DNA from: Paramacrobiotus metropolitanus
Taxonomy: Eukaryota; Tardigrada; Eutardigrada; Parachela; Macrobiotidae
Direction: 5' to 3'
DNA length: 64,000 nucleotides
Assembly: GCF_019649055.1 (NCBI RefSeq)
Contig: NW_026570251.1
Span: forward strand, 186,001 to 250,000
Shown here: positions 1 to 64,000 of the stretch, in pieces
How positions within the stretch are numbered: position 1 is the first letter of the stretch
Layout: every line of letters begins with the position of its first letter
Translations under genes and position numbers: made by a program
Notes under the pieces: model-generated
Databases searched by the model: none
Seen by the model: only the letters and a program-made list of their open reading frames with translations
Told to the model about the DNA's origin: nothing

Positions 1-915
1 ACACATACTGTTGCGCATTATCTTCCGATTATCGCAAATTTCTGAATTTTGTTGGTTTTGATATGGCAAACCCAGAATATCGGTAGATTACCACCCACTT
101 AAACTGATGTGTTGGTGTTTTTATTTCAGCTAATAATGCCGTTAAATGTTAACCAAGAACTGTTCACTACACATTCCCCTATTCTATCGCTATCGTTGAC
201 TGTCTACGGACTTGCGAACTCCCAGAGCTTTCATAATAAAGGTACTTTGGAAGACTGGTAGTAGTCGATACTATTCCCATTCATAATAACTATAACAGTT
301 GTCACGATTGTTAAATTAATGTAGTGTATGACTGTACGTACCCGTACAGTGACGTTTAATACAGAGTCTACTCTACACACTACAGAGAAATTCAAGAAAT
401 TAATGGGATAAGGGGCTGTGCTAATGTGCCGTAGCAACGGTGTTGTTGTTGCCCTGCTTAATGTTTAGTTTGTCTAGTTGGCTCAGCAGCGAGCAGGTCG
501 CATTAATAAAGATTACACCGCCGTTACATATACCTACGACCGTGAACACCGTTCAACAAAGACGAAAAGAAAAACCGTATGCACTGCAAAAGAGGGAAAT
601 ATGCCATATATTAGTTCAAAGCCTGTCATCGCGTACCAGTTATCGCTTATCGGAAATTTAGAACAAGTGTACGAAAATAGATAAGACCGAGTCACTCTGT
701 AGTGTATGCTTATTTATCTTATTTATAACCCTGATTATTTATTGCCCACCTCGCAATTATTTATCTGGCGGATTTTGCTATTTCAGGACCATAATCTGTA
801 ATACTTTACAGTTTACAGATACAAGAGCAATTTTACGCTGTAGCTTCTGATGGAGAAAACCACTTCGATTTTAAATAGTTCTGCTTTGTGAAATATCCAA
901 CGAACGCGACAGAAG
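1..915. other. intergenic, no gene seen
   Basis: AT-rich sequence with only short overlapping reading frames on both strands. None resembles a known protein or the repeated families elsewhere in the window. The last 60 bases are the immediate upstream region of the F-box-family N-terminal copy that starts at 916. Confidence 0.6.
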
Positions 916-1502
916 ATGCACCTATACGAAGGTGCCGATCGCCTTGTGTACGAACTGAATGCCGTTGACATGGAAGTGAACGGAATGCTCCAGAACGGCC
1001 ATGTTATCGACTTGGAGGAAATCGAGGGGAATCCTCCGCGTCTGATCGTCGATTTTGGATGCCCAACGCATACAGCGGTCTCGGTAGAATACGGAAAGCT
1101 TTTCCAGTGCTCCCCTAGACCAACCGACGAGCTACCGAGAGAGCGGCGAGATAATAATCCGTCAGAGTCAAGCCGCTGGAACGTTCAGGCGCTTCTACGC
1201 GCCAGTCCCGATCAGCCGTGGAAATGGTACCCCGCCCACGTTCTCCTGGCCCGCTTGAAGGTCTGGAGATGTACGCCCTGGTCGAGGTTATGTTGGACGG
1301 GTATGTCGTTCGCGAGCTGCTTCCACACGTTCAGATTCGAAAACCGCCATCCATGGAGGATTTGCGGAGCCGAACGCTCCAGGTGGGTCACTTTTTCATC
1401 ACGCTTAACCGTGTGGGTGACCGGTACTTGACGACAAAGGTTACGGATCTGTTGGTTTCTATTAGTCGCAAAACAGCAAAACAGATACGTTACGGAAATT
1501 AA
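916..1502 (+). pseudogene. N-terminal domain of F-box family, one-base frameshift
   Basis: The reading frame from 916 begins MHLYEGADRLVY and carries the family signature: AVDMEVNG, GHVIDLEE, LIVDFGCP, EYGKLFQC, then PWKWYPA. Compared with the intact copy at 16421, one G is missing near 1257 (intact reads RLEGLETYALVEV). The frame is lost there but resumes in another frame as EGLEMYALVEV, VRELLPHVQIRKPP and GDRYLTT, and stays open to 1502. No F-box part follows, so the copy is either N-domain only or truncated. With only one lesion visible, a base-calling error is possible. The domain itself is unrecognised. Confidence 0.75.
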
Positions 1503-1939
1503 ATTCTGGCTTAGTTTAGGAACGGGTTGTCGTTCTGTGCATCAGCTTTGTGTCCAGTGCATTTTTAAACTTATAAGAGCTACAATTCTCACAACCAAAC
1601 AAGAACAGTGGATTTCCTTTTCTCTTCTTTCGTTGTTCGACTAACGCTAAACGCGAATGCGGATAAGTCTTGTGTGCAAAAGAAATGGCTTACTAGGCAA
1701 GGCAGACATCCACCATCAGGTTTTAAATTATGGGATTGCTGCTCTTAGTACTTCGCAGCGAGCCTCTAGTTTCCTCCTCATACATTACGGGAAATCTTGT
1801 TTCCACCCGCACGAGATAGTTTGCCAATACATCACTTCTTAACGAGAGTAACATGCCTAATTCATTCATCTGTGTTTCATCCGTAGCGCTGAAAAACATC
1901 GTCTACAGAGTACATGGGCTACTTATACTTTGTTCTGGC
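1503..1939. other. intergenic, no gene seen
   Basis: No recognisable coding or repeat signal. The F-box exon expected downstream of an N-domain copy was looked for and not found. Confidence 0.5.
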
Positions 1940-2530
1940 TATGGTTAGCTACAGCAGCAGCAGTTAAATTCCTTCTGAAAGTCTTTATCAAATCTCCACA
2001 ACTCTGGACGCCCTTCAACAGCTACATTGTGACCGCGCCGGTGTTGGTTTTCATGAAATCTTGCAACAGAAATGTGGCGCAAATTAGCAATTTCTTCGAT
2101 TTCCGCTGGATATTTGGCGAATACTGCTGCTTATTTGTCATAATTAGTAACACTGTTCACAGATTACCAGAGCGAGCATCGCCTCCGTCTTTGTCCTGAT
2201 CAGCATCAGCCGCCTCTGGGCGGTGACCTTTCCAATCAGCTACTGAGTGCGGCGTACGCCCAAACTGGCTGCTTACCTGATCCTTGCGGTCTCCGTCCTC
2301 CTTAATGCGCTGTCGCTGCCAGTTTTTCTCGATCATGCCTGCCGAACTCGCGGACCCGCACTCGGATATTTATGCGTCTATATCATTGGCAATGATTACT
2401 ATTAGCGCGCTCTGTATGGATACATTACGCATAAGTTGCCGCTGGAAAAAATCACTTTTATCTATCCTGTTGTCTTTGGGAAAACGAAGATTCTTCGCAA
2501 AACCAACGTGGACGCGATCATGCAGTCAGT
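1940..2530 (+). pseudogene. rhodopsin-family GPCR remnant
   Basis: Bases 2190-2243 read FVLISISRLWAVTFPISY, the end of transmembrane helix 3 and its intracellular boundary. It matches the equivalent NRLWAVTFPVTY of the receptor at 6132-7678. A TGA follows at 2244. The same frame then continues with a TM4-like stretch (KLAAYLILAVSVLLNALSLP), an extracellular loop, an in-frame TAG near 2403, and KLPLEKITF onward to about 2530. Upstream, 1940-2160 holds weaker helix-like sequence (NSYIVTAPVLVF; ISNTVHRL) in a shifted frame. Two stops and a shift make this a decayed gene copy. Nothing corresponding to TM6 or TM7 was identified. Confidence 0.7.
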
Positions 2531-4989
2531 TAACAAATTTTGTTTTCGTTTTATGTATTTAGATAAATCATTAAGTGCATATTTTGCTTTACATTGTTAG
2601 CTCTATCGTATTATGCTTCTAAATAAATAATTTTATTCGGCCTCAGCCAGCATACATAACAATTCGCCTGCTTAGGTATACACTAATTAAAAGCATCAAA
2701 TTTTTAAACATTAAAAAAGCAAACATTAAAATGTGTGTAAATTCGTCTTCACCCCCACGCTTCTTGTGGCCTATAGCCCGTTTATTGAAATGCTTTCGAT
2801 TAACAATTCATTAGTGAATGATTCATTAAAGGTTTATATTTCCGCGAAGAATAGTGCGGCAACTGTAACAGCATGAAAAAATTTTATAATAAATTCAATT
2901 TGTCATTTTCGTTCGTCTGACTTTATTGGCAATCATTTGCGTGCACTGGGCAGTGGACTGTAGTGGAATTTCAGTTATTAACTACACTACCTAGTGGAAT
3001 TCAGACTGCGGAAACGTTTTCGGTTTTCGGACTTTTGTCATGTATCGGTGTTAGAATTTCTCGATCTGGCCAAAATTCACGAATGCCCTTAATGAAGAGT
3101 ATCTGGTACTGCAGAATTGCACTGTGATCGATAAATGCTTCCGTTTCACTTTTCAAAAATCAAAACGATGCGCTTTCTGAAGTCTGGACCACTTTTTTCA
3201 TAGACCGAAACGAATTATTTACGGACAGTGACCGCAATTGTTGACAAAAGATCTTAACCGATAGTGTACCGGCAAAAGAACAAAAAACTGCAGAAAGCAA
3301 GTTTTATCTCTCAGTCGCGCCTTTCGACCAGGCATTATCTTATGCTTCTGATCAATATGCGATGTGGAGAAAAGCAGTGCAGCATGGTTACTGTGTTATT
3401 ATTGACAGCCGACATCTCATTTCACATGCAACTTGCAGCGACTGTGTAAAAAATATGCATAAAAACCAGCAGTGCATAAACCAGCATAAATGCGCTTACT
3501 GCACAGTTTATGTTCCACAGTTTCTCACTAATTGATTCGTGCTTCTCATAGACTGTTTTCACAATACATATTGTGACAACAATACTGTGCAGCACAGGGC
3601 CGAGGCTTTAAAAATATCACTAATTAATTAGGAAATCTTTGAATGCATCGACCATGTCTTGCACATGACCGGTCCGCCTGTGTGCATGCCACCGGCTGAC
3701 CATTCATGTGTTGGATAAGGAGTTAAGGACATGCCAAACAGCGACCGATACGGGAGCTTTCCACACCGGCGTTTTGCGGTCGGTCATTATACAGCGAAGA
3801 AATGTTCACCACAAGCAGTAGCAGCGTTAAGCAGCGCGTTGTTACTTTGTGCTATTGATGTTATTAAATAACATTCATTCATCACAACGCTCTTGCCATG
3901 ATAAAAATGTTTACTATGGCAAGCGCACCCTGATGAACGCTGACAAGAAGAAAGAACCGTTGCTTTGCTCATCTCTTTTTCTGCTGTTCTACTATTGCCA
4001 AAAGCTTTTGTAGTTTGTGTATGAAAGGAACGCCTCATTAACACCGATCAGACACTCTGAATCAAAGATCATAATATGTGCGTCTGCTTTGCGTGCAATT
4101 GAGGAAGAATTCCTGACGAACGGTAACACCCATCGCAGTCTATAGACACCTGTGTACAGGCGAAAACTTTTAAAAGTGCAATGACTAGAAGTTTGCAACC
4201 ATCCATGCTGCAGATAATTGTAAGCAGCGATTAAAAATCACATAAATGGGCAGCAAAATAAACAACAAGCTCGTATAATATTATTGCGAACGTCATATTA
4301 GCAAAACCTTAAGATATTCTATAATCGAACGCATATGGCGGCGCAAATACGTTTTTGTTAAGAAGAATTCTTTTTGGCTCCTGCTCTCAGTCGGTTCTTA
4401 TTCTTGCAATGCGGTTTAAACACGTTATTCTAGTAAAAATCTAGATTGCAAGAAAAAGAATGCTTAATGTTACATTGTAACAAATGTCATGGTTCATGAA
4501 AGGTCTCACACAAAATTAAGAAAACTTACTGAAACAGCCCGGTGAATTTTGTACACCACGAGAAAAAATGCCAAGCAGTTTACCCCGAAATTTTTCTCTG
4601 TCTCATTGCAGCTAATTTCCATTATCTGTTTTTTTCTTTCCATTATCTGTTTTTTTATCACATTCGTAACACTGTGGTTAACAGGAGCTGAGTGCCTTTC
4701 AGACGGAAGACACAAAAAAAGTCAACTCCATAATGCCTTTTGTAAGTAAACGGATTGGATCGGGAGATCTTTTTTGCCATTTTCTACAGCATGGTTTTGT
4801 TTGTTTTGCTTTTTTGCCATTTTCTACAGCATGGTTATACTGAGCCACAAGCGCATCCAGTCATAGCGAATCCATTATCTTCCTTTTATTCTTCGTACTT
4901 TCGCTTCCGGACGTTTCAATTACTGAACCTTATAAAACTGTCGCACGATGGCTAGCAAGTGCCCATATCAGTCCATCGCTTTACGATTA
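2531..4989. other. long AT-rich spacer
   Basis: About 2.4 kb without recognisable coding sequence. It contains short direct repeats (a 19-base unit starting TTCCATTATC twice at about 4616-4657, and the pair at 4771-4836). The end merges into the F-box remnant that begins near 4990. Confidence 0.5.
4771..4836. repeat. 26-base direct repeat pair
   Basis: A 26-base unit beginning TTTTTGCCATTTTCTACAGC occurs at 4771-4796 and again at 4811-4836, separated by 14 T-rich bases. The two copies are identical by eye. It may be a local slippage duplication. Confidence 0.75.
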
Positions 4990-5737
4990 GACGATTACCT
5001 CTAATCATACTAATACATATGCCACTTTGGCGTCCGTCTGTGATCGCGTTCTGTCGGCGCCCTGTCAAATGCGCTGCTCGTTGTACCCAGACAATACATT
5101 CCCCTTCCATATCGTAGCGTTCAGCTTGAAGAATGCGAATGCCAGTGCCGGGGAGCTTTGGGAACTACTTGAGCGGAACATGGATTGTTCTGACCTTCTG
5201 GATATGATACCGTAGCGCAGTGGACTGAGAGTGCGATTAACGAGGATTACAATGCTGACAAAAGGAGACTTACAGAGGTGCCGGTTCTATACTACGTTAA
5301 CACTTGTGCGATATTGACGTGTCCAGAGTATTATTACGTATATTCCTACCGGGTTTCTTCTACGTACTCGTATAAATACAACGCGTTGATAATGGTGGTG
5401 ATTACAAGTTAATTTAATGTGTTGGTGCAGATTTTGCTTAAGTACCAGACTGGTGATCCGCGTTCGGGTGCATACTGTTCCGACAAGAAGTGGACACTGG
5501 ACAACCTCAGTGATTTAGATATGAACAAACTGAACAAAATCTGTTTGGCGACTTTGGCGCGATGCGTGGAATTCGAAAAAAAAGGACGGCCCGACTCGTC
5601 AGTACGACCCGTATGAATCCGAGCCATCGTCCGAAGACGATAAGTGCAGTGGAAGCTCCGAGGAAGAATCAACGGAAAACGGCGCCTCTTCGGTAGAAGA
5701 GAGTATCGCAGAAGATGACCGACAAGAAGGCGTTTAG
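4990..5737 (+). pseudogene. C-terminal half of F-box family gene, decayed
   Basis: Bases from about 5010 read ASVCDRVLSAP, FHIVAFSLKNANA and LWELLERNMDCSDLLD. This parallels ASVCDRILW and VWDLLEMHMDCSDLLD of the intact copy at 16421-18544. At about 5200 a short deletion shifts the frame, although DNA similarity continues to a GAG|GTGCC donor near 5278. The last exon starts near 5431 after a TGCAG acceptor (ILLKYQTGDPRSGAYC, WTLDNLSDLDMNKLNKICL). It is frameshifted again in an A-run near 5580, after which the acidic SSEDD and SSEEEST tail continues in another frame to a TAG at 5735. The intron position matches the intact paralogues. The F-box motif itself is absent. Confidence 0.8.
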
Positions 5738-6131
5738 CTGGAGGATCTTACCGTTGAATAAAACCCGGTCAAAGCTATCGAGTTAGACCCGTTATACAAA
5801 GTAGCCATTAACAGCCACATAGCACGTTTTAACAAGCAGCGCTCGGTTAATTGAACTGAACAACTAGCATTACCGAAAGAGAGGAAAAGATATGCGATGG
5901 GGCTCAGTACATCGATATTCAATTACTTATCCAATCATTAATACCAACATGTGTCTACTGTAAAGGCAAAATAGTTAATATTTCCTGGTGGTCAATCGTC
6001 TGGTTGTTCGTGCTAATCGTTAAAGTAGGAAAGTAAAGGTAGCATTTTTCTTGTGCCTATTTATAACGCAGAATTTAAATTTTTTAACCTACAGTACACT
6101 GTAGACAGCATCGTACTTTATGCATTGCTAG
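5738..6131. other. spacer between F-box remnant and GPCR
   Basis: No gene or repeat is seen. It lies downstream of both neighbours, since the F-box remnant is on the plus strand and the receptor on the minus strand. Confidence 0.5.
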
Positions 6132-7678
6132 TTAGAAGAGCTGCCTTTTCCGGAAGTTGCGCAGCTCCCTTAATGCCAGCATAAAAAGCAGCGGATCGAC
6201 CGCAGTTTGCGCGGTATACACCATTGTGACAATGTTGAAAATATTGGTATCATAAACCCCGCCAAAGCTGATAAAACAATTGTACAGGAAGTAGGGCGTC
6301 AGTAAAAAGAAAACTGAAGCCGTTGATAGAGTCAACACCCAGAAGGCGCTGGCATTCTGCCGTTTCCGATGAGAGATACGAAGCCGCTATCCCGTTCCTC
6401 TTTGCACACTAGCTAAACTGCCGTCTTCCATATTGCGTAATGCGTCGTCACCTAAGAAAAGCCAGGAGTCAGACCAACTTCGAGATTCTGTCAGACGGTT
6501 TACCAGATTCCGTTGATTGAAAGCGTTGCCGCAACGTCGACCACAGAGAAACGGAAGTAATCGGTTGGTGAGACACACCGGGGCGGATGCGCTGCCGTTG
6601 ATGATGCTTGACGAGAATGAAAGGGTACACGGTGACAATTAAGAGAATCAGTAGCGTGAAGATAATTTCCGTGGCGGCATTCCATGCTATCAATTTGTCG
6701 CTGGTGATTAGGTTGATCATGCAGCCATAATCTTCTAATGGTAGCGCGTTAAATTTATTAATGATTACTCCTGGCAGCATTAACGCATGGATAACGATCC
6801 ACATTGAAAGACAAATAAGAGCGCCGACCTTCCTGAAAAATATTGGAATAAAAATCCAGTTTACTCGCAACAGGAGGTACTGTTACCACAAAAACAAACT
6901 AGAAACGATACAGAAAATACAAAAAAGTTTCATTTTTTTCTCCTAAATTTTGCGTTAGCTCATATAACTAAAACGCCGATTTCTATCAATGATGAATGAA
7001 GAAACATACTTAAGCTAAAATTATTCATACTGAAGTACAAGTACTGCAAATACAGCTATGCTAGTTTTTCCGGTAATGTACTGTTTTGTCTTTTTAACTG
7101 ATTTTAGTCAGCTTTATAAATAACTGAATAAAAAAATTAAAGTTGGTTTAGAAGGAGCCAGATGTAGAACTAGGCACGGAGGTCAATGGCACTGGCTGAA
7201 GTTATTTAATTACTAATAACTATTGCTGCCGCTTGCATAGTGACCAAAGGACAATCGGGTACCTGGTGTGCATTCGTTTATACGTGACAGGAAACGTGAC
7301 CGCCCAAAGCCGGTTAATCGTAATCAGTAGATGGCACAGCAGCGAAACCGATCCCACCACATAGGAGAAGTATAAATACAAGTCACAGAAGGTGATGCTG
7401 AACCACCAGACCTGGTATCCTCCGACCAGCATCGCCAGCGGACCGTTGCTTATCAGCACCACGAGATTTGTACCCAGCAGATTGAAAATATAGATGTAGA
7501 AAGGGTTCAGCAGTAACTCGCGTTTATGGATAAGAATGGACAGCACCATGGTATTGAAAACAATCGCCACGAAGCATATAATCAACCCACCAATGGTATA
7601 ATACGTCCAAGCAAAGTCCGAGACCATCGCCTTTGATGTGTTCGTCCTTGAGGCGTTGACATTATCGCTAGGATTCAT
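6132..7678 (-). pseudogene. rhodopsin-family GPCR with one in-frame stop
   Basis: Three minus-strand exons fit: 7678-7263, 6832-6504 and 6451-6132. The introns are 430 bases (CAG|GTACC to TTTTTCAG) and 52 bases (CTG|GTAAAC to TTTTCTTAG), phases 2 and 1, giving 355 codons with the stop. Seven hydrophobic helices follow in order: TM1 near residues 25-48, TM2 58-84, TM3 ending ITINRLWAV (an NRL in place of DRY), TM4 KVGALICLSMWIVIHALM, TM5 EIIFTLLILLIVTVYPFIL, TM6 WVLTLSTASVFFLLTPYFLY and TM7 AQTAVDPLLFML, where DPLLF stands in for NPxxY. The extracellular Cys pair (FCDLY, DYGCM) and N-terminal NAS and NTS sequons are present. The only lesion is TAG at 6389-6387, in intracellular loop 3 between TM5 and TM6. 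The ligand is unknown. It may be a recent pseudogene, a null allele or a sequence error. Confidence 0.75.
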
Positions 7679-8705
7679 GTTCTCACACAAAAAATGCAGT
7701 TCTGTCAGCAGGCACAGCACATGTACGGTACTCCTAAGTTGCCAGGAGCGATCAACGGAAAGGCATCATCGGGAAGCAACACGGTCTGCGCACTCCGATC
7801 AGGGAAACCGAGAAGCGTAAACGGTAGTTGGCGGTAGCGTGTTGCGTGACAGGCATTCATTTTACAAGACATTAATGAACGGGCATGTGTTCTCCAAGGG
7901 CAAAGTGCTTCTGGAAACTTCTTCCGCCTGTCTCAAAGGTTTGATAATTACCTTCCATATCAGACAGGATAGGCCAGTTAGATATTTTGCAAATACTTGT
8001 ACAAGGAATCAGCGGACGAACATACTAATCTCAACTATTAAAGCGGTCACGTTTCCCTCGCATTTATACCGCATCTGTAATGCTATCTGTTTCAAGGATT
8101 CTGTTTGCAATGCGGTGGACATTCGCATCTGCACCCAAGCCGACGCTCTGGGAAATATAATTTTGTTCCCGGAGGACGCCAGTGCCTATAGTTATGTATC
8201 GCTAACACACCCCGTTGCGGCAGTTTCTTGCTGCTGCTTAGGTTATCCTTAGAAAGATCGTAGTTAAGCATCAACTAAAGCATAAGGGAATTGACCACAG
8301 TCACTTCTCATGGCACTAAATTCGAGTACATGCCGGAAAACTTTTGTTTTCCGGCTTTTGTAATTTGATTCTCTGACACTTTTTTGTTTTGCTTTAAGGC
8401 ATTTTTTAGCCAGATGTTTTGTATGCATTAGTATGAAGGCCGTTCGTACGGAAAACATGCGATTCGGGAGAAAGTTCCAGAAAGTTTAAGTATCATTATG
8501 GGCAGTTCTTCTGCAAATTTGCTTATGCGTCATTTATTTAGCCGCAGTGCTACATTCGGTGCTATCACATGCTACCTTCTGTTATTTCCGAAGAGATGAT
8601 TCATATTTTTTTCACATTTTGCACCTTACAAAAAGAATACAATTTCATACTTCTTAATTTTCTAAATTTTTTTTCTAAATTCATTTGCTACAGCTGATGT
8701 ATTGC
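7679..8705. other. upstream region of GPCR, no gene seen
   Basis: This is the 5' flank of the minus-strand receptor plus about 800 bases of spacer. A plus-strand open frame near 7839-8252 lacks a convincing start and any family resemblance, so I do not call it. Confidence 0.45.
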
Positions 8706-8868
8706 ACAAGCCTGTCCGGTAATTTCTGTCGTAAAGATACAGCTAGCGCGAAGTTTGCGCTTAAAACGATGACCACCTCAGTGGCGCCTCACTACGTTTG
8801 GCGTAACACGTAAATTTGTAGATTTCGTTGTATAAAACAGGCAGAAATTACCGGGCAGGCTTGTACAG
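8706..8868. mobile_element. MITE-like element with inverted ends
   Basis: The block starts with ACAAGCCTGTCCGGTAATTT and ends with the reverse complement of nearly the same string (GAAATTACCGGGCAGGCTTGT), with one mismatch in about 23 bases. The total is about 160 bases and there is no coding capacity. A partly related sequence (GGGCAGGCTT, then GCGCCACTGGCGCC) lies at about 27935-27990, so this is probably one member of a dispersed non-autonomous DNA transposon family. No clear target duplication was seen. Confidence 0.6.
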
Positions 8869-9141
8869 AGTACATTATGATATACTGTATAAGGCTACAT
8901 TTGCACAGCGTACAACAATGCAAGAGCCCAAAGCAGCGGATTTATCAACCTTCTTCTTTCAATTTTAAAATTTTCGGCATTGCAAATAATAAAACAGCTT
9001 TACAGAATACAGCAACTAAGCATCAGGAGCTAGGTAAAGGAATTTGAGTGAAAGATTATCTCCTGTTCGTTATCGTTTGTAATTTTATAAGCATGTTTTT
9101 GTTGCTCATACAGATTTTGTTATGGATTTCCTTCTTTTTTT
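8869..9141. other. short spacer
   Basis: No feature seen. Confidence 0.4.
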
Positions 9142-9530
9142 TCCATGTCGTCGACTTGGAAGAAAAAGAAGGAAATCCGTTCCTAATGATTATCGGTTTT
9201 GATTGTCCAACTCAAATAGCGGTAACAGTTAAATGTGGTAAGCTTTTCATCTGCTCCAACAAGCTGTTCGATAATCTAGCAAAAGAATGACCAGACAACG
9301 GTTCCCCGAAAGGACACGAGTTTGACGCGCAGGCACTGCTGCGCGCCCTTCTTGATGGCCTTAGGAAATGGCATCCAGCTTAGGTTTTTTCGGTCGTTTG
9401 GAGGGTCTGGAAACCTATGTGCTGGTGGAGGTCATGCTAAATGGGCATTCTATCCGCGGAGTGCTACCAAACGTCCAGATTCGCAAATCACCACTGCAAA
9501 ACCGACCATCCCACCACTGTCTCGACAGCC
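9142..9530 (+). pseudogene. N-terminal domain of F-box family, 5' truncated and broken
   Basis: Resemblance to the intact N-domain at 16421 begins at 9145 with VVDLEEKEGNP and continues with IGFDCPTQIAVTV, CGKLFICS and a TGA at about 9288. It resumes with FDAQALLRA, a degraded RKWHPA, a TAG, and then, in another frame, GRLEGLETYVLVEV and VLPNVQIRKS to about 9515. The first 25 or so residues of the domain are missing and replaced by unrelated hydrophobic sequence. The order and spacing of motifs leave little doubt of the relationship. It cannot encode the domain. Confidence 0.75.
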
Positions 9531-10212
9531 AGAACGCATTTTACTAGGTCTGCTGGAAACTTTGATCTTCTTGAATCATGACCACGTAATATTCAGTAGT
9601 CTTGAATGAATTTATAATGTTTTATCAACATTCGGCTTTAAAAAAAAAAGTCAGACAGAAAGAAAACCTAACAATGTCTTTGCGCATGAAGCTGTTCAAA
9701 ACTGTTTCTTAAGGATCTGTCGCTCGCAGTAGGTTGACCGTCGACCACAGTTTAAAGTTGCAAAGGTTCCACGGGCGGGTGCCATTGTTTTGTAATTCTT
9801 AACTGTGCAATGTTGGCCGTAGTGATATGATTTACGACTGTTATGTCGCGACAAGAGCATCAATAAAGAGCATGATTTCTCAAGGCAAAAATTAGCTACG
9901 ACTTAAGAGTACTTTTAATTTGTCTTCTGTGGAAAATGATGCTATACAAAGGTGTCATTGCATGTTTAGGGTTACCTAATTTAAAAGACAGCAAGCTGGC
10001 AGCAGCACATCCCGCGTTAACTTGGATTGTTTAGCTCTACACTGCGAACTGCGTATTAACTCTAGGCTGCAGTAGAACTGTAGCTGTTTTTTTTAGCGAT
10101 GGCTTAGCGATCGTTAGGCGCGAAATTCAGTTCATAAAGGAGGAATGCTTCATTATTGAAAATATATAAATATTGAGAACGAGTGATTTTTGCAAAACTC
10201 GAAGTAATTTTG
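9531..10212. other. spacer, no gene seen
   Basis: AT-rich sequence without a recognisable feature. Confidence 0.4.
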
Positions 10213-10302
10213 TTACTTTGTCACAGAAGGCGGAGCCGCAGGCGGGGCCGGAGCCGTAGGCTGCGGCACGAGCAGACCTTGCGGAGCAGCAACCGAGGCA
10301 AC
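10213..10302 (-). CDS. possible terminal exon, Pro/Ala-rich peptide
   Basis: On the minus strand an AG (ATAACAG) precedes 30 codons reading VASVAAPQGLLVPQPT then APAPPAAPPSVTK and a TAA. The stretch is much more GC-rich than its surroundings, and the composition resembles the Pro-rich tail of the small secreted family member at 31201. No upstream exon or start codon was identified. It could equally be a chance low-complexity stretch. I do not recognise a family. Confidence 0.2.
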   Translation of the reverse strand, partial: VASVAAPQGLLVPQPTAPAPPAAPPSVTK

Positions 10303-10577
10303 CTGTTATACACTTCTGAGTTCCCAATTAACAAGCGATGAAAGAAATATAACAATGCCTTTTAATGACTGTTTGTTTTTTCGTAAACTACCGTTTAAGC
10401 GTTGGGAACACAAAACAATAGAAAACCAGTTGGAAACCGGAAGGTTTTTTGATAACTTTATTGCCTAATTAGAGTGTTTGATTCAATCAACATTTCATGA
10501 CTGAAAGGATAACGGCACCTTCAAATCAGATACAGTTCGACAGAGCGCGCAATGGTAAAAATATTTCATTGATGGTT

Positions 10578-11340
10578 TGATATAAGGTCACCACTCCGCA
10601 CAAAACGTTTCGCTGCCTTTTACTCCGTGCACAACCGTTTGCACTACTTGCAGTCCTTGCACAACGTTTTCGGGCGTTAACTTTTTTTCTGTAGAATACC
10701 TTTCATACTGCCATTCATTCGGTACACTACCAATCCACGCTACCCTACTCAGTGCACTACCGCACTTTTATATACATTTAAAATACTAAATTATATTACT
10801 TCGGAAAAGCAGAAATTTTGCTGAGATTACTGTTGTAAACGTTGCTGTTCAAAATCAAAAACAGTCGAGATCGTGTGTTTTACGCGTTGGCATTTGCGGC
10901 AGAGATTGGCCTTTATGGGAAATATCCCGCGGCAGCTCCTTGCACACGTAGAGACCTACGAAACTGGGTAGAAAATTCGTTCAAAAGCGTCACTTTCCAA
11001 AACCATGCGAAGAAAAACCGGCACACGGGCGCCTAGAGTTATTTACTCACCGTCAAGGGAATTCGATTTTATAACTGCCGATGATGCTTTGAATTATGCG
11101 AAGTTCCAGAAATAACTTTGCTGTGAAAAAATTAAGACGGAATATAGCGCACGCAGTAAAGGTAGTGCAGATTGCCGAATGGTTATACTCTGTGTACGGA
11201 GTCAAAAGCAGTGTTCAAAAGATAGTGTACCGAATGAAAGGTAACTCAAGAAGATTGTGCATGGAACGAAAGATAGTGCAAAAGGTTCTTTACGGAGTAA
11301 AATGTAGCGAATGGTTGTGTGTGGAGTAGTCACCCAAATA
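10578..11340. mobile_element. foldback element with long imperfect inverted repeats
   Basis: About 200 bases at the left (10578-10790) are imperfectly inverted at the right (11135-11340). For example, CCTTTTACTCCGTGCACAAC at the left is mirrored by a copy near 11265-11310. Each arm is built from repeated short units of the type GCACTAC, GCACAAC, CCATTC and ACTCCGT at roughly 20-base spacing. An open frame across the right arm (11096-11329) merely reflects this periodicity. No transposase is seen, so it would be non-autonomous. Confidence 0.55.
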
Positions 11341-12613
11341 TAATCGATGATTAGTTACTGTTATGGTACAAAGGGTGCGTTCTGGAGCTGAGCCGAAAGC
11401 CGGCTCATTTCCGGGAAAAAAATTTGAAAAATTCTAAATGCTCATGTCTATGGTCGTCCAGGAAGCCGACGGGATAAAAAAATCTAAAAAGAACAAGAAG
11501 TGACAGCAATTTCAAGGCTTCCATTGTTGACTATAGTATGTAATCGACGTCTTTATAATTCTCTACTGCCCTAGAAAAACTACTTACCATTAGATCTATA
11601 CAGATAGAAGCAGTTGCAAGCAATTATTTTTCGCAATGATTTATTCATCGCTTATTTATTCCGCGCAACTTGCGCGGGTCTCCTAGTATACTGTATATCG
11701 ACACTTTTTCAACTGGATTTGCATTGCTTGGTGGAGTTAGCTGAGCACTAACCTTTCACAAAACAGAGATATCTGTAATGACGGTTACTAATGTGTCTCA
11801 GTGTATCCATATTCGATTTTCTATGCGAATAAATATGATTATGTGTTCACTTTATAGGGGCAAATGTATTGTTGCTAATGACAATAGAAGGTTGGTGATG
11901 ATCACTAAAGTAAGGGTGCAAAAGTTGGTTCTTTGATTTTTCACATACCTGTTTAGCATTTACATAGTGCAGTTTTCAGGTTTTAATGTCCGACTAAAAA
12001 ACTTTGATATTGTTCATTTGTCCGCGCTTCCGCAGATTAAAGATTTCCAAACATAATTAACAGACCGTGAATAAACGCACAGTGTCGCACATACATTTAA
12101 TGCGCATAAGGTGCCTATACTGGCTATACACGATTCGAACAAATCGGGACTGTTGGCGCAGTATGCATGCAGTATGCACCAAGCCTTGGTGGTTCTCCCG
12201 TACAACTCGACAGAATATGCAAACAAATTCGATTTAGTTTCCGTGCACTTGTTCAGACTGCTCAACATCCATGCCAGTGTTGTACTGTATATTGCGTTTA
12301 AAAGACACGGCGATAGTCTATAGTAAATTTCATGACTCGGAAGCATTCTGTGGACATGGACGGCATATTCATAATTAGAAGCTAAAATTAAATATTTCAA
12401 TGGACATTCACTGGGCAGCACCGTCTCACGTCTTAACTTAGAGCTTTGACAGCGTCACCAATCCAACGAAACAATGAGCCAAATTGTTAATAACGAAAAT
12501 TGATATGGTAGTCGTTACTGATTTCTGAATTTTGTTAACGATGGTACACTGCAAGATGTTCTATGGCCTGAAAAAGGTAAATTAAAAATTCCACTAGACT
12601 GCTCGTCTCTTTC
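11341..12613. other. spacer, no gene seen
   Basis: Opposing open frames near 12014-12421 overlap each other and match nothing I recognise. This is the 3' flank of the minus-strand F-box gene. Confidence 0.4.
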
Positions 12614-13647
12614 TCAGAGGCTCAACCGTTTCACTGGTCGGCGATGATATTTCGATCGACTCTGCCGCAAACTGGACAGAGCTGCTAAACAGATTTTATT
12701 TAATTTCCGAACATCCAAACAATCCAGAGTGTCCAACGTCCAATCCTGTTTTTGAAACTGCGCCGAAGGACGCGCATCGGAGCTCTGGTACGCCTTTAGA
12801 ATCTACATAACAGGTAATTATTGCAGTTTTAGTGCACCACCGTAAATAACCCAAGCGTCACCTTTATGATCCGATGACAGTTTTCAGACTTTGACAGGAT
12901 CTGATCGGCCGTCCAGCTGGCGATCTTTTCCATATCTAACGGTCCCGTTTCAACCAAATGCTCCTCGAATACATCCCAAAGCAGCGCGGAGTCGAAACTG
13001 TTCAGAAGGAACACCGCCCGCTTAGCACGGAAGGAAATGTGGTATATGCCGGGATCGTATAACGACATGGCGTAATCGGTCCAGATTATGCGATCACACC
13101 AGGGCGCCAAGCGCGGATACGTATAGTCTAAATCAACAAAGTACTGTTCCACAGACCAGCGGGTTACGAGACAACCCCTTTCGTGCAGTCGGGCACCCCA
13201 GCAGATTTTCCTATGGCGGTGTGGGTTTTGCGCCAAAACCACGCGGTCAAGCCGGGTGCCAACGCTTTCCGCGGCCTGGCTAATATAGCTCAAGGCTCGG
13301 CCGACGTAGGTGTGCGTCTCAAAACAGGGCCTGCTCGCGTCACGGATGAAGGCATTACGTACGAATACGGTGCGTGTGGCTGGTGTGATGTGTTTGAAGA
13401 TACAAGAGTACGTGGCGTAAATCGAATTCCGTACCATATCAGGCAAAACGTCCTTTTTTCTGTTAAGCTTCACGCGGACATCGTAGCTGAGCTCCGGTGA
13501 GGTCAAAATCTCCTCCCAGAGATGACAAGTTCGCCGGCAGCGCACCCGGTCAATGGTGTCCAGTGAGAGGAAGACCTCTTGTAAAATCTCCGGTGGAAGA
13601 ACCAAAAGGACGTTGTCAGAACCTGGCTGCTTGCATTTCGTCTTCAT
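12614..13647 (-). CDS. F-box protein, two exons
   Basis: Exon 1 runs 13647-12862 and exon 2 12802-12614, separated by a 59-base intron (AAG|GTGACG to TATGTAG), giving 324 residues from the ATG at 13647. An F-box motif occupies residues 17-50 (LPPEILQEVFLSLDTIDRVR, CRRTCHLWEEILTSPE). The family core follows: CIFKHITPATRTV, WCDRIIWTDYAMSLY, RAVFLLNSF, LWDVFEEHLVETG and ASWTADQI. The last exon carries DARP, QDWTLDTLDCLDV and RKLNKICLAAL, then a basic end. F-boxes bind Skp1 and place a protein in an SCF ubiquitin ligase; the substrate is unknown. The frame stays open upstream of the ATG to a TTCGCAG acceptor near 13702, so this may be the 3' part of a two-domain gene whose N-domain lies at 13800-14549. 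That N-domain has a stop codon, so use of the internal ATG is possible. Confidence 0.75.
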
Positions 13648-13771
13648 TTCTGTCGTGAGTTCCCTGCCTTCTTGAATCGTTATGTATATAAACGCGATAC
13701 TCTGCGAATGCCTCTCTAAGATTTGTCACTCGTATCGACGATACCAGTGGCAAGGGAGTCAAAAACTGACT

Positions 13772-13782
13772 GGGGGGGGGGG
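13772..13782 (+). repeat. 11-base G homopolymer
   Basis: An uninterrupted run of eleven G between the F-box exon and the N-domain copy. It is unusual against the AT-rich background and prone to length error in sequencing. Confidence 0.85.
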
Positions 13783-13799
13783 CGACTCGGCTTTATAAC

Positions 13800-14549
13800 C
13801 TATAAAAAATCGACGGGGAGCAACCGCTTTTGAAGAACAGGGAGTGTCAAACTCAAACAATTTGCCGGTTGACACACCCCCTTTGCGCCACTGGGTGTCG
13901 TTTTGGGATCGTTGTCTGGAAGTTGCGTCTGAACTTCGCACCCAGAGCTCGAATCCTGAGAACAGCGAGGATGATCTGCTTCCGGATTTAGTAGATCTAC
14001 CATCTCTGGCTTCAGCAGAGTCCAGTACTCTTTAGCAACGCAGTCGAAGTATACGGCGAAAAAACTCGGTCGCAGTTTTCGACCCTGAATTGTCTCCTTG
14101 GAGGACAGGCGACGCACTTGAGTCCAGTGAAGCAGTTCGCGGGAACACTGACCAGCCAGCTCGATCTCCACCAAAACATAATCTAGCAAATAAGGCAACC
14201 CAGACATGATTCGTTTGGCCGGGTACCATTTCCACGGATGAGACGGATGGTCTCGCATCAGTATCTCGACTTGCTTTAGATACGTTGCCTCAGTGTCACT
14301 GAAGACGTTAGGGTGCCAACCGACACAGGGCCTACTGATGCTTTGTTTACCAGCGCAGTGGAAAATTTTCCCGTATTCAACGGGCACCGCTCGATGTTCC
14401 GAACAGCCGAAATCCACAATTAGATGCGGCGCGGCTCCTTCGACATCTTCCAGGCCAACAACGTGTCCGTGCTACTGGAGGCCATTGACTTCCACGTCCA
14501 CGGCATTCCATGTGTTCACGGCTCGCTTTTCGTTCTTGTACAAATGCAT
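13800..14549 (-). pseudogene. N-terminal domain of F-box family, premature TAG
   Basis: From ATG at 14549 the minus strand reads MHLYKNEKRAVNTWNAVDV, VNGLQ, then TAG at 14474-14472 where relatives have a Gln codon (GLQQHGH at 19222). The frame then continues unbroken: HGHVVGLEDVEG, LIVDFGCSEH, AVPVEYGKIFHC, HPWKWYPAKRIM and a stop at 13800. A CAG to TAG change is the only clear lesion. It stands head-to-tail with the F-box exons at 12614-13647 on the same strand, as in the intact genes, so the pair was probably one gene. Confidence 0.75.
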
Positions 14550-16420
14550 GCTGGCAAATTCTGACTGGTCGAGTTTTCTTAGGAGATGGAAGGTAGGAAT
14601 GATTGATAATCGTGGAAAAAAACTGGCGCCACCTTAACAAGGTTAATACGGCTTAACGAAAAACAATATTTACGAAAAGCAACTGATCGAATTCTTTGTA
14701 GACCGCCCACGTAAAACTTGAAAAAAATTATAATAACTGCAATGCTGCGGTCCATTAACAATATAGCACTACGCATCTCGATGACTTGAGCATCGCGTTG
14801 AGCGTGATGCATGAACTGCCTAAAACAGATTGCTGGTGGATTCCTTTGAATGACTGATGTTGTGGTTGCTTCTGATGATTAGCGTTGTTTTTAACCTCTT
14901 AAATTGTAGGCAATATATGTTGCTTTCATAGGTTAAAACAGTTTGTGTTATTACACAGTATGCTATACGTGTTTATATATTATACATCTTTACCGACTTT
15001 ACGATCATGTTATGCTTGTAGCTGAAGGTACAGCACTTATTGGATTAGTTTATGTTTACACCAGTTTAGTTTTTTGATAAGAAATTTTCTCATAGGAAGT
15101 TCCGTCGGATTTTGACCATATAAAAATTCCACCGGCAGAAGATTCCGTTGGCGTTTTGACATTGGCCGCAGCAAAATATTACTTCATGCGTGTATTTCAA
15201 GAAAATAGCTCATTGACTTCGCGCGAATGTTGTTCTCTGAAATTACCACATAGGGCTGCTGAAATAGTTTTGGGAAACTTTAAGTAAGCAGCATTATAAC
15301 TGGTACAGTACGTGCATAAGAGGCACACCATCTTTACATACAGTACAAGGCGTGTTACATACGTTACATACAGTACACTGATCGAAAGTGTACATGAACA
15401 ATGAACACAGTCGATTCTTGTGCCCCGATTTAGCGCTAAAAGCATCTACTATTGTATAGGCTTGCCTGCAAGCGCACCACCGGTTAAGATTTTTCACTAA
15501 CAATTGCGGTTTCTTTACGCAGTTTTCCTGTAGGTTGGTTGAAAAACCGTTCACGATCCCAAAAAGCGCATCATTTTTGACGCAGAAGACAAAGCGGAAA
15601 CACAACTTTCATGTGCACATGGATTATTTCGCTCTGCACTTTAGCCAAAACAAAAAACTGAGAAACAAAAAACAAAGAAATCTAAGTGAAACCTCTAAAA
15701 TGTTTCGAAATCTGCAGTGTTTCTTAATATCTACATAATGTTCCCTAAAATGTTTCCGAATCCCTTGTTTTGGGCAGAAAGCTGCACTCGGTAGTTCCGT
15801 GATTTCCGAAGGCGTGATTTTCCTTGATATTTGAACGTCACAAAATGGCGTATATTCTAGTTTCCTTAATTTACTTCTCGGAACATAAGCATTTATGCAG
15901 ATGTTCATATTGAACGTTCAATGTACTTAGGACGGCTCATTTTCCCGGAAGCTGAGCAGTCCCGCCAATGTTGCCAACGCGAAAGTCAACGCATTTTCCG
16001 CGGTCTGGAAAAGGTTACTTTGCAGTTTGCACAATTATAGAGATATAAAATATTAGCATTATAAAACGCCAAAACTAATAAAACAGGTGAACAGCAAACG
16101 TGAACCACGCACGAGAAGCTTTCCAGTTGGGTAGTGGACATTACGGATACATGAGACGTTTATCGCCTATCTGTTACCGTTTGTCAGTTGATAAGATGTA
16201 ATGCGCTTTTGTTCAAGCAAAACTTGATAAAATATCTTCTTCATTCTTTCTAAACGGAGATATCAGTTCTAATAACTGGTGCAATACGCGCTATTCAAAC
16301 GTGAGGAATGCGACATCGAAACACTTTTCAGTTTGAAGTCTAAATTCTGTCAGGTTAAATTGTTTCGCTTCTTAGTTCTTATAAACTTAAGTTTCAATAA
16401 ACCAGAAAAACCAATAAAGC
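14550..16420. other. spacer between divergent F-box copies
   Basis: The flanking copies run outwards (minus at the left, plus at the right), so this 1.9 kb holds both upstream regions. Several overlapping open frames on both strands at 15200-15900 match nothing I recognise. No clear promoter element was identified. Confidence 0.45.
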
Positions 16421-18544
16421 ATGCTTCTCTACGAAGATTCTGATCGCTTAGTGTACAAAATGAACGCAGTTGACATGGAAGTTGATGGAATGCTCCAGCA
16501 CGGCCATGTCATCGACTTGGAAGAAACAGAAGGAGTTCCTTCGCATTTGATCGTTGATTTTGGATGTCCAGGGCAGACAGCGGTCCCGGTTGAATACGGA
16601 AAGCTTTTCGCTTGCTCCACCAACCTATCCGATGAACTGCCGAAAGAATGGCAAGGGAACGGTTCCTCAGAGAACAACGGGTATGAAGCGCAGGCGCTGC
16701 TGCGCACCTGTCCCGCACATCCGTGGAAATGGCATCCAGCAAGGGTTCTTATCGGTCGATTAGAGGGTCTGGAAACTTATGCGCTGGTGGAGGTCACGCT
16801 AGATGGACATACCGTCCGCGAAGTGCTCCCCCATGTTCAGATTCGCAAACCTCCTTCGTTGGAGGATCTGCAATCCGGAATGTTCCAACCAAGCCACTTC
16901 TACATTACACTGAACAGGGTGGGTGACAGGTATCTGACCACGAATGCTCTGGTACGAGTGTCTTCTTACCAAGAAACCCAGGGGAAGGAGGAATGCCAGC
17001 TGATCTTGTCTCTGCGGACTATGTACCGGGATTCGACCTACATTTAGTAAATTTCTTTTTCCTATTTTTTCAACCGCTTCGCATTCGCTTTTACAGTCTT
17101 GTGTCAGAGTATAGCTTTTCGAAGCGGCCCTATCGTCTCATCGCATAATAAAGGAATAAACAAAACACTTTTAGTACCTCAGTTACTGGTTGACTTGTAC
17201 TTTAAAAGGTATTCTGTACTTACGAAGTATTTCCGGTTTTGTGTTAATTCATTTCACAAGGCATTTCGATAACGTTATGTTTTTGCGTGAATAGAGAAAG
17301 GACCATGATGGGTTCGTTGATCCAGGAGAAAGCGACAGTACTGCACCAACCGCTCGGGAACGCGGTTTGCTGTTACCGATAGAACTTCTGACAGAAGTCT
17401 TTCAGTCAATGGACGTCGTCCATCGATCGCGTTCGCGGCGCACCTGTCAACTGTGGGAAGGAGTGCTATCGTCCCCAATAGTGGCTCAGTTTGTTGCTGT
17501 CGAAATGCCTGCATATGACCGTTCGTTCACCCCAGTCCAAATTGCAACTGGCCTTTACGCAGTATACAGCGCGCTCTCCAAGCACATCGCTCCCGTCACA
17601 CGAACAGTTTGTATACGGAATCACGATCTTTCTTATTATAAGGTGAGAGAAAGTTGGGAAAGTATCACATCTGCCGGTGTTGTGATCAGATATATCCACC
17701 AAATCCTAGATTCTGCCGGTGGCTTCCGCATCAATCGTTTGGTGTTGTGCCAGTGGACAAAGATGGAGGAAGGGAGAGCCACATTTGTGGAATTCGTTAA
17801 CGACATAACTAATACACTTGCCCATATGGCGTCCGTATGTGATCGCATCCTCTGGCGGCATTCTCAGATACGCTACAAATTGTACCACAACAGATTTCAG
17901 TTCGACATCGCTGCTTTCACCTTGACGAACGTCAATGCCGCAGAGGTCTGGGATCTATTGGAAATGCACATGGATTGCTCTGACCTTCTGGATAAAGATA
18001 CCGTAGCGCAGTGGACAGAGGACACAGTTAACGGCGATTACAATGCCGATAAAAGGAGACTTGTCGAGGTATCGGTTCTGTAATGTATTAACACCAGTAG
18101 AACACTGGCGTATGGAGATTTCTTTTACCCACATTGCCACAATGTCCTATCAATATTATATCATGGTGCTGGCAACGGTAGCAGCAAGTTAGTAGCAGCA
18201 GGTTATTGGTTGTATTCGTGCAGATTTTGATGGAGTGCCAAACTGGCGATCCACGTCTGGGAGCCTACTGTTCCAGTAAAAAGTGGACACTGGACAACCT
18301 AAGCAGTTTAGATATGAGAAAACTGAATAAAATCAGTTTAACGAATTTGGCACGTTGCGTGGCATTTGAAAAAGAGTTCGCCGCCCTTCGTCAGTACGAT
18401 CCGTATCAGTCCGACCCATCATCTGAGGACGGCGAGAGTAGCGGGAGCTCAGAGGAAGAATCAGCGGAAAACGAAGCATCTTCGGCAGAACCGGAAATTA
18501 AAGAAGTTGAGGCACAAGAAGCCTGCAACAAGAAGATCCCTTAA
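16421..18544 (+). CDS. two-domain F-box family protein, apparently intact
   Basis: The best plus-strand copy. Proposed exons are 16421-16951, 17295-18068 and 18224-18544, giving 541 residues; all introns are phase 0. The N-domain carries MLLYEDSDRLVY, AVDMEVDG, QHGHVIDLEE, LIVDFGCPGQTAVPVEYGKL, HPWKWHPARVL, YALVEVTLDGHTVREVLP and DRYLTT. The F-box follows (LLPIELLTEVFQSMDVVH, RRTCQLWEGVLSSP), then the family core (SALSKHIAPVTRTVCIR, MASVCDRILW, AEVWDLLEMHMDCSDLL, VAQWTED). The last exon has ECQTGDPRLGAYC and WTLDNLSSLDMRKLNKI and ends in an acidic Ser/Glu tail. The 18069 intron position is conserved in the family. The first donor (CTG|GTACGA) is inferred. Unspliced, the N-domain frame stays open to 17047, and AATAAA occurs near 17144 and 17153, so an N-domain-only transcript is possible. 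Probable SCF substrate receptor; substrate unknown. Confidence 0.75.
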
Positions 18545-19221
18545 CAAATTCTGTTTTCCTCGGTCGAGTAACGTATTGTGTAGGGAGACGACATCGTACT
18601 GAGAGAAGGTGTAAGAAACGAGTAATTCGTTGAAAGCGTTGTTTTTGCAGTTCAGGTCAAACTATGATGTACTTAAACATTAGCAAAGATTCGATGCGAA
18701 ACGTTGAAGTTTTTGCTTATTTTACATGACAAAGCAGGTTGGACGTCAATTCACAAAGCATGCGATTGAACAAGGTGAATTTAGCTTTCATTCTGCTACA
18801 CAGTGATCGTGTCAGTACAAATCGTTATATCGTCATGTTCGAAGGTTATTAATAATTACACTTGTTCAGTTCTACATTATCAACAAGTAATCACTCTAAA
18901 CTGAATTTTCCGCGTAAACAACAGCCTTTGCTGCAATAACGAATGAGGAAACGGTGCTTAAAATAAACGGTGCGAAACGGGGTGTCTAATGTCTACAATA
19001 TACTAGGGTGGGACGAGAGGTGCCTATAAATATGCTCTGATTATTAATGTTCATTTAACTCTTCATGACCTGACATATTTTTATCCGTTAACGTCTAACT
19101 GCATCAAACAAGTGATTGCCATTGGTCTGTTCAGCGTTGCTAGCTAATCGAAGAGAGAATAAATCTGAAAGAGGCACAGACAGGCTACTGGACCTCTCCG
19201 CATTCAGCACACGGTTGGCGC
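18545..19221. other. spacer between tandem F-box copies
   Basis: No gene seen. It is the 3' flank of the intact copy and the 5' flank of the broken copy at 19222, both on the plus strand. Confidence 0.45.
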
Positions 19222-20768
19222 ATGGAGACCTTATACGGAAACGGCAAAGAGCCGGTGTGCACATGGAATGCCGTGGATGTGGAAGCCGATGGACTACAGC
19301 AACATGGGCACGTTGTCGGGTGGGAGGATGTCGAAGGCGCTGCGTCTCGCCTGATCGTGGATTTCCGGTGTCCGGAACAGCGCGCGGTGCCCGTTGAATA
19401 CGGGAGAATTTTACACTGCTCTGGCTAGAAGAATCTCAACAATCACATCGATTTCAGTTATCAGGAGCCACCTCCTCAGTTTTCTGATGCGCCCGCGGAT
19501 GTCAGTCACACTGACGTGGTGGTTTTGCTCCGCGATCGCCCTGCTCATCCCTGGAAATGGTATCCAGCTAAAGTGCTCATGTTCGGCTTTCGATATTTAC
19601 GAGAATTTCTTTTGGTGGAGGTAATGCTTGCTGGGCATTGCTTTCGCGATCTACTCCCGTATCGCAATTGCGTTTCCGCAGTCCAAAGAGGTACTTCAAT
19701 ACAGAAAACTCCAGCCGGGTACTTTTGTACTAGGTACCGGCTCCAGTCAATGTCGGCGTTTGCTTGAGCAGCTGTCTCGTATCAACCAGCTCCACGAGAT
19801 ACCGGTACAGCGTTTCAAAGAGGCGTTTGAACATTTCCGTGTCCGCATTTCCGATTTGAACTTGAACCAAGCTGAAGGTAATGCATGTTCGCTCAGAAGA
19901 AAATTAATGTAAACTAGTTAAGTTGAACCCAAATTTGGTGGAAATCATGGATTTTGACGATAATGAGAACACTTATCAAAGTCACGAGTTTCCGGTATAC
20001 GCAAAAAAATCAACAGAAGCCGGTCAGTTGCAGTTGCGATGTCGCAAACACGCCTAAGTTATGCAAGTTACGGAGGCAAGAAAGATGACTTCAGTCTGGT
20101 ACTTCCACCAGTAATTCCCCAGGAGATCTTCTGCTTACTTGACACCATTGACCAGCAGCGTTGCCGACGCACCTGTTATCTGTGGGAGGAATTATAATCT
20201 CGCTGGAGCTCTGCCGCGTCGTCCATCTGCAGCTGGCAGAAGGGCACTGGAATGCGGATCCAGTACGGAAATCAGAATTACGGCGCATTTGCGTGCATTT
20301 TTAAACACCTTACGCCGGTCACACAAATAATCTGCATTCGGCATATTAACAACTGCGGTATGTACTACTCGAAGCCGGAACCACACGCGCATGCCGGCTA
20401 AGCACAGGTGGCGAAAGCCATTATGGCCCAAATTGGGCGCGTGATTCTGTATCATCGCGATTTCATTATCGTTGAAAAAGATATCGATCTGCAGCAATAT
20501 ATTGCCGTTCAGGCTGCATCGTACACCCGTCACGCTTTATGGTGTGATCAGATAGTCTGGAAGGACCTTCGGCTGTTGTTCCACACGTCAGCAGGCTGCA
20601 CTGGTCGCTTTGGCATCCCGTTTGCAGCTTTCCATCTGGGCAGCATCAACGCGGCCCAGTGTCGGAGTCTGTTTGAAAAACATTGCGACTATGAGTTCCG
20701 GTTGGACGTGGAGCGAATTGCGCAGTGGATTGCTCACCAGATCCGGTCACAGTCCATCTAAGGCTGCA
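19222..20768 (+). pseudogene. two-domain F-box family copy, multiply broken
   Basis: The N-domain begins METLYGNGKEPV and TWNAVDVEADGLQQHGHVV, with LIVDFRCPEQRAVPVEYG, then TAG at 19426. The same frame resumes after it (HPWKWYPAKVLMFGFRYL, LVEVMLAGH). It shifts by one base near 19670 and continues as FPQSKEVLQYRKLQPGTFV. The F-box part starts near 20090 (LVLPPVIPQEIFCLLDTID, RRCRTCYLW-like), hits TAA at about 20200, shifts again near 20260 (IFKHLTPVTQIICIR) and ends with ALWCDQIVWKDL and ERIAQWIAHQIRS before TAA at about 20759. The last exon is missing. At least five lesions show a dead copy in the same orientation as its intact neighbour at 16421. Confidence 0.8.
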
Positions 20769-20821
20769 ATCAAAATCGTTAATGGACAGTGCTATCAACA
20801 CTTTACACATGAGCTGACTGT

Positions 20822-21015
20822 ACTGGCAACATTTGTAGAATCATACGGTTCACGAAAACTTCGAAGTTCTAAACTGATTGTACAATGTGCCACATTTTAT
20901 GCGGCATCTGCCAGGTTTTATCGTTTGCCAGTTGCCAGGGTGTCCAGGTTTTTTCGCTTGCCATTCCACTGGTAGCTGCCACTGCCACGTTTTACTCCCT
21001 GCCCCTGCCGTTGTA
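20822..21015 (+). repeat. dispersed repeat, copy 1
   Basis: About 190 bases (landmarks CTGGCAACATTT, TGCGGCATCTGCC, AGGTTTTATCG, GCCACTGCCAC, CCCTGCCCCTGCC) that recur in reverse orientation at 31485-31680. It sits exactly between the truncated end of the F-box copy ending at 20768 and the 5'-truncated copy at 21160. It has no coding capacity. Probably a short non-autonomous element. Confidence 0.65.
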
Positions 21016-21159
21016 GACAGTCCGCTTCCCTAAGATCCCTTTCCAAATAGGGAGCCACTAGACCACACACGGCGAAGCTCTGGAACGCCCGTGGAGTTTG
21101 GCAAATACGAGGTTAATTGAAATGCCGGAAACTTTAGCAAACCGATAAAGTCACACATG

Positions 21160-21596
21160 GACGGCTTCTCACAGATCTTGCGACGTCCCCTTGCTCCAAG
21201 AACAGTCCTCGATCTCCGTAGCCTTAACACAGCGCAGATTTGGGATGTGTTTGAAAGACACTTGGTCGACACGCAGCCGGTTAATGTGGAGGTAATCGCA
21301 AAGTGGACGGCGGAGCAGATGCGGTCAGATTCCTATAAAGGATGCTGCCAGATCTTAGAGGTGACCTTGGGGTTGTTTTTTGTTTTGTTATAGCATGTCA
21401 CGGCTGCGATCCGCGACCTTTTCAGCATCACTCACAACAGGATTGGATGTATGGCACACTTGACCGTTTAGATGTTCTGAAGGTGAACAGATTCTGTCTG
21501 TATGCACTGTCTCATTGTATGACGAAGGCAGGAGATTTGTCATGGTCCACCAGCGAAAGCTCTGACGGGGAACCGGAAGGGCGCTATATTGATTAA
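21160..21596 (+). pseudogene. C-terminal part of F-box family gene, 5' truncated
   Basis: Similarity begins near 21195 (VLDLRSLNTAQIWDVFERHL, VEVIAKWTAEQMRSDSYKG) and runs to the conserved donor GAG|GTGACC at 21360. The last exon follows after a very short interval: HGCDPRPFQHHSQQDW, TLDRLDVLKVNRFCLYAL and a stop at 21594. The intron would be only about 31-38 bases, and the only AG (TTATAG) does not restore the frame, so splicing is probably defective. The F-box and everything upstream are missing, replaced by the dispersed repeat at 20822. Confidence 0.7.
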
Positions 21597-22393
21597 GTAC
21601 TAGAACTAACTAACTGCTGCAAACCTTTGCGGTCTAAGAATTTATTTGTAAGAAGGTGAAAGCAATCAGTAAGAGTCTGCATGTTTTTAATGGGTAAAAA
21701 TAGATGCTCAGTGCTCCACCAGCGGATGGTTCTTAACCTTCGAGCAATATCTACACACAAAGTCGCAACAGTAGTGGTAACACTGGACAGTAGTGGTAGT
21801 GGTAGTGTAGCAGTAGTGGTAGTGTGGTGCTCAGTTTTCTGGGCTGGAAAAGTGTTACTTTACGCTCTCAAAGGCACACGAAATTTCTGCGCATCATCAT
21901 AATGGTCGCATGTCGTTAAGCTCAGTGGCAAAAAAAAGAAATAAGTTCACATTAAAAATTTTATTTAATTCATGGATCCAACCAAGATTTACCAATCTGT
22001 CAGCATTCCTTCAACCGACTAAATCGTGGAGGTTGGTTACTTCTTTGGTGATTGGATGATGCGCCGTCCACCGGTTTGTAGGAGCGCGTCCACCTACATA
22101 TTTCGACCGATCAAACAACGAGTATATTCAAACACACTCCCTTCCTTTAGCCGTAGCCGCAAAATTTTACGACGCATAGTGTTCCGAAACAGCTGCACCA
22201 TTTCTTCTAACGATCGCTGGACTATTAATTGCTGAGTAAATGCCGTCTGAGAGAGGCAGTGAAATGAATTTGAACCTATGGTCCCCGGTTGCTTAGCGAA
22301 CTTTCCGGCAATAAAACATACCCCTTTAGCGAAGAACGTGCCGAACGTTCGACTTATTGCGCAGTAAAAGAAAGAAACGCACGACGTATTTAC
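21597..22393. other. spacer with GTAGTG microsatellite
   Basis: A degenerate run of GTAGTG and AGTAGTGGT units occurs at about 21767-21830. The frames crossing it are repeat-derived. Nothing else is recognised before the terminal repeat at 22394. Confidence 0.5.
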
Positions 22394-22512
22394 TGCACGT
22401 GTGTAGCCGGCAAAACAGTTAACATGTTAACGGTTAACGCATTAACATGTGAGCCGGGCTAGAATGTTAACGTTAACATTCCCGCCGGGCCCAAATGTTA
22501 ACGACCAAAATC
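22394..22512 (+). repeat. left terminal inverted repeat
   Basis: The left end of the 2.6 kb element, ending at GACCAAAATC. It contains at least five GTTAAC hexamers and two GCCGGGC blocks. Confidence 0.8.
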
Positions 22513-23793
22513 ATGCAAGCTGTTCACTCAATCTCCGCAGCAAAATGATAGCAGTTCACGAATCATGGACTAAAATCAAGTTCAAATCACATTTAGACCC
22601 GGTCTGAAGTCCTGTACGAATTGCCTGTTCTCAAGCAGTGACAATACTGATCTTGTTCGTGTACTAAATTAAACTGGCATAGTTCGGTGCGGCACCGTAA
22701 TGTACAGTAATACTGTAGGCAATAATAATAGCAATAGCTATAATAGCAATAGTTGGAGAAATACGAAAACTACAAAATTTAACTGCGCCTTAATACACAA
22801 TTGTTCGAAACTGCTGACGAAAATTTATGTTACTTTCAAAAGCACGTTATTTTAAAATTTGAGGCATTAATTTTGCAGTTTTTCATGAAGCGGTCATGTT
22901 ATATTACATTTACAACAGAGGAGGTTTTAATTTCCAAAAGTGGACTTCTTTTGCGCTTGCTGTTTGTTAAACAAGGAAAAGCAATTTTAAAGGAAGTAAA
23001 GCTTTTTGTTAACGCCGTTAACAGGCGAGCCGGGCTGGGATGTTCACGCTATAACTGTGCGGTAATCGGATTCTGCTAAATTATCAACATAAACCGCTCT
23101 CATTAAACGCTTGTACAAACGCTTAATTTTCTGCTAAGGCTAATACTTTCTACGTTCAAGGCTACTCGTTCTTTGTGTTTTCTTTATTCTGTATATTTAG
23201 TCTGCGATCTGCACTGAATTTGAGAACATGAGTGCTCGGCGGGGATGCTCACATTTTTAAAAAAAATTATGCATGTCGAATATCCATGCCTACGATTATC
23301 GCTGTTGGATTAAATCGTAACTTGCTCTTTTGTGCGATTAAGTATGGAATCTCAATGGGTGAGCTGCGGCTTATGAATATGTCACGGTCATTTATATTGA
23401 CTGGCCTCCTACAAAAAAATGTAATGTAAGACAAAACCGGTACGTTTTTTTAAAGTTTTGTTATGAATTTCGTTTACACCTACGAAAACACAATTCTTTT
23501 TTGTTTATGATCTTTACGCTATACGAGCATTTAATAATTTACCCGTTCGATAGGCTGTACAGTAGTCAACATTGCGGTTATAAACATTCATAGGTGCCGG
23601 GCGAAGATGTTACCATTTTAAAAATATGGATGCCGACTACGAGCACCTACTTATGTTTGTAGGATGCCGATCACATGTACCGTGAACAGATTTGTGTACA
23701 GCAGTAAACAGTTGTTTTTTTATGCACTGCATAAATGCACCCCTATCCACGTCGAATCCAAAAACGCCTCTGCATGTGTGCTGGAGCCTGTAT

Positions 23794-23982
23794 GCTGGCT
23801 GTCTGTCTACCCAACAGGCTAACAGCCGACCGCAGATAGGCACAGTAGTAAGCTAAGTTAAGTAATTAATAAGCAGAAAGTAGGCGTAGAAATTTTGAGC
23901 CGAAATATACTTCTAGTTTAGATCGTAAATTATTGATTCAGGAAAACTGCTGATTTCTTTTCGAAAAACAATAATTGTAACT
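23794..23982 (+). repeat. internal direct repeat, copy 1
   Basis: Begins GGCTGTCTGTCTACC and ends CGAAAAACAATAATTGTAAC. It matches 24493-24670 in the same orientation with scattered differences and small gaps. Confidence 0.75.
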
Positions 23983-24492
23983 CGCATATGCTTCAAAGGA
24001 AAAATTGTAATAGGTGATAAAAAATGAGTGTAAAATTAGGGTGAAAAAGAGAATTTCTGGAGAGGGGAATGGATATGAGAAATTCAGAAATGGGCAGCTC
24101 TGGTGTGAGTGATATATTTTGGCCAGGTTTTTGCGAAAAGAGACTTTGGCATTTGGGGTGGGCACAAAATTAATATATTTCTGCAGCGAACAGAGTGCGT
24201 GCTTTGTGCGACAAGTGCGGAGCATGACAAACTGTGACCAACAACTGCTATAATGTTATGCCACATACTGTATAAATAGATATCCACCGACATTAAGGCA
24301 GTTGACAAGCGTTACAAAATTACCACCGCCCGGAACCACCGTTAACATTGGTGCCGGGCGGGGATGTTACGCTAACACGGACGACCCGGCAAGGATGTTA
24401 ACGCATATTATGTGCGATAGTAATCTCACAAATTAATAATAAACTGTCACAGCATTAATTGCACCACAATTGCAGATACACAAATTACAGAT

Positions 24493-24670
24493 GCTAGGCT
24501 GTCTGTCTACCTAGCAAGTTAAACAGCCGAGCGCAGGTATGCGCATTGGTAAGTAAATAAGCAGAAAGTATGTGTAGAAATTTCATGTCAAAACATACTT
24601 TTAGTTTAAGTCGTTAATTACTGATCCAAGAAATTTGCTGATTTCCTTTCGAAAAACAATAATTGTAACT
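24493..24670 (+). repeat. internal direct repeat, copy 2
   Basis: The second copy of the block at 23794-23982. It shares CTGTCTGTCTACC, AAGCAGAAAGTA, GTAGAAATTT and the CGAAAAACAATAATTGTAAC end. Confidence 0.75.
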
Positions 24671-24883
24671 GACTGATATTTATGTCATCTTCTTGTTCCC
24701 GCAATTGTGCGTTTTGTTTCCGTTTTATGCCCCTTTTGCTTGCTATTTTGCGACATTCATTTTTCAACCCCTTAATAAAAACGTTTCTTGCAATAGCGGC
24801 AAAATAATTAAACTCGATGCTGGTAAATATCATTAAATACATTAGAGGATTTGTTTACCCATATATCCATGTACAGCGTGTAC

Positions 24884-25002
24884 GATTTTGGTCGTTAACA
24901 TTTGGGCCCGGCGAGAATGTTAACGTTAACATGTTCGCCCGGCTCACATGTTAATGCGTTAACCGTTAACATGTTAACAGTTTTGCCGGCTACACATGTG
25001 CA
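24884..25002 (-). repeat. right terminal inverted repeat
   Basis: The inverted partner of 22394-22512. It lies only 37 bases from the stop codon of the minus-strand F-box gene that ends at 25039. Confidence 0.8.
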
Positions 25003-25038
25003 ATCGGCTTGTGCCAGTATCTGGTATATAACCTAATT

Positions 25039-26836
25039 TTACACTGAAAATCTTTGGCTTTTCACCTTGTCCTTTCCATCACTTTCGCCTATCTCTTCAC
25101 CTTCTCCAGGGGTTTCACTAATCGCCGACGAGGCGTTGCTCGCCTCGGTCACGTAACCGGACAGAACACACAAGCAGATCTTATTCAGTTTCCGAATGTC
25201 CAGACTGTCAAGATCTTCCAAAGTCCAGTTCCACTGGAAATAGCTCGAAGCGGGACGCGGATCACTGCTCTGATACGCCATCAGAATCTTTAAAAAAAAC
25301 CATGATCGTTGCAAATGGATAGGCAGTGCAAACGAAGCTCTCCAGCCATACCTCGGTAATCTGACCGCACTCTGAGAATTTTGACCGGGTGTGATATGCA
25401 GTCCCCTGAGTAATACGATCCATATCCACGAGCTTTCGCTGCTGGCAATGTTCCTCGAATAAATCCCAAATCTGCAGGGCGTCAGTGTGGTGCAGACGGA
25501 AAACCGCCCGTGGAATATGGAAGTGGATGTTGTATACGGGTGCAGAGACCGATAGAGAATAATCGGTCCAGATTATGCGATCACACCATACCGTGTGACG
25601 CAAGTATGTTGCAGCTAAACTGCTCAAGTAGCCTGGCAAAGTACGGCTCGCATTCTCATTGCTAAGCCGACGATGGGACAGAATCACGCGTTCAATGCGT
25701 GCACCGACAGTGCCGACGACCTTGCCAATGTAGCCCAACGCTTGACCGGCAACTGTATAATCTTCGAATTGTGGGTAGCGAAGAGTTTCGCTAACGGACT
25801 CGCGTATGCAGATGGTGCGCGTGACTGGCGTGATGCACTTAAAAAGACAAGCGTATGCGCTGTAATGCGGAATCCAGTGATCTGCCGCCAACTGAACATG
25901 AACATCCTGACCACGTTCCGACGCCGTCAGCAGTTCTTCCCACAGTGGACAGACCCGGCGGCAGCGCTGCCGGTCAATAGTGGCCAATGACTGCAGTACG
26001 TCCTTTAAAATTTCCGGCGGAAGTCTTAAAGCTGGGCTGTCGGCGTTGACGCATTCCGCATCCATCTGATTATTTTGGCTATGTGCTTCAATCGATAATA
26101 CTTTCACAGGATACCTTATGGAGACGCGGTAATAATCAATCATACTTTTGAGCGTGGAATAGCGCACTGGTCTCGCGCTGGTTCGTTGGAGATAGTGGAT
26201 CGTCGAATTGCAAAAGTATTCAATGTGCAGCTTGTGTTCCTCTTGGAGCTCACGGAGGAACTGCCTCTGCATCGCAGAATCCAACAAGAAGTATTCTTCA
26301 GGAACACCGCACAGCCGCATCACAAATACACCCGGCGAGAGTTGTCGGTGGCGGAGTTCTGCTTTGGCCAGCGGCATGCGCATCTGCGCCTGCGGAAGCA
26401 GCTCTCGTGTGCGATAACATCCCAGCATCACTTCAACGCATGCCCATTCTTTTATATGAAGCCCGAGCATTAGCAGTTCACCGAGATACCACTTCCAGGG
26501 ATGACTAGGATGGTTCCGAATTAGAACCTCCACGTCAACGTCATTGGTATCATTGGCAGAAGCAAGGGCGCCGGACAATTTATCTTTCAGGTGTTTGAAA
26601 TTGTATTTCAGCGAATTTTCTCTGGTGCGGTGGTTGGCAGAGCAGTCGAAAATTTTCCCGTAATCAACCGGTACCGCTCGCTGCTCTGGACATCCGAAAT
26701 CCACAATGAGACGTGGAGCGTTGCCTTCGACATTTTCCAGGCCGATAATATGGCCATGCTGAAGCAGCCCGTCCATTTCCACGTCCACCGAATTCCATGA
26801 GTACACATACCGCGTTTCGTTTTCGTATAAATACAT
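25039..26836 (-). CDS. two-domain F-box family protein, intact
   Basis: The clearest complete member. Exon 1 (26836-25352) encodes 495 residues in one frame and shows the two domains fused without an intron. The N-domain has MYLYENETRYVYSWNSVDVE, GHIIGLENVEG, LIVDFGCPEQRAVPVDYGKI, HPWKWYLGELLMLG, VEVMLGCYRTRELLP and LSPGVFVM. A linker follows, then the F-box near residues 273-310 (LRLPPEILKDVLQSLATIDR, RRVCPLWEELL). The family core ends in WCDRIIWTDYSLSV, AVFRLHHTDALQIWDLFEEH. A 64-base phase-0 intron (GAG|GTATGG to TTTAAAG) leads to exon 2 (25287-25039): ILMAYQSSDPRP, WNWTLEDLDSLDIRKLNKIC and an acidic tail. The total is 577 residues. Probable SCF ubiquitin-ligase adaptor; substrate unknown, N-domain unrecognised. 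Confidence 0.85.
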
Positions 26837-28560
26837 GTTTAATTAGCGGAATCTCATATTCGCCAGAATATATTTCCGACAAAAACTACGAAAGTGATCG
26901 AGAAATTCGAAAATGCGAGTTTATCTATCAGCTCGATGAACATTATTTTCCCCATTGCATATAATGCAGCGCATGCCTAAGGTGCTTAAGAGCAATTTTT
27001 ATGCTGAGTCCGGTTAACGTGACTACCTTATAACAGCTTAAAGTCCAACATTACTTTCTCTTGCACCTGGTTTGTTTATTAACAGCGGCATGTTTACTGC
27101 GAATCTCTTCAGCCCATCGTCAGATTGCCGCACAGTCAGGAATGATTTGGATTATCGATAACTGGTCTGTACAGCCAGAGTTGCTGGAACTCATTTATCT
27201 GTCAGAAACGTGCAGTGCACCGTTTTTTCCGTTACTTTATCTTCGATTTTAGACCGTCTTCTTGTCTCGGTGTGTAAACCGTCTGTTTACCGTTTGCATA
27301 AGTCGTTAATAAGCTTTAAAGACTTGGAACGTAAGCACTTAACAATAAAATGACAAACACAGACAGTAAGTTAGCAAGAATCCGCTCACTAAAAATCGAA
27401 AAACTGTCAGTACGTCTTTACCAGTACGTGTAGTCCGAAAAAGTGCAAACTAGCCAGTCGATCTTGGATTAAAAAAATTTACAATAAAAAATAATGAAAA
27501 CAAACTACAAAAAAATATGCTATAAGTCAGTCGACTGCCATTAATTCACCCGGCACACTACCAATCAGCTTTTGAAAATCAAAACTTTTTTCTTGACTAT
27601 TTTTGTTTTTTTAATTTCTTCCGTAGCCGGCAGTTCGTGCTGAAACAAGCGCGAGCCGGTTGTTTCAACCAAAACATGATTTAATGTTTTAACATTGGAG
27701 AATCCATCATAATCGTCATTACGTATTCTACGATGCGCGTATTGCAAGTTTTCGATTCCCACTTTAACAAGAAGTGCAACGGACTGTAAAATTATTTAGT
27801 TTGTACGAGCACTTTACACGTTAAATACAATTTGTTGCCATGGTCGCTCAACTACTCTGTATGTACGAGTATAGAAATTAAGCATCCTGTTACGTTCACT
27901 GCATCGCTCGATGGTGGTGAAGTTGAAAACGGGGAGTCGACGGGCAGGCTTAAATTTAAATGCGCCACTGGCGCCCAATGACGTTCCCGTAATTAACTCA
28001 AAAAGCGTTTACAAAAGACCCACCGTGGATTACATCTGGAATGCGCGGAAAAACCTTTAATAACATGCAGTCAGCTAAAGACAACCAAGGAAAGAGTAAG
28101 CCAGATACCGGAAGCGACGTGCCTGCTCAGTTGCATTCTCTGCAAAGCTGAAAAAATGAAAAATTAAATGGGTGTCCATAAAAACCCAAAATAGGGTTTC
28201 TTTATTTAATTAATAGTAGAAAAGGGTGGTCATAAAAGACAGGGTGCGACAAGGGGTGGCTGTAAGAAACGGGGGTGAAAAGGGGTGTCCATAGTGATTT
28301 CCTTCTTTTTAATTAACAGTGAGGATTAACCAGAAGTTCTCGAATTTTAGCCGTCGAATGTTTTCTGGCGATATTTCGCACATTTCGTAACTGGTCGGTC
28401 TTGGTCCGTAGCAACAGCGCTCAGCTTGAAACTGTGTTAACTTAACCATTTTTGTTAAACAAAATAGCGGTTAATCCAGTTGACAGGTGGCACCATATTT
28501 CTAGTAACACATTATTATTATCTACTTTTGGCTTTCCAGGGATACTGCAGGCGATGTTAT
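26837..28560. other. spacer with degenerate repeats
   Basis: This is the upstream region of the F-box gene. At 27935-27990 there is a partial relative of the 8.7 kb MITE (GGGCAGGCTT and GCGCCACTGGCGCC). At 28170-28295 four degenerate units of the form GGGTGTCCATAAAA are strung together. No gene was recognised. Confidence 0.45.
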
Positions 28561-28860
28561 CTACGAAATATCCGAGATCGCTTTGCTCCCACTGCTCGAA
28601 CTCTTCAAAAGGCCTTCTATACCCGCCTCATCCCCAGCGACATCGTTAACATCAATTACAAACTGCTTTCCATTCAAGCGCGGTCCCCTGCCGACCAGTG
28701 TGCCCAGGTTAAGAGCCGGTGTGTCCCATGCTTGGGTGGCGGGTGGTGCTGAGTTGACAACTGGCTTTGCATCGGTTCTGAGAGGCATCGGAGCCGGACC
28801 GGCTTGTGTGGCTTCTACCAGTAGCAGGAAAACCAAAACGACGTGGTATAGTCTCAGCAT
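28561..28860 (-). CDS. small secreted protein, signal peptide
   Basis: A single exon of 99 residues from the ATG at 28860. The first 23 residues are a typical signal peptide (MLRLYHVVLVFLLLVEATQA) with likely cleavage before GPAP. The mature part has a Pro/Ala-rich stretch and a block GTLVGRGPRLNGKQFVIDVN shared with the relatives at 31201 and 49106, then a Ser-rich end. The second Met is chosen over the upstream MHPLFA because the related gene at 49424 starts at the equivalent place (context TTCGCYATG). A minus-strand TATA box lies about 80 bases upstream. Likely extracellular; function unknown. Confidence 0.65.
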   Translation of the reverse strand: MLRLYHVVLVFLLLVEATQAGPAPMPLRTDAKPVVNSAPPATQAWDTPALNLGTLVGRGPRLNGKQFVIDVNDVAGDEAGIEGLLKSSSSGSKAISDIS

Positions 28861-28940
28861 GGCGAACAAGGGATGCATTCTGTAAATACACCGTTGTAGT
28901 CAGTACTGTACAGTGTACACTGCAAGTACTGCGTTCCTTG

Positions 28941-28950
28941 TTTATATATA
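28941..28950 (-). promoter_or_regulatory. TATA box of secreted-protein gene
   Basis: The minus strand reads GCAGTATATATAAACAAGG about 80 bases upstream of the ATG at 28860. The related gene at 49424 has GCAGTATATAAGC at nearly the same distance, so the core promoter is conserved between the two. Confidence 0.6.
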
Positions 28951-31200
28951 CTGCTAACGTTTCTGCGCGTTAACGTGCTGCAGGGAAGTCGACATAACCA
29001 GATGCTTGCAAGGTGCAGCGCTTTGATCGCACGGCAACTGCAGTCGGTCGTACTTTGTATATATCTGTATGCATTTTTCGCAGTTGATTGTTAAGATTTA
29101 ATAACTGCATTTGAAACTAATATGGTGACAAGGTGATGGTTCAATACCTTGAGTTCCGTTCCATAATAACGGCACCGGATTAAGCCGGACTTAGAGCTCA
29201 CGAACAAACATACGCATATGGAATAAAACACTGTATGACTGACGCTTTACGCTGCGAAGGAAATCCGGTTCTTAGGCTTGTTTGAACGATGTGGTTTAAG
29301 AACGGACGGATGTACCGGTACTTCCGCACGGATGCACTTACCAAATCAAAGTGCTTCTCCAGGGCATGTTGATCTGAAACCGAATTTCCGCAATCATTTG
29401 TCCAAGTAGCGGCCGGATGGTTGGTGAAAAGATATTTGGGTTAGTGAGAAAGATGTCTCACCGGGTTAATTATGTTTTATTTCCCATTAGCATTGTTATT
29501 TTTAGTTTCCCGGTAGTATTATTGTTTCCCGGAAGCCAAATTAGAAATAACAGGTTGCTTTTTTGGCGAAAATATGCAGATATGGCTGGGATTATGTCAC
29601 ATACGTGAAAATATCTAAACAAATAGGTGATAAAATCAATATTAAGGAAGCCATGCGGGGAAAGTTTTAATTGGGGAACGTTCGACAGTGCAGTTCTTTT
29701 AATCCCGCAATAACATTGCTTATTACATTTTTTAAGCGAATTCTTTAACCCGGTGACTATTCTGATCGTTAGCGAAGCTTGACCATGGAAGGATTGAAAC
29801 ACTTAGGTTTGTTAACCGAGCTGCAGTCATGAATGCATGCATGCCTGTCGTGAGGGGTGCAGTGGTAGGCATGTCAAACAACTTTGTACGCCGCATTTGA
29901 TTTTACAGCGCAGTCGAACTGGGACCTTCTAGTGATGTGAAAAGCCGAAAGAAACTTCACGAAATTAATCGGCTCGTTAAAAAATATTAGTATTCCCTCG
30001 CTGGTGTGAGCTTTAGCGTACACCGCTTACTAGTATCAAAGTATATAAGAGATAAATATTTCTGGTACTGAATAAAGTCGAAATCTGCTGGATGAAAGTT
30101 CAGTACTTTTCGGCATATTTTTGTCAAAGGCTACGAGTTGTAATTAAGACGTAAAACGTGCGGCACGACCTACAACCTCAACCGCTTGGAATTTTTCAAA
30201 ACGGATTGCACATTCTCTTGCTAGTTTTTTATGCTCTCTATGCTCGTTATTGATTTGATAACAAATTATGACTTTTGCATAAGTCGAATTATGAATACGA
30301 GTGAGCCTTATATAAGTCGTTGTAGCAGTCGGAGTGATTGAAACTGTAGGGCGCAGACAGACTGTTGCTAGCGCGCTGGCTGCCTGGCCCCTATGTGCAC
30401 ATGTCCGATTCAAACCACTTTTCTACTACTTTACTCGACTCAGATGTTTTTTAGAATTTCGAAAAACAAATTACAGATTCAGAATCAGCGTAAAATATTA
30501 CTATGACTTTCAGTCTGTGAAAAGTTTATAGCCTTTATTGATCGCCCTAAAATCACTGCCAAACGCTTAAGTACAACTTGATGGCCGTTTCGACCATTAG
30601 TCTTTCTTTTGTCTTTCGAGAAATGTTAATGAGGTGTGACGGCAAAAAAAAGTACTGAATTTTTCCACAATGTCATTCAGTACCAGAGAACACCTTTATA
30701 CCGTGCTAGTACCTACTTCTGCTGCTTATCGGATTGCGGTTTAACCGTTACTGAATTACAACCGTACTGACCCTGGTAACACTTCTCTTCTGCAAGAGTG
30801 TCATAAAACGCTTGCTGATGGTATATGAAACCCGCAGGCTCTTATTTCCGTCGCGGAAAGAGCGACGTTTAGAGTACGCCGTAAATGAGGACAAATAATT
30901 CTTCGTACAACTCTACAAGATTTTCTCGGCGAATGCAAATACCTGTCACGCTAACATTAAATTTTTATTCGGAACTGCGATGACAAGAAAGAAAATTGAA
31001 ATTCTACTTTCATGCAGCTGTGGGATTATCACAGATCCACAGATACACAATCTTTACGAAATTTAACGCAAAAAAATCATCTGAAAAGCCGCCTCGTTGG
31101 TCGCTGTTGCTAAATACATAATATGCCGTCAGTTGGAAAACATTTTATTATGTTTTAAATCTAAATCAAGCGACTGAACGTCCGCTAACCCCTGTCCGAT
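28951..31200. other. long spacer, no gene seen
   Basis: About 2.2 kb without a supported gene. Short frames near 29470-29802 and 30144-30413 lack any family resemblance. Confidence 0.4.
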
Positions 31201-31434
31201 TCACCCGGCTAATGGTCTCCGAAGAGGAGGACTTGGCTGCTGCGGTGCAGGTTTTGGGTTTTGTGCGGGAGGAACTGGCGGAAGTTTAAATCCAATCACA
31301 GGCCGTCTTACTTGAACCGCTTTGATGCCCTGTCCAATTCCGTTGACATTGTTGGCGTCCATAACCGCTTGCGTTCTATTCAGGCCCAATCTATTACCGT
31401 CCAATGTGCCCTGGTCCTGCACCGGTGTACCCAA
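31201..31434 (-). pseudogene. relative of small secreted protein, 5' end missing
   Basis: The minus-strand frame reads VQDQGTLDGNRLGLNRTQAV and MDANNVNGIGQGIKAV, which aligns with the shared block of the 28561 protein. It ends in a Pro-rich tail (KLPPVPPAQNPKPAPQQPSP). No ATG, signal peptide or TATA box is present. Upstream sequence is instead the dispersed repeat at 31485-31680, which may have replaced the 5' part. An unseen upstream exon cannot be excluded. Confidence 0.55.
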
Positions 31435-31484
31435 AGCATGTAGTGCAAAAGTTTCATTAATTTTACTGGCCAGTTTTCGTTATT

Positions 31485-31680
31485 GCCACTCGAGGCAGGG
31501 GCTAGAAAGTGGCAGTGGCACTGCCGATGGTATGGGAATCGATAAAACCTGGTAACTTTTGGCAGTTTGAAAGCGATAAAACCGGGCAGATGCCGCAAAG
31601 AAAACGTGACACCACGTATACGAAGCCTGTTCGGAGCGCTTGGTCAGCTCTACAATTCTTGAAAATGTTGCCAGCACAAA
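31485..31680 (-). repeat. dispersed repeat, copy 2
   Basis: The reverse-orientation partner of 20822-21015; the reverse complement carries the same landmarks in the same order. It abuts the 5' side of the truncated secreted-protein relative. Confidence 0.65.
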
Positions 31681-32929
31681 ATCAATTTATCATTTACAGC
31701 GTTAACAGGACTGGTCGTCCAGAGGAGAGTAACTATAAGCACCGGCATAAAAATTTAGAAAGGTCACAATGTATTGGGCAATTTGCGCCAAGTGTCGCAA
31801 TAAAACGAATGACAAGGCGCGTTAAAAAGCACCCCATTTCCTGAAGACCCACCACTGGAGTACACCTTGCGGTTGAATATGACGCCTTAATTGGTTAATT
31901 AAGTGCGGGTAGTTGATAAAATGTCAGCTGACACACTTACACACACCGTGATACAAGCACACATATTTATCAACTATGTCAATAAAGTTTCAACCCACCG
32001 GAGAAGATCCATACATCCATGTAGAACATTCTTTCCTCTTTCGATTATGTACTGCACAAAACTGTAAAATTCACATTTCTGAAAAATAGAAGACATTTAG
32101 AAAATTAGAAAAAATCCATTTCGTTAGTTCATTTTTAGAAAACTGTTCTATTTAACAGAACGGTTTTTCCTGCTTAGAACGGTTTTCTAGTTTTCTGGAA
32201 CAGGGCTGACGCTGCTCACTTGGCTGAAGCAACCGGCTGCCCATAAGGCCATAACCACCATATTTTAATTTTAATCCAATTCGCTCAAAGCATGCATCCT
32301 ATTTCCGGCTAGGGTGACCGTCTAGGATGGGATTTTTCTCAAAAATACTTGTTCGCTTTCCTATAACGGGCAATAAACATTCCTAGCTGATTGTTCGAGT
32401 GATTGATCACAGGAAGGCTTCTACATTTATCTGGAGATTTTCAGTTTCTTTTTGCGTACTTTATGAAAACTATGGCACAGCCTCTGAGTTAAGTTGTACG
32501 AAAGAAGCATTATGCAAAAAGCAACAATCGTTTAGGGTTCGGAAAAACTGGCATTTATAAACTGAGAGATCTCAAAGCTGCAAGAACTATGTAATTACTA
32601 AAATAAACTGATCTTATTTCCACAGCCTTCATTCGACAAAGTGGTGTTTGAACTCAGTTTGCAAAAACGCTCTGCTGGGACTTATGCGATCTTTAGGTAA
32701 ACCCATCAAAGTCTTTCCCTGGAGACTGGATTTGCTGCATCTCGCTTTGACGTTGTAGTGCGGGGAACTATGTAGTTAATCAGTATAACTCGTATAAAAA
32801 TATCTGCTTTTCCCATACGCGTCGTAATCCCGCGAAGCGTTTTCATGATTATTTTAAAGTTAAGCTGTAAAAAGTGCTATTAATTATTGGTGCTCGACGA
32901 AAGTTGTTCAACGGCGTCATCGCAGTCAG
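31681..32929. other. spacer, no gene seen
   Basis: A short inverted pair (TAGTTGATAAA near 31912 and its complement near 31967) could be a tiny element. The rest is AT-rich and featureless. The end is the promoter region of the receptor gene at 33001. Confidence 0.4.
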
Positions 32930-32935
32930 TATAAA
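32930..32935 (+). promoter_or_regulatory. TATA box of ionotropic receptor gene
   Basis: TATAAA in the context TCAGTATAAAGC, 71 bases before the ATG at 33001. That leaves a 5' leader of about 40 bases if initiation occurs 30 bases downstream. Confidence 0.45.
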
Positions 32936-33000
32936 GCTAGCGTTTGCCGGTTATCGCCATAACTAAAAGCTTTCCTTTGGTCCGCAGCGCTTCAGTCGTC

Positions 33001-34892
33001 ATGTGTGACGATTTCCACCGAGTTTGCTCCGATGGACAACGGAACAGCGGATCGCCGAAAGTTAACGATTTCATTGTCAGCGTCAACGAAAACGCACCTT
33101 ACAGCTATCAGGTGGCTGCAATCTCAAATGGATCAGTTTGCTTTTGTGGGATATTAGTATCCGTTTTACGAGAAGTTGCAAATGCGCTGCAAGTGAGGTT
33201 GGTGACGACAGATTTCCTACCGCTTCAAAAATTACTTACTACTAGTATTTGTATTCTTCAGCCTCGCACTGACGGGTGCACATAGAACTGCTCCACAATC
33301 AGAAATTTTGGAGCAGTCTTATTTCTTGCACATTCAGAAATTGCTCCAGTGGTTGCAGGCTGACTTGGCTACCCGACCGAAATCCGGCAGAATACAACAC
33401 CTCCTTGGGTGGTCCACCGGTAGATGTGCAGGAGAGCCGCGCGGATATTAGTCTGTGCCCATTATCGATGACTCCAGAACGCAGTTCTGACTTTAACATG
33501 GTGCCGCTCTACTTCTCGCGAACCTACCAAATCGGCGTTCATGTTCAACATGTAAAGACGGGCGAAACGCAGCCTGTTCTCAACGGACTAGCAAGCAGTT
33601 TCGATAGCAAGACCTGGTTGTGTATTGGTTTTGCGTCTTCATGGATAATTGCTGTGTTCTGGCTGACCAACGTCTTCGTCGTAATCCGTTCCAGAACGAC
33701 AAGCATTTTCAGCGTATCAGACCGCTTACGACGAATATCGATGAAGAGCTTCACGAAGAGCTTTCTGGAAATTACCTACCTGACCTTTAATCAAGGCAGG
33801 GTCAAAATTTTTTTTCTTTTTCGTCCAAACCAGTCATGAAAAGTACGAACATAATATCGAATCTTTTGCAGCTGATGTAAGTCCTCCGAAAGTCGTCGTG
33901 ACGTACAAGTTACTTATGATGATATGGCTTATATGGACCCCGATAATAATAAATACGGTTACGTCGTCTTTAACCGCCACGCTTAGTGTGAGCGTCTCCA
34001 CGCTCCCCTTTACTTCACCGGACACCTTGACTGCTTCCGGGTTTCGTGTTATAAAGCGCAATAACTTTGCCGAGCTTTCTGGAGACAGAGCTGATTTCGC
34101 GAGAATGTGGCGAAATGCCGTCACATTTGAAACCGGCAACACGGATGATGTCTTGCTCGATATGGCGGCTAGTACATCCCGAGAGTGGAAGGCTGCTGTT
34201 GTGTGTTTCTACGCGGATAGCAATGCGTGCAGCAAAAGGAGAATCATCCCGGTTTTTGACTTTGGAGTCAACCGATGGGTCAGCTTACTGCAGATGAAGC
34301 CAAAGAGTTCACTTGCAACAGCAATCACTCCGAGGTAGGGCCGCATGTATTATTGAATAAAAGTGTTTTGAAGTGTGCGCAAGGAAAATTTCAGCGGATA
34401 TAAACGGAAGAGCTTCAGACATTTTTACTCTAACTCTTTTACTTAAGTAACTGTTTGTCTCATGATGACACACTGACTGCAAATCCATTGCGATAAAAGT
34501 GGCACTGTGTCAAACGACGTTATTCTCCTGCCGCTAATTGTAGGGTGCAGCGGCTCTCGGAAACGGGAATTCTCAATCACCTTGTCAGTATACACAAACT
34601 GATATCGTTCGGTTATGGAAACAATAACATATTATATAGCCGCAATCCAAAGCATCAGCTGGAAAAGAAGGGATCCGCCCAAAATGTAGCCTGGCACAGG
34701 CTGGAAAAAGTGTTTTACGCTGTGTTTGGACTGCAAGTGTGTCTAGTGTTAGTTTTAATTTCTGAGTTGGTTCACAATCGTCTACAGAGAGGGCAGTGCG
34801 ACCAGAAAAAACGAACAACCAGGGATCGACAGCACGGCTTCCGAGATTATCGTATTGCTCAAAGACAACTTTTTGACTCAGCGAAATTATAA
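33001..34892 (+). CDS. ionotropic glutamate-type receptor, short form
   Basis: Four exons (33001-33197, 33359-33795, 33872-34334, 34544-34892) close to 481 residues with matching phases. S1 includes VNENAPYSYQ, REVANALQVR and ESRADISLCPLSMTPERSSD, where the Arg of PERS fits the ligand-binding Arg of the superfamily. M1 lies near 150-174 (WLCIGFASSWIIAVFWLTNV), the pore loop near 195-211, and M3 near 222-251 (IIINTVTSSLTATLSV, replacing the usual SYTANL core). S2 includes VQRLSETGILNHL and M4 lies near 419-442 (VFYAVFGLQVCLVLVLI). There is no amino-terminal domain and no signal peptide, so it resembles divergent chemosensory-type IRs more than synaptic receptors. Intron 2 needs a GC donor (CAAG|GCAGGG). 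AATAAA lies at 34928. Confidence 0.75.
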
Positions 34893-37270
34893 TACAATGC
34901 AGTTTTGGCACGGACATATCTCAAATTAATAAACTGTTCCGGTCAGCCGAAAAACTTCACGACATTTAGTAGAGCGTCTCCAAATCGTTTGCGCAGGGTA
35001 TTGCTGTATAGCAGTTGTCGGATCGCACGAGTAATTTGGGGGTTTACAAGCTTGCCTGCACTGTGCAGGAGTTCTTTGGTGATTACGCTGATTGTCTGTG
35101 TGTTTGTTGCTGTTAGTGCAGATGTCTGTTTCCGATGGACAAATTCGAACACCCGAAAATTTGTTAATAAAATCCAGCCTCCGTGCACAGCAATGTGTTA
35201 TGCACGTACAGGTATATCTGGAGTTAAGAAAAAAATTCTCCCGCATATGTTTGCCAAAGCGAGGACTGGATATTGAGCTTATAACCGGTTGTCATGGTTG
35301 TGTTCTGCGTCGTACTGCAAGTGGAGCCAAAGGACCTCGGCGACACAGAAATTAAACAATTTCGTATAAAGTTCCTTTCATGACCCAATCAAATCAGCAG
35401 ATTTTTTTATCCCTAAAGCAAAATTTTGCTGACCCAGTATACACGAGAAAGTGATTCAGTTGCGCCATTTATGAAAATGTAGGAATGGTATCTTTAAATT
35501 CGTATCCATCTACTATACTAAAGTCCATCCCAATGACAATGATCCCATCAATGTGTGCGTCACTATTGACAGATGATAATAAATGGCTACATGCACCCGA
35601 CCGTGCCTTTGAGTCGCAACGGGTCCACCCATCCCGAATATGATAAAATAACAGTGTGGATGGCTTTTCTTTTTGCCGGCAACAAGACTGGCTAGTTTAT
35701 AACTTGCCGGCATCAAGTCAACTTCCATCACGCTCGCTCATAGAAGCTTAAGCTAACGGTTTGTGCAGTTTCTTTGTATCTTATGCTTTATCAGTTTGTA
35801 TTAATTTTAGCTATTAAGCGTCATTTTATGACTAAAATATCCTGAAAATTATTTTGCTGGTTAACCAAAAGATATCTGTACATGAATCTGTGCATGCACC
35901 CTTTTAATATGTACATGCAATGTTTTATATCTGTGCAACCATGTTCATTTTGATAACCCATCAGAATTTCCGCTTAATACAACATCTAAACGAAAATGCG
36001 CAAAACAGCGTCGGGTAGATTCTCGGTTGTTCCGGTGAGTTCGATGGCATGTGGATGCGGCTCATCGACAAGTCTGGCTGGTGAAGCGGCAAATACTCAA
36101 GTTCACACTGGGTGTGGTTTTTCCCAGCGTGGCATCTTCCACGTTTTTTGTGTAGATTCCTTTGCGCTGAATCAATTTTTACAGAGGGATGCATATTGTC
36201 ATTCACTTTTCGCCGCTGTCTACCGCACCTACGGTACTAGTCATAGTACCAGAAGGTGCGCAAACAGGAAGAAATAGATGCCATGGCATACGTCAGTGAA
36301 TTCCATGACCATTTTGCCAGGCACACATCTGACCATGAGCAGCAGTTAGGAGTTTTACTACAGCGGTTTGGTTTGATCAAATATCTGACGGTAAAGACGA
36401 GAGAATTATTGATTATAGATCGTGAAAATCATTTACTGCCGTGTAATTCCAGTTTGCGCACTTTCCGGCGCAGTGAAAAAATTGATAGATTAATCGTGCA
36501 GCTTACAATTTAATTAAGTAGTTCTGTAAGAAACACCACTCCTGATCGGCAGGTGGCAAACAGAGAAAGAGAAAATAAAATATCATAGATACTGAAAAAT
36601 GAAAGAATGTAATAATTAAATGAATGAATAAAAATCAAATGAACATACGAAAATAGGTAAATGCAGATACAGAGTATGCAATGAGAATTTCCTGTAACAT
36701 CAACCAACGGCTACGTATTCTTTTATAATTATATTAGTCACTGCGTATAATGCTATCTCTTGGGTTGGCCACCGTAGAACTCATAATTTTTGAACAAACA
36801 AAAACTGCCAGAAATAATCGGTCTATTTTGAAAACTGTCTGCCAGGAATCGCATTTTGGTTCATACTCTTATTTACAGTTACCCACCGATTTCAGCAAAT
36901 TTCAGTGCGATCGAGCGGCTGTTACGTTCAGATCTCCACTAACGTTATGTGATGCCCCTAGCACTAAGTCTAACGTAGAAATCCCGACGTGGATTTTGAG
37001 ACTTTATTACGAAACACTATTCAAGTGACTGCTAGATGACTTCCAGTGGACTAAACCAGAGTGGACCATCTAGCATTGGCAAGCTTGGCGCTTATATAGC
37101 CACATTCGGGTAAACATCGACAATCAGAAACTTCTGGAAACTTTCAAAGCAGCGGATCTAACTTTTTTTAGCTCACTCTAATAGTGTATCCGGGTTGCCT
37201 AAACGGCGTTAAAGCGACGGTGACCTTTAGGATGTTGCTTTGCCGATGAGCTTGTTCCAACGATTTTAAC
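34893..37270. other. spacer, possible lone exon at 35061-35211
   Basis: At about 35061-35211 the plus strand reads SSLVITLIVCVFVAVSADVC, RKFVNKIQPPCTAMCYARTG and then a CAG|GTATAT donor. It looks like a signal peptide followed by a small Cys-containing peptide, but no start codon or partner exon was found. The rest of the 2.4 kb shows no gene I recognise. The last part may be 5' leader of the retrotransposon whose ORF1 begins at 37271; its 5' boundary could not be fixed. Confidence 0.3.
34928..34933 (+). terminator. polyadenylation signal
   Basis: AATAAA 36 bases after the stop codon of the ionotropic receptor gene. Confidence 0.5.
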
Positions 37271-37833
37271 ATGGGCGGAGGGGATAGTGAAGAAGATCTG
37301 TCGAAATTTACATTTGTCGAGCTGACTGATGTGTTATCTGGTATCTTTGATGAGGTGTTCGCTGTATCCAGTACAAATTCGAAAGTCGGGAAAGTCCTTG
37401 AAAGCCATAAAGACGCTCTGCAGAAAATCCCATCCCTGCTGAAGGATCATCATATACGCATTCATGAAGTCGCCCTGAAAGCGGAAACCGATCTGAAGAT
37501 GGAAAAAGAGCGCCTGACGCAGCTAATGCAAGAACCTAACCTCGAACCCCAGGCTGCACGACGTTATATTCCAGTACCGGCGTACCCTGAAAATTCACAT
37601 GCGAATCGAACATACGCTGATGCAGTCAATCATGGAGTTTCTTCGAAGACTGCAAGCGGCAACATCCTTTTGCTGAAGCCCAGAGCTGCACCACCATCCA
37701 TCCATGCCCGAAAATCTGCCAACGAGATGAATTCCTTTTGCCAGAAGCTAACTGATGTCCTTCCTGAAGGAATGGACTCTGCCAACATCACTTGCATGCG
37801 ACCTGCAAATGGTAAGTCTGTACTCGTTGAATT

Positions 37834-38360
37834 TTAACGAAGGGTTTTACTAGAGCTAACCGTGCTGGTACACTGTATAGTCGATCGACTAGTCAGATGA
37901 CTGTATCCTCCCTCTCTATCACAGTAACATACTGTCACTTATATAGCTAGACATAGAATATCAACAGACTAGCATTCAGGTAGAAGAACTAGACAATCAG
38001 CTCAGCAGAATAGCTAAAGGCAAGAGTCACAGACATAATATGAATCACATTACACTTCCCTCCTTAAAGGAATTTCGTAGAAATTTAACGCTATGATAAA
38101 ACAAGTTCTTCTTTAATCTTCTATTTCGCGGAGCTTCACCGGATTTCTTTCGTGGGGTTTTTCAGTGCATTTCAGCGTTCGTCGTTTTGTGCAGAACTGT
38201 CAAATTCAACTGAAGTCCTCCTCCCGTCCTTGAAAAGTTGCATCGTACAGACAAACATTAAGCAGTAACACATAATGTTAAAAATTTCACAGTATACTTC
38301 ATGTACGTCGCACCCAAAATTTCTTCAGTCATTAGTATGGCTAGTAAAACCTTCGTTACA
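37834..38360 (+). repeat. left LTR
   Basis: About 527 bases. It starts TTAACGAAGG, a slightly worn form of the TGTAACGAAGG seen at the outer right end, and finishes CCTTCGTTACA, so the LTR has short inverted tips. It contains a TATATAG stretch near 37946. Confidence 0.75.
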
Positions 38361-38490
38361 TTGGTGGCTCCAGTGGTCGTCGAGGTTCGGCCTCGACACT
38401 GCTGGCAGGTCAGCATTCGTCGACTGAATTCCCGACAACCGGCAGTGAGTGTTACTAATGTTTCGCTTTGATTGAGCTTACTTCCGTACT

Positions 38491-38874
38491 ATGGACATTT
38501 CCAACCCGGCACTGACAGCACGTCAGTTTGTACGTTCTATTCTCACGACTCTACATCGAAAACAACCATGCCCCCCATTGGAAGACGAAATATACGCTCT
38601 ATTCGACGCCCTTCCGCCGGAATTGAAACGTCTATTCCTTTTTGACCTTCCACCGGATACCAACTCCTTCGAAAGGAAGCTCCAGTATGAATTACACCGA
38701 CTCAGATTTCGTGCAGAGACACTACCACCGGCATTCTTAACAACACCCGCCCCTGGATCTCACCAGAAACGACAACGACAACGACCCATCTCTCCAAGAA
38801 TTTGCTACCATTGCAGAAAACCCGGACACGAAGTTATTCGCTGCAGGCAGTACAGAAGTCAGTATAATTATTGA
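38491..38874 (+). CDS. gag-like fragment with CCHC zinc knuckle
   Basis: 127 residues starting MDISNPALTARQFVRSIL, with a Pro-rich middle and a C-terminal CYHCRKPGHEVIRC, a textbook CX2CX4HX4C knuckle. It would be the nucleocapsid end of a gag protein that binds element RNA. It is much shorter than a complete gag, with only short remnants following before the inverted LTR, so it is a relic of a deleted element. Confidence 0.7.
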   Translation: MDISNPALTARQFVRSILTTLHRKQPCPPLEDEIYALFDALPPELKRLFLFDLPPDTNSFERKLQYELHRLRFRAETLPPAFLTTPAPGSHQKRQRQRPISPRICYHCRKPGHEVIRCRQYRSQYNY

Positions 38875-39016
38875 TGAAAATTTTACTGGATTCGACATTG
38901 ACTTAGGACCAGGATTATAAGGTTTAAAGGTATGAAGGAAAGGCATGAGGCTGTAAGAGTGAACCATGACCTTTGGGAAAGAGAGCAAGCTGTAAAAGTG
39001 GAACGTGTCTCCGACC

Positions 39017-39522
39017 CCATACTAATGACTGAAGAAATTTTGGGTGCGACGTACATGAAGTATACTGTGAAATTTTTAACATTATGTGTTACTGCTTAAT
39101 GTTTGTCTGTAAGATGCAACTTTTCAAGGACGGGAGGAGGACTTCAGTTGAATTTGACAGTTCTGCACAAAACGACGAACGCTGAAATGCACTGAAAAGC
39201 CCACGAAAGAAATCCCGTGAAGCTCCGCGAAATAGAAGATTAAAGAAGAACTTGTTTTGTCATAGCGTTAAATTTCTACGAAATTCCTTTAAGGAGGGAA
39301 GTGTAATGTGATTCATATTATGTCTGTGACTCTTGCCTTTAGCTATTCTGCTGAGCTGATTGTCTAGTTGTTCTACCTGAATGCTAGTCTGTTGATATTC
39401 TATGTCTAGCTATATAAGTCACAGTATGTTACTGTGATAGGGGGTCAGGATACAGTCATCTGACTAGTCGATCGACTATACAATGTACCAGCACGGTTAG
39501 CTCTAGTAAAACCTTCGTTACA
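39017..39522 (-). repeat. right LTR, inverted orientation
   Basis: The reverse complement of 37834-38340 with only scattered differences. The outer end is complete (CCTTCGTTACA, then the GAATT duplication); the inner 20 bases are missing. Confidence 0.75.
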
Positions 39523-40121
39523 GAATTCAAAAGTAAGGAAGACGTTGAAAAAGGCGAAACTATGTTTAATCAGCACGCCGAAAAGCTTGATATTTCTGTG
39601 AAAAAGCCGATGCCACGTAGGTTCAGAATGATCGTTCGTAAGGCGCCGATCAGCATGACACAGGAGTCTTTTGAATACGAGCTGGCTTCGAAAAATTTGC
39701 CGGACAATAGTAAGGTGAAAGTTGTAACCGTTCTTAAAAGCAGTCGAAAGGACCGCGAGACGTATGCAGTGGTTATTGATGTCGATGAGTCTGCAAGGTC
39801 TATTTTGAGTACAAAAAGGTCAGTGAAATTAGGGTGGTTTATGTGCCCTGTTGTGGATCATTTTTATGCCCCTCAGTGTCTAAAGTGTTGCGAGTATTTC
39901 CACACTGAACGGACATGTAAAAATAAACCGGTGTGCGCTTACTGCGCGAAGGACCATGTTTCTTCAGAATGTCCGGAAAACGACGACTTTGAGTGCATTT
40001 GCGTTAACTGTCAGAAAAATAACAGCTTCTCGCATGAAAATTCACATTCGGCTTTTGCGCAAAATTGGTGCGACATGTATGCCAACTTGAAGAACTCTAA
40101 AACTTTTTACAACTCCTATCG

Positions 40122-40165
40122 AAAAAACGGAGCATGAAGCCGGCCGGCTTCATGCTCCGTTTTTT
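40122..40165. repeat. perfect 44-base palindrome at ORF1 stop
   Basis: Two 22-base arms with no spacer, centred on AAGCCGG/CCGGCTT and flanked by A6 on the left and T6 or more on the right. The left arm contains the last codons and TGA stop of ORF1. It can form a long hairpin in RNA. Confidence 0.9.
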
Positions 40166-40166
40166 T

Positions 40167-40188
40167 TTCCAGTTCCGCGGAACTGGAA
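40167..40188. repeat. perfect 22-base palindrome
   Basis: Two 11-base arms TTCCAGTTCCG / CGGAACTGGAA with no spacer, one base after the 44-base palindrome, in the gap between ORF1 and ORF2. Confidence 0.9.
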
Positions 40189-40263
40189 AGTAATGACTTA
40201 ACTTCTTTGAATTTACTTGTTCCGCCTATTAACAATGCTTCTTTCAAAAAAAATAGTCGTGAT

Positions 40264-43143
40264 ATGACCATCCGTTTTCGCTGCTGTAACATCAACAGTG
40301 GAAAGAATAAACTAGCCCAAGTGAAATTGTTTTGCCATGGCAGTGATGTAACTGTGTTAACAGAAACGTGGGATAAACCGCACTATGCGGATGCATGCTT
40401 TGCTGACCTTCGGTCTTTTAATGTGTTCCGTAAAGCGAGAAAAGATGGTCATGGTGGCGTTGCTATTGTTGTTCAAAAGTCATTCAACGCTTTTCGCAGA
40501 ATCGACCTAGAAGAAAGTTCACTTGAAATTTTATGTATCCAGTCCTTAGCTTTCAATCTCATCTTTGTTGGGTTTTATGCTTCCCCTTCCACGTGTAAGT
40601 CTTCAGTGCGTTCTCTATTGATCATATTCGCACGCGTTTTTCACCAGCAATGCTCGCAAGGACTATCATTATGGGAGACTTTAATCTACCTGACATTAAC
40701 TGGCATAGCAAAACAGCTGCTCTGCCAGCAAGCCGAGAATTGCTACGGCACTAAGAGAATTTAATTTCACTCAATTAATTAATTTTCCAACAAGGGAATT
40801 AAATTGTCTTGACCTTTGCTTATTGAGTGCTAGTTTTCTGTACGAGCCAGCAGTACCTATTAGCCCCCCTTCTGTCACGAATGATCATATTGGGTTCCAA
40901 TTTTCTTTAAAAGCCAAGCGGCTTTCACGAAAATTTTGCACAGTGGCTAAGTGGAAAATAAACAACGCCAGCGTAGCTGATTTCAATAGCGCTTTAGCTT
41001 CGATGGACTGGTTGACTATGTTCCGGCATTCAGATGCAGACCAACGCGCGGTTATATTTGAAACCACTTTTCTTGATGTTGCTAAAAAATTTTCAAGTAC
41101 GAAAAAGTAAAAGTTCGAGTGGGTTCAATTGAATATCCTAAGCAATTAAAGAAACTAATAACGGCGCGCGATCGCGCTTTTCGGCGGTACCGCAATTCGA
41201 GTCGTAACCGAAGCGATTTAAAAATCAAGTGGAAGTCGTTGTCAAAAAAATGTGATAACATGGCGAAACGTTTTGAAAATCACAAACTACTTGATATGGC
41301 CACCTCTCATCGTAATAATCCATCTAAATTCTGGCAGTTTCTAAAATCAGTAAATGATCGCACAGACATGCCTCCGTTGCACCTACCAAATGGTGCAGTG
41401 ATTACCAGTGATTTTGAAAAAGCCGAAACGCTTAATTGTCAATATTATGATTCCCAATCTGAGTGTTTTAATCTTCGCAAAGAGCTTAACACTGAATTAC
41501 TTTTCACGAACAATGATAGATGGGAAATCTCTGAACTGCTAATTTTTGAACAACTGGCAGCGTTGTCTTCTAGAACATCTAGCGGAAAATTCGAGATCAC
41601 CAACAACCTTCCTTAACTTGCAGCTAATTGTAAGTCTATAAAAAAACCGCTGAAATTTGTTTTTGATGCTGTTTTAAATGAAGGCAAATTTCCATCTGTG
41701 TGGAAACTTTCCTTCATTACCCCCATCCCAAAAATGTCAGCCGATCGTAAACTCCCTGCCAGTTACAGGCCTGTCTCTATGTTAAACCCTGTTTCTAAAG
41801 TTTTTGAAAGATGTTTAGACCAGCTTATGCGCGGCTTTTTAGGTAAAAATAATATTCTAGGAGACCATCAGTTCGCCTACCGAGAAAAACGGTCAACGAA
41901 GCTGCAACTGTTTATTTTCACGAAAATCCTAAATGATTTCATAACTAACGGCACTGAAGTCGACGCAGTGTTTCTAGACTGCTCAAAAGCCTTTGATAAA
42001 GTTTCGCATGCCAGCATCCTCTCAGCTCTGAACTCTATGAACTTTCCCAGCCAGGTCGTGCATTTGATATCGGACTACTTAAAAGGTCGTACGCAATGTG
42101 TAACGGTCGAAAATGCGGTTTCTGGGAGGAAAGCAGTTCGAAGTGGTGTGCCGCAAGGATCTGTTCTCGGGCCATTGCTGTTCATTTGTGTTCTTAATTT
42201 TATTCTCAGCGCCCTTAAGCACGGTAGCGGCCTTTTTGTTTTTGCTGATGATATGGTGATTCTCCGTCCGCTCGTAAAAATTAATGATTGTGAGCTCTTG
42301 CAGGAAGATCTTGCGTGTTTAGAAAACTGGCTTAGCGAGAAACAACTATCCCTCAACGCGGCAAAATCAGTTCACATCCGCTTTTCGAAAAAATCTTCTG
42401 TAAAATCGGCTGCTCAGTACGAACTTCACTCTGTACCGATCCCCGCCAGCGATTACGTGAAATATCTAGGCGTCTATGTCGACAGAAAATTAACGTGGAA
42501 AATAAACTGTGAAAATCTTGCAAAAAAGTGCAACAAGAGAATAAGTTTTGTCAACCATATCTTTAATCGTAGTAATGGTGGAGCCCGCCTAAAGCTTTTC
42601 AAATCCCTGGTCCTTCCTATCGCTGATTACTGTAGTTCTGTGGTTTAATGTTACTTAAAAACGTCAAATGACTTACTTGAGCGTTGTCAAAAGCGCTTCA
42701 CAAGATCAATACGTTTGGGAAATGACCTTTCGAAATATCCTGAGCGGCTGGCTGAACTTAAATGGGACACTCTGAGTCATCGCCGCTTAAAACAGGCTTT
42801 AGAATTCGTTTACAAGTTAAAGTTTGGTAAAATTGCCCTAAGCGAAGTAATAATAGCTCCATTGGAAATTTCGCATGCTGCGCTTGAATCTGTTTCAGAT
42901 CACACCCGTGCAAACACCCGCCTCCTCCGCCATCCATGCCCTAGTAAACTGACTACAACAACGCTCTGTGGAGCAGTTATAGCGTCACGTCATGGATCAC
43001 ATTTGGAAAATCTGGTCGACCTTTGGAATGAACTGCTTCTTCCCACGGAATCCTACCTGTCACTGACATCCTTTCGGAACGCGCTGGAGAATGTCGAATT
43101 GAACACACTAACAGCCGCTAAACGACTCCTGGATGTTCGTTAG
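40264..43143 (+). pseudogene. LINE ORF2 (endonuclease and reverse transcriptase)
   Basis: The ATG at 40264 opens an APE-type endonuclease (CCNINSGKNKLAQVK, TETWDK, GGVAIVVQK, then GDFNLPDINW in a shifted frame). The linker (RDRAFRRYRN, NPSKFWQFLKSV) and the reverse transcriptase follow: SYRPVSMLNPVSKVFERCL, HQFAYREKRST, FLDCSKAFDKVSH, SGVPQGSVLGPLLF, and FADDM in place of the usual YADD. The C-terminal region (KYLGVYVDRKLTW, then RCQKRFTRSIR) runs to 43143. Lesions: frameshifts near 40650, 40745 and 41107, and TAA at 41614 and 42646. Catalytic Asp residues are still visible, but no full-length product is possible. Confidence 0.85.
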
Positions 43144-43340
43144 TCTCTTTTTTAAGTTCGATGTGTTTTCATGCCACACACTGCATAAAAATTTATCCCT
43201 GTTTTCTTTTTGTCTTCTTTCATGTTTGCTAATCACAATAATGTTTTTTGCTCTTATCTGTCTACTGCTGACTTTTGTCTGTTGCCTGGAGGGGGTTTCC
43301 GCCCCGTTGCAAAGGACATTAAATCAATCAATCATTATGC

Positions 43341-44077
43341 CCAAATATAGAACTAAATGCTATTCTCTCAGTTCTCTTTGTGGCTAATGATTTTGTTTAC
43401 GCCAGGCTGTATTTTCATATAGCTCACATGGGGCTGTGTGGCTGGTAACACGGCGAGTCGACGACTGAGCAAAGCCATCAAACACACTTGGAATCGTTTG
43501 TCCAGCAACGTTCTTTGTTTTTCAATCAAAAGAAGATGTATCGCTTGTCAAAGAAAAAACTTCTCGAATCATACAATACAAAGCCTCTTATCGTGTAATA
43601 GTCATTTCTCTGATACTCTGTACAAAATTAGGGTTTATTCGGTTTCGTCATCAGAAAGGGTAAGGAATCTGCGTGAAACGTACATACCTATGCGTAATAC
43701 AGCATTGCTCATTGTGGATGCGTAATTTATGAACTCATGGATACTATGCATGTTCTGTAATCAGTGAATGCACCACTCATCCAGTTTACCAATCATGATC
43801 TATTACAGTTTTAAGTGAAGTGCTACTTCGTAGATAACTATTCGACTTTATGTGCAGAGTACATTTATGTACATGAAGCTTTACACAAAACTTTTGTGAA
43901 TGACCATGTTGAGCTGAGGCATACTGTGCTTAACAGAGTGCTGCATTCGCTTGATCTAAATGAAATTGATTGTTGTTAATGCACAGCTAACAAGTTTTTC
44001 TCATTACGTTAGGATTTAAAGCAAACTGACTGTCACTGCTTGTAAAACCAGGCTGACGGTAATCTGATTGCGGCAAA
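43341..44077. other. spacer, no gene seen
   Basis: The region between the LINE tail and the next F-box family gene. It has short frames only. The final 100 bases are the 5' flank of the gene at 44078. Confidence 0.45.
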
Positions 44078-45628
44078 ATGCATTTGTACGAAAACGGTAT
44101 TCGAAGTGTTTACGGGTGGAATGCGGTGGACGTGGAAATTGATGGGCTGATGCAACACGGCCACGTTATCGGTCTGGAGAACGTCGAAGACAAGTCGCAG
44201 CGTCTGATCGTAGATTTCGGATGTCCGACACTGCGGTCGGTACCGGTTGATTACATGACGGTGATCGACTGCTCCAACAAATATGCGGTCCGATACAGCT
44301 GGCTGAGCCATGAGTTTACCGACTGGACGAACGATTTATCTGGCGCGCCCAGCACCCGTTATTCCGGCTTGGAGGCGCTAATCCGCGACCATCCCATCCA
44401 CCCATGGAAATGGTATCCGGCAAAATTACTCATGTTCGGCTTCAGATATCTGCAACCACATGCGCTGGTTGAAGTGCAGCTGCCAGGTTATACAGTTCGC
44501 GAACTCCTTCCTGAACGACAGCTGCGTGTGCCACTCTCGGAGGAAGAGCGTCAGTGTCGAGCACTGTCACATAACCATTTCATACTGCGGTCTTGCACAA
44601 TCCCTGCAGAGTGTCAGTTAATGTGGAAATCAGTAGTGGCAGCACAGTTGTGGAACAAAATGCAACATGACTGCGCTGTGCGTGTTATATCTGTTGTTAA
44701 CGGCACGATGAGCTATCTTGGACGACGCAGCGACGCACCAATGAAAGACGAGGATGTTGTAAGTCAAAGCAGAAAGCACACCCTATTAGATTACGTTTGA
44801 GACTCTGATTTTCGGATTAAAATATGCGACCTTACCGAAAAGCCCTAATTATTTTATTAAGTCACATGAGATGTTTTTGCTGAACAGATAAAAGTGTTTG
44901 CCAACAGCCGCGATCCAACAAGCAAGGATTTTAAAGGCAAAGATGTACCCGAACTTGCAGAAGCAGACAGGAAGGCCAGTTTCAGTTTATCTCTGCCACC
45001 GGAAATTCTTATGGAGGTCTTTCAGTCGCTGGATACCATCGACCGGTTGCGCTGCCGACGAACCTGTCAGTTATGGGAGACGCTTTTAGCCTCGCCGCAG
45101 ATAGCCCGCAGTTTTTATGTGCAGTTGCTTCAGCAGCATACCGACATTCATCGCAATACCAATTACGGTGCCTACGCGAGCATCTTCAAGCACATCACAC
45201 GGGATACGCGCAACATCTGCATAAGAGACACCTCCGTTCGCCAACAATGTAGCGGTGGGGTGGAATGCCGCACAAACGCCGGTGCGGTGATGGGTTGCAT
45301 TCAGCAAATGCTGGAGCATACCGGCATTTGTCTTGATCGGCTGGTGCTGTGCCAGCGTACAGTGACCATCTTAGCGACCAGCCGGCCATTGCATGATTAT
45401 TTTAAAGGCGTGATGAACTCGTATTCAGACCTGGCTAGGTGTTATGATCGCGTCATCTGGGCGGATTGCTCGCTGAGCTACAATATCAGCGGTTCCAAAA
45501 TCCAAGTTCGCATACCGCGTGCGGTCTTCGGTCTGCGTAGCGGCAATATGGACTTCATAGTTTGTGGTACGTTCGATACTCGTTTTGAATTCGCGGAGAC
45601 ATCAGATGTAAAAAAGCTTAAATGTTAA
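44078..45628 (+). CDS. two-domain F-box family protein, C-terminus lost
   Basis: Exon 1 (44078-44758) gives the complete N-domain: MHLYENGIRSVYGWNAVDVE, MQHGHVIGLENVE, LIVDFGCPTLRSVPVDY, HPWKWYPAKLLMFGFRYL, LVEVQLPGYTVRELLP and LSHNHFILR. A consensus donor (GTT|GTAAGT) and a 129-base intron lead to exon 2 (44888-45628), phase 0. Exon 2 carries the F-box (LPPEILMEVFQSLDTIDRLR, RRTCQLWETLLASP) and the family core (SIFKHITRDTRNICIR, CYDRVIWADCSLSY, RAVFGLRS). After about 45545 the sequence departs from all relatives and stops. The usual terminal exon (DPRP, KLNKI) was not found downstream, so a frameshift or truncation is likely. If translated it is 473 residues with both main domains. Confidence 0.7.
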
Positions 45629-45765
45629 GCTAACACGGATAAATTAGCATGTTGCCGGAAAACTAAGACGCAACCGAACGCAGTTCGGAATCAATCATCT
45701 TGCGCCGAAAGTGTCTGTGTTACTACTGCTTAGGATGCAGTTTTTACTGCCTATGCAATAGTACA

Positions 45766-45815
45766 ATGTAAGTCAATTCTGAATTTCTGAATGTAAGTCA
45801 ATTCTGAATTTCTGA
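45766..45815 (+). repeat. 25-base exact tandem duplication
   Basis: The unit beginning ATGTAAGTCAATTCTG occurs twice without a gap (45766-45790 and 45791-45815). Confidence 0.85.
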
Positions 45816-45996
45816 CTACCCCAAAACATCAAAACGCCACAAAAAAATCGTGCCTGTGACAATTAGACGACTGCTACAAAAAAAAACGCAATTCGCTTAG
45901 TTTTCGAACTTTGGTATGATGCACTTCATTGGGCGAGCTAGTACTATTACGTTGTCAGCTATGAAATTAGCCCCAAGCTTTCCAAAGCTCCGCATG

Positions 45997-46193
45997 TCAG
46001 CGCAGTGGAAATTGTCCCGTAACCAACGGGCTCCGCGCGCTGGCCGAGACATTGCCGAAATCCCCTATGAGGCGTGGTGCCTCTCCTTCCACCTCTTCAA
46101 TACAACGTACCCATGCTGCTGCAATCCGTCGCCTTCCACATCCACGGCATTCCATGTGTACACCGATCGTCGGCTGCTTTGGTACAAATGCAT
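45997..46193 (-). pseudogene. first half of F-box family N-domain, frameshifted
   Basis: From ATG at 46193 the minus strand reads MHLYQSSRRSVYTWNAVDVE, GDGLQQHGYVV and then loses frame. It continues in another frame as EEVEGEAPRLIGDFG and a degraded PVGYGT region to about 45997. It is only the first 60 or so residues of the domain and is oriented tail-to-tail with the gene at 44078. Confidence 0.7.
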
Positions 46194-46842
46194 GCTGAAT
46201 CAGTACAAAATGTGAATTGGCATGGTACTGGAAGTTATGCGCCGATAATGATGACAAAATGGCAGTTCTTGCACCTGTCTCAACAGCTTTGTGTACATGA
46301 AAGTTAGAAAGGTAGAAGTAGCATTGATCCGAGAACTGCAATGTTACGGCAGCATCGCAAATGTGGCTCGTCTGCTTTGGTGTACGTAGTAAGCATGCAC
46401 TGCGCATGAGTCACGATTGCCTTAAGCAATGCCGTTGACTAAATTCTCTAATGCTTGTATTGCGATTTCTACCGTAGTGGATTTTTGTGATTGTCTGTAG
46501 TAATTATTATTATTATTATTTGTTGTTGTAGGCGTAGTTGTGTCTGGCGGTATATAGTGCACTGCACTTTCTTAGCGCTGCATCATGATCAGTTCGCCGT
46601 GTCAGTTGCTACTCTTGCCTGTCGGACAGGGTATAGTCCATTTTGTTTCATAAGGAAGTGTTTATTCAGCGTTGTCCCGTGATTAATAGAGCAGTATTTT
46701 TGGGAATTATTACTTTCATAAAAAAAAATTCCACCTCACATATGGCGGGTACTGGCAGTGGCGGTGAATCGTGTACTTGAGGAACCAAATTCCGCTTCTT
46801 ATTTCCAACGGCACGAATTATGCGGCCAACAAGGGAATCCAG
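46194..46842. other. spacer with short ATT microsatellite
   Basis: TTATTATTATTATTATT occurs near 46503. No gene seen. Confidence 0.45.
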
Positions 46843-47253
46843 TACTGTAGCCGCTAGATGAAGTGGCTCCACAGAGTCTGGTATACGGGAAAAATGCAGG
46901 CGCAATATACACACATTGCTCCGTTAAGAATTGTGTTTGATTTCAAACAATTTTCACTCTGATGCTGACGCTCTACAGGTTTTACTGAGCTTCTTAATTT
47001 TAGCAACGTACGATAATTATCGTAAAAGCATAATGTCACAGCTCTGATAGTTTTCGATTTATAAATCTGGTTTGTTGTAGTTTTTGGGGTGCCCCTGGCA
47101 GGGGCAGAGATCAGTTAGTAACAGTACATCTACTAATATCGAAAAGCAAAGTGCGCGCCTCCCGGAGGGAGGAATGCTCGTGCTCAATGCCCGGCCAGGT
47201 GCAGGGAGCGGGCAAATCTAAAAGTGGAGCCACTTCATCTAGCGGCTACAGTA
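46843..47253. repeat. 30-base perfect inverted repeat, 351-base interior
   Basis: The arms are 46843-46872 (TACTGTAGCCGCTAGATGAA...) and 47224-47253, its exact reverse complement. The interior carries two small GC-rich hairpins (GCCCCTGGCAGGGGC near 47090 and CCTCCCGGAGGG near 47158). It may be a small non-autonomous element, though no target duplication was seen. Confidence 0.7.
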
Positions 47254-49105
47254 TCTGCAGCACACCTAATTAACGTTTTCTACCGGCGCTCTTGCCTCAC
47301 GCTACAATCATATCTTCACGTCACGTACTTGTGAAAACTTAAACACCGGCTTAAAAACCGTCATTTTTAATTGGATGTGATACAAGCAAAGACAGCGAAC
47401 CACCACGTCGGTGCCGAGGCACCATTAAACCAGGCCGGCTTGCCGGGCAACTACCCCTAACAGCAAAACCGAAGCGACTCAACTGATTCTCGTTTGACAT
47501 GGATTCTTCTTCAGCCTTCAGATTTAGAGAAAAAAGAAATTTGCTAATTTAACTATATTTTGCACTTACATGTTACTCCTCGTAAATTTCGGCTTATTTT
47601 AAATGTAGAACATTAGAGTAAACAAAGAAGCACATAGAACAATATGAACATTTATGCCGGCCCGCGGCAACCATAGCCTAAAATCATACACTAACACAAT
47701 CAAGTGCTGAAACTGCAATCGATAATACTCGTATTTGTACGCAACTTACGCAAGTACAGTCGCCAGTCTCAGGCCAAAGAATGATTGAATAGGGCCCAGT
47801 ACGGGCCCGTGCTCAAAATACAGTACATCATCATCACACCGCTTGCACTCGAGCGATGTATCGTGCTCCAGGCAGTGTCAATCCGGATAAGTTTTGACAG
47901 TGGTGCTTAGAATGTTATCGGAAGAGTTACACACGAGCACGGCATGGTTTAATTGATTTTGCTAGAAGGTCGAGTTGATGCCCAACTATGGATTGCGGAT
48001 GTTTGTTATACAGAATCGAATCGGCTTCAAGGTATGTAATGCCCCTTAACCCATGATGATGGCAATGATGTAGAAGGATCAATGGGTTTAAGGCTGGAGT
48101 GCCTGTGTCTCTAATCTGCTATTATCCGTTTGTATGCCTCGAGTTGCACTTACTCCCTTTTATGATTAATGTCAACTAGGAATATCCCACTGCGGACGAA
48201 AGGGGATTATGTTTGCGGGATGTAAGCACTAAGCATCTTGCTGTCGGGGGCGTAATTCCTAAAGAATACGGCGGTTGCAAGCTCATAATACTAACAGCCG
48301 AGGATTCTACGTATCAAGGAAAGACCACAAGTCCCGGACGGACGCTACATTCTCTTCTGCCAGTATCTGTTATGCTGCCATCCCTTAAAAGGCGGCTCTG
48401 GAAGTGCCGCATTCTGTGGCATGTACATTGAGGCGCTCGCCGTCCAGCGATTGTTTTAATGTATGTCCCACAGAAAACAACTGTATTAATTACCCTGAGT
48501 ATTGTTTTTTGATATTCCAGGAATCAGCCTGAATTAAGCACGTAGTCGAGTAAAAACTATCAGGTTTTCTGTGGACGGTTTTGCCAGTTACAACTCCGCG
48601 CGTCAACATGTTTGTTTTTAACATACGGGCGCCTGCCAACGGAAAAACACAGCCCAAAGTGCTACGGTAATAAGGTAAGACAATCCTGTGTTTAACTCGA
48701 ATCAATAATAAACATGCACAAGTACCTGATTACACGGGGATTAGGTAGCTTCCGCTCGTATCCTGTGCTGACAACAGTCAGCGGAAAGCCTAAAAATTTG
48801 ATGGTTTTTAAATTTTCTACACAAGTAATTTCAAAAAATGAAGTATTTACTCCTAATAGTGGTGCGGCTGAGCCATTTCTTTGCGATTTCGGCGAGATAG
48901 ACATCTCACGAAAAGCTAAGAAAGGGACTGCGAGCAGTACAGGCGCGGCAGAAATTACAACAGCAGTTAGCGTTGGTACATATATAATAAAATACACCAA
49001 GCGGAAAATTAATTTCTTTTTAACGGTCCCTCATGGCGTCGAATCCAATGATTTGCGGTAAGTTATGTACACTGATAGTCGTCAAATCATCATGGCTCGC
49101 TATGT
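47254..49105. other. spacer, doubtful frame at 48714-49061
   Basis: A plus-strand frame of 115 codons with an ATG at 48714 (MHKYLITRGLGSFRSYPV) is overlapped by an equally long minus-strand frame. Neither has a recognised domain. I list it only as a hypothetical possibility. Nothing else was recognised. Confidence 0.25.
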
Positions 49106-49424
49106 TCATGGTCCCAGGTTGTAGAATCTGAAGGTAAGAAAAGATCCCATGTCGCTTTTGCCCCACTGCCCGTGCGCGTGGAACCCTGATCCAGTTCTAG
49201 CGAATCTGTTAAGGCCAATTACAAGCTGCGTTCCATTCCGCCCTGCTGTGCTGCCGGACAGCTGTCCCTGGCTAATCGCCGGTGCGGCCAATTCCTTCCG
49301 CCGAGGGTTCTACTGCGTTCTCTGCCGGTGCACCTTCATTGCTGAGACGCGCATGAGCTGCGGCGACTTGCGTGGTTGCTATGATGAATAGCAACACCGA
49401 AGCGACGTGCCAAAGTTTCAACAT
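49106..49424 (-). pseudogene. small secreted protein relative, frameshifted
   Basis: The ATG at 49424 starts a clear signal peptide (MLKLWHVASVLLFIIATTQV, then AAAH), parallel to the 28561 gene. This frame stops with TAG at 49274. The conserved block (APAISQGQLSGSTAGRNGTQ, LVIGLN) is in another frame from about 49290 down to 49106. One indel near 49290 explains this; a tiny intron is less likely. The promoter is still recognisable (TATA at 49499-49506), so the loss may be recent or a sequence error. Confidence 0.6.
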
Positions 49425-49498
49425 AGCGAACGGTAGACAAATGTGCTGTTAGGGCTGCAATACGGTGTACACCGGCATGTCGTCTGCCGGGCTGTCTG

Positions 49499-49506
49499 CT
49501 TATATA
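49499..49506 (-). promoter_or_regulatory. TATA box of secreted-protein relative
   Basis: The minus strand reads GCAGTATATAAGCAGAC, about 75-80 bases before the ATG at 49424, parallel to the one at 28941-28950. Confidence 0.55.
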
Positions 49507-52500
49507 CTGCTTGCTCCGCAGTTAATTCTGATAACTGTCTAATTATGCTCGAAAGGTGTCGTCCTCGTAAAATTCCTGTACATAGCGTTTTAATCGTTAA
49601 GCACCGCATAGTGCCTTGAATCATATTCTATTACGTATGATTAGTTTTACTGGAAACCATTAAAACTTATAACAGTGTGGCAGTATCGTGTGCAATTATA
49701 AATGTCTCTGTTTTAAACCGGTTTTATACAAAGAATGAAACATTGTGCTACTAACGACTCACACGGCGAAACATCGGTTGTTGTGTTCTTTTTCGCATTA
49801 TGTCATAACATGAGACGAAGCAATTAGTGCTCCACAATATTGCCGTAAATTTATTTTTTACGAAACGTATCTCCTGGGCATAAAACAGTATTTTGAAGAT
49901 TAGAACTTCCGCATTCATCTTTCAGAGTAATGACTGTATTTATAACTGCCGTCTGTATGACACTAAAGCGAGAAGGCAGTTTTGCTAAATTATTTTCCGG
50001 TAACTGGAACTCTGGTATTATTGTGATTTCCAGTAAATATAAGCGGATTAGGCAGACATTTTTTAACAATTAAAAAAGTGGATAAGGTAGCAATTAAAGG
50101 ATAGCATCTTAATATACGAGGCGGATAGCATGCTAGGTAACATCCACGGACAGCGGATTTCCGCGCGCCCACGATACAAGTCTGATCACATCCGTCCTTT
50201 TGTAATTTTTCAGAAACAGACCTTTCGGTTTCATTCTTAAAGGGAAGCCGGCTAACTTTAGGCCTCTAGTAAATTCCGCGCTGATTCTGTCGTGTCGTGG
50301 TAGTCTTCCGGCGGACCATTTACAGGCAGTCCATGCCGGACTAACTCATCGATCGGCCTACCTCAAACGCACACGTGTGGAGTAACGGTCGGTGTTCCCA
50401 GACACAGCGCAACACTTATCCGGAAAGCGTTGTCCTCCAGCAGATTACCAAGGCATGGATCCACATACTGATTCCGACACTGTTACGGACTTTAGGTGAG
50501 CAACTTCCTCCTGCGAAGCCCGTAGTGTCATCAGCTTTGAAAATGTCTGCAAAGCCGCAGGAGTGTCCCAAGATTTCTGTACATAACGAAGGGCTTACGC
50601 AGGGAGTACGTCAGTGTCGGCCAGTAACTTCCAGGCACGCGTGGCAGTGGTAACATCCGTTGCCGTCAGTGCCGGGCACAATTTGGAAATTAGTGGGCGC
50701 AACGAATTATCGGTTTTCCAAATTTTCTTCTTATGTTTTCACGTTCTTTCTTAAGTTTCTTATGTTTTCGAATGTTTCTCACGCTTTTTGAATGTTCTCG
50801 TATGTTTTTCATGCGTTTTTTTAGGTTTGTTATTTTTTCATTTGTTCCTTATGTTTGCTCAACTTTAATGATATTTGTCGGTTGAGTGGAAAATCTGTTC
50901 AAGGTAATGGCCTCGCGGCGAATTGTCACGCCGCCGGAACGACCTCCCGACGAAATGTCGGGAGGCGACATGATCGTGAGATGAGATGTCTGCTACCAAA
51001 TGTCCTGCGACGAATTCATCCAGCGTATCTTAATTTATTCTTACGGCATCCATCGTGTATCTCTTTCACTTGTCCAGATGATTTTGTTTTGTTTTCTAAA
51101 GAAATACATTCGGAATACATAAAGTATACTGGTTGGGATACAGAGGTACGTTTGGATATAACAGCGAATAAAATTTTTGTATCAATTTTGGAGAGTTCAT
51201 AAAAGGTACGTAGAGAATAATATTTTGTTGTAATTTTGCGTAATTCTTCCCAATATCGTGTTTTTCGAGTGGAATACCTAAGCATAAGCATCAGCTAATG
51301 CATAAAAGTAGACCTATAATGCATAAGCGAGTTTTACCGCCATAATAGAACAGGTTACAGTAGAAATATTTCCAGAAATAATTTATTAAAGTGTAAAAAG
51401 GAATGGAAAAACGATTAACTAGAACCAGGTGACGCTAAAAACCTGCTCTTTGTTCACTCCAAAAGCCGCGAATTGGCATGAATGATCGTCATGTCGTTAC
51501 TATCCTGATGAAATTCGACAAACTTAATCAAGCACTGCCAACATCCGCAAAGGGCATCGTTTAATCACTTAGTCAGAGAGCATCGTTTGGTTAAAAAGCA
51601 TCGTCTGATTATCACAAACAGGCGATAAATGCAGAACGAAATATACGCGCCGAATGCAATATCCAGTTTGCTAATGTTTCAAATTATGGCTGACTAAATG
51701 GAGTGATACACCCAAAAAAATCATTGAATATTCAACAACACTGGATATCGTATTCCGTTGCCGAATTACCTTCAAAAACCGTCCGCCACCGAAATTACAT
51801 TCCTGACAAATCACAGTACCAGTTTACCCCAAAACAGTTGCTGAGTCAAAATTTACGGTGGTCGTTTTTTCGCACCGGCAGATGGGTTTGCCGGCTTACA
51901 AGTGAAAGCGAACAGCTGACAGTTTATCCGTCTGGACAGTTTTGCCGGCCACACACAGTTTCCAAACATGCTGAATCCGATGATGTTAGCCGTTTATGTG
52001 TTATGTTTTGGTTTGTAATATCCAAAGTTAACGGGGATCCCGGTCGCAGCATAGATCCTATCCTTGATTACGTCGAAGCTCTAACTTGTGAAACCCTCGT
52101 CAAATACCATCCCTACCCAGTCCCGTCGGAAATGCTCTGGAACCTTGTACGCAGCATCGACTGAAATCGCCTTGGTCTAGTACAATAAATTAGTAGCCAG
52201 CCGCTATATTCACTATAAAGTACAAATCGTTGGTTACTGTTCTCTGAACAGAGCTCGAACATGCACAACGGCTGAATGCAATCAAAGATATGAGAGTGAT
52301 TTTCTGTGATGTCTGATTTCTTCCACCTATTTATTGTTTGTACAGGCATAGTAAAATTTTATTGCATTTTTGTTTTAAAGTTTCGGCTGGTCGGCTTATT
52401 CTCATTTTACAGTGTCGACAGTGGGATGCCAAAATTTTGTTTTCCAAGCAAAAACATTTTGCGGTATCTACGCTTCTGAGTTTTAATTAAGCATCATCGC

Positions 52501-53248
52501 CTCCAAGCCGCTTTAAATAAGTAATTGTCTAAAAATAAGTTAGCAGAGCCACGTCGGTAATTATTGCAGAAATTTTATCAAAAGTGCACAAATATGATAA
52601 CAAAATTTGCAGCATGGGTTTTCCGGATCACGTTAATTAAATTGTTCTCAGAATTTAAATGCAGTGTTTGTGCATTGACATAACTGCGGTAACAGTAAAC
52701 GGCTGCAGATTTTAGTGAATGCGTTTGCCAGTAACAGCCCGGTATTATATTAGTAAATTGATGGCCACGAGATGTACTGTAATTACAAGTTCATATTATT
52801 CTTCACTTATCCGATAATCTTCCACTTAGCTGGCGAAAGAAACGAAAACAGATATCATGTAACAGCACGCAGTTACACCGACTCCGGATTCACTGAAAGC
52901 GTTTATGTTCCGCCATGATGGCTAATTATTTGTCAATTGTCGGCCGTTCATACAATCCGAATGTAACAGAAAAAGCTCAATATCGGCTTGATCCATGTCA
53001 TTCCATGACATATTTTTTCCGGAGTTCGCCGCAATTACAGGAAGTTTGAATGGTAATGAGGAAATGCCTGCAGGAAGCATTTCGTTTGGGTGTCATGTAA
53101 CGCAGAGGCGCGTAACCCCCGACTGAATATAGCACCGTGGTGGGCGTTAAGCAGCTCTAGTGCGTTGCTGACACTTCAGTCGCCGCAAGAATTATGCAAT
53201 CTCTGTAAGATCAGATGCCGAGTCGTTGTTTACTGCGTCTGCGTCAAA
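49507..53248. other. long spacer before guanylate cyclase gene
   Basis: About 3.7 kb. Segments near 50700-50850 are T-rich with repeated TTATGTTTTC-like units. An open frame at 51703-52164 lacks an ATG and a recognisable domain. It contains ACAGTTTTGCCGGCC, reminiscent of the tip of the 2.6 kb element. An upstream exon with a signal peptide for the cyclase could lie here but was not identified. Confidence 0.4.
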
Positions 53249-61487
<8,239 letters not shown>

Positions 61488-62428
61488 CTGTCTAACCTAA
61501 TGCATTTCATCTGTTAACGTCGCCCATTTGATTTTATTTCTGCGCTGTTTGCAGTCGTACCGCCGTTATAATAATTAAAAATAATTATCCGGCTAAGCCG
61601 TCATCCGTAAATTAGGCCGACCCTATCTGTCTCCATTGTGAGTTCTCCGAATTCAAGGCTCTTTTCCGGACAGCTTTGCCATTTCCCCGTTTGTATTAAA
61701 GGCGCACCAGTTTCGCTGGAAACAGGCCTGGAAATACCCAAATAGAACTTACTCCGTAAAAAACTTACGTGTCGTCGCAGTCACGATGGTGAAGCAGAAT
61801 TAAAGCGATGTTTCGTCGCGAGGGCATTTTGTCGCAAGAACGTTTCGATGAAGAACGAGGCGTCTCAGCGTCCATACTTCCTGCGGCAAATTTTTGCGCT
61901 TTAAGTTTGAGAGGGGCGAAATGTTACACTCCAATTGTCGGCATGCGAAAATCGCCATTCTAGTTGGAAAATGTTTTCTTTCTCTGAAAGCATGATACAA
62001 AATGCATGACAGCATGTATAGAAGCATGTAACACAGTTTTTGAGATACCTACAATAACATAACAAGTGATAATAAAACCAACAGGCTCAATCAGGCTGTC
62101 TGCTGTCTCGCTGATTCCATTTGCCGATTAACCAAAAACAGACAAATTATATCTTATTTGCAGCAAGCGCAAGAGGAATGGAAACGAGAGGCTAAACATT
62201 AGCGAAAAACTGAGGCTACAAACGGAATATTAAGAATCCGTATTTCAGTTCACAGAAGATAAAACGAGCGATACGTACGTCAAAGATGTGCTTTCAACGC
62301 CTCGAGCTTGCATTCTGATCCCACTAGCACATTCTGTCTTTAACACGGGGGTTCGTGTTTGTGCTCGTATGATCATGCTTTATAGCTCCATAAGTTAATT
62401 GTACATCTGAATTCTGAAATGAGTAAGC
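61488..62428. other. spacer, no gene seen
   Basis: The 3' flank of the guanylate cyclase. No canonical AATAAA was found close to the stop; AATAATTAAAAATAATTA near 61570 may serve. No other feature was recognised. Confidence 0.45.
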
Positions 62429-63150
62429 ATGTGCTTGTATAACAACGAATACGACGACGACGACTATGTGCAAGGAATACAGTGAATGTGGATGGGATTT
62501 TGCGACACGGCGAGGATATTGACCTGATCGGTGTCCAGAACAAACGATGCCACCGGCTCACAACATCTGATCGTAGATTTCGGATGTCCTGCACGGCGGG
62601 CGGTGCTGGGCAGCTACGAAAAAGCTTTTGACTGCTCATGTCGGAACATTGTACGAGACAACTGCTTAAAGCAAGCATGCCTTTAACCAATGGGCCAACA
62701 AATCCCACAAATCCCTCCGTGGGTGCGGATAATCCCGACGTGGAGGCATTGCTCCGTGATCATCGAAATTCTTCTTGGAAATGGCATCCAGCGAAGGCGA
62801 TCACGTTCCATTCGAATGACATACGTAATTAATCTCGCTTTGTTGGATGTGACGGTACCGAACCGTGTCATATTCGCGAACTATTGCCCGCAGACCAGTT
62901 GCGGTTACCACTGTCGGACAAAGAACGCCGGCGTAGATAAGTTCAGCCAGGGAATTTTGTTAAGCGGTCGCCCATTTACCCTGATGGGTTTTGGACTTCC
63001 TTAAAGCCAGTAGTGACAGCACGATAGCGCCTGGAAATACAACAGCAGACTTGTATAGGCACCGCGCATATTACTTCTGTCGATAGCGAGACAGTGGATT
63101 TTATCTCCTGGAGAAGCGAAACACCGGTGGAGGAGGAGGTACCGTTAGTT
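62429..63150 (+). pseudogene. N-terminal domain of F-box family, multiply frameshifted
   Basis: ATG at 62429 reads MCLYNNEYDD. In other frames follow NTVNVDGILRHGEDI, QHLIVDFGCPARRAVLG, FDCS, DVEALLRDHRNSSWKWHPAK, RELLPADQLRLPLSDKERR (with one gap) and a tail KPVVTAR, TCIGTAHITSVDSETVDFIS ending near 63150. The tail corresponds to SVVAAQ, RVISVVNGTMSYL of the gene at 44078, so the whole N-domain plus linker was present. At least four frameshifts and one TAG. No F-box part was found downstream. Confidence 0.75.
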
Positions 63151-64000
63151 AAAGTACTGTTTAATGATCTTTGGTTCTCCTAATTTCGTTTAAACACATG
63201 TATAGCAATGGTTTGAAATAAATAAAAAAAAAGAGTACTGTATCCTAACCCTGAACTTGACGGAAATTTGTACAGTTCAGCCACGCGCACTTGTACGAGC
63301 TTATTCACCATTCACATACGCGGCTTGCAGCTAGTGCATGTCAGAACACGAATCGGCTGAACATTAAATCCGGCTATACAGCACAGTGTCTCTCATAGCG
63401 CACAAATTTTCGTCAAGTGCCAGGTTAGGGTGCAATATTCTACTTTTGCTGCATGTTGGCCTGCAGCATTCGGTACAACGCTTTCCTTCAGCAGAAAGTA
63501 AAACGTCGGTTAGTGTATGTCAAAAATTAATGGTTCATGATGATGCTGTTTTTTCCTGCCTAGGGGAGCCGAATTGCATATTACCGCCTTTTGGCAATCA
63601 ACGATTTTAAAAAAGAGAAGTTTCCCGAATGACCAGAGAATTTGACAGTGCCCACAGAAAGTAGTGAATGTACTGTCCTTTGGCACTGGCGTTGGCCGGC
63701 GACATAGTCACCCCCACTGACCTATGGTCAGCACAAGCTCACAAAAATCCTCTTTCTTAATTGAATGTTTTCATTGGGAAATCCCGATTTTTAGGAGGAA
63801 ACTCGCACTCCTTCGGGTACCGCCCACTGGAGGGTTAAACAAAAACATATTGGGTTACCTACGCTTTCGAGTGCTAAATAAGCATTGGCGCCGCGAAGCC
63901 GCTAAAAATTCCGTTTAGGATTAAGTTGGCAAACCAGTGCCGGTAAACATTGTAGAAAGTTTAGCCAAGTGCACAAAACAAACTTCGAGGCATGGATTTT
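63151..64000. other. spacer to window end
   Basis: No gene recognised. Short frames at 63386 and 63724 match nothing. A gene beginning beyond the window edge cannot be excluded. Confidence 0.4.

Follow-up and report, generated by a model that had tools for sequence, protein, structure and literature searches.

In the tardigrade Paramacrobiotus metropolitanus, a tandem Tudor module of the type found at the N terminus of the fragile X protein FMRP has probably been joined with an F-box and a rapidly changing C-terminal domain (C-domain), giving a large and actively duplicating gene family whose members would serve as receptors of SCF ubiquitin ligases. An earlier note on the 64,000-nt stretch analyzed here (the window; assembly GCF_019649055.1, contig NW_026570251.1, positions 186,001 to 250,000) had described an F-box family with two domains, the N-terminal one unrecognised. 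This N-domain belongs to a known type, the tandem Tudor/Agenet module at the N terminus of FMRP (fragile X), with support from profile comparison, Foldseek, and Pfam Tudor_FRX1 matches among related genes. The two-domain description proved incomplete, since the architecture also comprises a third domain at the C terminus and a tail that recurs among the copies.

Searches of the window with seven of its own proteins (tblastn) located eleven copies and fragments of a shared architecture on both strands, in agreement with the at least ten originally proposed; the best E values against another copy ranged from 1.8e-10 (46193 fragment) to 1.9e-92 (44078 versus the 25265-26836 protein), which excludes a chance match. 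Besides the two well-preserved genes described below, the minus strand carries a copy (12832-14549) whose N-domain is interrupted by a single stop (14474-14472) and whose F-box/C-domain frame is intact, and an N-domain fragment corresponding to the start of Tudor 1 (46054-46193). On the plus strand lie an N-domain copy frameshifted near position 1250 (916-1484), a C-domain fragment followed by tail-like sequence (5009-5289), a decayed N-domain fragment (9144-9514), an N-domain plus F-box/C-domain copy (16421-18544; the N-domain ORF spans 16421-17047 and the F-box/C-domain frame about 17325-18083, and the tail is read in a frame that runs to 18544), a decayed copy with stops in both parts (19231-20758), a C-domain fragment (21193-21390), and a divergent decayed N-domain (62482-63129). 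The postulated range from intact to heavily decayed holds for the gene at 25039 and for the decayed copies (14549, 19231, 916, 9144, and 62482), but the 16421 copy, which had been taken as intact, is not clearly so: its N-domain frame runs only to 17047, the sequence after the second Tudor is divergent, the junction between N-domain and F-box is unclear, and the 17409-18080 ORF, whose start codon falls within the F-box, matched no Pfam family. The better second gene is 44078-45628. The window yielded no Rfam matches, and a reverse-transcriptase element is also located within it. Elsewhere in the genome, a search through lipocalin families for a tardigrade SAHS protein gave a few matches; the one that was read resembled, by eye, a common fatty-acid-binding-like protein.

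The best-preserved gene (25039-26836, minus strand) unites N-domain, F-box, and C-domain in a single 524-codon frame (26836-25262, including the stop); an uninterrupted frame through N-domain and F-box, which covers 25265-26836 in the window, was also found by reading in loci L012 (524 codons) and L016 (591 codons). Removal of 64 bases (25351-25288, GT..AG) is predicted to give a 577-aa protein ending at 25039, a splice model inferred from the sequence. From its N terminus the protein contains Tudor 1 (residues 16-66, 26639-26791), supported by AF2 strands, hmmsearch, and Foldseek, and Tudor 2 with the PWKWY motif (residues 100-150, 26387-26539), for which the profile alignment to the genome's own FMR1 adds to the same three lines of evidence. 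These are followed by a KH0-like region (residues 171-239, 26120-26326), the F-box (residues 270-304, 25925-26029), a C-domain of no known family, traced by its conservation between copies and alpha/beta in a low-confidence model (25352-25885), and a predicted last exon (25039-25287) encoding a tail with WTLEDLDSLDIRKLNKICL, recognized by eye, as were similar tails behind other copies and in a second subfamily. In the gene at 44078-45628 (plus strand), exon 1 (44078-44758, N-domain) is bounded by a GTAAGT donor; removal of a single predicted 129-base intron (44759-44887) joins it to exon 2 (44888-45628, F-box and C-domain) in a 473-aa frame with a divergent C-terminal end. Of nine loci examined, seven have a GT donor where the N-domain exon ends.

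Single-sequence tests of window-type members were non-significant, with Pfam Agenet at only E 0.065 in one of 19 members, and neither a single protein nor the 19-row window-type profile matched FMRP when searched against PDB sequences. The link of these members to FMRP runs through the second subfamily. In hhalign, the window-type N-domain profile (19 sequences) matched the second subfamily (10 sequences) with a probability of 99.5 over 193 columns, and the latter matched the genome's own FMR1 with 96.8 (pairwise E 3.1e-10, 139 columns); the direct comparison of the window type with FMR1 gave 78.5 over 56 columns of Tudor 2 (85.4 in the control-test run). The best of 100 shuffled FMR1 controls scored 21.5 and 9.5, reversed FMR1 0.1 and 0.2. 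A hmmsearch with the second-subfamily profile against the collected loci and the window retrieved FMR1 (E 5.2e-7) together with the proteins at 25265 (2.1e-11), 44078 (2.2e-9), and 16421 (7.4e-9), while the window-type profile reached FMR1 with E 0.0036 only. The FMR1 gene itself (L069) was identified by Tudor_FRX1 (E 8.5e-13) and KH_9 (5.2e-17); it possesses a KH0 and, as seen by eye, KH- and RGG-like sequence. Tudor_FRX1 was moreover the best or only Pfam family for each of five related genes, above the cut-off in L070 (E 3.6e-7) and below it in L080 (3.5e-5), L073 (1.3e-4), L078 (0.009), and L079 (0.14).

The fold prediction and structure search that had been proposed for the N-domain of 25039-26836 point in the same direction: PDB ranks 1-7 in Foldseek are all FMRP N-domains (E 3.3e-5 to 1.4e-3), followed by Spindlin1 as the next family (2.5e-3). 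With a mean pLDDT of 56, the AF2 model is a weak one, and it superposes poorly (TM ~0.2, rmsd ~19), so it does not reproduce the FMRP domain arrangement. Both of the small barrel units that had been read from the letters come out as Tudors, which bears out the speculation that the second is of Tudor/Agenet type. Behind the Tudors, a KH0-like part is suggested by a low-confidence beta-alpha-beta-beta-alpha prediction and by Foldseek. Its counterparts in the two subfamilies match each other (probability 94.8), and a non-significant KH_SLS1_2 match (E 0.22) falls in this region. KH0-only profiles (both subfamilies; four distant members) were no better against the KH0 of FMR1 than 100 shuffles, and the assignment is therefore given as suggested by the fold only. 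KH_9 was found for FMR1 alone among ten proteins or pieces, some without the KH0-like region, and KH_1 was absent at E<=1 from the window proteins, in which F-box and C-domain come after the N-domain instead.

F-boxes usually link a protein to the protein-destruction machinery. The region so named in the earlier note is a true F-box, as PF00646 exceeds its curated cut-off in three window copies (E 4e-7 in 25265-26836; 1.9e-9 in 12832-13647 of the 14549 copy; 2.9e-5 in 45011-45625 of the 44078 gene), and 150/150 of the genome-wide candidates scored, out of 1080, did the same. N-domain and F-box/C-domain halves were aligned and modelled apart, and an alignment of every window piece together was left unused, as it placed F-box pieces under the N-domain. 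For the C-domain, a fold search retrieved nothing at E<=0.001, and of the eight window proteins scanned, the four that include a C-domain showed no FBA/FTH family of Pfam behind the F-box at E<=1.

The 169.8-Mb genome harbors at least 141 window-type and at least 149 second-type loci without overlap between the sets; these counts are lower bounds, and some loci may be haplotype duplicates. For 103 of the 141 listed N-domain loci, an F-box/C-domain match lies on the same strand no more than 3 kb downstream, compared with 4/141 on the opposite strand and 10/141 upstream. Among the matches listed, 38/141 N-domain loci have no F-box match and 93/150 F-box matches no N-domain locus upstream. The comparison of dN/dS between copies that had been recommended drew on filtered pairs (dS 0.02-1.2, dN below 1), which are non-independent and include decayed copies. 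Most of them gave values far below 1: the median is 0.43 over 152 N-domain pairs, with no pair above 1, and 0.49 over 165 pairs of F-box plus C-domain, two of which exceed 1. Pooled values, from pair sets that differ between parts, amount to 0.29 for the F-box and 0.53 for the C-domain (34 pairs) and to 0.32, 0.38, 0.66, and 0.58 for Tudor 1, Tudor 2, linker, and KH0-like region, respectively (9 pairs). They indicate a family under constraint, strongest in F-box and Tudors and weaker in the C-domain. Birth-and-death turnover had been correctly anticipated.

On these sequence grounds, the family members are most likely SCF substrate receptors. The F-box would bind Skp1 and make the protein part of an SCF ubiquitin ligase. 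In FMRP, the Tudor pair docks on a methylated protein or a ribonucleoprotein (RNP) component; by analogy, the conserved Tudor pair may dock on a common partner of this kind, the variable C-domain and the KH0-like part would determine target choice, and duplication and divergence would generate many receptors. In a more far-reaching version, which we regard as quite unlikely, a methyl-reading front end of FMRP became hundreds of ligase receptors forming a diversifying, degradation-based defence, the Tudor pair sitting on methylated RNPs or chromatin and the C-domains on changing targets, e.g., mobile-element or viral proteins. It is decidedly improbable that the copies are selfish or mostly neutral duplicates with little cellular role, such as antidote-like F-box genes or hitch-hikers of mobile DNA. 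The many decayed pieces and the reverse-transcriptase element in the window would fit, as would the fact that 52/141 listed N-domain loci fall on two contigs (C1 and C31), but the low dN/dS of most filtered pairs, the GT donors, and the lack of in-frame stops in 139/150 listed N-domain matches (many short, counted by eye) speak against it.

That the N-domain belongs to another kind of tandem Tudor/Agenet, with a superficial likeness to FMRP, is similarly improbable: Spindlin1 and plant Agenet proteins (E 1.6e-2) come next in Foldseek and the KH0-like part is unconfirmed by sequence, but FMRP ranks first and both family profiles pick up FMR1, Spindlin and plant Agenet having been compared by way of Foldseek. 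Pfam holds further Tudor families, yet Tudor_FRX1 was the sole one obtained from the scan of related branches. We also consider it unlikely that the module pairs, N-domain to N-domain, with the cell's own FMR1 or binds FMR1 partners, so that the family tunes FMR1 via ubiquitination or competition instead of addressing many targets. The FMRP N-domain dimerises, the module is FMRP-like, and an FMR1 gene is retained, but a single target hardly explains hundreds of copies that have diverged and vary in their C-domain. Another point in favour of this reading is SCF-Fbxo4, which according to PMC5688124 degrades Fxr1 in mammals and likewise ties F-box proteins to the fragile X family; there the FXR protein is the substrate, whereas here the FMRP-type module resides inside the F-box protein.

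The family shares with the FMRP/FXR N-terminal domain (Tudor1-Tudor2-KH0; PDB 4ova, 4qvz, 4qw2, 2bkd; PF18336, PF17904) the order of the Tudor pair at the N terminus, a likeness detectable by profile, via the second subfamily, and by Foldseek, and in the model a beta-alpha-beta-beta-alpha element behind the Tudors. FMRP/FXR proteins continue with KH1, KH2, and RGG, whereas this family continues with an F-box and a new C-domain, and together with the second subfamily it occupies hundreds of loci, compared with one recognised FMR1 gene. Expanded F-box families of nematodes (FBA/FTH) and plants also combine an F-box with a variable region, the latter being taken to bind substrates, and also show clustered duplicates and pseudogenes; the present family differs in its FMRP-type Tudor pair N-terminal of the F-box and in a C-domain that matches no FBA/FTH-like Pfam family at E<=1. 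The combination of FMRP-type Tudors with an F-box looks new: in the titles and abstract openings retrieved from a full-text literature collection, which excludes most subscription journals and bioRxiv, neither such a protein nor a tardigrade F-box expansion was described. If the proposed reading is true, a fast-evolving ligase family has taken up a module that one recognised FMR1 gene represents in this genome and has spread it over hundreds of loci. The FMRP tandem Tudor would then exist in many natural variants, useful for mapping its binding partners, and receptor turnover could be tested in a case beyond the nematode and plant F-box families.

Tblastn searches of the window with seven of its proteins placed one architecture, an N-domain followed by an F-box, a C-domain, and a tail, in eleven copies or pieces on both strands; the earlier note had counted at least ten. 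In the best-preserved gene (25039-26836, minus strand), a single 524-codon frame holds both the N-domain and the F-box, and splicing out a predicted 64-base GT..AG intron yields 577 residues with a tail that ends at 25039, matching the gene end proposed previously. In the second gene (44078-45628, plus strand), a GTAAGT donor closes exon 1, and a predicted intron at 44759-44887 gives back a 473-amino-acid frame, with alternative in-frame acceptors present. Among nine named loci checked 3' of the N exon, seven carry a GT donor at the equivalent place (GTAAGT in five, GTAAGC and GTGAGA in one each), L027 has an altered donor, and L019 did not match the pattern; an additional row for locus L037 was discounted as a chance match. 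By eye, the tail pattern WTL / LDxRKLNKIxL follows several copies and recurs in looser form in a distant subfamily. Repeated GTTAAC/TTAACATGTTAA units (24900-25000) adjoin the stop of the 25039 gene on its 3' side.

The F-box recognized earlier was recovered by Pfam above the curated cut-off in three window copies, i.e., in the 25265-26836 protein (PF00646 type; E = 4e-7), at 12832-13647 (E = 1.9e-9), and at 45011-45625 (E = 2.9e-5); the Pfam scan gave no match for the open reading frame at 17409-18080. For the C-domain, no Pfam family exceeded the cut-off in the window proteins, and no PDB fold matched at E ≤ 0.001 with an AlphaFold2 model (mean pLDDT, 56) as the query. The window also contains a non-LTR-type mobile element in pieces (37271-42645, plus strand), with a frame resembling an endonuclease (PF03372, E = 1.9e-5) and one for a reverse transcriptase (PF00078, E = 1.5e-33), and a rhodopsin-family receptor fragment (7223-7678, minus strand; PF00001, E = 7.6e-12).

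Genome-wide, all 150 scored F-box candidates (the best of 1,080 first-look candidates) exceeded the cut-off. The window-type N query drew 726 candidates, of which 150 were scored, and yielded 229 matches; the 150 listed rows merge into at least 141 loci. Those of a second subfamily (912 candidates, 150 scored) merge into at least 149, with zero overlap, and the family therefore comprises at least 290 loci, a lower bound based on best-scoring candidates. Some pairs of loci may, however, be haplotypes of each other, which would inflate the family counts; for example, contigs C8 (about 1037969-1044920) and C132 (about 15231-22230) carry equally scoring matches in opposite orientation. In 103 of the 141 listed window-type loci, an F-box/C-domain match from a set of 167 loci follows in the same orientation at a distance of at most 3 kb (for comparison: opposite strand, 4/141; upstream, 10/141). 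Conversely, 57 of 150 F-box matches are preceded by a listed N locus of the same orientation, leaving 93, and 7 of 150 have one on the opposite strand.

Since the N-domain motifs, on reading, pointed to the fragile X protein FMRP, the domain was tested against it. The AlphaFold2 model, built from nine sequences or pieces of the window with a mean pLDDT of 56, contains the two beta units expected previously and a beta-alpha-beta-beta-alpha part. In the structure search proposed earlier, FMRP N-domains occupied Foldseek ranks 1 to 7 (E = 3.3e-5 to 1.4e-3), but with TM-scores of only about 0.2. Spindlin1 came next (E = 2.5e-3), and one rival reading is that the N-domain represents another kind of Tudor pair. 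Window-type members gave no significant FMRP match in direct PDB sequence searches or Pfam scans, and sequence comparison gave no support for KH0 taken alone. In hhalign, the window-type profile aligned with that of the second subfamily (probability, 99.5; 193 columns), the latter with FMR1 (96.8; 139 columns), and the former with FMR1 over Tudor 2 (78.5; 56 columns); reversed FMR1 reached 0.1 and 0.2, and 100 shuffles of FMR1 reached maxima of 21.5 (window type) and 9.5 (second type). In six-frame translations of selected genome loci and the window, hmmsearch with the second-type profile detected FMR1 (E = 5.2e-7) and the 25265, 44078, and 16421 proteins (E = 2.1e-11, 2.2e-9, and 7.4e-9), and the window-type profile reached FMR1 at E = 0.0036 only. 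Direct window-type matches being weak, the relationship to FMRP thus rests on the chain from window type through second subfamily to FMR1, together with the fold ranking.

The Pfam family Tudor_FRX1 identified a clear FMR1 gene in the same genome (L069; E = 7.9e-11). Another 26 matches, all weaker, extend to E = 10; three of these exceed the cut-off, and several of the whole set read as two-Tudor proteins. In two tandem two-Tudor genes on contig C65 (L079), the Tudors are followed by F-boxes, with Pfam F-box values of E = 1.9e-4 (above the cut-off) and 0.0033 (below it); L080 has an F-box-like sequence by eye that is absent from the Pfam listing. The Tudors, KH0, KH-like, and RGG-like parts of FMR1 (C5, region of 3433812) form a single uninterrupted frame, and the gene therefore looks intronless over that stretch. 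A further branch on C106, C209, and C54 (L070-L072, L074/L080) has a separate exon for Tudor 1 and keeps the clearest Tudor_FRX1 matches apart from FMR1. Another two-Tudor branch occupies C242, C36, C46, C44, and C89 (query L081; 59 matches from 154 candidates), and its query reached second-subfamily loci weakly.

Codon constraint, which the earlier note had proposed to measure, was estimated by the Nei-Gojobori method on profile-aligned codons (dS, 0.02 to 1.2; dN below 1). With decayed copies included, median dN/dS was 0.43 for the N-domain (152 pairs, none above 1) and 0.49 for F-box plus C-domain (165 pairs, two above 1). Pooled by part, dN/dS was 0.29 for the F-box and 0.53 for the C-domain (34 pairs), and 0.32, 0.38, 0.66, and 0.58 for Tudor 1, Tudor 2, linker, and KH0-like part (9 pairs). 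Because one sequence can enter several pairs, decayed copies are among them, and pair sets differ between parts, only the broad pattern counts: F-box and Tudors are conserved, and the C-domain and KH0-like part are looser. Two further rival explanations are that the family consists of selfish copies or that its proteins pair with FMR1.

Among the titles and abstract openings listed by literature searches, neither such a Tudor-F-box fusion nor a tardigrade F-box expansion was found, nor does either appear in the abstract and outline of PMC5688124. The family has a defined architecture, related Tudors, a size given as a lower bound, and measurable constraint. By analogy with F-box biology, the F-box would bind Skp1, leading to target ubiquitination, and, as the distribution of constraint suggests, the Tudors would dock on something shared and the C-domain would vary with the targets. 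The Tudor-F-box protein is a new domain combination within a known kind of family.
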